From positions 17,920,247 to 17,984,246 of the forward strand of contig NC_079488.1 of assembly GCF_020520425.1 (NCBI RefSeq): 64,000 nucleotides of DNA, read 5' to 3'. The DNA is from Spinacia oleracea (lineage: Eukaryota; Streptophyta; Magnoliopsida; Caryophyllales; Amaranthaceae). The position numbers and the translations under genes were made by a program. Within the stretch, counting starts at the first letter, position 1. The number at the start of each line of letters is the position of its first letter. The notes beneath the pieces were generated by a model. That model saw only the letters and a program-made list of their open reading frames with translations, ran no database searches and was not told the origin of the DNA. Of this stretch, positions 1 through 64,000 are shown piece by piece.

Positions 1-292
1 ACAGCGTAGTCTGGGAATATTGTTTTTAACTTTGCATAATATATTTTCTTTCGAGCCCCCAAGCATTCGTGCTTGATGGTCATTTCTTGTCAAAAAGGTT
101 CCTTGGGGATAAGCATTTGTAATGTCCTTGATCGTGTTTGGGATCGTGCTCGTAAGTGCGGGTGATCTTTATAGTGGCGTGCTACTTTTAACAAAGCCGT
201 GAGGTGCGAGTTTCGGCAATTTTAAATTCGAATGAATATGGCAAGGCCCTATAGAAGTCAGAGCTGTTTTTTTTTTGGGTCTGTGATCATTT

Positions 293-351
293 TTGGCGCC
301 CAAGCCTGGGCGTTAAAGATTTCGGCGCCCAGCGCTGGGCGCTGAAAATAA
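293..351 (+). repeat. Twin GGCGCC palindrome, copy 1
   Basis: Two near-palindromes of the form GGCGCCCA..CTGGGCGC separated by about a dozen bases (TTAAAGATTTC) lie back to back. The same about 57-bp cassette recurs at 1423, 3523, 5728 and inside the LTR at 7542. Each half could form a GC-rich hairpin. Confidence 0.8.
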
Positions 352-1422
352 TTTTTGGCGAGGTTTCTTGATGACATAGTTGGCCTCTTGTTCATTCGCT
401 TATTTCACTTGGAAGTTCTATGTATTCTCTCTTCTTTTGTTTTTTTTCTTTGTTTTTAGAACGTGATGATTTTCTTGAGAAGCCGTAGCCGATTGGTGGA
501 CTACGGTGCTTGTTGCTTTGGGGCGATTATTTTAAGGAACTGTTGCTCTTAAGGCGTACAGTTATTGCGATAGTTGGGCGAGTCTATATGGCCCGAGGAA
601 CATACCTTGAGGTGTAAGACTTTGATCGCTCTTATATTTTTTTGAACGTGTTCGTGAAGGATGATATGTATGTGCGAACGAGCGTTCATAGAATGGCCAT
701 TGTGTGCGGTCCATTAATCAGATTGCTTGAATTGTTTCATCATTTTTTTTTTAGCAACGACTGATTTTGAATAGTTTGCTTAGAAGCTTGATAGGGTTTA
801 GGCCCATTCATGAAGTGGGCTCAAGCATCGTGCCCCTTCGATCGTTCAAACATTTGCTTCGAGATTTTTTATTTTGCTATGGTTATTTCGTAGCTTGGAG
901 CCCCCAAGTATGCATGTTGGGATGCTTCCTTTTGGCGTACGATTTTTGTAGGTTCTTTCGAGAAAGATGCCCTGGGGTTCCGCTCGTGTAGGTGCGAGCT
1001 ATCCCTTTCGTGGTAGGTAATACTTTGCTACTTTCAATCCTTAATGTAGAAGTAGTGTGGCTTGCATTTTGAATTTGCGCGATAAGTAATTTTTGCCTCT
1101 TTTACACATGCTCTTTGGTCGTGCCTACATTAGTGCAATATGCCCTACTTTTTTTTTAGACTTGTACCGTGGGACGGTTGAACTTATGGTGCGACGTAGG
1201 ATTGTGTGGCCTAACGGCGTGTCTTAGAACATTCCTCCAGGTGTTGGGATATTATTATTTTTTGTATTGGAGTACTTCATCATGCCTCGTTCAGGTGTTC
1301 GAACAAGTGTAGCATCTTCTGCGTGGGTTTGCATGGCTTATTACTTCGTTCGATGCGAGGATTCATAGGTGTTTCTTCCCTTTTTTTTTATATCTGGGCA
1401 AAACGTGACTAGCAGAAAGATT

Positions 1423-1479
1423 CAGCGCCCAGGCTGGGGCGTTAAAGATATCGGCGCCCAGCTCTGGGCGTTGAAATTG
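1423..1479 (+). repeat. Twin GGCGCC palindrome, copy 2
   Basis: Same cassette as at 293. It begins CAGCGCCCAGGCTGGGGCG and ends in GCTCTGGGCGTTGAAA. It is followed within about 10 bases by TTTCTGGGCAGA, an extension also seen after the copy at 3523, so the repeated unit is longer than the palindromes. Confidence 0.8.
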
Positions 1480-2766
1480 ATTTCTGGGCAGAATTTTGAC
1501 AGTTTTTTCTTTCTTGATTTTTTCCTTTCGCTTTTGCTTTGGAACGAGGTAGATTGTGTAAAGGACGCTCGTAGGGTGAGCGTTATGTGCAGTAGTTCGA
1601 TCGGAGTTTTGGTGACTCGCGATTTTCAGTTACCCTTGTTAGTGGGGCGACTTTATATACCCTAAGTAGTGCTTAGAATTTGGGAGGGGTTGTAGCCATG
1701 CTAAGGTTCGTTTTACACGATTAAAGCTTAGGATTGAGCCCCTATGACATATGTGTAGCATTAGCGTCGAGAATTTGCGATGAAATCGTCATTTCGAGCA
1801 TTTTTAGAGTGTTTTTCTTAAGCCCCCAATTGTAGCTACGGGATTAGCTTGGTGCTATAATGCTTTGCATACGTTTTTATGCATTCATGGTGACGTGGAT
1901 CATGAATAGTTTGAACCAGACTCGTTTAGTGCGAGGTACGCTCGAGTAGTGATTTTGCTACTTCTCTTGTAAATGTCGTATTGTGCGACATTGCCATGGT
2001 CAAGGTAGTCACATGTTGAAGTGTGCCTTGACCAAAAGTTAGGTGTCTTTCTTTACCCATAACCATATTTAGAAATCTTTTGACTCACTTGCAACATCGG
2101 GATAAACGCATACTTAGATTAAACCAACGACTCTTTATTATGTTCGAAGAAGTCTTTGAAAATTATTTGGAAATTATTTAAAATCCGAGTCCTACTGTGT
2201 ACAGTCCGAGGTGTCCTAAGTAAGTTGACTTATAGAAGGGTTCGTACAGAATTACATGAATGAATCAAAATACTGTTACGATTTTTGGAATGCTGTCTAA
2301 GGATTTGCTGGAAGCCAGGGTGCAGGCGTCAAGATATACTTGTGCCCGTTTGGCATATGTTTTAGGATTTTAGGGCCGTCCTTTCCAGTATTGCGGGAAT
2401 ATAAACCGTTTTCAAATTGACTTAGATTTACTTGGTGTATGTCTGTACAAAAGGTCAAGGTATACTTAGTTCTTTCCCTAGCTCTTTCATTTCAATTTTT
2501 AGCCCCAGTTGCTGTTATGTCTTCCCATTAATGATGCTTCCAAATTTCGATTTTAGATGCCCGTGTCATATGTCTGAGTGGGGTGAGCCTTGGTTAAGTG
2601 CCAAGTGCTGTTGACAATGTCTGTCGTTTTTTTTTTTTTTAAGGGGATTCGCAAGCATTTGAATTACCATGAACGGGTGCCCTGAGTTCGAAGGAACAAT
2701 GGGGCAATGCCGTAGAACAATTCTCTTTTTTTTGCAAGCTTTTGCCTTTACTACTTGTTTGCGATC

Positions 2767-2845
2767 ATGACTGTGTCTAGTGGTGAAAGAAGGTCTTTAA
2801 GCGAACGACTATGTCTAGTGGTGAAAGAAAGTCTTTAAGTGAGTT
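2767..2845 (+). repeat. Short tandem duplication (about 39-41 bp, two copies)
   Basis: The string TGTCTAGTGGTGAAAGAA followed by GTCTTTAAG occurs twice in direct succession with a few substitutions. It lies in the non-coding part of the gypsy element; no function is evident. Confidence 0.75.
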
Positions 2846-3522
2846 AGTTCGCTTTTAGGGAGGGTCAAGTTGAGTATTTTTAGAGGTCGTGGACGCTTGC
2901 GCTAGCCCCCATTCTATTGAGGCAAAGCGATCTTTTGAGTCTTGGCTAAGTGCCTAGGAGTGTGAGTGCTCCTTCCGGCGAGGGTACGTGCCCTTATTAT
3001 TTTTCGATGTGTGCTCGTTAATTTTGGCATCTTGGTGACTTGGATTCTTCCTTTGACTTAAATTTTTTCTTTCGACTTGGGTTGCAAGTAATTAAATTTC
3101 AATAAGGGACTTCTATTTTTATATTCTTATTTTTCTATAGGCTTTAATATTTTTTGCAAATTGGTTGGACCGAATCATGGATTGCCTACATATCCGCTAT
3201 AAATAGATTTAATTTGGAATCAGGTCTTGCGTAGTTCTTAGCTAGAAAATTGTTTTTTAGAATGCCGATTTTAAACAAGTACGTTCTGAGGTGGAAACAT
3301 ATTATTTGAAACGGTAGAATAAGTGAAGTTTATTATTATTTTAATCTACTGTCTTGCCGTAAGCCAAAAATTTATTTTATATTTTTTTTTTGAGTACATG
3401 TATTTTTTGGTGGTACGTATATCTGAATACGTGTTGTACCCCTCCAAGTGTTCGTTATTTTTCCGTGCATGTGCGGATAAAATGACGAGCACTTCTGGAC
3501 AAAATTTGGCGAGCAGAGAGAA

Positions 3523-3580
3523 TCAGCGCCCAGGCTGGGGCGCTAAAGATTTCGGCGCCCAGCTGTGGGCGCTGAAAATT
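3523..3580 (+). repeat. Twin GGCGCC palindrome, copy 3
   Basis: Same cassette as at 1423, including the upstream context TTCTGGACAAAA and the downstream TTTCTGGGCGGA. It lies about 2.1 kb from copy 2. Confidence 0.8.
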
Positions 3581-3768
3581 ATTTCTGGGCGGATCTTTTT
3601 TTGGTGCGCTAAATGCTTTTTTTTTCTTTTTAGACTAACTTTAGAGGCGCTTTGCAAAGTTCCTTTTTTATTATTCACATATTTTTTATTTTTCCATTGA
3701 GCGTAGAATGTACTTCTCATTTGTCTCTTTTTTTATTTGTGATTCAAACGGCTTGAAGGATGGGTTAA

Positions 3769-4095
3769 ATGAGATTGGGTAATTTGTTTAGTCGAGCACG
3801 AGGATTACATCAACCAAGGCCAATGAATATCATGGGGACAGCTCAAGGGTATAGGATGTATCCACACAAGTTATGTGGTCATTATGCTAATGGTGGCGTA
3901 AGAACAGGTTTGGGCTTTGGAAATAATGGGCATGACGCACGTGTCAATGGTCGTGCGTGGTTTGCGGTTGATAACAAGTTCAAAAACAAGAGTTGAGGTA
4001 ATGGTTTCTTGGGTTATGGCAATGAGAACATGGATGGGTTAAATGAGCTGCACAGGGACCTCAGAGCGAAGGCGTCTAAGAGCATAAGGATTGGG
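3769..4095 (+). pseudogene. Fragment of an ECT/YTHDF-type (YTH-domain m6A reader) gene, non-functional
   Basis: The + frame from 3769 reads through NGRAWFAVDNKFKNKS, meets an in-frame TGA at about 3994 where the family has Arg, and continues in the same frame as GNGFLGYGNENMDGLNEL followed by a decayed RAK segment. Plant ECT proteins (YTHDF class, cytoplasmic readers of N6-methyladenosine in mRNA) carry a conserved block of the form NGRxWLAVDxKYKxRGRGNGF.GYGNENMDGLNELNRGPRAK just before the YTH domain; the match is close over about 40 residues. The upstream codons are Gly/Tyr/Met-rich as in ECT N-terminal regions. The YTH domain is absent and an in-frame stop precedes the ATG. It sits alone inside retroelement sequence, so it is best read as a captured or retroposed fragment. 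Identification rests on remembered family motifs. Confidence 0.72.
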
Positions 4096-4360
4096 AAGGG
4101 TAGACATCGTAGAATTTTATGATTTGGATCGGTTGACTCAATTCTTTTCCTTCGTTTACTTGGGTAGATTTCGCACTTTGGGAGGTACGGGCTAAGTATT
4201 TCATGGCTCTTTTCGCTCTCCTTTTTCTCTTTCTCTTTTTTCTTTTTGCTTGGGATTCCTCCCCAACATAAATCCTTCAATCAATTTTTTGTTTGGGCTA
4301 AAAGGTAGATGGTTGTGGTCTTTGAGTCACGAGGCGAGACTGAGTGAGCCTCGTTTGGTA

Positions 4361-4437
4361 GGCCTATAGTGGACCTTTAACTTTAGTAGGCCTAGGGTGG
4401 ACCTTTAGCTTTAGTGGGCCTAGGGTGGACCTTTAAA
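4361..4437 (+). repeat. 28-bp tandem repeat, about 2.8 copies
   Basis: The unit GGCCTAGGGTGGACCTTTA followed by GCTTTAGTG is repeated head to tail with small changes. It lies in the non-coding gypsy region. Confidence 0.85.
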
Positions 4438-5727
4438 TTGTCTTACTTTGCAAGCGTATTTAGTCGTTTCTTAAAAAGTGCAAATAGCGTAGATTCAAAA
4501 TGTTATTTTTAACTTATTGAAATTTAACGAAAGAATTACATCGAAGATAATTTTTTTGCTTCTTTTCAGATTCCGGTTTCCGGGATTTAACTGAAAGTTG
4601 TGATTTAGACTCAAACTTTCATTAATCTTTCTGATTATAACCCGTGTATGAATACAAGGAGGTGGCCTAGACTCAAAATAATGACATGGCGTAAGCCTAT
4701 AATACTTGACCAAGCGACTCTCAGACTTAGGCTAATTGGACCATAACTTTCGTTGGTTGACACTTTAGATTTTAACCCTTGGGTGTTCATTTGTCATGCG
4801 CCATTTTGCTTAATGTTGGCAAGGTAGTTAATTGGGGAGATCGAATTTTTCTTTTTTGCAAGACTAGAATCATTAGTGCGGCTTCTCTCTTAGTGTGTAT
4901 TGCTTTTACCCCAATGGTAGCCTTATGGCATGCCGATTTGGGTATTTTCATGGTTGGTCATGTTGCATTCATGGAAAATCTTTTAGTCCGTACTTAGTAG
5001 TATTTCAAGGAGCGAGTGACTCGAGAGGACTATGATAGTCATGACCCAATGTGATTATAAGCCTTGAGGCCATTAATTTTTGCTAACGGTATTGACACCT
5101 TAGGTTCACTTTGGGGGTTGTGCGACTATGGGGGAATGATTTTCAGAATGTGACTGTTTCCATTTTGCAAATACTATAATATATTCTTTTTATTGGTGAG
5201 AGAGAGAGTATTGAGGCCGTGGATTCTTAACAAAGGATGACAATTACATATGGGTGCTTATTGATTTAAATGTTAGAAATGGAGACTCACTATGGTTTAA
5301 CCTTTTAACTTGCAGAACGCCACCAAGCATTAGGACCGATTCTATGGATAAGACAACTAAGACTTAGGATTTAGATTGTACTTTGGCATAACCTAGTCTA
5401 GACTCGGATTTATGTATTTTTTATTTGAATATTTATTTTTTCTTGAAGACTTTATTTGAACATTATTTTTTGAATACTTTGCCCATGTGACATTCAAGAT
5501 CATTTAATTAGCATGCTCGACTTTGGTGCCGAGCATTGTCGCCGTAGGAGGCCTAACAACGACACAAAGAGTTATTTATTTTTTTATTTTTTAGTCGCTT
5601 TTAGAGTCGAGTGCCTTTTCATACGCCCCTGCAGCAATTTTTACGAAAAGTTTTTTTTTTGCTACGTATATTTTTTCATGCGCGGGCACCGAGGCTGTTG
5701 TGCTTGACCAAAAGGCCAGGCAGCAAC

Positions 5728-5784
5728 TTCAGCGCCCAGCAGTGGGCGTGAGAAACTTTGGCGCCCAGCCAGGGGCGTTGAAAA
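5728..5784 (+). repeat. Twin GGCGCC palindrome, copy 4 (diverged)
   Basis: Begins TTCAGCGCCCAGCAGTGGGC, then a second half GGCGCCCAGCCAGGGGCG ending GTTGAAAA. The spacer between halves (TGAGAAACTTT) differs from the other copies. Confidence 0.75.
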
Positions 5785-6597
5785 TGCTTCCCTGGCTGGT
5801 TCTCGTTTTCTGTTTGCTTATACTTTTGTTTTTGCGACTTTAGTTTTGCGTGCTTGCCTTATAACGTCCTTTACGCGTTGTGCAGCGTTTGCGGGATTCG
5901 TTACGGGCCATCCCGAGCGTCGCTTATTTTTGTGGCGATCGTTCGAGCTTGCGGAACACGTATGTTGGTATAACTCTTTGGCCAATTGGTTCATGAATGT
6001 TTGGGCAATTTTTAAGGTCGTTGGTTTTCTAGCATTATTTGTCTAGCATTATTCGTACGCACAATCATAACATAGTCACATAGTTCGCTACACATAACTA
6101 CATTACAAACATGGATTTGAAAATTAAATATGTCACGTAGTTTATGATAGGCTTCTATGGGTAGTATTTGCGCCTGGCTTGGTACCGCTTCTATCGTAGA
6201 TCCAACACATGCCCCGGTCGAGGTAGTGTCTTCAACAGACGAATTTCGCTCAAGAGGCCAACCCGCAAGTGCAAGCCAAGGGGGCATGCAGGCGAGAGGG
6301 ACCTAATGAGCGAGCGATTGGGTTCGGGATAGGTGTACTACCTGCACAAGTACCGAGTGGGCGACATGCGCGGCGTATGCACCCCCCTATTGGCGAAAAA
6401 GAGGTATCCTTAGTCCCAACTCCCGAGGGAGCCGAGATTCGTTATGAGGTTCTGCCCGTTCACATTAATATGCTGATTTTCAAGTCGTCCCAACTTGATG
6501 GGGAAATAAACGCGGGGTAGGATCGTTTCACCCTTCGGCTATTTTGATTACCTACAAGCACGAGTATTTCCTTCACTATCCCCAGTGGAGTCGCTAC

Positions 6598-8058
6598 TGT
6601 GAGGGGGTCGAAAAAGCACGAGGCTAATGCGTGACCTCGTCCCTCGTGGATGTGACGATTCTTTTATTCAATCAAGTGTAATTGGATTTCCTGTGAGTTT
6701 ACACCCAATTGACTAGTAATATAGGAGTCGCCATTCGGTTTTTAACGACAATGACAAAAACTGACAAAACCCGGTTATCGTGACATAAAGGGAGTGCAAT
6801 TATGTTTGACCACGACGGCCGTAGGTTCCCTTGTGATCCCTGGTGTGGGGATCTCTCAACATACACCCGCAAGGTAGAGATTGAGGGTTCGGGGGACTGT
6901 AACTACCGAGAGGAGTACTTCGCTCGTCGATAACTCCAGAGGCAGGATATCCTTACTAGCTCAGCATAAATAATTGAAGGGACATGCGTTAACTATTAAA
7001 CTAATCTGAATTGATTTTAGCAATATGCAACATATAATACTAATTCGATCATGATTATCTGATTTAAATAGCATTAAGGGACCTAGCATGATAATCCGAT
7101 TTCCCAAAAATATTATATTTGTTAGGCGTGATAGAACAATCAGGTTAGGTTAGTTTAACAGTTCATAAAAAGGGCGAGGAAAGCAGTTAAATCATCGAAA
7201 GGGGACACATTACGACGCACCCTTGAGAGGTGCGTCACGGTTCTCAGAAAACTAACCACTTTGACTTTGCTATTTCTCCTTTTTATTTAACGAATCTCAA
7301 TTATGGGACAGGATACGTTCTTTTCGATTTATGGATCGATTGCGACAGAACGCGTGAACAGTTTTGCAGCGTGAGGCTTAGGCTAAGGGTTGGAGTCAAT
7401 ACTCAGAATATAATTATGTGTTGTTGTGTGTCTTTCACGTCGAATTTAGGGGTCTATTTATAGGGAAGAGTTCGTGGAAAGATAGAATTGCAGAGCTCAA
7501 ATCCACAAAGAATTAGGTTAAAAACACGTACCCAGGTATTTTCAGCGCCCAGGCCTGGGCGCCGAAGATTTCGGCGCCCAGAGCCAGGCGTTGAAAATAG
7601 GGTCTGGGCTGTTTTCTTTAGTCAGATTCGGATTCCTGAAATCCGTAATGTTTGAGATTTAATCGAGTATTTTAGCGCGTATCAATTTTATGACGGAATG
7701 CGTCTGGGCCCGTTACGAACTCTAGGCTCGTTAGGATTTTAATTAATACGTAACTCTTATTTCCGAATCCTATTAGGAATAGGATTTTCGCGGTTTTCTA
7801 TCTCATTTAGGATTTATGTTGGAATGCAACACCTAATTCTGACAGGTTTCTATCCTTTATGATTTGCCACTTTTAGAAGCTACCTTTTACGGCAGTTACT
7901 ATTTTTAGCAGGTTTCCATAAATAGCAGGTTTCGGGTGAAATGAAAAGGGGAATTGAGATTCGTTTATTTTATAGGAGATGCGTTGTCAAGTGGAGATTT
8001 ATGCTTTCATCATCGAACCTTTCCCTTTCGGGAATGGGGACAAAAGTAGGTGTCTACA
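6598..8058 (+). mobile_element. 3' LTR of the gypsy-type element
   Basis: Begins TGTGAGGGGGTCG and ends GGTGTCTACA, giving TG..CA termini and about 1461 bp. The sequence just outside, CCCAGTGGAGTCGCTAC, fits the region preceding an LTR in Tat-like elements. A copy of the twin GGCGCC palindrome is embedded at 7542-7599. The partner 5' LTR is outside the window, so boundaries rest on the terminal motifs and on the change of sequence character at 8059. No target-site duplication can be tested. Confidence 0.55.
7542..7599 (+). repeat. Twin GGCGCC palindrome, copy 5 (inside the LTR)
   Basis: Contains CAGCGCCCAGGCCTGGGCG, then GGCGCCCAGAGCCAGGCG and GTTGAAAA. The first half here is the most perfect palindrome of the set, and being within an LTR it should be present at both ends of an intact element. 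Confidence 0.8.
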
Positions 8059-10528
8059 ATGCCAAAATAACACTTGGATATCCTTTACATCGATCTTAGT
8101 AATAGGTTTCCGCCATAGCGAGGTGTTACTTATCGATACTAAAGGGGTAAGGTACACAAATAATTGTGAGTACATGTTAGTTTTGGTGAAACTCAACGAT
8201 ATAAGTAAGGAGTCCTTTTATGTCGTGGAAAAATCGATAGATTTTTACCTAATAAGCTCTTAGACGTACCTATCAACCAAGAGTAGTTTCTAGACAATTA
8301 GCAAAAGGCTTTTGCTTACCTAAAAGATTTTAGAATTGAGTCTAAATACATAATGTGCTTAATTCTTCAATGGGTTTTAGGATCTTGGAATCATTTTATT
8401 CACACCTGCCGGAACAATAAATTCGAATAAAATGCCAATGACTTGTTTAAATTGTATGATTGCTTTAATTTCAAATTATTACTCATGATAAATGTTTAGA
8501 CTTTGCATGCTTCAATGTATGTTTTAATTATTGTTAATAATTATATATCTTGCACTGCAATAAATCCTTTTAGAAAGGTAACGGTAAATTTCCTCGATTG
8601 GTAGTGAATCCAAGAACGATTCACGGAAATGAGAGAAAATGAGCAATTTAAATGTACGTTTCTTATAGCGACTTTTATGGTTGTTTTCGAGTATCAAAGT
8701 CGAATGGCAAACCGGATTGGTGCTTGTGAATTCAAAATACAATGTAGTTTTGAGATCATAAAGCATTAAGTTTAAACGCTCAGCTTTACCAATGGTTAAC
8801 AACCTAATATCTTTTTCCATTTAATTCTCGAATGAGTCTAGTGCCTAGACATTCGAATAGATCGATGCTTAGAGAACTTTAGAAGCTTCTGGTAAGATCA
8901 TCTAGTTGAAAATGAATATTCAACATAAATAAAATGGTAAGAACTTTCGAATGACATTGGACATGTCTAACAAAGTATAAAAGTCAACACTAGAGAATTC
9001 AATTCTTAAGACTATAAGAAAGGGTACAAGAAATAGGAAAAACAAGGAACAAGTGAAAGGAACTTACAAATCCGTTTCTACCTATAAGTTTATTTTTAAA
9101 GAAAAAGTAACCTAGCAACCAAACTTCCGTGGTATCATATACCGCTTGAGGTTCTTACTTCGGTAATAACTCAAACAATGGAAGCTAGGACACACTAATG
9201 ACCTACAACTGGGAAATGAAGCATGGCAATGCTACATTAGTTATAGGGTCATCTAGTTTGTTTTAAGTCCTTTCAAAGGCTGGAACTTAATGATTATTTT
9301 GTTCCATAATCAGCATACCTAAATTTCTGTTTTCAAACGCAGAAAGATTCACATTCAGAAAGACAAAAACAATGTTTGTTTGTTTATTTGAATGAAATGG
9401 TAATTTACGGGTTGAGTCAATATGCTTGATCAAAACAAACAATTCTTTAAACAATAAGAACTTTACTAGGTTCAAATCAACCCCTTGATTTGAGTTCCAC
9501 TAATCTTTGGCATTGTTCCTTAGACCATATCAACAAGTTAACGTTCTAAAGCTCTATTTTGATGGACTTTTGAAAGTTGATTGATTTCTAGATCATTCAA
9601 GACAAGCTAGTCTTACTTGTTGAAAGAAACAAAAGATATGAACTATTGTTAGAACGCCTAGACAATATAGTTCAAAGCTAAAGAATAATTTTATGACTTT
9701 ATTATTTCACCTAGATTTGAGTGAATATTGGCTTATTTACTCAAATGTGATATAAGTTTGAATCTATTTGGCTAGTTCAAAGATTCAGAAGTATAAAACC
9801 CACTTGGCAAGAAATCATAAAGATCTAGGTTAGACCATGTTGATGATTACTTGAGACCAAAAACGATCATCAATGCTTGTGTGTTGTAATTTCACGATCT
9901 TGCTCCATAAGATATGGCATATCTAAGTTGGAATGATCGAAGTCAATTAGTACTTGATTCGATCAATGATGAATCATAAAGAATTTTCCTATAATTTCCA
10001 AACAAAATGCTCAACTACCACCAAACTAAACCAAATTCGTCAAAGCTATTTGAAAAGTAATTTCAGAATATCTTTTCATAATATATATCTAAAGAGTTGC
10101 AAAACTCAGTGGGAGCTTAGTGTTTGTTATTTAACAAACTAAGGCCCAAGAATAGATATATGTTTCATTGTGATTTATTCAAATGAGACACAAGGGTATT
10201 GTTTCTACCATGAATTTTTTAGAAAATAATGTTTGTTTGCTCGAAATGATGTCCTTTTGGAGATTGGTTTCCAAAATGACAAGTGGGAGAAAATAGACCT
10301 CGAAAGTCTTCGAGGCGAACAACAAACATAAACGGACATTCCGAAGGCTTTTTCGAAGTTCTTCAGAAAATCCGAACACTTATTCTTTAAGGACTTTAGA
10401 AGTGGCTTTAAAGAATAGACATCTCTTAGAAGACTTTACAAGTGCTTCAAGGAGAACAGAATATTCAAAGGACTTTCAAGTGGCTGTTGATATTCTATTG
10501 TTTGATGTTCTATACCCAAGTAGGCATA

Positions 10529-10636
10529 GAGTTCAAGTCACTGAAACTATGAGATTCTTCTATTAGATAGTGATGAAACATGGAGTTTAGGTCACTGAAG
10601 CTATGCGATTCTTCTATTAGATAGCGAAGAAACCTA
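10529..10636 (+). repeat. 54-bp tandem duplication
   Basis: Two adjacent copies share GAGATTCTTCTATTAGATAG / GCGATTCTTCTATTAGATAG with flanking GTCACTGAA.CTATG. It is within the decayed copia interior. Confidence 0.85.
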
Positions 10637-10808
10637 CAACTTGCAGTCAAACTATTATCATGTAGATTAATGAGTTTGTGACTCGTAAGACAGCTATGAC
10701 GAAACCTAGATTCCCGAAAATGGTTAGAGGCCATATATAGACTTAAATGTTTAAATTGGTTAAAGGCCATAAAAACATACTCAATGTTCTGATGACAAAA
10801 TTGAAATT

Positions 10809-11135
10809 TTGTTGATTTGCAAGAATAGTTTTACATCTATTGGTTGCAAATTGGTTTTAAGGATAAAAACCATCAAACATGGAATTGTGTTCACACACAA
10901 AGCTAGATTAGTTGCTAAAGGTTACAAGCAAATTCATGGCATGGATTGTGTTGAAACCTCATGCATAATCGTAATGCTCAAGTCTATAATTCAAGCAATG
11001 ATTGCATATTGGTACATATGGCAATTAGATGAAAAAACATCTTCCTCAGTCAAATGTTGGAAGAAACTATGTACATGGTATGTCATAGGATTTGTGGATC
11101 CAAATAAATGCTTGAAAAGGAAAGCTAACTTATGA
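10809..11135 (+). pseudogene. Copia reverse transcriptase fragment
   Basis: The frame contains THKARLVAKGYKQIHGMD, closely matching the copia RT block around KARLVAKGxxQxxGxDYxETF, followed by a decayed equivalent of the ..SIRxxLAxAA...IWQxDVKTAFL segment (here IWQLDEKT). A later GFVDPN echoes the EGFVDP motif. The YVDD catalytic motif and the rest of RT/RNase H are not in this frame. The domain copied element RNA into DNA in the ancestor; this copy is dead. It is consistent with the SIRE-type LTR downstream. Confidence 0.82.
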
Positions 11136-12207
11136 AATTTAAGTACAGATTTAAGCAAGCAATTGGGAAAAAACAGTATTTTAGTGAAGCTAATAAGTAT
11201 TTTAGTTTCATAAAATGTACATGATTCTTATAGATATATAAGCAGTTTAGTGGGAGTACGTAAAAATTAATTGGTCCTATGTGTATCACATATATATCTC
11301 TCTATTGTGAAATAACATTCAAATGCTAATGACTTAGATTTGAAATTATTCATCAATGACGGACCAAGGCGAAACTTAGTACATACTGGGTATTAAGATC
11401 TATTTACAAATATCTTATGACATTGTTTTAGATTAAGTAATGGCATTTACTAAATCAAACACGAAAGACTCCATTGGAGATATTCGACCCATATGAATAA
11501 AATCTAAGTAATGAATGTTTGAACTATGTATAAGCATTTACTAAGTTAAGCATCAAAGGATCTAAGTGAAGATTCTTGACCTATATTGTATGTCAAAGAA
11601 TTTAGCTGAATTCAGTGTCTACTGAAATTGGATAGCTAAAGTTACATGAATAAAATTCAATTGAGAATAATTTTGCAAAATAATTTATCATGTATGATAT
11701 AATATGAGGATCGCCAAAAACGTATCGTATGACTTTAGGCATGACAAACATATACCAATCTCTATTGATCTAAGTAAAGATCAACTAGATTAAGATCAAG
11801 AAAAACTTATGTTACTTGAAAAAGTACATAAGAATAGTTCTTGATTCAAGGAAATAAAGATATGCTAAATATTGATGCTACACGCATAAACACTGGCAAA
11901 GGATCAAGCAAGATTCCTTTGGAGTTAACCATTGACAAGGACGAGCTAAAGTGCATCGTGTTTTGAAATGGAAACATGGATTGGAGACCATGAGTTGTTG
12001 CGTAGGAAATTAAAATAATAATTTCTATGTTCTAAGATATAGTTGGAAATTCTTCCGCATATCTGTGAACTGCTTGGATAAGTAAATCCAAACAAAGCAT
12101 CACTAGCAACCTAAACAGTTGAAGTAAAAGTACTTATTGCCTAAGAAAGCAATAAAACAGGGTTGTTTATGTTAAAGAGTTCTTCACTGAACTTGGGTAG
12201 ATCACTT

Positions 12208-12330
12208 GTCTGCTGGCTTGATGGTTCTTCATTGCAAAATGCGTAGAACCACTCTTGAACAAGAAAGACGTCTGCTGACTTGATGGTTCTTCATTGAGAA
12301 ATGCGTAGAACCACTATTGTAGCAAGAAAG
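12208..12330 (+). repeat. 62-bp tandem duplication
   Basis: Two copies of TCTGCTGRCTTGATGGTTCT followed by TCATTG.RAAATGCGTAGAACCACT, separated by no other sequence, within the decayed copia interior. Confidence 0.85.
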
Positions 12331-13354
12331 ATTGGATCACAAAATAAATATACTCAAAAGATCTTATCATCCTATCTCGAAGAACATTCGATGAAAAGGA
12401 TATTAAGATTGGCAAAGCATGATAACTAAACCTATGCAACAAATGAGAAGCAACACTCACGTTGTAGCACTAGAAATCAAGCATAACTTTTAATTCCATG
12501 AACTCTTTTGAAGATGGGTTTGAGGCCCATGGTTGTAAAACATTAGGGTTGAACATTTATCATATATGAAATGTATTTTCATATTCCATTTAATCTTGGT
12601 TTAATATTAAATGATGAGTCCCTTCAATTTGACGATATATTCAAGATAGACTGTCAGGACCAGTCCTGTGACTAAGAAATGTCTATCAAGTGAACTTGAA
12701 TGTCAAAAGTTGAAAAAGGTCCCTGGTCGGAGTTTTCTATAAAGATGGACGCATAGAAAACGTTAGACGACTAGAATGTAAGATGACTAGTAGTTCTGTT
12801 TCTTGAACTATATGGACATGGCAATGTCGTAATCATTTGCATAGATACTTACTTTGGGAAGACTAGTATCGGACAGACCTATGAAACTTTACTATAACAG
12901 ATGAAAATCTGTCATAAGTAAATTTCATTAAAATTATTAGACACTAATCCTCAATACCTGAGTGATTTGAGATTACTTGTTTGAGAACTGCTTACTTTGA
13001 CGTTGTCAACCGTCGCACCGTAAAAGGAGGCTATAAAGGCCACGCTCAGGTAATCACCTATCAAACGAAGTCTTATCTCAAGATCGCAAGATTGGGATTG
13101 TCCTCCCATAAATCGGGATGAGATGCTGAAAGTTGTACAAGGCCACTCGGAGAGCTAGAAACTGTAAATTGCATGGCCATGCTCAGATGAATCATAGGCT
13201 ATGATTATCTATTTATTTGATCAGTTGAACTCTGAAACCGAAAAACACCTCTGGACATAATAAGGATGACAACTTTTACCTTATGTTCAACAGGAAGCAT
13301 CGAGCGACAAAGGAATTAGGAAATGCACACTTGTCCCTAAGGACAAGTGGGAGA

Positions 13355-14728
13355 CTAAAAGAAATAATGCCCTTGGTCCAAGTATGAATTTAATGTTAAG
13401 TCTAATAAATGTGGTTCATTATTAATTAACAAGTTAATAATTCAGTGAGATCAAGTGAGCTGAATGCCTGGCTAGAGGCCGCTTCAGTTCAAGTGGAATT
13501 AATGATATTAATCCACAACTTACTCTTGACTGAACCCTTAGGGTCACAAAAATAGTACGTAAACGGATCAAGTATTTAATGGCATTAAATACTCCATCTA
13601 TGGATATTCGAAATCGACGGATCTTGGTTTCAGTGGGAGCTGAGATCGTCAAAGGCAAACAATGAATACTCCGGAAACGATGATATTGCCGGAAACGGAA
13701 ATATGGATCGTATCGGAAATATAAATATTATCCAATTCGTAGATGTTGCCGGAAACGGAAACATGGTACGTATCGGAAAATATTATCGGAAATGGAAATA
13801 TTGCCGGAATCGGAAATATTGTCAGAATCGGAAATATTATCGGAACCGGAAAATAATCCCGGAAACGGAAATATTAAATATTTTTTCGAAACAGAAATTA
13901 ATTCCGGAATCGGAAATGTTAAATATTGTTCGTATCCGAAATGAATTCCGGAATCGGGAATTTAATCGGAAGCGCATCGTACGAATTAGCATCGGACGAG
14001 ACTTGCTAGACGAAGGCCCAGCACGAAGCCAGTCCCTCGTCCAGCAAGCCAAGCGCCCAACACAACGCAGCCAAGGCCGCGCCAGGCACAGCGAAAGGCC
14101 AGGCCCAGCAAGGCCAAGGCGCGCGCGCGTACGAGTGGGCTGCGGGCTGCGCCTGCTCCCGTGGGCCGCAAGGCTTGCGCGGGCTGTGCGGTACGCTCGT
14201 GGTCGTGCAACGTTTGTGTTCGATACGAATCCTAAAGCTAATGGAATTCGTTCTATGATTAAATCCTAATCCTAATAGATAGAATTAGTTTAAAAGAGTT
14301 TTAATGAAATTCTAATTAAACTAATTAGTATCCTAATAGGATTCTAAATCCCTTTCCATGGCTCTATAAATATGTGCCTAGGTTCACAATTTATGGATGA
14401 GTTTTTTCAAGTATTCAGAGTGACATTTTGAGAGAGAAATTCCAGTCACATTGTTGCCCTATTTAGCCGAAAATTATAAGTACCTTCAGGGCGATTCTAG
14501 TTGGTCAATCTTAAGGCGGATCCGGACGTGTTGTGGACTTTCTACGGAGGGACGACACTTGGAGTCCTAAAATACTTGTTCTTGTTCGGTTCGGGCGCAG
14601 CTAGGGAGGGCACGCTACAAAGTGTATGCATCCTAGACTAATTATATGATTATGTGCAATTAATATGATTCCTGGCATATAGGTTTTTCCGCATGATTTA
14701 TGTTGTTCATATGTATCATAACCTAACA
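13355..14728 (+). mobile_element. 3' LTR of the SIRE/Cotzilla-like copia element
   Basis: Follows GTGGGAGA and ends in CATAACCTAACA; the start (CTAAAAGAAATAATGCCC) seems mutated from a TGTTAG-like terminus. Length is about 1374 bp. It contains a run of CGGAAA-type motifs (13675-13970), a TATA-like CTCTATAAATA near 14362 and a leader-like region. I recognise this as a very common chenopod LTR type (Cotzilla/SIRE lineage) from memory. It directly abuts a minus-strand copia gag fragment at 14729, so this element inserted into, or was joined to, another copia copy. Confidence 0.68.
13675..13970 (+). repeat. Degenerate CGGAAAYGGAAATATT minirepeats inside the LTR
   Basis: Roughly fifteen repeats built on (C)GGAAAYGGAAATATT or GAATCGGAAATATT occur in succession with spacers of 0-10 bases. 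The pattern generates spurious frames on both strands. It is a feature of the LTR itself. Confidence 0.8.
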
Positions 14729-15006
14729 GGAGCTACCTTAGGTTCCATGCTTTTCATTATCCAGGAGACAATCATATAGTTAACGGTGTCCCAATCAAGT
14801 AACTTCTTCTTTTCGGTTGGTTTGGAGATGGTACCATCAACAAACACGAACTTACGACAAGATTTTAAGGCAAGTGTCATCGCCCTCGACCACGCTAAAT
14901 AGTTACTGTCACCCCGTAGTAATACATGAGTGATTAGGTTCCCCGGCCGATCTCCGGAGGAAAGGAAATTAGGAGAAGCAGGATCAATTTTACCTTGTTC
15001 ATCCAT
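14729..15006 (-). pseudogene. N-terminal part of a copia gag polyprotein (truncated)
   Basis: Minus-strand frame starting MDEQGKIDPASP contains LRGDSNYLAWSRAMTLAL and KFVFVDGTISKP, the signature of the copia gag N-terminal domain (YxxWSRAM..AL...GFVDGT). It runs about 93 codons before being cut at 14728/14729 by the abutting Cotzilla-like LTR. The ATG lies 114 bp from a primer binding site at 15120-15131, as expected for gag. The protein would form the virus-like particle. The rest of the polyprotein is not found to the left, so the remainder was lost or displaced. Confidence 0.8.
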
Positions 15007-15119
15007 AGGTAATCAAACACAAACAACTCTGGTGTAGGTTTGATTTCGAGGAAGAAGAACAATCGAGCCGGTATTGATGAGAAGAAAAATTATGAGATGA
15101 TAGGGTTGCTAGGCTGCTA

Positions 15120-15131
15120 GCTCCGATACCA
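15120..15131 (-). other. Primer binding site (initiator Met-tRNA type)
   Basis: On the minus strand TGGTATCGGAGC directly follows the LTR end TTTGTCA. The canonical plant copia site is TGGTATCAGAGC, one mismatch away. It fixes the orientation (minus) and the inner LTR boundary. Confidence 0.85.
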
Positions 15132-15214
15132 TGACAAATTAGGTTAATGTGTTTCCTTGTGTTGTATTGTTGTACATTGTATGTTATATACAACCTAATA
15201 ATCAAGACCTAAAG
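15132..15214 (-). mobile_element. Short copia 5' LTR, left part (interrupted)
   Basis: In + coordinates it begins TGACAAATTAGG and is interrupted at 15215 by a gypsy solo LTR; it resumes after the duplicated TAAAG at 26320 and ends TATTGTCA at 26364. The reconstructed LTR is about 128 bp with TGACAA/TTGTCA ends, unusually short. TAAAG at 15210-15214 is the left copy of the gypsy target duplication. Confidence 0.78.
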
Positions 15215-15649
15215 TGTAACGCCTCGACCTCTAATTCACTTATTAAGGAATACTTAACAGCGGAAACAACCTAATTCAGTCAGGACATTACCTGCCGTAA
15301 CTCCCTTTTGGGAATTACAAGGCAACTATCATTCATAAGCTATTAATATTCCAAAAGTTAACATAATAATCCTTTTTAATTCCTTAATCAAAGTACATAA
15401 CTTAATCTAGAGTCATACTTAAACTTGTTACAACTTAACATTAACTTAGGTGAACTTTGCTATAGTGAAATCCTCGCCACTACTCATTTCCGTGGTCCCC
15501 AGCAGTACCTAAAACAGAAAACAAAACGGTGAGCCGAAGACTCAGTAACGAATTACCCTAGCATCGTAACATCATTTTAATTCATTTTATTTAATAAACA
15601 GGGAGGAAAGAATATATTAAACCATTTAATAAATCATCATTTCAAAAGC

Positions 15650-15745
15650 ATCATTTCGAAACATCATTTCAGTAATACCATTTTAGGAATATCATTTCAG
15701 GAACATTATTTCAGGAACATCATTTCAGGAACATCATTTCATTAA
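15650..15745 (+). repeat. Short tandem repeats around CATCATTTCAGGAA
   Basis: About six imperfect copies of a 14-17 bp unit, the last three nearly identical (GGAACATCATTTCA). It lies inside the solo LTR. Confidence 0.85.
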
Positions 15746-15813
15746 CCTTTTTCCTTTTAACAGTATTATTCTAGTCGTCAAGACTTTACAGGAAAACATG
15801 GTAGGACGTCTCC

Positions 15814-16058
15814 TACGAACAGGGGAAGCCAGTGCTTCATAACAGGGGGAGCCAGTGCTCCATAACAGGGGAAGCCAGTGCTTCTTATCAGGGGGAACCT
15901 TGGTTCCATATCAAGGGAAGCCAGTGCTTCTTATCAGGGGGAACCTTGGTTCCATATCAGGGGAAGCCAGTGCTTCTTATCAGGGGGAACCTTGGTTCCA
16001 TATCAGGGGAAGCCAGTGCTTCTTATCAGGGGAAGCCTGGGCTCCATTTCAGGGGAAC
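15814..16058 (+). repeat. 23-bp hairpin minisatellite
   Basis: Around ten units of 23 bp alternate between two types: AGGGGAAGCCAGTGCTTCTT and AGGGGGAACCTTGGTTCCAT (each ending with ATC). The first contains GAAGC..GCTTC, the second the perfect palindrome GGAACCTTGGTTCC. Because 23 is not a multiple of three, all three + frames stay open, producing artefactual ORFs. Confidence 0.92.
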
Positions 16059-17058
16059 TTGACCAGTTCTTACACTTTCATTTATCATGTTTACATTTAT
16101 TTTAATAGAACATTAATCAGGAAAATCTCAATCATTTAGGGTGGTTCAATAAACCATTAAATCTCGTTATTTCATAAAATCATTTCTTTCAGGAATAATA
16201 ATTCATTAAATCAATTTTTTGCATAAAGCTGCATTATCATAAAATAATTCAATCAAATCATACTTGTAATCCCGCAAATCATAAAACATCATTATAAAAC
16301 ATCAATCATTCATAACATCATTCGTACATAAATACATTTCAAAGGGATTGCGGGTACTAGCAATAACCGTTACCTCAATTCCATGATTTGCTAGGCCTTT
16401 TTCCTTGGTTCGTTCGTCCTGAGCTCCGAGTTAGATTTCTTTCAAAGTATCAAATTATTGAATTAGTTATTAAAACGATAAATACTTTAAAACCAATATT
16501 TTATAAATAATGAATTCATAGATAGTGAATTTTGAAATAATAAATTTAATAAAAATATATTTTTATAAATTATTGAAAATATTATTAAAAGAATTTCAAT
16601 CAAAATTTCATTAATCGATTTACATGCATATTATTTAATTTCATAAATTAACGAAAATATTATTTAAATCAAATTTCAATCAAAATATAAATCTGATATT
16701 ATCATTTAAAATTTATATGATTAAAATAAATAACAATTGATTTTCATTAAATATTAACATGGGTGTTTAAATAAAAGAATAGAGCTTAATATGGGATATT
16801 GGGCCAAAACAAAGGGTTGGGCTCAATTTGAGGAATAAAAGAAACAAAGTTCCAATACTGGAACCTGTTTCTTTCGAAACTGAGGCACGAAGCAGGAGAG
16901 GCTCGAAGGAACAGGGGAAGCAGCCAAGAGGAAGGAGAGGGGAGAGGGGACGGAGGTGGCCGGGGTCTGGGATTGGGCGGCACAAAGATGCGAAACCGCG
17001 CCGAGAAATTCGGTGGTTGTGGTTTCTGGGCAGTGCAACAACGAGAGGGGAGGGGTTG

Positions 17059-17545
17059 TGTTCCGAGTATGGAACTGGGAATGCTCTGCCTGGAGATGTT
17101 GCCCTGTCAGACAGAACGAACGTAAGCTACCCTCGGGGGTTTTACCGAGGAAACCCCCTCCGATGCCTAAGTCAGCAAACGAAATAATATTCTAGAGAGA
17201 GAGAAGGTGGAGAGGGTTAAAAATTGTACTTGTATTGAACGTGTCCGCAAATGAATGGGGACGGCAGTATTTATAGGCGTACTATTCTGTACTTTGGCCT
17301 ATTCAGATGTCGCCGCATGTACGTTAGTGATGTACTTGTTATTTGTCCTTTTGCTCAACGACGCATCTCTGTTGTCGTCTAGCAGGTCGTTGCCCCGCGG
17401 ACCTAGGGGTCTGCGTGGTCCTTGAGGACTTATGTTATTTTCAGCGATTACTTCTTACGGTTTGCTTTGCTTGGAAGGTCTTGTCAGACGATCAATGGTC
17501 TGATGGGACACGGACGGTCTGCTAGGTTACTTCTATTCCCGTACA
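17059..17545 (-). mobile_element. 3' LTR of the Tat-type element
   Basis: In + coordinates starts TGTTCCGAGTATGG and ends TTCCCGTACA. On the minus strand it is preceded by CTCTTGGGGACTAGT, a weak polypurine-like stretch. It matches 24898-25382 almost base for base. Confidence 0.9.
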
Positions 17546-17672
17546 ACTAGTCCCCAAGAGTAGGGCTGACTACTTGGAGTTAGGCCTGCTCTTTCTGTGC
17601 TTTAGCTACACCCGTACAACTAGTCCCCAAGAGTAGGGCTGACTATTTGGATTTAGGCCTGCTCTTTCTGGT
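17536..17672 (+). repeat. 69-bp tandem duplication straddling the inner LTR edge
   Basis: The string CCCGTACAACTAGTCCCCAA with its following GAGTAGGGCTGACTA.TTGGA.TTAGGCCTGCTCTTTCTG occurs twice. The first copy includes the last bases of the LTR, so the polypurine/LTR junction itself was duplicated. Confidence 0.88.
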
Positions 17673-18474
17673 CATTCTCTACGTAGTTGGTTGTACTTTC
17701 TCCCCCTTTTTTTTTTTAAAAATATAAACCGTCACGGTTTACTGTAATAAATTTTTGATTTTTGAAACAATAAACCGTCACAGTTTACTGCGCTCCACGT
17801 GTCCTTCATTAGGGTGGGTGACTCGAAGAGTTCTTCTAATCTGGGCCGTTCATTTTCTCCCTTAAATATGTCACTTCAGTCATTTTTCTTTTCACTTTTA
17901 TTACTTCTTACCTTCTTCATCTTTTTGCTTTCTTTCAACTTCCTTTTCTTCGAACTCAATTTCGCCATATCTGAAGTGTTTTAACCCCAAGTTTTGCGCT
18001 TTCTTGTGTTTTCGCATTATTCCGGTGATTGTGCGTCGATTGGTGGTGATTTCGTTTCCTGGAAGTGCCAAAGTTTTCTGGGTTTGTGTTTTTCCTTGAG
18101 GGTTTTAGTCCGCCATTGTTGAGCTTCCGCTTCCGTCCTTTCCCTTTCCATGCATCTCTTTTGCTTCTCTTATGTTATTTTCTCTGGTTTTGCATGTAAA
18201 TTCAACTGTTGGTGGTTAATTTGTGATTTTTTGTGGTATGTTTGTTGGGTATTGAGTTTAGAGTGTTTTTGTTTGAGGGTTCGCCATTTCTGAACTTCTG
18301 AAGCTTTTTCCTTCTTCTTCTCTCCCTTTTTTTATTATATATATATTTTTTTTATGTCGTTTTGCATTTTCCTTCCTGTCGTTTTACCCTTTCCTTCCTG
18401 TTTTTTTATTTTGACTTTCTTTCTTCTACTCTTTGTTTATTCTTTTTTCTTTTTTCTCTTTTCTTTCAGTCAAC

Positions 18475-21400
18475 ATGTCTGATACCTCTGATATTGCCAA
18501 CCCTAGTAGCCCTGGGTATATTAGTGACTCTTCTGAGCCATATTCCCCTTCTTCCCCTTCATCTGTTTCTTTATCTTCTGATGAAGAAGCTAGGACAATA
18601 GCAGAGAATATAACTAAATCTATGAACGATGTCATGTCTCGCTCTAAGCATGCGGTGATATCCATTTCCAGTGGTTCTTCCTCTGGAGGTGGGTCTCCCG
18701 TTGCAGGCAGGGCTAGGCCTGCTGCGCTAGAGCCTACTCCTTCTTGTCGTCAACTCCTTAGAGAACTGTGTCATGAGCATTTGGCCAGGGCAGTTCGACT
18801 GAACCCTCCCCTTAATGCCTCTGTGGGGTTAGATGTTCAATCTTTGTCAGAAGTAGCTTGGTTGGACAGTTTTGATCAACTAGACGAGCCTTTTACTGGG
18901 GGTATTGATGGGTAATTGCATGTTTACCGCAGACGATCTACGATGGCAACTGGTCCTGGCAGTGTCTCTGGTGACGCAGAGCGTCGTGTGGAGAATCCCA
19001 TTCTTGAGGAGGTGGAGAGTTTTCGTCAGTTTCCTCTGTATGTCGGAAGATCTGCCCGTTGGTTCGACTGAGGATTACTTAAGTCCTGAAGTTTCTTTTG
19101 GTCCTTTAAATGCTGCGCCAGATGCGGACTGGCTTAAGGCAGCTCGCCAACACGATTATCCTGGTGTAAAAAGGGAGCTTTATGCTTTTCCCCCTGGGTA
19201 CGAGCTGGTTGTTCCCGCAGATGATGCTCGTATTACTGCTCCTCCTCCAGGTCATATTGGCTTGTATTCATATCACTTGGACTTTGGTTTGCGCTTCCCC
19301 CTTGATCCAACCTTAGTCAAATTTCTGAAGGCTATCAATGTCTGCCTGGCGTAGCTTCATCCGTTTGCTGTACGGACCTTGGTCTGTTATTTGTGGGTAG
19401 TGCGTTTCAAAGGTTTTCCTGAGACTCTTTCTTTATGAAAACGGTTGCACTGCATTAGAAGCAGTGATAACAAGGAAGGGAGCATCGGTTAGTTTACCAC
19501 TTACACTGCTCGGGGCAAGATGATATGCCTGGGTAATCCTACCGGGCAGAGGAAATGGAAAGGGCGATTCTTCTGGCTCCGAGTTCCATCCGACTTTCCT
19601 TTGCCTCGTACTTTTGTCCATCCCAATGGCAAGATGGAGGGTGTGGAGGTCCTTGTTGGTCACAACCTGGAGGATGCTGCTTATGAGTGGTTTCACTCCA
19701 TGGTCAAGCGTGATGCCAATGGAAAGGACATTGGTCGTGTGCTAAGGAATTGGCTGCCTCAGTCAATGTATATTCTGCGGAATGATGTTTTTTCCGCCAT
19801 GCACTTGTGCAATACTCATCCCCACGGTATATTTTTCTTTCCTTTCGTCTGTTTTCTGTTTTGTACTTAGTTTTTTTTTACGACATTTTTCTGTGTTTCT
19901 TTGTCCATCTAGGTCGCCAACACCTTGACATGAGCTCTTTGGGGTTGGCTGCTGATGGAACCCCGCAGACCAACGAACCGGCAGAAGATCCTGTCAATGC
20001 TTATCGTACCATAGCCGACGTTGTTGGCGGACGCAGAGCGAGTTCTCGGTGGACTGTTCGAGGGGGGAGTTCTACTGCTAGCCGTACTGCTAGGGGTGGG
20101 GGCTCTGTGGTCGGCCATACTGGCAGAGGTGGAGGCTCTGTTGGAGTGGTCATAGGGGCGGGCACTTCAGCACCGCGTTCGACCCCTGCTCCTCGAGCAA
20201 CTCCTTCCACTCCTGCCTCTGCGCGGCGTGGTCATACCACTCATGGGGGGGGTAATGTCGCGGGCCAGCGCCGCTCTCGCCCTGATATGGAAGGTACTTC
20301 TGTTGACGCTGCGGCAACTGCTGCAGACCAACTGTGATCTGCCCCAGTAGATCAAGTTGTGAATTCTTCTATCCTCCGAGCAAGTGGAGATTGTGGCTGA
20401 GGAATAGGACGTTCCTTTTGTACAGCGTCCGGGCAAACGTCACTGCACCGGAGAGACTTCTCGCTCGCAGGAGCAGGCCCAAGCTTCCGCCCCTGCGAAC
20501 CAAAGTAATGCCTCTCTCCCTACTTCCTCTGCTGCTCTCGCTGCTTATTTGGAGGAGCAGTTGAAGTTGCCTGAGTCCTCCATCCCTTCCTATGTGAATA
20601 TTAGGAACAAGGAGTTTTTAGAAAAGGAGATCATTGACGTTCGCCCTGAGGTGAACCCAGAGCTGGCTGCCTTCTTCCCCACAGCTCCAATTAGCGAGGA
20701 TATCTTTGTTCCCAATTGGGATGTTAGAGCTAATGAGTCTGTATATGCCAGCTTTCCAGAGAAAGGCGGAACGTTGGCATATTGGATGTTGAGGGGAATA
20801 ACGCTGCCAGCTGACCATCCACGTGAGCGTGTTTACACCCCAGGGGCTAATGCTTGTCAGAAGGTGTTGGAGGTAAGCGTTTGAATTCATATAGCTTTTT
20901 TGTACTTAGTCGTTTTCGTGCATTTTTATTTTAACATCCTCACTTTTTGCCTTTCTTTTCCTTTCAGGCTGGGGGTGTTGTGAAGGAGCTCTATGACTTC
21001 TTCATCTACTATCAAAGGAAGTATGACGAGCATCTTGCTCTTCTTGAAGAGAGAGACAGGCAGATTCAGGACTTGTCTCTGGAGAATGAAAGGGCCTCTT
21101 CTTCCTTAACAATTGCTAATGCCAACGTGCAGACCATCTCTCTTGAAAGAGATAACTTGGCTAGTGAAGTCGCCACTTTGCGCCCAGCTGGTGAGAATTT
21201 GGCCAAGGCTCAAACAGAGATAGAAGCAGAGAGGAAGCGCACTGAAGAGCTGGCAGAGCAGTTGAGTCTTGCTGAGCATAGGCATGCTGATGAGCTAGCA
21301 GACCTATGCCGATCTGTGCAAAAGGAGGTGGCTGCCGCTGTCCGAGAATTTTGCCGGTCTGATGCTCAGTATGCTCTTCTGACTCAGAGGTATGATGGCG

Positions 21401-21639
21401 GTTGGAAGGCAGCTTCCTTGATTATCAAGAGCAAGTACCCGCAGATTAATTGGGCATTGGTTGAGGAGGATTGGCTTGCTGGTCTGCATCTCACTATCCT
21501 TAAGGAATTGCGAGAGGCTGAGGTTGCCGAAGGTCGTGTAGCAGAGCCAAGCGAAGTGCCTGATTATTGCGTCGAGAATCTTCACCCAGGGGATTTGCCT
21601 TTCTCTGACGAGGACGACGCTGAAGGCAATGATGAATAA
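18475..21639 (+). pseudogene. Antisense spliced gene of the Tat element (putative gypsy-type transposon family), frameshifted
   Basis: Runs opposite to gag, between integrase and the 3' LTR. It starts MSDTSDIANPSSPG just after a CTTTCAG acceptor-like site. Middle blocks YELVVPADDARITAPPPGH and GLYSYHLDFGLRFPLDP, then WVNPTGQRKWKGRFFWLR-like text in another frame, resemble the 'putative gypsy type transposon' (transposase_28-like) family. Two introns are supported: 19827-19912 (joins HPHG to RQHLDMSS) and 20873-20967 (joins KVLE to AGGVVKEL), both GT..AG. The last exon (20968-21639) encodes a long coiled coil rich in E, L, A, K and an acidic tail FSDEDDAEGNDE. Frameshifts or stops near 18913, 19075, 19430 and 20335 break it. 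Its molecular role is unknown; such extra ORFs are described in some Tat-lineage elements. Confidence 0.72.
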
Positions 21640-21974
21640 TGGGTGTGGCGGCTATCACCTTGCTCTTCCCGTGTCAATGGATTGATTATGTAATAGTTTA
21701 GTTTAAACAATGTTACTTTGATATTTTAGCTTAATTTGATGGCGTCTGTGTCGCCTTTTGAAATAATATTTGGTAATTATTTATGCTTTTGCCTTTTGGA
21801 ACATCGTTTATTTGGATTGATTTTTTGATCTCCCAGGGCCATTTTGTAGGGCTGTACTTTATCCTTTCCTTTGATTTTGAATGAAGGTATAGCCGCCGGC
21901 ATTGATATGCATGTTTTTTTGCTGTATGTGTTTTTCTGCATTGTGTTTTTCTGCATTTTTCGATATTATTTTTG

Positions 21975-22345
21975 CCTCTGGATTGTTCTGGCTTTGGCCA
22001 GAGCAAAACTTGTAAAGCGTTCTGCGACATTTAGCGAACCCTTCGGGATGCTCCCAAATTTTCGAATTGTCCTGGCCAAACTCATAAAACGTTCTGCGAT
22101 ATTTAGCCGACGCTTTGGGCTGTTACTAATTTTTGAATTGTCTTGGCTTTGGCCAGAAAAAACTCAGAAATTGCTCTGCGGTTTTTAACCGACGTTTTAG
22201 GCTGTTACTAATTTTTGAATTGTCTTGGCTTTGGCCAGGACAAAACTCAGAAATTGCTCTGCGGTTTTTAACCGACGTTTTAGGCTGTTACTAATTTTTG
22301 AATTGTCTTGGCTTTGGCCAGGACAAAACTCAGAAATTGCTCTGC
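21975..22345 (+). repeat. 82-83 bp tandem repeat, about 4.5 copies
   Basis: Units contain GAATTGTCTTGGCTTTGGCCAG, at 22135, 22217 and 22300, and TTGCTCTGCGG; earlier copies from 21975 are more diverged. The array sits between integrase and the antisense gene; tandem repeats near here are common in Tat-type elements. Confidence 0.93.
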
Positions 22346-22616
22346 GGCCTCTTTGAGTTGCTATGTACTCTAAACCAGAAATTCATCATGATACTTTCCT
22401 TCAGCTAACTTGATTGATCAAGTCAAGTTATCTGTTGAAAATGTGCATCATGATGCATTTCTTGGCTACTTAGCATTTTATTTTCCATGATATCTTTTTT
22501 CTAGAACAGCCAAGCTCATTTCATTATATGTACTCTATGAGGAAGATAAAAAAAAAATTTAAAAAAAAAGGGATAATTTTGGCTTATCTTGCCTTATCAT
22601 CATACAATCACTTATG

Positions 22617-23081
22617 TTAAACATAGTATTTTTTGAGCATATTGGCGTTCCAGCTGTTCTTTATCTCTTTTCCATCCATTGTCATAATGTGGTATGAGCC
22701 AGGGGCTACTTCCTTTGTAATCTGATATGGTCCTTCCCAGTTTGCAGTGAACTTTCCTTCTGCTTTGCCCTTTCCTGTGGCAGTTGTTCGTCTAAGTATT
22801 AAGTCCCCTACTTGCATAGGCCTATGTTTGACCTTTTTGTTGTAAGCCCTGCTCATTCTTTCTTTGTTTGCTGCGAGTCTTAGCTCTGCTTGCAGTCTTA
22901 CTTCTGGCAGAAGGTCCAGCGATTCTCTCATGAGTTGCTCATTGGTGCTTTCATCGTAGTACTGCACTCTGAAACTGGGTAGGCCAACTTCTACTGGTAA
23001 TACTGCTTCAGCTCCAAAGGCTAACTTGTAAGGACTTTCCCCTGTCGCCTCTTTCTCGATTGTCCTATTGGACCACAGAAT
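22617..23081 (-). pseudogene. Integrase C-terminal part of Tat-type pol
   Basis: Minus strand from about 23081 reads ILWSNRTIEKEATGESPYKL, then FGAEAVLPVEVGLPSFRVQY, with NEQLMRESLDLLPEVRLQAE downstream and a terminal GPYQITKEVAPGSYHIMTMDG followed by NANMLKKYYV and a stop. This is the C-terminal portion of integrase from Tat/Ogre-type gypsy elements, after the catalytic D,D,E core, which is absent. The frame is intact for about 155 codons. It follows immediately on a gag-protease segment in a different frame, showing that a deletion fused the two. Confidence 0.88.
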
Positions 23082-24827
23082 TTCCGGTCATCATGGGGGT
23101 AGATTATGCATTTACAATCGTCCTCCGTGAAAGTGCACTGTGGGATCTTTGGAGGGGCAGGACATTTACCAGAGTTATGGTAGTTGACCTGGTGCTTGAA
23201 CCCGTTTACACTGGCCTTGACGCCGCTAGTTGTGGTCCCGGCATAAACCGGCCCTCCTGTTATGACCAAAATGTCGCCCGACCTTTTTTGATCTGCTGGG
23301 TGGCTCTGTTTAGGATCTGCCTTCTTGTTATCGAATTTGTTATCATTATCCCTGTTCTCATAGGTTCTGCTATATGAGCTCTTTGCTATGAACTGTGTCA
23401 AGTATCCCCTCCGGATTAGGTCTTCAATATTATCTTTCAGGTGAGTAAATTCTTCCGTGAGATGACCATGATCCCTGTGAAAATCACAATATTTCTTCGG
23501 GTCCCTGTATTTGTTATACATTTTTGGTGGTCTCTGCCACTTCTCATCTTCTTTACTGATGGCAAAAATTTGAGTTCTGGATGCAACTAAAGGAGTATAT
23601 TCATTGAACTTACCCCTCTTTTCGGCTCTGAATTCGCTACCTCTGCCTCGGCCCTGCCCATGCCAGTCTTTTCTGGGCTGCTGGTGTTCTCTTCTGTCTG
23701 GGTATTCTTTTTTGTATGGCTCTTTTTTGTTCTGACTGCTATAATTGTTCTCACTTGCCACATATCTGCGTGAGGTTGCTCTGCCGATTTCTTCACTTTT
23801 GATGAACTCATTTGCCTTCCCCAATACCTCTGCCAGAGTTGTGAATGACTTCCTACCCAGATAATTCTTGAATTCTCCATCACGCAAACCAGACATCATG
23901 GTCAGGACTGCCACCTCTTGCTGCAGCTTGGGTATATTTGACGCTTCCATGTTAAACCTGGATATGTAATCCCTCATAAATTCTTGCGACCCTTGGACGA
24001 CTGACATCAATTCTCCTGTCATCCTTTCTCTAGCAATATTGGCTATATACTAAGTACGGAATAAGATGTACAGCTGCCGAAAGGAAGTGATCGTCCCTTT
24101 GGGTATCTTATCGAACCAACTCTATGCTATCCCTTCTAGTGTAGAAGGAAACACTTTGCACCACATAGAGTCCGCATTGGTGAAGCATCATATGCCCCCC
24201 AAAGGCTGAGAGGTGATTGATTGGATCTGTCTTTCCGGAGTACTTGCAAGTGGGCATTTTTATCTTTTCCATCCTCTCGGAAAGTATTTCATCACAAAAA
24301 GGGGAATTATCAGGTCTAACTATAGCTCGGATGGGATTCGGCATACCTGATGCGGAGTGACGTCTTGGGCTAAGCATTTGCTCTGTTCTTGCCTTGGGTT
24401 GAGCTCTGCTAGGTGTGATGCTCTCTGCTTCATGCTCTTGATCGTCTGCCCCTTCCATTTCCGGCTGCAAGTTCCTCCTCCAAACATTGGGGCTATTTTG
24501 TGGCCTGGGGCGCTTTCTCCTCTGATCAACCTCGATCTCCGGAGGTGGCCTCATGACCTGGGGGGTTGTTTGAGTGAGGAAAGTCAAGACTTTCAGGGCT
24601 GTGCGCATCTGGTCTGGTGAGAAGTTAGCTCCCAGACGTGCCAGTGAGGCACTTGTCGGGATTTGGATGCCCTGGCTAGGGGTTGCCATGGCTCTGGGCT
24701 GAGGTGTTTCTCTTGGCGGTCCCGTGTTTTGGGGCATACCGAATTGGGGTATGGTCGCAGGTCTTTGGCTATTTCTGGTAGTGGGTGGTTCTCTCTGTTG
24801 GATCACTGGTTCACTAGATTCAGTCAT
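23082..24827 (-). pseudogene. Tat-type gag with the start of protease
   Basis: Starts MTESSEPVIQQREPP at 24827, about 70 bp inside the 5' LTR. The first frame (to 24108) includes IKMPTCKYSGKTDP and AFGGHMMLHQ-like text matching Tat gag (..YxGxxDPxxHLxxF...). A shift at about 24100-24020 leads to the second frame with MTGELMSVVQGSQEFMRDYI-like text (residues of the retrotransposon gag core), CDFHRDHGHLTEE (a zinc-knuckle remnant, CxxHxxxGH) and finally FTEDDCKCIIYPHDD, the stretch just before the aspartic protease active site. It then ends at the deletion junction near 23081. Gag would build the particle; the frame breaks make this copy inactive. Confidence 0.85.
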
Positions 24828-24897
24828 TTGTACGAAAAGGGGGTTAGGTGTTCTTCAAGAAGCGAGGCCTGAGAGGTCCCCTCCTTCTAGCTCCACT

Positions 24898-25382
24898 TGT
24901 TCCGAGTATGGAACTGGGAATGCTGTGCCTGGAGATGTTGCCCTGTTAGACAGAATGAACGTAAGCTACCCTCAGGTGTTTTACCGAGGAAACCCCCTCT
25001 GATGCCTAAGTCAGCAAACGAAATAATATTCTAGAGAGAGAAAGTGGAGAGGGTTAAGAATTGTACTTGTATTGAACGTGTCCGCAAATGAATGGGGACG
25101 GCAGTATTTATAGTCGTACTATTCTGTACTTTGGCCTATTCAGATGTCGCCGCGTGTACGTTAGTGATGTACTTGTTATTTGTCCTTTTGCTCAACGACG
25201 CATCTCTGTTGTCGTCTAGCAGGTCGCTGCCCAGCGGACCTAGGGGTCTGCGTGGTCCTTGAGGACTTAAGTTATTTTCAGCGATTACTTCTTGCGGTTT
25301 GCTTTGCTTGGAAGGTCTTGCCAGACGATCAATGGTCTGATGGGACACGGACGGACTGCTAGGTTACTTTTATTCCCGTACA
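24898..25382 (-). mobile_element. 5' LTR of the Tat-type element
   Basis: Same termini as 17059-17545 (TGTTCCGAG...CCGTACA in + coordinates). A candidate primer binding site, TGGAGCTAGAAGGAGGGG on the minus strand, begins two bases inside the LTR; I could not assign its tRNA. Confidence 0.9.
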
Positions 25383-25387
25383 GGTTG

Positions 25388-26314
25388 TGTGCACCGAAAG
25401 GAAAAGCAGGGGATGTGTGAGTGGGGTGGCTGGGGGAGGTGCGGCGATGGTCCGACGATGAGGGTGGAGGCGGAATTTTATTTGGGAGGTGGTGAGGTGG
25501 CTGGAAGTGGTGGTGGCTGCGGTACGGTGGTGCGGCAGAGGAAAAAGACGAGGGGGCAGGGGAGGTTTGAGGGGTGTTTTCCGGTGAATCTGGGCGGAGA
25601 CAGAGGTGGTGACAGGTTTGAGAGTTGGTGTAGGTGCGGGTGGTTGGGAATGATGGTGGCCTTAGGTGGTGGTAACGGTAAACGGTGGTGGTGGTGGTTT
25701 GACAGAGAAGAGAATGAAAATTGGAATTTGTTTTTGATTTTCTGATGTTGAATTTCCTGAAATGGAAATGCAATTTGTATATCAGTATTGAAAAGTTTGC
25801 TTGGGGTCCAAGGGGTGAACTTGGACAGAATTGAGGGAAGGAGGGAAGGAAATTCCTTCCTGGTTTATACGTGGAGAGCAAGGGAAGAGGGAAAAGTGAA
25901 TTTTGGTTCCTTGAGGGTATTTTCGTAATTTTACAATATTAGGCAAAAATTCAGTAATTGTTGTAATTTTCAGAAATTTATAAAAATAGAAATGTTTAAT
26001 TAAAATCAAGTTTTATAATAATTCTTTATAAAAATATCGTTTAACGAAAAATAAATTTAGTTTCCGAATAAAATAAGAACTTTTCCAAATTATTAGAAAT
26101 CCGAAAATAATTAAAATTTAAAAAGGGCGTTAAGCTCGTAAATATGAAATTAAATTATAAACTGGAAAATAAATCGTGTAGCAATATTAAAAATTCAAGC
26201 GAAATAAAACTTCGTTAATTAAAATAAAGTTCGAATTTAGGATTAAAACGATTTTAGGCTAGATAAAAATAATTAAGCATAATTAATCGAGTTTTAAAAA
26301 TTCGGGGTATTACA
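25388..26314 (-). mobile_element. Gypsy solo LTR, right part (its 5' end)
   Basis: Continuation of the solo LTR after the nested element; ends CGGGGTATTACA followed by the second TAAAG at 26315-26319. The GGTGG-rich frame at 25389-25745 is low-complexity LTR sequence, not a gene. Confidence 0.83.
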
Positions 26315-26319
26315 TAAAG

Positions 26320-26364
26320 CCCACGACATTATTAGGGTTAGGATTACTAATTACAATATTGTCA
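26320..26364 (-). mobile_element. Short copia 5' LTR, right part
   Basis: Resumes the LTR interrupted at 15214 and ends ATATTGTCA, the inverted match of TGACAAATT at 15132. Beyond it the sequence becomes ordinary AT-rich spacer, so this is the outer edge of the nest. Confidence 0.75.
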
Positions 26365-26409
26365 AACATTTAAGCCCAAAATACATATATAAAAATAAGC
26401 CTCATTAAC

Positions 26410-26681
26410 TATTCACATATTCCACTTTTACGATGGTTGGTGATTTATATGTCAAATAAAATTGTTAGGAATTAAAATTACACTATAACCCTAATACCAC
26501 ATATAAGGTTTTAAGAGTTAGTTATGTGTGATCTTGTTAGATTCGTCTCAATACGTATTTTCAAAATATCAACTTTTTATAATTATTTGTTTGAAGAGAA
26601 TTTAAGATATTGACGATCTAATTTGTGCATTGGTATGCGTGAAAGTGACAAACGTTGCGAGTATTTATGAACGGAGGAAAT
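26410..26681. mobile_element. Partial Stowaway-type MITE
   Basis: Shares GATCTTGTTAGATTCGTCTC, AAAATATCAACTTTTTATAA and GCGTGAAAGTGACAAACGTT-like text with the complete copy at 47659-47917, and ends ACGGAGGAAATA. The left terminal repeat is diverged or missing. The rest of 26365-27165 shows only AT-rich spacer. Confidence 0.7.
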
Positions 26682-27165
26682 ATTATATATTTAACAGCTG
26701 CTTTAATATGCATTATGTAATCTTTGTCCCATTTGAAAATGAGTCATAAGTGTGGTAACTTAAGACCAGAGTTCAATTCTTTGCTTGTCCCCATTTTTAT
26801 TTGCTTTTTTCATGTCCATCAAACCTTTTCATCAATTTTCTCAAACCATCACACATAAAACGTTAAACCATATTATTAATTTGACTCTATATTTTGTATA
26901 AATAAAGCAATATTAATATGGAGTAATAATTATGTGTTTACATTAAATAATTGCCCGTAAAATTTGTAGAGGGCCAATATTTATATATAGCACATGGCCT
27001 CCATATTGGCGAAGATGACCCTGGATAGGGCAGCCCTTAAGCTGATAAGAGTCAATATGTAGGCGACATTGCCATTCGTAAAAAGTTGAATTAGCTTTGA
27101 AAAAAAAAACTCTATGAGTATTGAAAGAAGCACTATTAAAATAATACGGAGTATTATTTCTTTAA

Positions 27166-27435
27166 CTAGTTTTCGGACCCGGGCGATGCCCCGGGTTACT
27201 ACATTAATAACTTCACATTTAGTTTGATTTTTTTGCAATAATAACGTGAAACATGTCATGTCCTAGTGGTATAAGCTTTATTGTTTAAATTCAAAGTTGG
27301 GGGTTCAAACCTTATACAAACCATGTTTAACATTTTTTTATGTATATGAAAATTACATTGAGTGAATGACTCGTAAACAGAGCGCCACGTGTCACGCATG
27401 CTTTCTTGCAAACACTTTTTAATATATAGTATAGA
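27166..27435 (-). mobile_element. Non-autonomous Helitron (270 bp)
   Basis: On the minus strand it begins TCTATACTATATATTAAAAA and ends with a GC-rich hairpin (CCCGGGGCAT..GCCCGGG) eight bases before CTAG. The flanking bases are A before TC and T after CTAG, the A^T target typical of Helitrons. No Rep/helicase coding. Confidence 0.85.
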
Positions 27436-28206
27436 TTCCATAGTGCCCACACAGTGAAGAGATAATCTTAACACAAAATCTTGTTTACAATGTGTGTACA
27501 GTAATTTACTGTACACCAAGCCCAAATAACCGGGTTTTCTTAGTGTGGGCTGGACTCACACGTGTGAGTAAAAAGAGCGTTCTTTTTTTCTCTCTTCTCT
27601 GATTCTCTCGACATTCTCTGTCCTCTTTCTCTCCTTCTCTCTGGAGATTTTTGTGCGATTTTCTTCGATCTATTAATGCGTTTTTAGCTGCTATTTTCTC
27701 TGCGATTCTTCTCCATAATCAAGGTCAGCTTCCTTTTTTTTTTGTTCTTCGATTAGTTATCATGTTAGAATTACAGGATAATACCTCCTCTTTCAAAATT
27801 CTTATTATATGCATCAGATTGGAAACAGAGAGATGGAATCACGATGATAATGAATCATGAGTATAAAAGCAAAGGAACAAGAGATCCAAAATAATGAAGA
27901 AAGTATTAAGACCTTGCTGCCAGCAGTCCAACACAGTGGAGCCATCAGGTCGTCAAAATAGGTATAAGTCAATTTTTTTTTTTTTATTTGTGTATTTTGG
28001 TATTTTTCTATTTAGGTTTACAAATTTTAGTTTTAATTTAGGTTTTCTAGATTGTGTTTTCACTTATTGTTTGCGATTAGGCTATGATGATGTTATGCAT
28101 ATCATTGCTTTAGATGTTGCGATTTTTTGGGTTTTGATTAGTTTAAAGGTACACCTTGAATTAGATCTCTCGTCTATTCTATTGCTTTTTCCAATGCTAC
28201 TACAAA

Positions 28207-28277
28207 AGGCTATTAGCTCAAATGGCAGAGCAATGTGCAATTATGTACATATTGTGGGTTCAAATTCCGCATAATCT
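28207..28277 (+). other. tRNA-like sequence 1 (decayed)
   Basis: 71 nt beginning AGGCTATTAGCTCAAATGGC with A-box-like TTAGCTCAAATGGCAGAGC and B-box-like GGGTTCAAATTCC. Its 3' acceptor strand is degraded, so it is a relic rather than a working tRNA. Confidence 0.6.
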
Positions 28278-28310
28278 ACATATATGTTTGCAAGTTGCGA
28301 ACTAAGTTAT

Positions 28311-28575
28311 GAGGTTTCACTTATTTGGAAAGTGAGGTATACAAACATAAAAGTTAAGAATATCAATATAAAAGTTAGTCCTGGTGTAGTAAAAGTTAAG
28401 AAAAATATTATATCAGTTTACCTAACTTTTACTACACGAAATCTAACTTTTAATGCAAAAAGGCTAACTTTTACTTTTTGTACTAAAAATGCTAAATTTA
28501 ACTTCCGAGGTTTCATTTAAGTGAAAAGTTAGGAATATCAATATAAAGTTAGCCCTGGAGTAGTAAAGTTTAAGA
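28311..28575 (+). repeat. Tandem duplication with AAAGTTA motifs
   Basis: GAGGTTTCACTTATTTGGAA... and GAGGTTTCATTTAAGTGAAA... begin two related units about 196 bp apart, each with AGAATATCAATATAAAAGTTAG-like text and CTGG.GTAGTAAA. AAAGTTA and its complement TAACTTT recur throughout, suggesting fold-back potential. Confidence 0.7.
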
Positions 28576-28629
28576 AACTTTTTATATCAATTCAATTGCT
28601 TTTGTAGTGTGTACCATTTAAATCTAAAC

Positions 28630-29330
28630 ACTCACTTTTTATTTCACACCTTGTAATTTTATGTGTTAAAGTTGTGGTTATGTAGGTTAAAGTTATGGAA
28701 ATTGTTCTAAAAGTTAAGGCAGTTTTCGTCGTCTCAAACCTAACTTTTACTTTTATTAATTTAACTTTAACTACTAAAAGTCTGACTTTTATATTTCTAC
28801 CTTTCTTCGACTAATGTGAGTCATGCAATCTGTTTTATTCCACACCTTGTAATTTTATGTGTTAAAGTTGTGGTTATGTTGGTTATAGTTATGGAAATTG
28901 TTCTAAAAGTTAAGACAGTCTTCCGTCGACTCAAGCCTAACTTTTACTTTTAATAACTTAACTTTAACTGCTAAAAGTCTGACTTTTATATTTTTACCTT
29001 TTTCAGCTAATGTGAGTCGTGCATTCTTTTTATTTCACACATTATACTTTTCTGTGTTAAAGTTGTAGTTTCATAGGTTAAAGTTATGGATATTGTTCTA
29101 AAAGTTAAGGCAGTCTTCTGTCATCTCAAATCTAACTTTTACTTTTAATACCTTTACTTTAACTGCTAAAAGGCTGACTTTTATATTTTTACCTTTCTTC
29201 AGCTAATGTGAGTCATGCATTATTTTTATTTTCACACATTGTACTTTTCTGTGTTAAAGTTGTAATTTTATAGGTTAAAATTATGGAAATTGTTTTAAAA
29301 GTTAAGAAAAGTTTTGTACCAGTCTACCCA
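28630..29330 (+). repeat. About 198-bp tandem repeat, 3.5 copies
   Basis: TGTGTTAAAGTTGTGGTTAT or a close variant starts units at 28658, 28857, 29055 and 29251. Each contains GGAAATTGTTCTAAAAGTTA, CTAACTTTTACTTTTA and CTAATGTGAGTCATGCA. Conservation between units is high. Confidence 0.92.
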
Positions 29331-29352
29331 ATATGCAAATATTTGAAAACTA

Positions 29353-29423
29353 AGGCTATTAGCTCAAATGGTAGAGCAATGTGCATTTATGTACATGGTA
29401 TGGGTTCAAGTCCCATATAGCCG
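29353..29423 (+). other. tRNA-like sequence 2
   Basis: 71 nt: acceptor GGCTAT pairs with ATAGCC, D stem GCTC/GAGC, a T arm ATGGG-TTCAAGT-CCCAT with a perfect 5-bp stem, and an anticodon stem ATGTGC/GTACAT around a 6-nt loop, which is abnormal. A- and B-box motifs are present. I consider it tRNA-derived (SINE-like or pseudogene); no anticodon can be assigned. Confidence 0.65.
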
Positions 29424-29541
29424 ACATACTATTGGGTTGTGTTTTGGTTTGATATAATGAGAAATGACTAACAATATAAAGTCACCCCAAAATTGGTAAA
29501 GTTACCCAAAATGCTGATTTACTTATCATAATAAAACTATT

Positions 29542-29612
29542 AGCCTATTGAGGATTTGAACCTACATCTCCGTGCAAGTTGCACGATGCTTGCCCAGTTG
29601 AGCTAATAGGCT
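29542..29612 (-). other. tRNA-like sequence 3 (opposite strand)
   Basis: 71 nt on the minus strand: acceptor AGCCTAT pairs perfectly with ATAGGCT, D-arm region TAGCTCAACTGGGCAAGC, anticodon stem CGTGC/GCACG. The T stem is weak (GTAGG vs CCTCA) although GGTTCAAATCC is preserved. Likely a tRNA-derived relic in inverted orientation to sequence 2. Confidence 0.6.
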
Positions 29613-30249
29613 TACAAAAATAAGCACGTCTTATTTGATAATTGATAGTATACACTATGATGGAGTACAAACCATAATCATAATATAAAAGTTAATATGA
29701 ATCAGTAAAAAGCAAACTTTGGTCTCACTGAAACATCAACAACAGCCAACAGGTAAGGTTAAGATGAAATACTACAATCTCAGATTGCAGGTGAGTAAGG
29801 AGTATAATTTTATAAAAGGGATTTGAGTCATTCGACATCCATAACATCAAAAGAGACAGCTAACCAAACAAACACACATCCAGTAAGTCAGTCAAAATTT
29901 TCAATTAGAGAGAAACTATAATATCTCACCATTTTTGGGTCAAAGGATCGATTGAGAGTATCAACACTGCAGCATCTACAACAGTACCTACCACAATATA
30001 TCTCCAAATTGACAGTATGTGATCTCCATATACTAAATTTGTTTGTCCTAGCAAAAGTTGTATGACTGGAACCTGTGATTAACAACATAAAGATCATATT
30101 TAGCTGCTCTATGCATAAAGTACAAGCAAAGAAAGATCTTTTATTGCATCCCCAAAGCACCATGATTACGATAATCATCATCACCCAATATACTAGTCAG
30201 AAACACTGACCACGAGGCTTGGCAAAATCAGCATGTATGCAGACCTCAC

Positions 30250-30510
30250 CGGTAGAGAACATCCAGATCCCATCTTTCCATATACCTAAACCAAATGGAA
30301 ACTAAGATATAAGAACTTCCAAGGTAACACAAATTCATACGACCTTCAAAAGCTTAAGCCAAAAATGGCACCTGATATCTTACAGGGTTTCTTCAATTGA
30401 GAGATATATCTTGCGCTCCATTACATTAATCCCCATCGTTTTCAACATATTTCCCTTGTGATTCATAGCCTCAGCCATACCTATTTCATCTTTGTCAATG
30501 TTGACACAAC
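30250..30510 (-). other. Exon-like patches of an unrecognised gene
   Basis: Minus strand: after an acceptor-like TAATAG at 30511, a frame reads CVNIDKDEIGMAEAMNHKG and MERKIYLSIEET, reaching a strong donor GTAAGA near 30384. After an acceptor TTTAG near 30287 it can continue as LYMERWDLDVLYR to a second donor GTGAGG near 30250. Frame and splice sites agree, which is unusual for noise. I do not recognise the protein. It lies within the palindrome-ended element and may be a captured gene fragment. Confidence 0.4.
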
Positions 30511-30943
30511 CTATTACAGAAATTCACACAAACAATTCATCGAACACCTAGCGGGCAATCCTAAATTTGCATTCGAAATTCAATCAAAAATCAGAAGAGA
30601 ACAAACTTACACTGAGATGTTCATGTTGTTTGTTTGACCGTAGTAGTTCCATTGGAATGGATATGACCTAAATTTTGCAGCTTCTCTCTCATTTGATTTC
30701 GCGGCTTCTTCCCTCTCCTATAGTCCTCTGTTCTACGTTATTTCTCTCCCCTCTTCAACGTCGTTTCTTTCTACTGTTTTGTTTGGTAATTTGGCACGTG
30801 TGAACTCTTTGGTGTACGTTAATATTAACGTACACCTGTTGCGCGCAAGACCGATTGTAATCTTAAAGCGTGTATGGGTATTTCCTTAGAAAATAAATAG
30901 TTTCAAAGAACATAAAATAGGAACAGTCAATACAAAGTATATA

Positions 30944-31183
30944 CTTCCTCCGTTTTGAAAATATCGCACAATTTGTTTTTTACACTATTCACACTACAAC
31001 TTTGGCTATTTTTTGTGATTCGTACGTAAGAAAATTTTAATCATGTAGGGTCATGTTAGATTTGTATTGATATATATGTACTAAATATTAAATTTTTATA
31101 ATTTTTATTTACACACGATTTGAGATATTAAGAGTCAAAGTAATGATCAGAGGATGAAAAAGTCAACCATGATACAGAGGAAG
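30944..31183. mobile_element. Stowaway MITE
   Basis: TIR CTTCCTCCGT on the left and ACAGAGGAAG on the right, flanked by TA on both sides; 240 bp, AT-rich, no coding. Stowaway elements are mobilised in trans by Tc1/mariner transposases. Confidence 0.85.
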
Positions 31184-31259
31184 TACATTTTTTTCTCAAA
31201 TTTCACACTCTATATACCAGCTTTTATTAGAGCATGTTTATCAAACACCTTAGTTTTGG

Positions 31260-31774
31260 GAGGTTGTCTACATCGCTGGTAACCAGCGAAATAAGGACTC
31301 CATACCCACTTTAAAAAATAAAAAAAATTGAAAATATGGCCCACCTTTAAATAAATGTGTAAAAGTGTTGTTAACTTGTTATATACTGTCATTTCTAATA
31401 TAAGTATTGTCATTGTTGTATATATACTGTCATTGTTGTATTAAAATACTGTCACAATCACCCAAAAAAGGAAATTATGTATACAACTGTAATAAAATAT
31501 AAAAAGTAAAGAGACCACTTAAATAAATGGATAAAAGTGTTGCATATTAAATGAATGGGTAAAAGTATGTATACAAGTGTTATATAAGTATTGTCATCGT
31601 TTGCATAAATACTGTAATTGTTGTATTAAAATACTGTCATTGTTGTACTAATTACTGTCATTGTTGCCCATATATAGTACTTTGTTTGACTTTTCAACTC
31701 ATGAGATGAAATTACCATTTTACCCCGGATATGGGGTAATTGTGCCGCTGGTTACCAGCGATGTAGCCTCCCTC
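31260..31774. mobile_element. MULE-like MITE with 9-bp target duplication
   Basis: Perfect 9-bp direct repeats TAGTTTTGG flank it (31251-31259; 31775-31783). The termini are inverted: GAGG..GTCTACATCGCTGGT at left and its complement ACCAGCGATGTAGCCTCCCT at right, each including the palindromic CGCTGGTWACCAGCG. The interior holds repeats of TACTGTCATTGTTGTA. Nine-base duplications point to the Mutator superfamily; no transposase. Confidence 0.87.
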
Positions 31775-31783
31775 TAGTTTTGG

Positions 31784-33098
31784 TCTTCAACTTAATAAAA
31801 TATAATATTTTTCCATTTCTCTCTACTCAACACCAACAACATTTAACAACATTTATCAAACACCAAAATATCATATCTCTCCTACATCATCTATATCCCA
31901 CCTACATTTATATCTCATGATATTCAAATTATTAGTAGCATAATTAATCGTTATTAATTAAGTTAGTGGCATATTAATTGTTTCTTAATTAAATTTTATA
32001 ATCGGCTAATAAATATTTAATAAAAAAGTACTTAAAAATTGAACTAAGTAAAACTTCACTTGTTAAGTATATAATTTACATTCAATAATAAATTAATTTT
32101 TTACCTAAAAACTCGATCGTTACAACCTTTAAATAAGTGATATTGCATACTACTAACATATAACTAAACAATCACTAGTTTGTCTATATTTTTTCCATAC
32201 ATTTTCAATAAGATCTTCCTTGAGAGATTTGTGATCTAAAGTTAAACAAGAAGGAGAAAATTGAGATTTTTTTGTGATCTAAAGTGGATCAATATTGGTG
32301 TCTTTTTATAGAGCATTAAAAAAATGAAGATATTTATATATTGTTTTTTTTTAGTTGTAATATTTATTTTATGGGCATTGTTAATTTGCAATAGGTATGT
32401 ATTTTTAACACAACAAATCTATGCCATAAATCACATTGCAATTAAAAGAAAAAAGAATAACCAATAATTTTGGTCCCCATATGACACATGTCAATCTCTC
32501 CAAACAAGATTTTGGTTTTCCATTTGGTGTTCATGAACACCAATTTTTTTTGGTTTTATTCTCTCTCTATCTTTCTCACTCATCACTCTACCTCTTTTTA
32601 TTATTTTTTATTCACTTCTCTCTCTTAAACATCAAACCAATATGTTTGATAACTATGATCTTAGAGCGAGTATAAGTATGACTTAGATGGGTACTACATT
32701 AATGGGCCAACCCTAATTACTAATTGAATTATGTAAACAAATGTGCTAATATGGGCTATGGTGTACACTAATGGGCTACCTATTTAAAAAGGTAGGGTCC
32801 TCTGTTGTTCCTTTACAACTTGGGTATCATTACAATTTACAAAAGCCACAAATATTAGCTAACCAATTTCCAAAAGGTGCATCCTCCGCCGTCTCCGACA
32901 AGTAAAGAGAGTCATCCACCAAGTAAAGCAACCTACACAACATATGAGAACATTCTCCTTGTGTAGAGAATTTTATATAAGAATAAAAATATTATCAAAA
33001 TGACTAAATTATTTCCTTCGTAAGTGAAAATGTAAAACCAATTCAGATGCCCGATTCATATATTTCTCCAGTTGGGGAGATTTTATATTCTTTTATTT
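31784..33098. other. AT-rich spacer, no gene seen
   Basis: Both strands carry only short frames with stops. There are scattered repeat-like pieces, such as CATTTGGTGTTCATGAACACC (32520-32540), but none has clear boundaries. Confidence 0.5.
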
Positions 33099-33453
33099 AG
33101 GAAAATTTGGTAATATTAATCAAATTTTTGAGCGATTTTCTTTTATTAATCCCACATACTGCTTATTTTTAATAATCCTACTTTTACTACCCAACGATTT
33201 TTATTGAGCTTAAGTGACCGATAACCGGTGAAAAAGTCAACGACATGGGAATGAATTGATGATGATGATTGAATATATCGAGAGAGAATACTGCCACGTA
33301 GGGACATAATACCGCCTACAGCAAGTTTATGACCTATTAGGCCCAATAAAAATTGCCGGGTGGTAAATGTGGTATTATTATAAAAAAATGTCGTAGATAG
33401 ACTTAATAAAAGAAAATCGGCCAAAATTTAGATTAATATTACCAAATTTTCCT
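33099..33453. mobile_element. Long-TIR MITE (355 bp)
   Basis: Starts AGGAAAATTTGGTAATATTA and ends with the inverse TAATATTACCAAATTTTCCT; the inverted repeats extend about 115 bp with mismatches. The same family as 35109-36100, judging by GATTTTCTTT.ATTAA and the AATAATCC motif. The ORF inside (minus) is an artefact of the repeat. Flanking DNA TTCTTTTATT / ATTTTTTATT may be a decayed 9-10 bp duplication. Confidence 0.82.
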
Positions 33454-33993
33454 ATTTTTTATTAAAACAATATAAATTATAAGGGTAGGCCAGGTACTAG
33501 GGTCCTCTATTGTTCCTTTACAAGTGAGGTATGAGTATTACAAAAGCCACAAATATAATTAGTTAATTAATTTCCCAAAGGTGCATCCTCTATGCCATAT
33601 CCCACGAGGAAAGAGAGTCATCCAGCAACAAAAGCAACCAAAACAAGATAAACATATGAGAAAATCCTGCTTGTTTAGAAAACCTATCAATCAGATGCAT
33701 GCCTTGTATTTCTCTAGTGATAGCGATTTTAGTGTTTTTTTTATATATATATATAAAAGGCAATATAGATGATTTTTTAGTGTCCCCTTATGAATAGTCT
33801 GTAATGATCTCTTGGTGTCTCTTTATAAATAGTCTATAACACTCCAGTTAATTAATTGTAAAATACAGTGACAATTTAATTGCAAACACACCGAAAAAGA
33901 AATTACCGAAGGTGAAAAAGGGTAAAACTAAAGAACTACAAACAAGGAAGGTGTGATTATACAAAGAAAACTATAAATCATATTAAAGGAAAA
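33454..33993. other. Spacer, no gene seen
   Basis: Includes text repeated from 32780-32940 (GGGTCCTCTGTTGTTCCTTTAC and GGTGCATCCTC), a local duplication on either side of the long-TIR MITE. No coding frame of note. Confidence 0.55.
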
Positions 33994-34656
33994 CTAGTAT
34001 GGACCCGTGTTAATGCACGACATTTCTATAAAATTAGGAAGTAAATAAAATATTGCTTTAGATTTAAAACATTTACTCTGTACATTATAATGGACTAATG
34101 GTAATAACACAAATATAGAGTAGTTATGAAATTAATAAATCAAGGATATATTTATGTCTATATGAGATTTTTTTTTTAAATGATGTTAGACAATTGAAAT
34201 GTTGGTAGATGCCTAAGATAAAATGTCATTCTAATAACGTAGCATAAGTTATAAATTGTATGGTTTAACCATTTGACTAAAACCTACTCTTTTTTTTAAC
34301 AAAAAAAATGATTAAATATACATCAAATGCAGAATTAAAAAAAATGAAGTTTTCTATATTTGTTAGATTGATTTGAAGAAACACAACTTGGTTTTTTTCA
34401 TTATTTATTTGTATTTATATTTCAATCATTTAATAAAACATATATTTTCTATTTCTTTTTTTTGAATGCAGGTTATATTTTCTTTTATTGCTAGTTTGAA
34501 TTCTTTTTTTTTTTGTTTTTGCTTGATTGAAGTTGTGAATTGATAACTTGCCTTTTGAGTGTATATGATATTGGAAATTAACGTGGCATAGGTGAGAATG
34601 GAGTATTGGAGATTTGCTACCTCTCACTAACCATTACTTTGCTTTAATTATATAGA
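33994..34656 (-). mobile_element. Non-autonomous Helitron (663 bp)
   Basis: Minus strand begins TCTATATAATTAAAGCAAAG and ends with a hairpin CGTGCATTAACACG then GGTCCATACTAG. Host bases are A before and T after, an exact A^T insertion. No protein coding. Confidence 0.85.
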
Positions 34657-35108
34657 TATCTTAAATCAAAAGATACATAATTATGCAAAATCAATAAAAA
34701 TAACAACATTTCCTTTGATACAATTAATCACCATTAATTTGCAATATAATTGATCTTCATCCAAAATTATACTCATATGACAAAATTCAAATATGGCAAA
34801 ATATGTTTAAGAATAATTAAATTTTTTTAAAAAAAATACTTTCATCATACCAAAAAGTTCTCCAATCACCATAATTTTTCAATCAAAATTATTGATAAAT
34901 ATTAACGGATTACAATCACAACAAATTACGCAAATTTCATATTTTTTTTTTCCTAAGAGGAACTTTATGAACAATTTTTTTCTTATGTGTTTATTGAATT
35001 TATTTGATTGAATAATATAATGTATTTTTGTTTACTTTCGCACGCATCATGTGCTAATAAGATTGGTTAAGATATACCATAACCCTCGTGATATTTCAAA
35101 TAAAAAAA

Positions 35109-36236
35109 AGGAAAATTTGTAATTATTAATCCAACCTTTGCCCGATTTTCTTTAATTAAGCCTATCTATGCGATATTTCTAAATAATCCAACATTTATGA
35201 CCCAGCTACTATTATTCAGCCTAACAAGTTACTAACCTGCTATAGGCGGTATTCACCCTTACGTGGCATATAACAATTATAATTTATTTATTTCCCTTAT
35301 TTTCTTTAATTGCTATTTTAATTTTCGTTCCTCTCTCCTCTGCGATTTTCTGCTTCATCTCTGAACTCCTCCCCGTTATTTCTCTTCTACCCCTTCTCCA
35401 CCATTGTCGATCCCTCATACCTCTCAATTCGAAGTTCATCAAAAATAATCAGCAATTGTTATGGCTGGGGTAAAGCAATTTCCTATTGGATCTGGATCTT
35501 CTTCAAATTCAAGGTCTTTTTTTCTTTCTAAATTTTCAACAAGACCATAATAACCAACATCCCACAACATAAAAAAAAACTATATTATTGCAACAGCTCG
35601 GGTTTTTACGAACTGACCATCAAGGAAGCCCAAAATTCAAAATTTACCAAAACATAACAAAAATGCTAAGGTTCGTAAGTTCACCTTCAATTGTACGATT
35701 TTGGAGACGAAATTTGAATGCGCGTGGATGAAGTCACCTATTTCCACAAGAAAATCGCTGATGATGTCATGAACCAGTACAATTGTGGTTGAAGCAGCAG
35801 TAATGAAGGAGAGATGAATTGAAACACGGTACAGAGAAGAGAAGGGTTAAGGGTTTTTTGAAAAAAAAAATGAAATCCTTGTTTAGGTGGCAAGTGATGA
35901 TGACGTGCCCAATATTTTAGCAGGGAAACCAACTTTAGGTTGTCAACGTTTTTAACGTTGACTTTGTAGCAGGTAACCGGTCATCCATGCTTAATAATAG
36001 TAGTTGGGTCATAAAGGTTGGATTATTTAGAAATATCGCATAGGTAGGCTTAATTAAAGAAAATCGAGCAAAGGTTGGATTAATAATTACAAATTTTCCT
36101 TGACTTTGTAGCAGGTAACCGGTCATCCAAACTTAATAATAGTAGTTGGGTCATAAAGGTTGGATTATTTAGAAATATCGCATAGGTAGGCTTAATTAAA
36201 GAAAACCGGACAAAGGTTGGATTATTAATTACAAAA
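35109..36236. mobile_element. Long-TIR element with duplicated right end and captured 5' gene sequence
   Basis: Left end AGGAAAATTTGTAATTATTA; right end at 36100 is its inverse. The right terminal repeat is tandemly duplicated with a 142-bp period (TTGACTTTGTAGCAGGTAAC at 35958 and 36100), extending to about 36236. Between about 35330 and 35510 lies TC-rich leader-like DNA followed by ATGGCTGGGGTAAAGCAATT and a short open frame, which looks like a host gene's 5' UTR and first codons. Pack-MULE-like; no transposase. Confidence 0.7.
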
Positions 36237-36496
36237 GGATCGAGTATACTAACAATGTCATAAACTATTGACTGGAGGATTTCAAACCTATCTTTTCATC
36301 ATCATTATGCTTAAAGTAAAGCTAGAAAAATTTACTTGCAATAATACACCATTTTCCTTTTCTCAACGACTCTACTCAATCTTTTTCCAACGTACAAAAA
36401 GTTAGTTTCATCCTTTTCCCTTCCACTACTAATAAGATCATCTATATCACTTCCTCAACTCTAACGTTCAATAAGTCCCTACCTCAAATAACAACC

Positions 36497-37066
36497 ATGA
36501 TTATTATTCTTTCCTCCATTCCCACTCTCCTCCCTCTTTCCCTCCTCCTCCTCCTCCTCCTTGCCGCCACCACAACCGTCACCACCGCCGTCGAATCCAC
36601 TAATCTAATCAACCAAACATGCATGACTTCATCAATAAGTGACCCAAACATCAACTACAACTTCTGCATCAACGCCTTTCAAACCGCGCCCTCCAGTCTC
36701 AACGCTAACCTGACCCGTTTAGGCTTAATCTCCATTAACCTTGTTAAACACAATGTTAATAGTACAACTTTTTTGGTACAAACCTTGTTAGAGAACAACA
36801 AGGTGGATAATTGCACGAAATCTGGATTGGAAGATTGCTTACAACTTTACTCGAATTCGATGTTTACAATAAGAGAAGTAGCAAGAGATTATAGGGCTAG
36901 AAGACTTAATGGTGCTAATGTGAAATTAAGCTCAGTTATGGAAGCTTCAACTACTTGTGAAGATGGTTTTAAAGATGTTGGTGTTGGTTCTCCTTTGACT
37001 AAGCATAATAATGATACCTTTCAATTATCTGCTATTGCACTTAGCATTATATGTATGCTTTACTAA
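36497..37066 (+). CDS. Invertase/pectin methylesterase inhibitor (PMEI) family protein 1
   Basis: A 189-residue single-exon protein, the usual family length. Residues 1-31 form a Leu/Ala/Thr-rich signal peptide for secretion to the cell wall. The conserved cysteines are visible: C42 (LINQTC) and C57 (NYNFC) form the N-terminal hairpin disulfide, C114 (LEDCLQLY) and C154 (TTCEDGF) the second; C106 is extra. Motifs DYRARRLNGANVKLSSVMEA and FQLSAIALSI match Pla a 1/C-VIF-like inhibitors. Such proteins bind acid invertases or pectin methylesterases in the apoplast or vacuole; which target applies cannot be told from sequence. Start context AACAACCATGA is good. Closest by eye to the gene at 45581, and one of three tandem family members. 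Confidence 0.92.
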   Translation: MIIILSSIPTLLPLSLLLLLLLAATTTVTTAVESTNLINQTCMTSSISDPNINYNFCINAFQTAPSSLNANLTRLGLISINLVKHNVNSTTFLVQTLLENNKVDNCTKSGLEDCLQLYSNSMFTIREVARDYRARRLNGANVKLSSVMEASTTCEDGFKDVGVGSPLTKHNNDTFQLSAIALSIICMLY

Positions 37067-37613
37067 ATTTTTCCCTTTCTGTTTGTAATTATTATTGGCT
37101 TGGTGGGAAAGAGTGATGTGGCATATGGTCTGACAATTAGTAAATTGTCAGTAGGTGGTTAAGAAGAATTTGTATTTGCGTTTGTAATAGAGTAGAATTG
37201 GTATTGTATAACTCTAGTAGCATTCATGTAATTATAATTCGACAAATTGAACAATGAATAATTTTCAGTTTTTCATAAGGGCCAGCTTATATATTGTTGG
37301 GATTCATATAGGAATTGACTTTTGAGTTACTCTGTTTGTTTACTCCATATATTACGCCCCCGTTTGATATACTTTTTGTTTTCAGTTTTTTGTTGTCAGC
37401 TTTTAAAAGCAACATATTTATTATAAGTATGACTGTTTTTTTATTATTATTATAATTCAATCTAATCATATGACTTCTAAAATAAAAATAAATTAATTAA
37501 AAACTGATAATTGGCCGTAATATCGAACCGGCCTTTAGTAACTTGCTAGACTTAGTGAAACTGGCCTGATTAAAACTATTCGAATTGAAATGGACTCGCC
37601 TAATATTAGTCTA
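37067..37613 (+). other. 3' flank of PMEI gene 1
   Basis: Contains AATGAATAAT near 37250 as a possible polyadenylation signal region; otherwise AT-rich with no gene. Confidence 0.4.
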
Positions 37614-38650
37614 CTCCCTCCTTATTTTTAAAAAGAGATACACTTTGATTGACACTTAGTTTTAGAAGAGTGAGTTGAATTTATTAAAATAAGATGAATG
37701 TGTGGTAGTGAGAGAATTATCTCTATTATATAAGCCAAGAGGGAGGGTTATTTTCGTAATTACGCTTTTGGTGTCCCCTAAGAATTTTACTAAACCACCC
37801 TCTATGTTATTTAAGCCTAACTATTAATGAAAATGCCCCATAAATATACTCGTTAATGTAAATATGTGAGGATTTGTAATCCTTCTGTATCTCATGTAAT
37901 TAGATAGGTGATTAGCCGTTACCTAAGTTATAGCCTATAATTACGTAGATTAGTTTGTATTATTGTATATATGTTGACTTATGTCATTCTCATCAATAAA
38001 GGAATATCGTCCAATAATATATATGGCTAAATATGATATAGAGAATAATACACAAAATATAAATATAATCTATCAGTCAAATTTAAATTGAAAAGGGTCG
38101 GAAGACAAATATTCGAAAAATTAAAGCTTCATGCATGATTTTACACAATTTTATTTTACAATCCCCATTTGATATTGTGAGAGCTTCTAATATTGTACTT
38201 CGTATTCGGTTGTCAAACAAAAAGAACGTAAAAAATCTATATGGTTCATTTTTTTATATATTGGTTGATCACATTTAATCTCGCTGTTAACTTTTCTTTC
38301 TTTTCGATGGTAGCCGTCCCTCGAGTCGTTCATAATCAAAATATACAAATCAGAGAGAGAAAGTTTATTTTCTAATAAGGGCGCATTAGAGGTGGTACGA
38401 AGTAAGAGCGATACGTAGTACTACTGTACTATAGAATAGAGATAATATGTAATCTCGCACGCATCGCGTGCATATAAGACTAGTTTATTATAGTAAAAGG
38501 AGGATGTGAGTAAGTGTGGGGACCACAAGAAATAGAGAAATATTAATATAATTGGAAATGAGGATCAAGATTTGTCAGAAAAAAAAAAGTGCATCTCTGG
38601 TATAAATACGACCTTTTAAAGAAAATATATCTCTTTTTAAAATACGGAGG
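37614..38650. mobile_element. MITE split by a Helitron
   Basis: Left end CTCCCTCCTTATTTTTAAAA AGAGATA and right end, inverted, CTCCGTATTTTAAAAAGAGA TA show one terminal-inverted-repeat element about 270 bp long once the Helitron at 37720-38483 is removed. The rejoined site would read GAATTA/TTTATT. Confidence 0.75.
37720..38483 (+). mobile_element. Non-autonomous Helitron (764 bp) inside a MITE
   Basis: Starts TCTCTATTATATAAGCCAAG after an A and ends with hairpin GCACGCATCGCGTGC, then ATATAAGACTAG followed by T. The terminal motifs and A^T target fit Helitrons. No coding. Confidence 0.8.
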
Positions 38651-39032
38651 TGTATTTCTTATTTGCATATGAATGCGCATGTATAAATTTCATGCACATT
38701 CATCAACTTCAAAGCACATTTAACACTTTCATTTAAGTTTATGTTGTAATCCATCTTCTACGCTAAAGGTTGAGAAATCAGAATCCTCGAGTGACCATAT
38801 TTTGTAATTGGGCTTGTAAATTTGTAATCTGGGCCTTGAAAGAGGATACGGCCCATCCGACTCTTCATCTTTACAAAACCAAATTGCAACATCAAGAATT
38901 CAAGATGTCTTATGGACTCATATCATATACTTCGTATTTCATAACTAAAATTTAACAAATGGTTAAGTAATAAAGAAAAAAAACTAAATCATACAATTAA
39001 ATTCATGCAAAAATGTTACCCTATTCATGGTT

Positions 39033-39581
39033 GGCAAATTTGCCAAAAAGGACCTTTTATAACTCAAATTTTGCGAGAAAGGACCTTATATAATATTTTC
39101 TGTGAAAACACACCTTTAAGTATTTTTTTTTTGCGAGAAAGGACCTAAGGGAAGTTTCCGGCATTGACTGAGTTTTTCCGGCCATTAACTTGCACGTGAG
39201 CAGCACGTGTGGCTTACGTTGGCTAAAGACAACGATTTTCCCGACTCTTGAATTTTCAAACTTGATTTTATTTCGTTTTTTTTAACTTTAGGTTTTAAAG
39301 CTTAAAATTTTGGAGGAAATTGGGTGTAATTAGCAAAATAATGTCACACGTGCTTCTCACGTGCAAGTCAATGGCCGGTAAAGCTAAGTCAATGCCGGAA
39401 ATTTACTTTTGGTTGTCTTTCGCAAAAAAAAATACATTAATGTGTGATTTAACAATTTTTTATATATAAGGTCCTTTCTAGCAAAAAAAATTTACATTAA
39501 GGTGTTATTTCACAAAAAAAAAATATAAGGTCCTTTCTCGCAAAATTTGGATTATAAAAGGTACTTTTTAACAAATTTGCC
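39033..39581. mobile_element. Foldback MITE with about 200-bp inverted repeats
   Basis: Left GGCAAATTTGCCAAAAAGGA and right inverse (..AAGGTACTTTTTAACAAATTTGCC). Repeated AAGGACC/GGTCCTT and GCGAGAAAGGACC blocks occur on both arms; the arms also carry inverted CACGTG-containing segments and GCCGG motifs. It would fold into a long hairpin. No coding. Confidence 0.8.
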
Positions 39582-39641
39582 TTCATTGTTATTCCTTCCG
39601 TTTTTTAATACTCCGTTTGCCCCACTTGTCTTTTTCACTTG

Positions 39642-40076
39642 TCTATTACTATATACTAAAAGAGACACCAAGAATGACACGTGTTAATTCCTGGTGCGAT
39701 TTTTCCCGCCAAAAACATTTTCCCAAAAAAATATATCTGTTTGATTTTATATTTATTTTCTACCTTTTTTAAAAAATATTTATGTATGGAAACAAAATTT
39801 AGTTTATAAATTATGGCAATAATAGATACGGCGTAATAATAATTATTCTAAATTGGTAATATTTTAGTCAAATCGCTATATTAATATAATGGAAAATATA
39901 TCACTCAATATTTTGGTCAAATTACCATATTAGCATTTTAAATATGCATATTAGATTAATAAATTTAAACGAGTATGTTAAAAATGTTATAACTATGCAG
40001 TAGTTTGGGAGATATTCTGTTAAATATTTTGTGAAAAAATTTATCAAAATCCGTGCGTGCACGGGATCTAATCTAG
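39642..40076 (+). mobile_element. Non-autonomous Helitron (435 bp)
   Basis: Starts TCTATTACTATATACTAAAA GAGACACC and ends CCGTGCGTGCACGG hairpin, GATCTAATCTAG, then T. The 5' flanking base is G rather than A, a small departure that may reflect mutation. Confidence 0.8.
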
Positions 40077-40550
40077 TTTTTAAATACTTACAACATTTCC
40101 TCTTTTAATATAAGACCACTATTTTTTTTAATTCTTTCCCTTTTTTTTTTTTTTTTTTTGTACCCCTCGGTTCACATTTGGGACTAATCCGGATTCGGGG
40201 CGAGTTTTGAATGGGTAGGTTCCAGTCTCCTCTCAATTGTTGTTGTGGGTTATAAAACACGAATTCTTCCTACCAAGTTCAGCCTCAATCACCACTAAAC
40301 CAACAAGCAATTGGTTTTCCCGTTCTTACTTACCTCATTGAGTTTGCGATTTCTCATGAGTTTAATTTGAGGTGTAATAGAACACAGTAGTATGAATTTT
40401 CTTTGTTACTATTTACTTATAACGCGTAGGTTTATACTTGAGCAACCTCGGACGTAATACACATCATAAAATAGGAATTTTATTTTAGTGCAATTGTACG
40501 GAGATCGAAGAGAGAACCAATGAAAAGTCTTGAATAATCAACTTAATTTA

Positions 40551-40641
40551 GAATAAACAAAAACCTAACATAATTAGAAGAATTAACAAAAAAACCTAAC
40601 ATAATTAGAAGAATAAACAAAAACCTAACACAATTAGGAGA
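40551..40641 (+). repeat. 30-32 bp tandem repeat, three copies
   Basis: Unit GAATAAACAAAAACCTAACA TAATTAGAA repeated three times with minor changes, 90 bp upstream of the copia ORF. Confidence 0.9.
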
Positions 40642-40728
40642 CTAACTTATTTTAAAGACATTATAAATTGCAACTCATATCACAGAAATTCGAAGTGAAA
40701 ACCTAAAATCGGAGGTAATTAGTCCAAA

Positions 40729-42024
40729 TTGCAGAGTTCGTTGATCTCAATCACCGTCGTTCAAATTAACTCGAATTTTGAATCCTACAACAACACTATG
40801 AAAAAAGCTCAACCTTACAAAGACGACGTCGTATGGATATTGGATAGTGGTGCTTCTCGTCATATAACGGGAACTTTAACGCTGTTATCGAACGTCCACG
40901 ATATCTACAATACACAAGTTATTCTCCCTAACGGTGTTAAGAAACCGGCCACAAAAGAAGGGACTGTTCGTTTATCTCCCGACCTTATACTCCGCAGTGT
41001 TCTCTTTGTTCCTGATTTTTCCAAAAATTTGATATCAATTAGCAGTCTTATTAACGACACGAATTGTACGGTCTCTTTTTCGTCGAATCAGTGCGTTCTG
41101 TATGACGGCTTGTCAGGGAACGTTATCGGAATCGGCGAACGCCGTGGTGGACTCTACCACTATAAAGCGGTACAAACGACTGTAACAGCGGAATCCATAA
41201 TGGCGGAATCGACGAGATCGGCAAGGGTTGTGTCTGTTACTGCTAAACAAACCCGCTCTCCGTTACCGTTACCGGTTAGTAACGACTTTTTTGACGTGAT
41301 ACATTGTGAAATTTGGGGTGCTTATCGTACATCTACTTTAACGGGTGCACGTTACTTTCTTGCTATTGTGGATGATTTTAGCTGCTTTGTTTGGGTTCAA
41401 CTCATGGTTGATAAAAATGAGTTACCTTCTCTTCTTAGAAGTTTTGTTAGGTATGCTAAGACCAAATTCGATAAACGGGTTAAGATCCTTAGAAGTGATA
41501 GTGAACCCGAGTTTACCTCCTTGAAACAATTTTATACTGAACATGAGATCATTCATCAAACTACACGACAACGACGTGCAGAGAAAAATGGTAGGGTGGA
41601 ACGGAAACACCAGCATGTCATGGATGTTGCAAAGGCTATTCGTTTTGAAGCGAATCTTCCTATGGAGTTTTGGGGGGAATGTGTTATTACTGCCTCGTAT
41701 TTGATAAATCGTACTCCCTCAACCGTTCTTGATGGTTTGACTCCGTACGAGAAATTGTTTGGGGTTGCTCCGGATCCTTCGTATTCTCGATTGAAGGTGT
41801 TCGGGTGTTTGTGTTATGCCCATAATAAGGCCAACGGCCTGTCTCGTGGACAATACGGTATATTTTTAGGGTATCCACATGATAAGAAAGGATGGCGAGT
41901 TTATAATTTGGAGACTAAAGAGGTTTTTGTCTCTTGTGATGTTACATTCTATGAGAGTGTTTTCCCTTTCAAGCTTGCTCTGGAGTATATGGATGACATG
42001 ACACGTGGATTGTTAGACAATTAG
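40729..42024 (+). CDS. Copia protease-integrase ORF, uninterrupted, no RT
   Basis: A 431-codon open frame. Protease: WILDSGASRHITG (active-site D39). Then FSKNLISISSLI and GGLYHYKAV, after which the His/Cys zinc-binding GAG-pre-integrase segment is missing. Integrase core: DVIHCEIWGAYRT, where the first catalytic Asp is replaced by E194; VKILRSDSEPEFTS (D257 kept, but the usual RSDNGTEF is changed); KNGRVERKHQHVMDVAKA (E291). Integrase C-terminal GIFLGYPHDKKGWRVYN and VFVSCDVTFYES are present, then it stops; no RT or RNase H follows and no flanking LTRs were found. Likely a truncated copia relic; the intact frame despite catalytic changes is odd. Confidence 0.85.
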   Translation: MQSSLISITVVQINSNFESYNNTMKKAQPYKDDVVWILDSGASRHITGTLTLLSNVHDIYNTQVILPNGVKKPATKEGTVRLSPDLILRSVLFVPDFSKNLISISSLINDTNCTVSFSSNQCVLYDGLSGNVIGIGERRGGLYHYKAVQTTVTAESIMAESTRSARVVSVTAKQTRSPLPLPVSNDFFDVIHCEIWGAYRTSTLTGARYFLAIVDDFSCFVWVQLMVDKNELPSLLRSFVRYAKTKFDKRVKILRSDSEPEFTSLKQFYTEHEIIHQTTRQRRAEKNGRVERKHQHVMDVAKAIRFEANLPMEFWGECVITASYLINRTPSTVLDGLTPYEKLFGVAPDPSYSRLKVFGCLCYAHNKANGLSRGQYGIFLGYPHDKKGWRVYNLETKEVFVSCDVTFYESVFPFKLALEYMDDMTRGLLDN

Positions 42025-42512
42025 TAAACTATCAGACAGGTCGTTTATAAGAATTTGTGATTCAATAATATTTTATTATATATTTTAGTTATACATACAT
42101 TCAATTGTACTACGTACAATTTAAATACTACCGTTGGTTCAATTTTGTTGTGAAAGTTGTGTTTATTTAGAATATTGAAAATTTAAATATTTTGCTTCAG
42201 TATTTTACTACGTTTAGAATTAAATAGACTTAGCCATCAGGAGTGAGTATTGTGTGAAATCATCTTATACGAAGTATTACTTATGTTATGTTATGTTATG
42301 AGGCACTAATAGTATGCCCAAAAACTACAAAGTTAGGATGCATAAAATCGATTGAGTCGATTGGGTAGTACAATCAGTTTCTATAAGTCCGTCTTGTATA
42401 AGACTTTGCTGCCTTTTGATTAGAACTTTTATGGATCTTCTCTATGGCCTAAGGGAGTAAGGAGGCTAAACCCTCCGAGTTCAATTGTATATTTTTCTAA
42501 TGATTTCTAATA

Positions 42513-43144
42513 GGGATGGCAATGGATTGGATTCGGATCGGATGTAGTAAACTCCAAATCCGATCCATTTAAAATTCGGACTCTAAAATTGCATCCATAT
42601 CCAAATCCATTTAAAATTCGGACTCCAAAATTGCATCCATATTCATATCCATATCCATATCCAAATCCATTTAAAATTCGGACTCAAAAAACTGCATCCA
42701 TATCCAAATCCATATCCAAATCCGAATCATGCGTTAACTTTACTTACATAGAACTTATATTTCTTAATTTTAAAATAAATTAGAAATCATATTTCTCATT
42801 TACTAAAATCTAATGAGTTTCAAATAAATTAATAATTTACAAATATATGCGCTTTAATTAAATATATTAGAATAAATTAGGAACGTCCTCTTTAAGAAAG
42901 GTTATGTACGAAAAATAATACAGTTTGAAATAATTACGTGTTTGATTTGGACTTGGATTTGGACTCGGGTCGGATTCGGATCGGAGTCTCTGCAGACTCC
43001 ATATCGGATCCATATCCATTCGGGTTCGGATGTTTTTTATCGGATTCGGATTCGGTTTCGGACTATTTTTTCTCGGATTCGGATCGGATTTTTTCCTTCA
43101 GATCGGCTCGGACTCGGTTCAGATTCGGATGTGATTGCCATCCC
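42513..43144. mobile_element. MITE made of GGATTCGGATC-type repeats
   Basis: Ends GGGATGGCAAT and inverse ATTGCCATCCC. The two arms are inverted arrays of ATCCGAATCC / CCATATCCAAATCC units. Flanks GATTTCTAA / GAATTCCTA could be a decayed 8-bp duplication, suggesting hAT. The frames here are repeat artefacts. Confidence 0.72.
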
Positions 43145-44366
43145 GAATTCCTAGTCTCTACTTAAATCGTTCAAGATTCACCCAGACGAATTCTATAAAA
43201 AAAAAATTAAGAAAGAGGTTAAAAAAGTTTTTTTTTTTTTTTAAATACTTGTATCATTAAAAGTCACATGAGTAGCATGTGACATATGTTTATAAAATAT
43301 ATTATGTACTTAAAAATTAGGATTACCCTTAAATTGTCCAGAGAAGGATGTCAATAACTAAGATAATGAAATTTATTTTCAACATTGTACATATATGAGT
43401 TCCATATATCCATTTCATTGGCAAATAAGGTTGCTTAGACATGCATTTAATGGATAGCCACCAAGACTTTTCGTAAATTTTCTTATTTTCTCCTTTCTGA
43501 TAAGTTAGGTCATAGTCTTGACAGACCTAATCTTTTCGTGTATTTTTTTTTTTCTTCTTTTTACTTTTTGTTTACATTGTTTCAGATGTTTTGAGTATCA
43601 TGTTTAGGCCGACTCTCCCTTACCATTTCATTTTTTTTATTTACAACTATTTCAGCAATTGTAGTACGATTATTGTTTTTGTCCCTCCCATTTTCACCGA
43701 AGTGATCATTTCATGGTTTTGAGGATTTTGTTTATACGAATTACAAGTATTATTTTTCAAATAGGATCATTCATCATTCCGTTTTGTACATTAAGTTACT
43801 ATTATTGTGCTTCCTTTTTTTAATTTTTGACGGCACAAAATAGGGACTACTCTTGTCTTCGATGTGTATTATTAGCAATTTAGCATATGTAGTGAAGGTA
43901 CAACCGATAACTTAAAAATCAAGTCACCATTGTGAAAAAGTGTAACCACAAATTATTTTTATTTTATTCTATGGTGTTGATTCAAAGCACCTAAAAACGG
44001 ATTAATTACATCATTTATTGAGTGTAGAAAGTCATAAAAGACATTAAACAATTATATTTTTCACAGTCTAGGCATCATTAACAGAATTTGAATATGCACA
44101 AAGGTAAACATTTTTTTTCGCCGCAAAAAGGTATACTTACTTGGATTAAGAAGTAAACATTTTTTGTATTCGTGGCCGGCCTCATTCCTAAATTACTGGA
44201 TCCGCCAGAGATTTCCAATAATTAGCAACAACTTTCTCCACAATCCCTTATAAATGTCTATCACCCCCTCAATCCTTTCATTAACCCAAAAACAATCCAA
44301 AAAAATTATAAAAACCATATTATTCCCATAATAATTTGATCATAACAAAACATCCATAATTTTGCA
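43145..44366. other. Upstream region of PMEI gene 2, no gene seen
   Basis: AT-rich spacer. Near its end, CCTTATAAATG (about 44247-44257) is a plausible TATA box roughly 115 bp before the ATG at 44367. Confidence 0.5.
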
Positions 44367-44930
44367 ATGAGTTCTCCTTCCACCATCTTCTCCCTTCTCC
44401 TCCTCCTCCTCCTCTCTACGAAAGCTTTTTCGTACGAAGATCTCGTCACAAAAACATGTAAAGAAGCATCAAAAAATAACAAAAAAATAGACTATAACTT
44501 CTGCGTCAATGCCCTAAAAAGTTACCCTACAACAAAATCTTGTACCAATGGTCTTACATGCCTAGGAAAAGTCTCCCTTACCTTAGTGAAAAACAATGTA
44601 AGTAAAACAACTTCTATGATACAAACTCTCCTTAAGAACAATGATAAGGCCATTGATCCGAACACGAAAGCCGTGTTAGCCGATTGCTCGGATTTGTACG
44701 TCGAGTCGAGCTCGACGATTGATGAAGCAACAAAAGATTTTATGGCTAATCGACTCAACGATGCAAATAGTAAAGTTAGCTCGGTTATGACTTCTGTTGG
44801 TACTTGTGAAGAAGGGTTTCAAGATCTTGGAGTTGGATCTTCTAATCCTTTGACAAAACAGAATGATAATGCTTCTAATTTGTGTTCTTTAGCCCTTTAC
44901 ATCATGAAATCGGTTAACAAGACCTCGTAA
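44367..44930 (+). CDS. Invertase/pectin methylesterase inhibitor (PMEI) family protein 2
   Basis: 187 residues, single exon, with a signal peptide (LLLLLLLSTKAFS, about residues 9-22). Conserved cysteines: C31 (TKTCKE), C46 (DYNFC), C107 (LADCSDLY), C147 (GTCEEGF); additional C59, C65 and C172 are unusual and could form a further disulfide. Other family marks: DYNFCVNAL, RLNDANSKVSSVM, PLTKQNDNASNL. The role is as for its neighbours: a secreted helical-bundle inhibitor of invertase or pectin methylesterase, target unknown. It is more diverged than genes 1 and 3 and begins 650 bp before gene 3 on the same strand. The start ATG follows a leader without upstream ATGs nearby and a TATA-like box at about 44250. 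Confidence 0.92.
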   Translation: MSSPSTIFSLLLLLLLSTKAFSYEDLVTKTCKEASKNNKKIDYNFCVNALKSYPTTKSCTNGLTCLGKVSLTLVKNNVSKTTSMIQTLLKNNDKAIDPNTKAVLADCSDLYVESSSTIDEATKDFMANRLNDANSKVSSVMTSVGTCEEGFQDLGVGSSNPLTKQNDNASNLCSLALYIMKSVNKTS

Positions 44931-45139
44931 TTATAATTTAATCGGATACTTTCTCTGTTCCTAAAATATTGCACGGAGAGACACGGGAATTAACAAAGTA
45001 GGTAAAAGGCGGTCGGGATGACTCGAATGTGATATATTGAATATTTGTAGTGTGAAATGATATTAATTGGATTTTCTTAAATTGAACTTGTTATATTCAT
45101 TTTGATACGTGTTTTCGAAATATCAATTTAGTACGTTCT

Positions 45140-45325
45140 TATGTCATGAATAGACCTGTCAAAAACTAACCTGATCCAACCAACGTCCGACAAAAATCTA
45201 AGTGACCCGGGAAAAAAGGAATCACACATCCAATCGCATGAGCACAATGACCCCACACGAAACATTATCTGATTATAGCCGAACCGATTATATCCGACCC
45301 GCCCCTGCCGATAACGCAATTAGAG
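45140..45325. repeat. Fragment with ACCTGTCAAAAAC and CCGACCC motifs
   Basis: Begins GACCTGTCAAAAACTAACCT and contains CCGACCCG, echoing the hAT-like element at 59090 (GAGCTGT.AAAA..GACCCGA). Probably a decayed piece of a related MITE. Confidence 0.4.
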
Positions 45326-45580
45326 AGCCCTAAAGGTACTTATGAAATAATGGACGTTATTGGTCCTCTTAATGGGCTCGTGTCTTTTGGACTCTTGCCT
45401 TACAATTGTATAAAGTACAAACCAATAATTTGGGCTTCCTAACTTCTATACAGGAGCATTATTCACGCTACCAAAAGCAACCAAAAACGCCAATAGTTCT
45501 TAAATTATAGCACCCTTTATAACACCCTCATGAAAACCACTTCTAAACATGACAATCACACTTAACACAAAAACATTCTC

Positions 45581-46312
45581 ATGAAAACCATGAATTCTCC
45601 CAACACCCTCTTCTTCTCTCTCTTCCTCCTCTTCGTCGTCGTCGCTACCGGAGCGACTAATCTCATCAACCAAACATGCAAAAACTCGTCGAAGAACGAC
45701 CCAAACATCAACTACAAATTTTGTGTCTATGCCCTCCAATCAGCCCCGGCTAGCCGTTGTGCTAACATAACCCGTTTGGGCCTAATGTCAATAACGTTAA
45801 TCAAACATAACGTTACGGACACCAGGTGTACAATAAGACAACTCTTGCAGGAGAAGAAGAAGGTAGGTAGAGAGTACTATATACACTTTAGCTAGGTCAT
45901 AACCAAATTAAAGTCTGTAATCTGTACTCCTCATCGAGATCAATAAAACTTTTCTCTCTTCTTCTATGTTGTAGTGAACTATTTTTAATCTTTGGTTCTT
46001 TATTTACGTTATTGACAATAATCTTTCTTGTTTCTGGTATAACATAAGTCCATGACCGCGTTGAAGGATTGCTTGGAGCTTTACTCGGATTCACTCCCTA
46101 CGCTTAGGGAGGCGACAACGGATTATCGAGCTAAGCGATTTGTCGATGCTAATGAGAAAGTTAGCTCTGTGATGGAGGCTGCAACAACTTGTGAACAAGG
46201 GTTTGAAGATCTTGGTGTCTCTCCTTTGACACAAAGGAATGATCGCATTTTTCAGTTGTCAGCTGTTGCACTTTCTATTATGAACGTTTTGAATTTTCAT
46301 TCTTCTGAATAA
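45581..46312 (+). CDS. Invertase/pectin methylesterase inhibitor (PMEI) family protein 3 (two exons)
   Basis: Exon 1 45581-45862 and exon 2 46049-46312 join at a GT..AG intron of 186 bp in phase 0, giving 181 residues. Signal peptide residues 1-25. Conserved cysteines C33 (LINQTC), C48 (NYKFC), C102 (LKDCLELY), C142 (TTCEQGF); C60 and C83 are extra. It shares LINQTC, SDPNINY/NDPNINY, LGLxSI, and SSVMEA with gene 1, so the two look like duplicates. Genes 1 and 2 have no intron here; without splicing, translation would stop at 45893 after YYIHFS, losing the second disulfide half. So it is either an intron gain or a disrupted gene. A TATA-like TTTATAAC lies near 45516. Confidence 0.82.
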
Positions 46313-46491
46313 ATTATATGGATTTTATAGACAAGATTGTTGTGAGATATTAGATCATTGTTCAACTACATTCAGAGAGTTGAAATATATTTTTACAAGA
46401 AAACTAGAGTCGCAGTCTCTGGTACGCGCGACATGAAAACACAACTGAAATCGACACGACACGAAGAACACAAAATTACTGAAGGGAAAAC

Positions 46492-46666
46492 CAGGGGCGG
46501 AGTTTCCTATGGCTGGGGTGGGCCTGGCCCCCGACCGAAATATTTTGTAATGTAATTTTAATTTCGACCGCCCTAAATTTTGAATACAATTGTATGTATT
46601 CTATATTAGATTGCTTAAAAAAAATTACGGGCCACCCTATATAAACCGTTCCAGATCCGCCTCTAT
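46492..46666. mobile_element. hAT-like MITE (175 bp)
   Basis: Starts CAGGGGCGGAG and ends TCCGCCTCTAT, inverted; GGAAAAC flanks both sides (46485-46491, 46667-46673). Related by its ends to 50171-50470. Confidence 0.75.
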
Positions 46667-46673
46667 GGAAAAC

Positions 46674-47656
46674 ATGAAGTCGAAACAACATGGAACGAAT
46701 ATGACCTGTTTCAAAAAAGTCGTAACACTTTGACTATCACGTTTGCCAAAATACAACTTTAACTACAATTATGAAAATTTAAAATAAAATCAATTAAACG
46801 ACATTTTACTTGATAACATTTATTTTATAGAAATAAGTAAAAATATAGACATAGTTGGTGTATGAATAGTGATATTTGTATTGCAATTTGAGGAAGTACT
46901 ATGCAATTTGTTATCATAGTTTTTACATAGTTGGATAATTTTGATAACACAAAATCGATATGGGATCAAACAGGCAAACACGAACACGACCCGACAAGAT
47001 TATCAGCTCTAAAAACAAGTAGCTAATATGTCCCACATAAGACGTCATTAATCCCCATTAACGATCCATCAAGTTAACGGAGAGAATCCCGATCCTTGCT
47101 TTTATCAAACATTTTAATAGTAGAGAGAAATATAATCATTCAAATTATTTCTTTGTTGAGTCAAACAGCAATAACTTTAGGGTGCTTATCATCAAGTAAT
47201 TGTAGTAAAGAGTGAAGTATAATAAACGTTATTGTCTAATCTTTGAGAATGATTTTCATGTCTCTTTTTTTTTTTTAACTTTCCTTTGAGTTTAGTACTC
47301 TTCGAATCATTATTACTTGATGTATCAAGTAATCAAGTAAACATCAATTTGTTTTAGAGATTATATTTGGAACTCGGATGAAGCAAAGTATGAAACTTGT
47401 ACTTCCATTGCTCCGTTTTATTTTTGTGGTGCAACCAATAACCGAGTAAACTTTTACACTATTTATATATCCTGTTTTACTATTTTTGGTGTTAATACTT
47501 AATAGTAATTGAGCGAGTTTATTTTTCACGCTTTTCTAATTTTTTCGAATTAATATTTATAAGTACGTAATACTCTCTTAGTTCTTGATTACTTGTAACA
47601 ATTTAACTGACACACTTGTCATGACACTAGTTTGACCGTAACTACATGCAATTACA
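46674..47656. other. Spacer, no gene seen
   Basis: AT-rich with stops in all frames; CAAGTAAT-type short repeats (47170-47345). Confidence 0.5.
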
Positions 47657-47658
47657 TA

Positions 47659-47917
47659 CTTCCTCCGTCTTTTAATACTCGCAACGTTTGGACTTTTGCC
47701 ACTATTCATATAATCTACTTTGACTATTCTTAGTGCTTTTTATATAAGATAAAACATAGTCATGTGGGATCTTGTTAGATTCGTCTCAATGTATATTTTC
47801 AAAATATCAACTTTTTATAATTTTTGCATAAAGAGAATTTAAGATATAAATGATCAAAGTTGTGCATTGGCATGCGTGAAACTAACAAACGTTGCGAGTA
47901 TTAAAAGACGGAGGAAG
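47659..47917. mobile_element. Stowaway MITE
   Basis: TIR CTTCCTCCGTCTTTTAATAC at left and GTATTAAAAGACGGAGGAAG at right, perfectly inverted, with TA on each side (47657-47658, 47918-47919). 259 bp, the best preserved of its family in the window. Confidence 0.95.
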
Positions 47918-48019
47918 TAATATTTAGTAAAAACTTAAAAAATTTGATATTTGAAAAATGTATATCTTACTAATCAAACAATATATTACATAATAACGAT
48001 TCATGTCATGATATGTGAC

Positions 48020-48150
48020 TTAGTTTTATTGTTGAACGCCACCAACCTACCGCAACCCTCCTCCTTTATCTGGGCTTGGGACCGGCAGTGAATGCCGCAT
48101 ACGCGATACTCACAAGTGAATGCCCTCACAGGCGGAGTTAACCTATTACA
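48020..48150. repeat. CG-richer unique-looking block in AT-rich spacer
   Basis: Reads AACGCCACCAACCTACCGCA, then CCTCCTCCTTTATCTGGGCT TGGGACCGGC and CACAGGCGGAGTTAA. Composition differs from its surroundings. I have a vague memory of similar text recurring in plant genomes, possibly a LINE or SINE part, but cannot assign it. Confidence 0.35.
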
Positions 48151-48690
48151 TAATAACATTTAATTTTATATATTAGTAAAAAAGAATTGGGCAAAGACAA
48201 TGTATTAATAGTGCAAAAATCAAACTGTTGCAGGTATTTAAGGACGGGATAAAATATATGATTTGCTCAAGATATGTAAAGCTCATGATCTCAAGTTCCC
48301 CATGCATTGATGATGAGAGGTCAGGCCCAACAACAGTGAAGAGAAACTCGTTCAATGGTCCATGGACCATATAACACAACTTGAAGTGAGACCATTCAAT
48401 ATAGATCCTAAAACATTGTATAACTTGATTATAGGCTATAAAAAACGATGAGCCCGGTCTAGTGAACCGGCCCATTTGGCCGGAAAAGCCTGTTAAGTTC
48501 AACCCGGTCGTTACACCCAAACGGCCATAAATTTGGGCTGGTTTAAGGCCGGGTTTGCCCTATGATCCACATAACAAATTTGCGAAAGTTGTCAAGTGAC
48601 TCAAGTAATGAACCACAATGTTATTACATGCTTCGTATTACAAATGTGAGAGGAAAGGTTTGGTGATTTGGATATGTGACATATCTTATA

Positions 48691-48953
48691 CTTTCTCCGT
48701 TTTAAATACTCGTAACTTTGGACTTTTTATATTTTTCACATAATCTATTTTGACTATTAGTGGTGGTTTATAATGTAAGATAAAACATATTCATGTGGGA
48801 TTTTTAGCTTCGTCTCAATACGTATTTTTAAAATATCAACTTTTTATAATTTTTGCATAAAGAGTATTTAAGATAGTCAGTGTAAATTATCAAAGTTGTG
48901 CATAGGAATGCGTGAAAGCAACAAATATTGCGAGTAAAAACAAACTGATGAAG
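48691..48953. mobile_element. Stowaway MITE, diverged copy
   Basis: Same family as 47659: CTTTCTCCGTTTTAAATACT at left, TGATGAAG at right, TA flanks, interior AAAATATCAACTTTTTATAA. About 263 bp. Confidence 0.85.
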
Positions 48954-49093
48954 TATGTTGTTAAAATATGTCTTGAATCGGTTACATTTTCCTTCGAACA
49001 ACCAGCACAAGGGATCACGATATCTGTTATTTTGGGCAGGATTATTTGTTTGATCCTAATTTCTGAGTATTTTATACATCTGTTTACAAAGTA

Positions 49094-49380
49094 CAAAGTA
49101 CAATATAAATTCTTTAGGTCATAACTTTAGTGGTTTACTGTAATTTGTACTCCTCTATCAATAAAGCTTTTCGGGTTCCGGTGATCTTTGGATCGATTCT
49201 CATCCCCGCCCTTGTGGCTCATTTGCACCCAAAAAAAAATAAAAAAAATAAATAAAGCTTTTCGGGTTCTTTTTATGGATGTAGCTAATATATTGTTAGT
49301 AAACTACGTTAAATTTCTAGACTTTTTATTTACGTTCTTATTTAATTTTCTTGCCTCTATTATAACGTCAATTTGTACGA
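49094..49380 (+). repeat. Sequence related to the intron of PMEI gene 3
   Basis: TTTAGGTCATAAC, TAAT.TGTACTCCTC, ATCAATAAA.CTTTTC and TTTATTTACGTT.TT occur here in the same order as in the intron 45863-46048. No PMEI exon sequence accompanies it. It may be the source, a second copy of a small transposon, or a duplicated 3' gene end (note AATAAA). Confidence 0.6.
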
Positions 49381-50170
49381 TGCCCCTTAATCGTATTAGG
49401 ATTCTCTCCACGTGTCATTTTATACTCCGTACTTGTCTTTATAAATTGTACTCGTAGTACAATTTTTGTAAAAAAAACATTATCTGCTAATTTACATGGG
49501 ACTTTTCCTTAAAGGTGAAATTTTTAGTAATAAGTTATATCCCCACCAATGTGATACAATAAATTTGTTGGTGATTATTCACTTTAGCCAGAAAAGATCA
49601 AATTCCACTACGAAAACAACTCAACATGTTTGGAACTATGGGCTAATTAATGGCCTAATGAATATTGTAAAATAAGTATTCAAGAGTGCATATTTGCTAG
49701 GAATATTTTTTTTTTGATAAAGTATTATTGTTTAATAAATAAAATATCAAGTTTAGTTCATTGGTCTAGTACTCTAGTGGATGTGGGCATCACTTAGACT
49801 TTCTTCTCAACATATTTAAACACATTCAGAAAAATTAAATGTTTTCGGCAAAAATAAATTTAGTTAAATATTAACGTTATATTCTCTTCGTTTTAAAGTA
49901 TTCTCTTCGTCTTAAAAACAATTCTAGTAAACATTAGTTCTAAATTTTAATGAATAAAAATCGGTAAGTACATGCAACGTATCGATATAATAATGAATTA
50001 TTGAATATAAAATTTAACATTAAAAATCAATCTGGATTAACGAAAATAAGGGGAGGATAACATGACCTTTTTAATTTTGAAGTCTCAACTTTGAATTCCC
50101 TTGTTGACAAGCTAGGTAACACGTGGTCCATTTGCCCGTCTCTCCTCAATCCTCATATGATTGTTGCAGA

Positions 50171-50470
50171 CAGGGGCGGAACTAGCATACACCAAGGGTG
50201 TGCACCTGCATACCCTGATTGCATCAAATTAAACATATTTTGAAGCAGTTATGCATCATAGAATTGATTCGGTTTGATGGTTAAACGTGATATTCAATAC
50301 TTATGAGCCAAGTGATCCGTGTTTGAACCAAACTATAAGCATAAATTGATTTTAATTTTCTTTTTGCTCTTTATTCCTCTCTGTAGTACTTTTTAAGAAC
50401 TTTTAAACAACCATTAATTTTTGGACTTCATAATTGCATACCCTAAGTAAAAATCCTGGATACGCCACTG
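50171..50470. mobile_element. hAT-like MITE (300 bp)
   Basis: Starts CAGGGGCGGAACTAG and ends CTGGATACGCCACTG, inverted; flanks GTTGCAGA / GTTTCGGA match at 6 of 8 positions, a decayed 8-bp duplication. Confidence 0.78.
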
Positions 50471-51592
50471 GTTTCGGATAGATTTATCATCTAAATAATA
50501 TACTTTTCATGTGTTTTTAATACTTTCAACGATCTTACTTATGTATTGTTTACACATTAAGTTGATCGACTTCAAATATTAACAAATGCCGAGTAGTCAT
50601 ATATACTTCTTTTGTTTTTTTTAATTGACTCGTAATAGTCCTTTTGGCACGTAATTTGAGCAAGATATTAGAGAATGTAAACAGCACTTAATAAAAATTA
50701 AAATACCATAAAGTTCCAATTCACTCATCTTAGTGTATAAAAAAAATTATTAAATGGTTCATTTACCTTCTCTATTCCATTCTTCAAACCTGCGTGTCAT
50801 AATCAAGTAAAAAGAACAGAGAATATATAAACGATTGTTATTATACAAATTATTGTTGGATTAATGATTGTTATTATACAAATTATCGTTGGATTAGTCT
50901 CAATATGTAACTTTTAAGTTAACTAACTTTTTAATTGTACTAATATAGTAATACATATGTGGTATATAGTTAGATATCTTGATTTTAAATTTAGGCATTG
51001 ATAAGCGTAAAATTCAAATCTTTGTATTATTGTCCGGATTAAAATCTTATGCCACACATTTTAGGTTCCATTTGTGTATTACTTTCTTCTACATATTGAT
51101 ATTAATGTAATTTTTATTGTAAGATATAAAAGGCAATTGAGTAGGATAAAAGATTCAAACGAGTATTAAAGATTGTAGAAAATATTACTCTATGTTTTTC
51201 CTTTTCATATTTATTCATAGTTAAATATAAAATTCACACTAGTTTGGACCACTAAAAATAATTAAAGGGAGGAAAAGTAGTCACGACCAAAGCAGAGGAG
51301 TAGGTCATTGCGTGTGAAAAAGTTACTATTCTTATTATTAGCATTAATTGGTCAACAATGGAGAAATAATCCTTTTTTAAGTTTTTAATTGTCACGTTCT
51401 CAATTAGACATTTCAATCCAATATTAAATTGATATTTTTTCCAAAAAACGAAAACGTCAAAAATTATGAGGGGTTGGTTACCACTTGCTCTTATTAAATC
51501 CATTTGCATGTACATGTATGGAGCTCACATGCCTTGTCGGGTTGGCGGGGCCCGAATTCAATATCACCAAAATCTAATATCGTAATCACATA

Positions 51593-51801
51593 AGGCCCTG
51601 TTCTGTTCACCTTATTTTCACTTATTTCAGGAAAAATAAGTTCAGATAAGTTCAGATAAGATAAGTTCAGGAAAAATAAGGGTTGGCCAAGTATAATTTA
51701 TAACTAAAATAAGTTTTGATAAGTTCAGATAAGTTCAGTTAAGTACAGATAATATAAGTTTAGGAAAAATAAGTGGAAACCAGGTGAATAGAACGCAGCC
51801 T
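51593..51801. mobile_element. Small TIR element rich in ATAAGTTCAG
   Basis: Ends AGGCCCTGTTCTGTTCACCT and (inverted) AGGTGAATAGAACGCAGCCT. Interior is a run of GATAAGTTCA units. Related ends occur at 60811 and 63301. Probably hAT-type, no clear duplication. Confidence 0.7.
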
Positions 51802-52386
51802 AAAAGTTGTGTGCTTGTGTATTCCTATACTAGTATTCTTTGTGTTAGTACTCCGTAGATCAAAATTGAATGATAGTGAAGCAAAAAGTTTTTAACCCGC
51901 ATGATGCACGATGTTTATTTAGTATAGTTTTGGTGTGAATTATTAATGTTACTTTAAGTTTATGTGTTGTCGTGGTTAACTAGGTAATGGAGAAGTTATG
52001 TTGGAAAAGTGTTGTATATTTGTATCCAAAATAGTCAAATGTAACTGTGTATAAGCTCGCGAGTTCTGTTCATCTTACAAAATATAAATTTCAGCTCTGG
52101 TACGGTTCTATATATGTTGTAATTATGTTTAATAAGTTTATTTTCTCAACTTTACTGCGGAGTAATTTCCATTGACTAATATCTTTAATTATTAATGAGT
52201 AAAATTATAAAAATTTAATATTATAAAACTATACGATGAGACGATTATAACAAAACCACACAAGGCTATATTTTTTCTTATGTATAAATCACAATTGATA
52301 GTCAAATTGTATTATATAAGAATACAATTGTGTAATCTAAAAAAAAATAAAAGGAGGAAGTATTTGCGAAAAGAACGCATCCTAAG

Positions 52387-52474
52387 AGATAAATCATTTC
52401 ACTAAGGTTCACACCAAAATCTATACTTCAAGATAAATCATTTCACTAAGGTTCACACCAAAATCTATACTTCA
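52387..52474 (+). repeat. 44-bp perfect tandem duplication
   Basis: AGATAAATCATTTCACTAAG GTTCACACC... occurs twice without visible change, implying a recent event. Confidence 0.95.
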
Positions 52475-53254
52475 AAAAAGTAGAATCATGTTAAATTAAT
52501 ACGAAGTACTTGTTAATTTGTTTAGTATACACATTTTCCCCTTGTTTAAATTTGTTTTCTATGATTTTCCACGGTTTTTCCATCACTATCAAGGGAAAAA
52601 AGTGTAAAAAATAAAACAGGCAAAACACAACTATTCCGTAGTTGATTTCCACAATATTTCATTTCCCTTGTTCTATTTAAATTACCAAACATGTTAAAAT
52701 TAAATAATTCTCATATCTCCACAATTTTACACATTTTAAAATAAAATCGCTACTCGAAACATTTCTTAAGCAACATAAAGTCGGTTAACACTTGAGTAAA
52801 CTCTATGTCATTGAACAATCGTACGAGTACTCGTACTTGCGTAAATCGTTCACGTAGATATCGGCATGGCTATTGCTAGGTACCGCTTAGGCTCTGAGTT
52901 CGACGGGAGACCAAATATTAAGTACACATCATGGATTAACATGGTAATGCTGCAATGCTACGCATCGAAGGCAAATAATTGAATGCCTATATAACATGTT
53001 TCATATAATCATATCTATGTAAATGACGGAGTATTATTATCTCATTTATTCCTCCTCTATTTAACCAAACATACAACTAACTACTTAGAATTCAGGGGAG
53101 GTTTAAGACATTCCTTAGAAGAAACAATGCATATCTCCAAATCAGCATCAGCCTACGCGGTAGCGCCATGTGTAAACCAACTAATGGACGCTATATTTTT
53201 TAGCTCCTCTATATTCACATGTTAAATTCACATGCTATAATTCATTTACTTATA

Positions 53255-53662
53255 TTCCTTCTGTTCCAAAATTATTGTCCTGATTTTTATTTGGGCATCC
53301 TAAATTTCCTGATTTTTATCCTGATTATTGTCTTGTTTTCTTAATTGGATATTATTTTTCTCAGTTTCTCATACACTATATTCCACTTTTCTACTTTCAT
53401 GTACACTTTCTCACTTTTTCATACACTATATTCCGCGTTTTACACTTTCTCTTTCATTATATTCCACTTTTCCACTTTCTCATATACTATATTTTACTTT
53501 TCTTAAAACCCGTGCTTTTGGGTAAGCAGATCCAGGCCCTGGTCTTATGATCCCCATCTACTGCATTCGCACCTGGAATAAGCTCCGGGAAAGCGCCCTT
53601 CCAACAAGCTAAGGAATCGGAGCGTGTAATCAAACATGACTATAATTTTGGGACGGAGGGAG
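53255..53662. mobile_element. Stowaway-like MITE with internal insertion
   Basis: Left TTCCTTCTGTTCCAAAATTA TTGTCC and right ATAATTTTGGGACGGAGGGA G are inverted, with TA outside. It holds repeats of ACTATATTCCACTTTT and a 120-bp GC-richer insert (GCAGATCCAGGCCCTGG...) near 53525-53640 of unknown origin. Confidence 0.75.
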
Positions 53663-54403
53663 TATCATTTTGTCATTCCCAATATCAATTGCTAAGCTAG
53701 GCATTGGAGAGGGATCTCCGAGCTCACTCCCCGAATTTGATTCAACTGAACTCTAATTCTAGCTAATTAAAGAAAATATTATTCTCAATCTAACTTACAC
53801 CTATAACAACATACTTTGAGATATTATTATGAAGAGCGGAATGATTTAATTTTTAAAAGAAAAAAAATACGGAGAAAAACATTACTTCGTATCATTAATA
53901 ATCAATTATGCGGTATCTACAATAAAAAAAGTAGATCTGTATATTCGAGATTTAGAGAAAATACATCATTGTTATGATCACACGATTTTGCATTCTAAAA
54001 CACATCTCGTACTCCAAGTTTTCTAGCTTGACGTGAGCATCGCTTTTTGATGTTTTCGCTCTTTCCAAATAGAGCCATTCGCAATCGGCACACAAATTAT
54101 TCCGATCGACGAGTTAACCCGTATAAATCCAGATCATTTTACCAATTATTATAACCCTAAAAAATAAATTCTCATTCATGAATAATAGACGAGAATCAAT
54201 AAACTAAAAAGAATCTAGGAAAACCTCGGGAACTTCTTGCTCCCTTTATCATTGGTATGTTAGATCAATACTAAGTATATCTTTGTGACTAGTACTCCAA
54301 ATTTTAGTACGGCGTCATGCTCCAAATCTTCGTTTCTTTTCCGCGCTTGTTCAAAGTCAGATAATTAAGGAATGGAGGGAATAAGATAATACATCGTGTC
54401 TCA

Positions 54404-54990
54404 TGTGTGACCAGCCACACCATCAACTTGATGGTGTGACACGCACAACTAATATGAAGAAAGTTATTGATGGGTGTTACTTGATTTTCTATGCTGGTGT
54501 TACTTATATATTGAATTCGTTGTTACTTTTTCTGTTTTACTGCAGTTTCATGTTAGAGGTTCCTTGTATAGACCGGTGTTAGTTGACTTTCTATGATTAT
54601 GTTACTTATTCGTTGTTTTCTTGTTTTACTGTAGTTTCTTGAATTTCATGTTCGATGTTCCTTATATAAACTGATGTTACTTGACTTTTTATGCTGATGT
54701 TACTTTTAGTTATTGCAGTTTCTTCAATTTAATGTTAGAGGTTCTTTGTATAGACTGGTGTTATTTGACTTTCAATGTTGGTGTTACTTATATATTGTAT
54801 TTGTTGTTGTTTTTCTTGTTTTATTAAGTTTTCTTCAATTTCATGTTAGAGTTTCTTTGTGTATACTGATTTTACTTTATTTTCTATGCTGATGTTACTT
54901 TATTTTCTGTACTTTAAACGAGCTGGACTTATTTATAAGTGTGAACATGCCACACCATCAAGTTGATGGTGTGGATGTGGCTGGTCACAT
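54404..54990. mobile_element. TIR element with about 118-bp internal tandem repeats
   Basis: Ends TGTGTGACCAGCC.. and (inverted) ..GGCTGGTCACATA, each carrying the palindrome CACACCATCAAsTTGATGGTGTG. Between them four diverged units share TTTCTTGTTTTACTG.AGTTTC, ATGTTAGAGGTTCCTTGTAT and TGTTACTTGACTTTCTATG. No coding. Confidence 0.8.
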
Positions 54991-55878
54991 ATAAGACTTA
55001 AGGAAGATAATAATACTAGTACAATAATACCCGTTTCTTTTTCTACACTTATTAAAAAAAAAGGATTGATTGAGAAATGGAGAGAATAAACCTACCAAGA
55101 AAGGCAAAGGAGTAGCAGCTTTATTACCCGACTCTTCATTCTACCTCAAATACACGTTCGGGTATGAATATGTACATTTCGACATTCATTTAATAATTAA
55201 ATCATGTAATGTCGTGTCGGACACTAAGACGAGTACCGTGTCCGATATGAGTATCTGATCCGAGTAATATACAATACAGTGGGAATATATTTTTTTCCAA
55301 AAGGTAAGAAGAATGCACCCAACTGCATCAAATCCTCACACCGGTCAACCTCTTCCCAAACTGCCCCTATCACGAATCAATCCCCTTGGTAGGGATTGGA
55401 ATATGTGATGTAGATCTTGGTTATACAAACCAAGTCACCTTATCGAACCTCAATTTATGACTGATGTTTGATGTATCTAAAAAACAGATAATGGATGGTC
55501 CTCAAAATCACCCATTGACAGCTCAAGTTCGATTCCACTAGCTCTACCTCTACAACATCGAATAAAAAACTCGAAAACGACATTATAGAATATAATACCA
55601 GAACAAATATATATCATATACTATATTCATTTCAACTGAGAAATGAACTTGGACTAGCTTAAAATAATTACATAAGCTAGAAAGGTTCACAAAAATGTCA
55701 GCTCTAACTTAAACTTAAAAAACTGGGGCTTCGAATAACCAAAACAACCCCAAATTACATAAATAAATAATTAAACACTACAATTAATAACAATAATAAG
55801 CTCATTGGTTATATCATCTTCATCATATTATATATATAATGCCCTATAGTATACATAAATAACATGATACTATAACTA
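54991..55878. other. Spacer and 3' flank of the JAZ gene
   Basis: No gene-like frame. The last 250 bp (55640-55878), read on the minus strand, would be the JAZ 3' UTR; it is AT-rich with several AATAAT-type signals. Confidence 0.45.
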
Positions 55879-58392
55879 CTAGGATTGCTGCTGCGGCTTC
55901 TGCATCTGAAACACTGGCACAGAATTCAGTCCGAGCCACGCTGCCTTACCCTCTAGGGGCTTTGCCGGGCTTCCATTTGGAATTTCCGCGGGGAGTTTGC
56001 CCACAAGCCTGTTCAATGTCAAACATAAACAAAATCAGATACTTGTTAAGAATCCACTATATACAAGCGAAATTGTAATGGTTGCTTAAGCTTTATTCTC
56101 ATCACCTTATTCTTACTGCTTGAGCAAATCAGACCAGACCCGACCCGACCAGAAAAGAAAAGGCAAAAAACACTCATGTAAAACATTTAGGCCAGACCAG
56201 AAACTAGAACAATCAGACCAGATCAGGTGAACCGAACAAGGCCGAAGTATTGGTACTATGTCATGTGTTTCGAGTTCTTTGGGTTTCTACAAAACTGTAA
56301 TCAGTTTCTTAGCAAACAATTCTCAAAGTGAACAACAATTTTACAACATGTATCCTTATTACCTAACTCAAAGGAAAAGAAACATGAAACCTCCAATAAA
56401 GTGAACCCCTTACCTATCTTTTCTCTTCTCGAGGAAACGGTGGAGTGAGGCCTTCCTAGCAATAGGCAGATCTGCAGGTTTGAAACAAGCGTGGTTTACA
56501 TAAACAAAAGATTGATAATAATAGTTCAGAAAACCCAACAAAAGACAGATAACAATACCCCCTTAATACAAGTCATTACAGTTCAACATGCACAGAATAA
56601 TTACCAGAAACATTAGGCACGGTAGCTGGTATGACGTTCTTCACAAATTTTGGAGCAACAGTCAAGTTCTGGTTTGATTTCTGGGTTGGAATCAGGGTCT
56701 GATTCAGGGTTGGTTTGGGGTTTTGGGCAGGAACAGGGGCTGCAACCGGGCTAGGGGGACTCGAACTGGTAGGTTCGACTTTCCTCTTCTTGAGGCTAGC
56801 TTCAAAGCTACAAGCTAGGTCCATGACTTCTTTTGCCTTGTCAGTCGGCAAGTCATTAAAGACCAAGACTTGCCCTCCATAGAAGATGGTCATTTGGGGA
56901 GTCGGAGGCTCGGGGTTAGCACGCTTGTTCACGCTGAAATTCGACGAGTAAAACATATTAGAAACAGATTTTCCCGTGTAGGAAAGATTGAACAAAAGTG
57001 GGAAACCATTGACCAAACAAAACAAAAATTAACACAAGCTTCAACAAATCGAACTTATGGTTGGAAGAATCATTCATGGTGTGGGCTTTTTGGCTCCTAA
57101 ATATACCAACTTTTAGGTTATCTCTAGTTAACAAGAATCAAATAACGCGTAACCACTTTTCCACTTTTCTTCCTTACCTCCCTCTTTCTTTTCCCATCAA
57201 TCTTCTCTCCTTTTCCTTTTTCTACTAATTTTTTTTGAAAGGAACCCACACGAGAGAAAACTAGTTTGAAATTGTGTTTTTCAAAGAAAAACAATGAAAA
57301 CGTTTTACGCCAAACCAAACAGTGCTTTGGTATAAACACGATTACGAGGTTCCATCTGAAAACCAATTCCATGTGGTGACGGATTCACGGGTTAAGCGCA
57401 ACCTCGAGGCCATGTTAAACATGTGAAAAACTCTCCCATCAAAGACCTCTCAAACTAAACAAAAGACAAAAATTACCCTCAAACTAATCAAAGGGGGGTA
57501 AAAAAAAACAACTTCAATAAATGAGGAGGCTCTATAATGCAACCAAAGTACATAACCCATTTTCCTCATGCAACCATATTACCTTACCCCTATCCTAAAA
57601 TTTTGGGGACCCCATCAATCAATTTCTCACCACGAACAAATTTTCATGAAAAATTCGACAAATCAATTGATTAGTAATTTAATATCTTCTTACCACCAAC
57701 AAAATTGCATGAAAAATTCAACAAATCAATTGACTAGTAATTAAATTAATTTATTTTAGGCTATGAACAACAAAATAAAATAGTTTAACAATCCCTTAAA
57801 CTTAAAATCTACCGTATCTTTATCCTAATTCCATATTAGTCAAAAACTTACTTAATTACAACTCCAAAGTTTATAGCTCCATGATTTCAATCACGTGAAG
57901 CAACAATAACATTATCACACACACGTTATATGTACAAAATAATAGTAATTGCGTAACAAAAACAAAATAGGACGTTTACTACTTAAGGGAAATTGAAAAA
58001 TACCAAGAAGAGGAAACACTTGGCGTTACCTTGAATTAAACCCAGAAAGCTGAGGAAAGAGATTGATTGTTTTCCCAGCACAAACATTTGAATCTTCAGC
58101 TGCATGTTTCCCACTCACAGGGAACAAATTCATCGTTGAAGTTGGTCCTATAAAAACCCAGAAAATAAATCAAAATCAATCCCTCAAAAAAAAAGCACAT
58201 GATATAAACACAGTTGGGGTTTTAATTTATTTTAGATAATAATAGATCTATACCTCGGGACTCGATGTTTCCAGTAACACCTTGAGCGCGTTTCTCCTTA
58301 ACATACTGGCTGAGAAGGTTACAAGTCTGCGAGAAACTCATCTTTTGGCCGGGAAATCTACCGGAATCACCAATCACCGACGAGCTAGACAT
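55879..58392 (-). CDS. JAZ (TIFY-family) jasmonate-signalling repressor, five exons
   Basis: Exons (minus): 58392-58254, 58147-58030, 56933-56605, 56471-56414, 56008-55879; every junction is GT..AG and phases agree, giving 257 residues. N-terminus FSQTCNLLSQYVKEKR (residues 20-35) is the MYC/NINJA-class JAZ start motif. TIFY domain TIFYGGQVLVFNDLPTDKA in exon 3 mediates NINJA binding and dimerisation. The Jas degron PIARKASLHRFLEKRKDR in exon 4 should bind COI1 with JA-Ile. A Pro/Ser-rich linker separates them. The Jas intron falls exactly after KRKDR, as in Arabidopsis JAZ genes; exon 5 then encodes LVGKLPAEIP instead of the usual xTxKAPY. Nuclear transcriptional repressor of MYC2-type factors. 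Retained Jas intron would give an immediate TAA. Confidence 0.93.
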
Positions 58393-58593
58393 ACTTTCCG
58401 ATTACGAATTCAATCAAATCGTTAAACCCCAATAACAAAATATTTAACAAAGAATCGAAAAATATTGGAGATTTTAAAGAGTTGAAGAAGAATATTTGAT
58501 GGGTTGCTTAGATTTAGCCACGAGGAATAAAAATGGAGGAGAGAGAAAATGAAAAGGAGGTGGGAGAAGAAGAAAGAAGGGAGGCGGGTGACC

Positions 58594-58605
58594 TTTTTAT
58601 AAATG
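58594..58605 (-). promoter_or_regulatory. TATA box of the JAZ gene
   Basis: Minus strand reads TTTATAAAAAGG about 200 bp before the ATG, implying transcription start near 58565. Confidence 0.6.
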
Positions 58606-58689
58606 AGTGGTAAATTTAATTTAAATTATTTTTGATTTTATAAAAAAAAAGGAGGTGTACAGTTGTTTGGTTGGTTGGGGGAAAATAAA

Positions 58690-58695
58690 CACGTG
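58690..58695 (-). promoter_or_regulatory. G-box (CACGTG) upstream of JAZ
   Basis: ACACGTGT core about 300 bp upstream of the start codon and 90 bp upstream of the TATA box. MYC2-type factors bind G-boxes in JAZ promoters, giving feedback induction by jasmonate. Another TCACGTGA lies in intron 2 (57891-57898). Confidence 0.6.
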
Positions 58696-59089
58696 TTGTT
58701 TTTAATTTATGGGAATCTTAAAAAAATGGTGAAAATTTGGAACAGTTGATTGAATTAATAATTAATTAATTAAGGTAAGGTTTTTTATTTGTTCGAGAAA
58801 GGTCCTTGGTTATGTTGCGTTATTTCTAACGTTGCCATAAACTCCGGTTAAGTGGTGGTTAACTGTTAAGTGCTCCGTAACGGAGAATCTAATTTTCCGT
58901 TTACTAAAAGGAGTGTTTAACCAATTTTTTCGAGTAATATATTCTTTGTTGATGGGAAATATACTTTTGTCAAAAGAAGCAAGGATATTTTATTTTATTT
59001 TATTTTAGTTATTTTATAAATTTGTGATGGTTTGGAAAATTGGACCATTTTTTCCGGCATTTTCTATTTACAACATTTCGTGGGTGGAG

Positions 59090-59958
59090 TAGAGCTGTTA
59101 AAAACTGACCCGATCTGAACCGACCCGTAACCGATCATGACCCGAAATTACGGTAAAATAGGTAACTCGAAACCCGATCTGTACCCGACCCGAAAAAACC
59201 GATAATCGATTTTAACCCGATTTTGTAACACCCGAACCCGAACCCGACACCCGACCCGAAAATGACCGATAACCAAACTGACCCGACCGAACAATGACCC
59301 GAACCCGATTCGATACCCGACCCGATGTCAACCCAAAACCGATTGTAACTCGATGAAACCTGCTATTGACCCGACTTGTGACAACCCGCTACCCGATTTA
59401 CCCGAGTTATCAATGACACGACCAAATATTAACTACATTGATAAATCTATTTTAATTATTTATTGCTAGATATTGAAAAATTTAACTCTAAAATAAGTTA
59501 AACAAAATTTTTTAGAATATAAAATAATTAAAATGTATAGGTTAATTATCACACCCGAGTTTGACCCGTCCTTGAGAGTGACCCGATCTGAATTCTATTT
59601 GATCTGATTATTATCCGATCCAAACTAAGACACGAACCCGAAAATAACTGTGTTGCAAACCGACATAAACCCGACTCGATAAGACCCGAACCCGAAATTA
59701 TCTGCTACAAACCGACTTAAACCCGACCAGATAAGACCTGAACCTGAAATCAAACCTGACCGAAATGTAACCCGACCCGAACCCGACCTGAACCCGGGAT
59801 AGGAAAAAACCAGATATGACCCGACCTGAAATCGACCCGACCGAACCCGAACTCAACCCGAATGAAATATTGACCCGACACGACCCGATCTGATCATGAC
59901 CCGAGACCCGAGATGACCCGACCCAAACCCGACCCGATGACCTGTTTTGACAGCTCTA
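59090..59958. mobile_element. hAT-like element built of ACCCGAxx repeats
   Basis: Flanked by perfect 8-bp duplications GGGTGGAG (59082-59089; 59959-59966). Ends TAGAGCTGTTAAAA and inverse TTTTGACAGCTCTA. The 869-bp interior consists largely of degenerate GACCCGAACCCGA units with a short AT-rich centre (59430-59540). No transposase. Confidence 0.9.
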
Positions 59959-59966
59959 GGGTGGAG

Positions 59967-60810
59967 GATCGGGTGGAAACATACTTGAATACTATTGTCT
60001 CTATTTTAAATTATGTTTATATTTTATTATTTACAAAAATATTAAGATAATGAAGGAAGAGTATGTGGCGAAAAAATATATGAATACAATAAATAATGGA
60101 TAAAGTAAGAAAAATATGAAAAATACAGGTGAGTGTAAAAAAAAAAAAAAAAATAAGAATAATGGAGTGGAAATTGTAAAATGTTGTGCGGTAAAAGTAT
60201 AAAGAATGATGTAAAAAACATTATAAAAATGTACTAACGTGGGATGTTAAAATCAATATGTATTAATATTTTTAATTATGTAATTTAGAGTATTTGAAAA
60301 GATTGTAATTTATAAAATACGAAGTAATATTTTAAAAATGCTTATTGAGACGAATTCAACAAAGTTATAAACATGGTCATATTTTTCCTTACGTACTTGA
60401 ATAGAGTAGGAGTTAGCTTCATCTGAAACGGCCATTAGCAAAACGACTAATTATGTCGGATGAGGATTATTTAAATCAATTTATTAAAAGAAATTGCAAA
60501 CTTTTCAATGTGAGTTTTTCAAATTTAAAAATATTGATTGCCAAAGTAGTGTATTGGAGGCTGCACATAATGAAAAAGTAAGAATCGTTATAAAAAACGA
60601 ATTGAATATAATTTATAATTAAAATAAGTTTTGATAATTTCTGATAATAAGGTATTAGACACACAAAATCATGCTTCGGCGACAACAAAGGTACTTGCAA
60701 GTAGTAAATAATTTGCCATTTAATTATCTGAAAAGCACGTGCTCTTCGCAGATATGGGATACGTTATACGGAGTAGCCATCAGATTTCCCCAAATATACT
60801 GGGATGAGTT
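59967..60810. other. AT-rich spacer, no gene seen
   Basis: Includes an A-run (60138-60152). Frames are short and carry no recognisable domain. Confidence 0.5.
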
Positions 60811-61253
60811 AGGCTCCGTTCTATTCGACTTATTTTGTCTGCGCTTATATTATCTGAACTTATTTTATCTGGAAAGATAACTTCTTTTGTCTGAAATAAA
60901 CTTATTTGTGCGTAAAAATGTCTGAAAAAAACTTATGTTTTATGAACTTATATTATCTGAACTTGTCTGGATTTAGTCTCCGTTCTATTAGACTTATTTT
61001 GACTGAACTCATATTTTCTGAACTTATCTGAACTTATCTAAACTTAACTGAATTTACTTAACTGAACTTATTCTGGAAAAAAAATTATTTTGTCTGAATA
61101 AACTTATTTGTGTGTGAAAATATTTGAAAAAAATTATTTTTGCTGAACTTATTTTGTCTTGAATAAATCAACCATAACATGACTTTATCTGAAATTAGCT
61201 GAACTTATATAAACTTAACTTATTTTGTCTGAAATAAGTCAATTTAACGCCTT
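60811..61253. mobile_element. Small TIR element rich in CTGAACTTAT
   Basis: Begins AGGCTCCGTTCTATTCGACT TATTTTGTCTG and ends TAAGTCAATTTAACGCCTTA. A second start-like GTCTCCGTTCTATTAGACTT lies at about 60976, suggesting a tandem or nested pair. Related to 51593 and 63301. Confidence 0.6.
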
Positions 61254-61544
61254 ACCGAAATATTGTCGACGGAGAAGATATAATTTGTCTAGCATTATTG
61301 CACTTCACAAATAAAGTAAAAATACAAACAAGTCGGCAGACCGGTTGAAGAATGAGCCAAAATAACACCAAAAAATTCAATGCTTTTAAATTCACATGGT
61401 AACTAGACTATTGCTCATGTTCCGTACAATAAAGGATACCAAGCAAGAAACAATCCATAAATCGGAATATCTTTCTAAATATATTTTCTTCTTATCTATA
61501 TAAAAATAAAAAATAAAAAAATCCGATAAATTACCAATTACATA

Positions 61545-61800
61545 CTTCCTCTGTTCTTATTTATATGACACAATGAGATTTTAGACACTATTCACACAAA
61601 CACCTTTGACTTCCTTTTGTAGTTTATACATAAGAAAAAATATAGTCGTGTGGGGCCTTATTAGATTCGTATCAGTAAATATTATTTAAATATCAACTTT
61701 TTATAATTTTTTCCGATCCACAATTAGATATATTAATGTTTAAAATCGTGCATTGGCAAACGTGCCTAAATAATTGTGTCATTTAAAAAAACGGAGGAAG
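61545..61800. mobile_element. Stowaway MITE
   Basis: TIR CTTCCTCTGTTC at left, ACGGAGGAAG at right, TA flanks (61543-61544, 61801-61802); interior shares AATATCAACTTTTTATAATT with the copy at 47659. Confidence 0.9.
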
Positions 61801-62147
61801 TATATGATTAATATGCAGTAAAAGTGAACATTTAATCAAGAAAAAATTGACATCAACAGTCCTACTTATGGGCTATGGCCCCATGGGTTGTTTGCTTTAA
61901 AAATATCATACTTTTTTATTAATTCCGGGAAGTCCTACTTTAAAAGATATCAATTTTTTTTATTAATTCCACGGCGGTCCTAACTATTAGTGGTTTCATC
62001 TCAAAACGGTTCTAATCCATAATGAAATTGCTCAATTGACTAAAATAACCACTAAAATCAGCTCCGATACCCTATTTCTTTCTCTGTTCACCTCCTCACC
62101 CACTTTCATATAGGTATTTCAATCGGTTGACACATTTTAATTATGAA

Positions 62148-63190
62148 CTAGCTTTTGGGCCCGTTCTTCGTACGGGCTTTTACTCACTTGAAACTATTTT
62201 TTTGAGGGAGAAACTACAAATTTCCAAACAAATTAATGATAAGTTACATGAACCACAATTGCACAAGCTGCTATTATAATGCTTAAACTAAAAAATAACG
62301 GCAATCTACCTACGAATGCATATATTTACAAAGAAAATGCCAATTTATACCCGCAAAAGAATGGTTTCATCTAAGATGGATCAATAATTTTGCTGTCTAA
62401 AATTGTAGAAAATAGTCTCTCATAACTGAAACCATTTTCCAAAAATTTAAAACAGTCTTTCATCACCCCCTTGTCACCTTATAATCCAATCCTTTGATAT
62501 AATATCTTATTGCTGAATTCTGCACATTTGATGTCAATAATAATTATGAACCAACAGTAAAAATATCAACTGCTCATATATACATATAAATGGAATTCAA
62601 CTTAAAATAGAGTGAAAGAGATAGAAAGTCAGCAGAGATCTTGAGGCAGCCGACAACGTTCAATTGTGCCTTGATAGTTTGGGATGAGAAATGCAATCCA
62701 AGTGAGTATCTGCAAATGAGGTACTTATAAGGGATTTTGAATTTGTAAGGGATCGGATGTTATGAGTTAAATGACAAACACAATTCAGTTACATTGGAAG
62801 GGGAGGTGGAGGGAGAAGAGGAGAAGATTAGGAATTGAAGAAATTAATTCATTACTTCATTGAATTAAATTGAATTAAATTGAATTAAATTTGGAGGTTA
62901 TAGAAGCTGAAAGGGAGAATTGAAGGCAACGTGTCTTCAAAATGTTGTTGCTTACGTGTCCGCCACATGTCTTCAAAATGATGTTGCTTATGTGTCCTTG
63001 AAATGGAGATGGTTATGTTTTTTAAATACTAGGTATTGATAAATTTGGAGGTTATAGAAGCTGAAAGGGAGGATTGAAGGCCACGTGTCTTCAAAATGTT
63101 GTTGCTTACGTGTCCGCCACATGTCTTCAAAATGATGTTGCTTATGTGTTCTTGAAATGGAGATGGTTATGTTTTTTAAATACTAAGAGA
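62148..63190 (-). mobile_element. Non-autonomous Helitron with duplicated 5' end (1043 bp)
   Basis: Minus strand begins TCTCTTAGTATTTAAAAAAC and ends with hairpin GCCCGTACGAAGAACGGGC, CCAAAAGCTAG; bases outside are A and T. About 150 bp from the 5' end is present twice in tandem (62888-63039 and 63042-63193 in + coordinates, period 154). No Rep/helicase. Confidence 0.82.
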
Positions 63191-63300
63191 TCACTTTGAG
63201 TTAATCAAAAGAAGACTAATTACACTTAATTGAGACTAATAATGTCAACTTTTTCTTTAAGCAATCAATACCTTCAGTTTCCTGTGGACTTGTGGAGTGT

Positions 63301-63489
63301 TAGGCCCTGTTTAGTTCACCTTATTTCAGGACCTTATTACTTATTTCAGATCTAATCAGATCAGATCAGATCAGATCAGATCAGATCAGATCAGAAAAAA
63401 TAAGTTCAGATCAGAAAAAATAAGTTCAGATCAGATCAGATCAGAAAAAATAAGTTCAGATTAGATCAGATCAGATCAGATCAGACCAG

Positions 63490-63564
<75 letters not shown>

Positions 63565-64000
63565 GGTATATGTTTATATCATTGTTATTATATTTAATAT
63601 TTTATTACTATTATTGCTTTAATAAAAAATAATGTTGTTGTCGTTGCAATTAAAATCTATCATTTAAGGCATAAAAAAACATTAATAAAACATTCAAATT
63701 GATCATGTCCAAATTAAAACCATTAAGTCCAGGTTAGAAACGATATGATCAGGTCATGTCCATATCAGAACTAATTTTTATAGATCAGAACCATTATATA
63801 TCCAGACTAGAACTGATAGGATCAGATAATATCTAGATCATAACTGATCTGTACAGATCATGTCCAGATCATGTTCAAATCTGCAAAGATCTTATCTACA
63901 TCAGAACCGATCCTTACAGAACCAATATGTTCAGATCAAAACCGATTTGTACAGATCATGTCCAGATCAAAATCGATATGACCAAATTATAACTTGTCTA
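63301..64000. mobile_element. Start of a TIR element with GATCA and ATT simple repeats
   Basis: Begins TTAGGCCCTGTTTAGTTCAC CTTATTTCAGGACC, as in the element at 51593. Then (GATCA)n from about 63351 to 63487 with AAAAAATAAGTTCA inserts, (ATT)n from 63488 to about 63564, and further degenerate CAGATCA/ AGAACCGAT units to the window edge. The other end is outside the window. Confidence 0.6.
63488..63564 (+). repeat. (ATT)n microsatellite, about 25 units
   Basis: Uninterrupted TTA/ATT trinucleotides over about 77 bp; likely length-variable between individuals. Confidence 0.97.

Follow-up and report, generated by a model that had tools for sequence, protein, structure and literature searches.

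A high-copy LTR retrotransposon family of spinach carrying a piece of a spliced ECT/YTHDF mRNA, probably captured in antisense orientation

The window, i.e. the whole stretch of 64,000 nt from Spinacia oleracea analysed here, begins inside an LTR retrotransposon, the interior of which contains a piece of a host gene of the ECT/YTHDF family (Table 1). On the + strand, region 3769-4095 carries a frame composed of NGRAWFAVDNKFKNKS, a TGA codon and, in register, GNGFLGYGNENMDGLNEL, just as quoted in the preliminary description, which had regarded it as a fragment of an m6A-reader gene. The ECT homology is confined to the piece listed in Table 1, 3769-3804 and 4091-4095 being element sequence. A 16-nt match of 3758-3773 to the same ECT exon was considered as a second capture and rejected, as other copies of the element differ there.

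Table 1. Coordinates of the ECT/YTHDF piece and of its host retrotransposon in the window
Feature	Position	Strand	Remarks
Internal region of the element	1..6597	-	~1.4 kb more lies beyond the left edge of the window
Left GGATT direct repeat (5 bp), putative capture junction	3802..3806	+	overlaps TTACATC; from alignments
ECT/YTHDF mRNA piece, probably captured	3805..4090	+ (sense on +, antisense to the element)	corresponds to donor L024:5571-5859
TGA in place of donor CGA (Arg)	3994..3996	+	31/40 aligned window-like copies
Right GGATT direct repeat (5 bp)	4088..4092	+	from alignments
Primer binding site	6579..6596	-	TAGCGACTCCACTGGGGA in the window copy
5' LTR of the host retrotransposon	6598..8058	-	LTR pair 98.4% identical, K80 0.0152

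Elsewhere in the window, direct repeats of 96-97% identity (17059-17495 and 24898-25332) enclose long frames on both strands, so that 17059-25332 may be a further LTR element in which long frames run antisense; a weak Tf2-like SH3 match at 22617-23087 on the minus strand lies below the Pfam cut-off. A 433-aa frame at 40723-42024 with Pol_BBD, an integrase core just below the cut-off and a retroviral SH3 is presumably part of a copia-type pol. The + strand further contains two frames for plant invertase/pectin methylesterase inhibitors (PMEI; 36326-37066 and 44346-44930) and the minus strand a frame with a tify domain (56576-57028). An array with 23-bp spacing and ten overlapping matches in register is located at 15774-16080 and a tandem array of ~196 bp at 28532-29393. 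At or just after the end of the latter, ARAGORN calls two tRNAs, one of unknown type and one tRNA-Ser (29353-29425 and 29541-29612), which may be tRNA-like chance matches.

The host of the piece is an LTR retrotransposon with 1.46-kb LTRs, a 5-bp TSD, a primer binding site (PBS) and a purine-rich tract (PPT), which bears out the earlier view that the fragment lies inside a retroelement. The second LTR is located beyond the window (G000:C2:17917377-17918837, corresponding to L025:7131-8591); the two LTRs are in direct orientation with TG..CA ends, and the element has ATGCC on both sides as TSD. LTR pairs were measured in six of the ten copies fetched with their surroundings, the window included, the LTRs being broken, rearranged or missing in the fetched pieces of the other four. 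All six pairs have perfect 5-bp TSDs and K80 values of 0.009-0.0172, which at an assumed rate of 1.3e-8 changes per site per year corresponds to an age of ~0.35-0.66 million years. The PBS of the window copy adjoins the right LTR on the minus strand and reads TGGCGACTCCACTGGGGA with one mismatch. A search with up to three mismatches gave one match in the window, which was reached in 2 of 100 shuffles, and all five further measured elements start with GTGGCGACTC at this position. Next to the left LTR the purine-rich CAGTCAAAGTGGGGGCTAAC precedes TGTAGACACC, again on the minus strand, and both PBS and PPT are present likewise, with small differences, in the five further elements. As PBS and PPT are on the minus strand, the element runs in this direction, with the ECT piece in antisense orientation. 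The PBS resembles the tRNA-Arg type, and this putative likeness is the sole feature that points to a Ty3/gypsy label for the element. The accessible parts of two studies describe tRNA-Arg primers as frequent in plant elements, as being used among others by non-chromovirus gypsy elements and, in Medicago, as being confined to gypsy families (PMC6317226, PMC2533021).

There is no ORF of 150 aa in window 1-8058, the longest frame in the ~8-kb interior has 125 aa, and no frame of 100 aa was found in the 4.8-kb PBS-side flank of one of the ECT-like copies described below. A Pfam scan of 5 of the 16 interior frames of at least 70 aa gave no match, i.e. the gag and pol domains of an autonomous element were not found in the window copy within the frames scanned. 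Since long ORFs and Pfam matches are lacking in the scanned frames, we take the element to be non-autonomous. The preliminary description had placed the fragment in the 3' non-coding region of a gypsy element, a location that has to be given up: the distance between the piece and the PBS-side LTR is 2.5 kb, and the piece is antisense to an element in which no coding part was found. Four copies of a GC-rich motif, its halves being GGCGCCCAG...CTGGGCGC, are present in the element, one of them within the LTR (264-368, 1393-1497, 3494-3598 and 7513-7617; 61-85% alike); the motif could form a hairpin.

The piece can be assigned to a donor in the same genome (894 Mb in 242 contigs), across which a Pfam search for YTH domains gave 15 exon matches. 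In tblastn against these loci the fragment matches two genes, namely the donor, an ECT/YTHDF gene on contig G000:C4 at ~103 kb, with 82/97 identical aa (E 3e-49 for a search space of 48 kb), and, much more weakly, an ECT-like paralogue (37/99 aa). On the nucleotide level the piece is 89.7% identical to the donor over 292 aligned nt (blastn, E 4e-111 / 9e-110), a match far beyond chance, and the presence of a host ECT/YTHDF fragment is thus confirmed. The donor exon runs on into the YTH domain (PF04146, E 1.6e-11, from residue 140 of the exon frame), and the solved structures nearest to the first part of this domain are those of YTHDF proteins. The captured stretch corresponds to the region directly on the N-terminal side of the YTH domain, and for this reason its 109-aa translation, with X at the stop, gave no match in a Pfam search; a single PDB match, to a carbonic anhydrase at E 0.1, was dismissed as chance. 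In the available text of a study of plant ECTs the region ahead of the YTH domain is described as long and disordered (PMC10617740).

The piece is present in at least 79 distinct filled copies, which are spread over six large contigs (C1-C6) and one small contig and fall into two sets without overlap, 40 window-like and 39 ECT-like. With window 3740-4140 as query, the best 40 of 2,815 candidates, the window's own copy included, are all 91-100% identical, whereas with the donor exon as query the best 40 of 2,761 candidates comprise the gene itself and 39 copies at 94-95% identity, all of which start at the intron-exon boundary or 1 nt away from it. The candidate totals are only a hint and no copy numbers, and both sets are biased towards their query as each consists of the best-scoring 40 of ~2,800 candidates. 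Eight of the 39 ECT-like copies (L074-L081), chosen by their likeness to ECT, were read; these and the 40 aligned window-like copies have the same element flanks at dispersed sites. At the position of the TGA, CGA is retained in 8 of the 40 window-like copies, and a single copy shows a different codon. The TGA and a 6-bp deletion are found in all four combinations (L054, L055, L056 and window 3805-4090), which suggests recombination between copies or subfamilies, or recurrent change.

The ECT-like copies reveal that the piece is of spliced origin. In each of the eight copies read, the end of the preceding ECT exon (43-47 nt, within L024:4748-4794) is joined straight to the next exon (from 5568), so that in these eight of the 39 copies a GT..AG intron of 773 nt is exactly missing; against the spliced ECT reference 338-342 nt align with 94-95% identity. 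Thus, the donor molecule was a spliced mRNA or its cDNA, in agreement with the retro-capture considered in the preliminary description. The upstream-exon part is absent from the 40 aligned window-like copies, and 60 nt upstream of the homology start in seven of them showed no relation to the preceding exon or intron, the score being matched by at least 72 of 300 shuffles in every test. In the longer form TTACATC, or a one-base variant of it, occurs twice, 50 nt apart, and in the window type once, from which it appears that the window subfamily later lost the 50 nt between these repeats. Owing to this deletion the homology in the window seemed to start at the splice site and the intron loss is invisible in the 40 window-like copies.

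Filled copies read AGCATGAGGATT followed by ACATCTGC at the first junction and AGCATAAGGA followed by TTGGAAAGG at the second, the latter being AACATAAGGA in the eight ECT-like copies. Removal of the piece predicts AGCATGAGGATTGGAAAGG as empty site, and such sites exist. With the joined flanks (109 nt) as query, all of the best 40 of 1,841 candidates show 96-98% identity over 107 nt or more, and each of the six empty sites that were fetched, compared over ~230 nt each, reads through AGCATGAGGATTGGAAAGG, i.e. has GAGGATTGGAAAGGG without the ECT piece. The comparison of filled and empty sites thus identifies GGATT as the sequence that is doubled around the insert. At the second junction the ECT piece ends, on its 3' side, in AGCATAAGGA, which agrees with the element target, AGCATGAGGA, in 9 of 10 bases. 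Judging from their flanks, the empty sites probably lie within the same element, between the same LTRs. Since flanks without the piece exist, some relatives of the element do not carry it, and the supposition that the fragment may lie in many copies of its family holds for the at least 79 filled copies and not for every relative.

Based on these findings we consider it highly probable that an LTR retrotransposon family captured the ECT piece from spliced mRNA in antisense orientation. As to the route, we favour a double template switch over break repair. A non-autonomous family would have picked up ~340 nt of spliced ECT/YTHDF mRNA, antisense, by switching template twice during reverse transcription in a virus-like particle that co-packaged ECT mRNA or its cDNA. 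For the switch back, the 10-nt near-match between AGCATAAGGA in ECT and AGCATGAGGA in the element may have served as guide, and the outcome would have been a second copy of the target GGATT. Multiplication of the filled element would have followed, and the window's subfamily would have lost the upstream-exon part by the 50-nt deletion and gained other changes. That reverse transcriptase made the switches is inferred, as is the timing of the capture; since no coding partner was found, we have to assume that a gag protein did the packaging. A 2020 review describes, in its accessible part, transduced sequences as usually being in sense orientation (PMC7264820), which counts against an antisense capture.

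Alternatively, the piece may be filler of a double-strand break, i.e. a reverse-transcribed, spliced ECT cDNA ligated or copied, in the course of repair, into an integrated element that was mobilised later, a route that differs from the double template switch solely in how the piece was inserted, capture from spliced mRNA being common to both. From such a filler one expects random orientation and short duplications, to which the doubled 5-bp GGATT and the antisense orientation conform, junctions of a similar kind would be expected from repair with a cDNA filler, and copies of spliced mRNAs are described, in the part of the report available, as mending breaks in mouse zygotes (PMC4516963). The 9/10 match at the junction, however, is in favour of homology-guided copying over blunt joining, even if synthesis-dependent repair could use this match as well, and we regard break repair as possible, yet doubtful.

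The other readings concern the frame and the surroundings of the piece. In all eight ECT-like copies (L074-L081) a frame of 135-140 codons is open from an ATG of the element onwards and fuses element and ECT sequence, in copy L078 up to the end of the piece, and antisense ORFs are given as characteristic of the Retand lineage in the accessible text of PMC11963269. The captured frame might thus be an active antisense extra ORF, encoding a short element-ECT protein kept for the benefit of the element. However, the frame is open in only 4 of the 40 window-like copies, the eight open ones having been picked by their likeness to ECT, and the private changes are close to neutral expectation both in the 40 copies (18 synonymous, 61 non-synonymous and 5 stop changes vs. 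20.9, 60.2 and 2.9 expected) and in the eight ECT-like copies (3, 18 and 0 vs. 5.1, 15.2 and 0.7). As the changes fit neutrality, selection for a protein is not apparent. The dN/dS ratio is 0.83 between copies and 0.32 between ECT and the copies, and 5 of 6 fixed differences between ECT and the copies are synonymous; the low value of 0.32 would reflect constraint on the host gene and none on the copies. A conserved antisense extra ORF (aORF-3R) is located between pol and the 3' LTR and is conserved as a protein; the frame here shares its antisense orientation, whereas pol was not found and the changes in the frame agree with neutrality. An active ORF is therefore very improbable in our view. 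The stops in 36 of the 40 window-like copies might also be taken to indicate a decaying ECT pseudogene with retroelements inserted in or beside it, but the 40 window-like and eight ECT-like copies share the element flanks at dispersed places, and this idea, the probability of which is negligible, is refuted by the empty sites together with the 5-bp TSDs that flank complete elements.

LTR-driven transcripts of the element would be antisense to ECT mRNA over the captured stretch. Each of the 40 window-like copies contains 14-64 21-mers identical to the ECT exon and each of the eight ECT-like copies 90-118 identical to the spliced ECT mRNA, with longest exact runs of 51-62 nt in the latter, so that at least 14 21-mers are shared with ECT mRNA in all 48 copies measured. 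Of the 90-118 21-mers of the ECT-like copies, 5-11 have no counterpart in the 10-kb region of the unspliced gene; these cross the splice junction and thus match the ECT mRNA and not the ECT gene. Given antisense orientation and 21-mer identity, the sequence requirement for an action on ECT mRNA is present. Element transcripts are thus a plausible source of siRNAs matching ECT, and, in principle, element RNA could silence the ECT donor gene by pairing with it. We speculate that the family might even be a dispersed antisense locus, in which LTR transcripts or siRNAs reduce the amount of ECT mRNA, m6A reading by the host being linked in this way to retrotransposon activity, although we hold this to be unlikely. 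The antisense sequence is traced to its donor, to the spliced mRNA, to filled and empty sites and to exact junctions, from which a mechanism of capture can be deduced. The family also offers a clean natural setting in which to ask whether an m6A-pathway gene can be silenced in trans by a high-copy element.

LARD-type elements are non-autonomous LTR elements with a long non-coding interior, and the element described here resembles them in its interior, differing by the host mRNA piece it carries. Bs1 of maize has intron-free host gene parts in a sense fusion frame and is low-copy. Like the element here, Bs1 is described, in the accessible text, as an LTR retrotransposon with transduced host gene parts (PMC13317346); unlike in Bs1, the piece here is antisense, without coding selection and present in at least 79 copies. 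Transductions are, according to the available sections of a review, usually located in gag/pol sense, with transduced extra ORFs in one or few copies, and the origin of most antisense extra ORFs in plant LTR retrotransposons is stated as unknown (PMC7264820). Such ORFs of the Tat/Retand type (Grande gene23, RIRE2, Retand) are likewise open frames antisense to the element, a property that the family here shares in some of its copies only; as far as the accessible texts go, they are conserved in most copies, lie beside pol and are mostly of unknown origin (PMC7264820, PMC11963269), whereas the piece described here has a known origin, pol was not found in the element and the frame shows no selection. 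In the accessible part of a maize survey, 425 intact LTR elements with gene fragments, representing at least 189 captures, are reported, i.e. ~2 intact elements per capture on average (PMC2774510). As in the family here, host fragments were amplified by LTR elements in this set (PMC2774510); in contrast to it, one capture is present here in at least 79 copies, intactness being shown for some, and donor, empty site and splice junction are resolved. Among the entries listed from the open-licence literature, no title or opening of an abstract described an ECT/YTH piece in a retrotransposon or this element, and the terms "gene fragment" and "LARD" are absent from the available main text of a spinach repeat survey (PMC6337768). 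Taken together, host-gene capture by LTR elements is already known, and what is novel is an antisense, spliced, high-copy capture together with its donor and its empty site.
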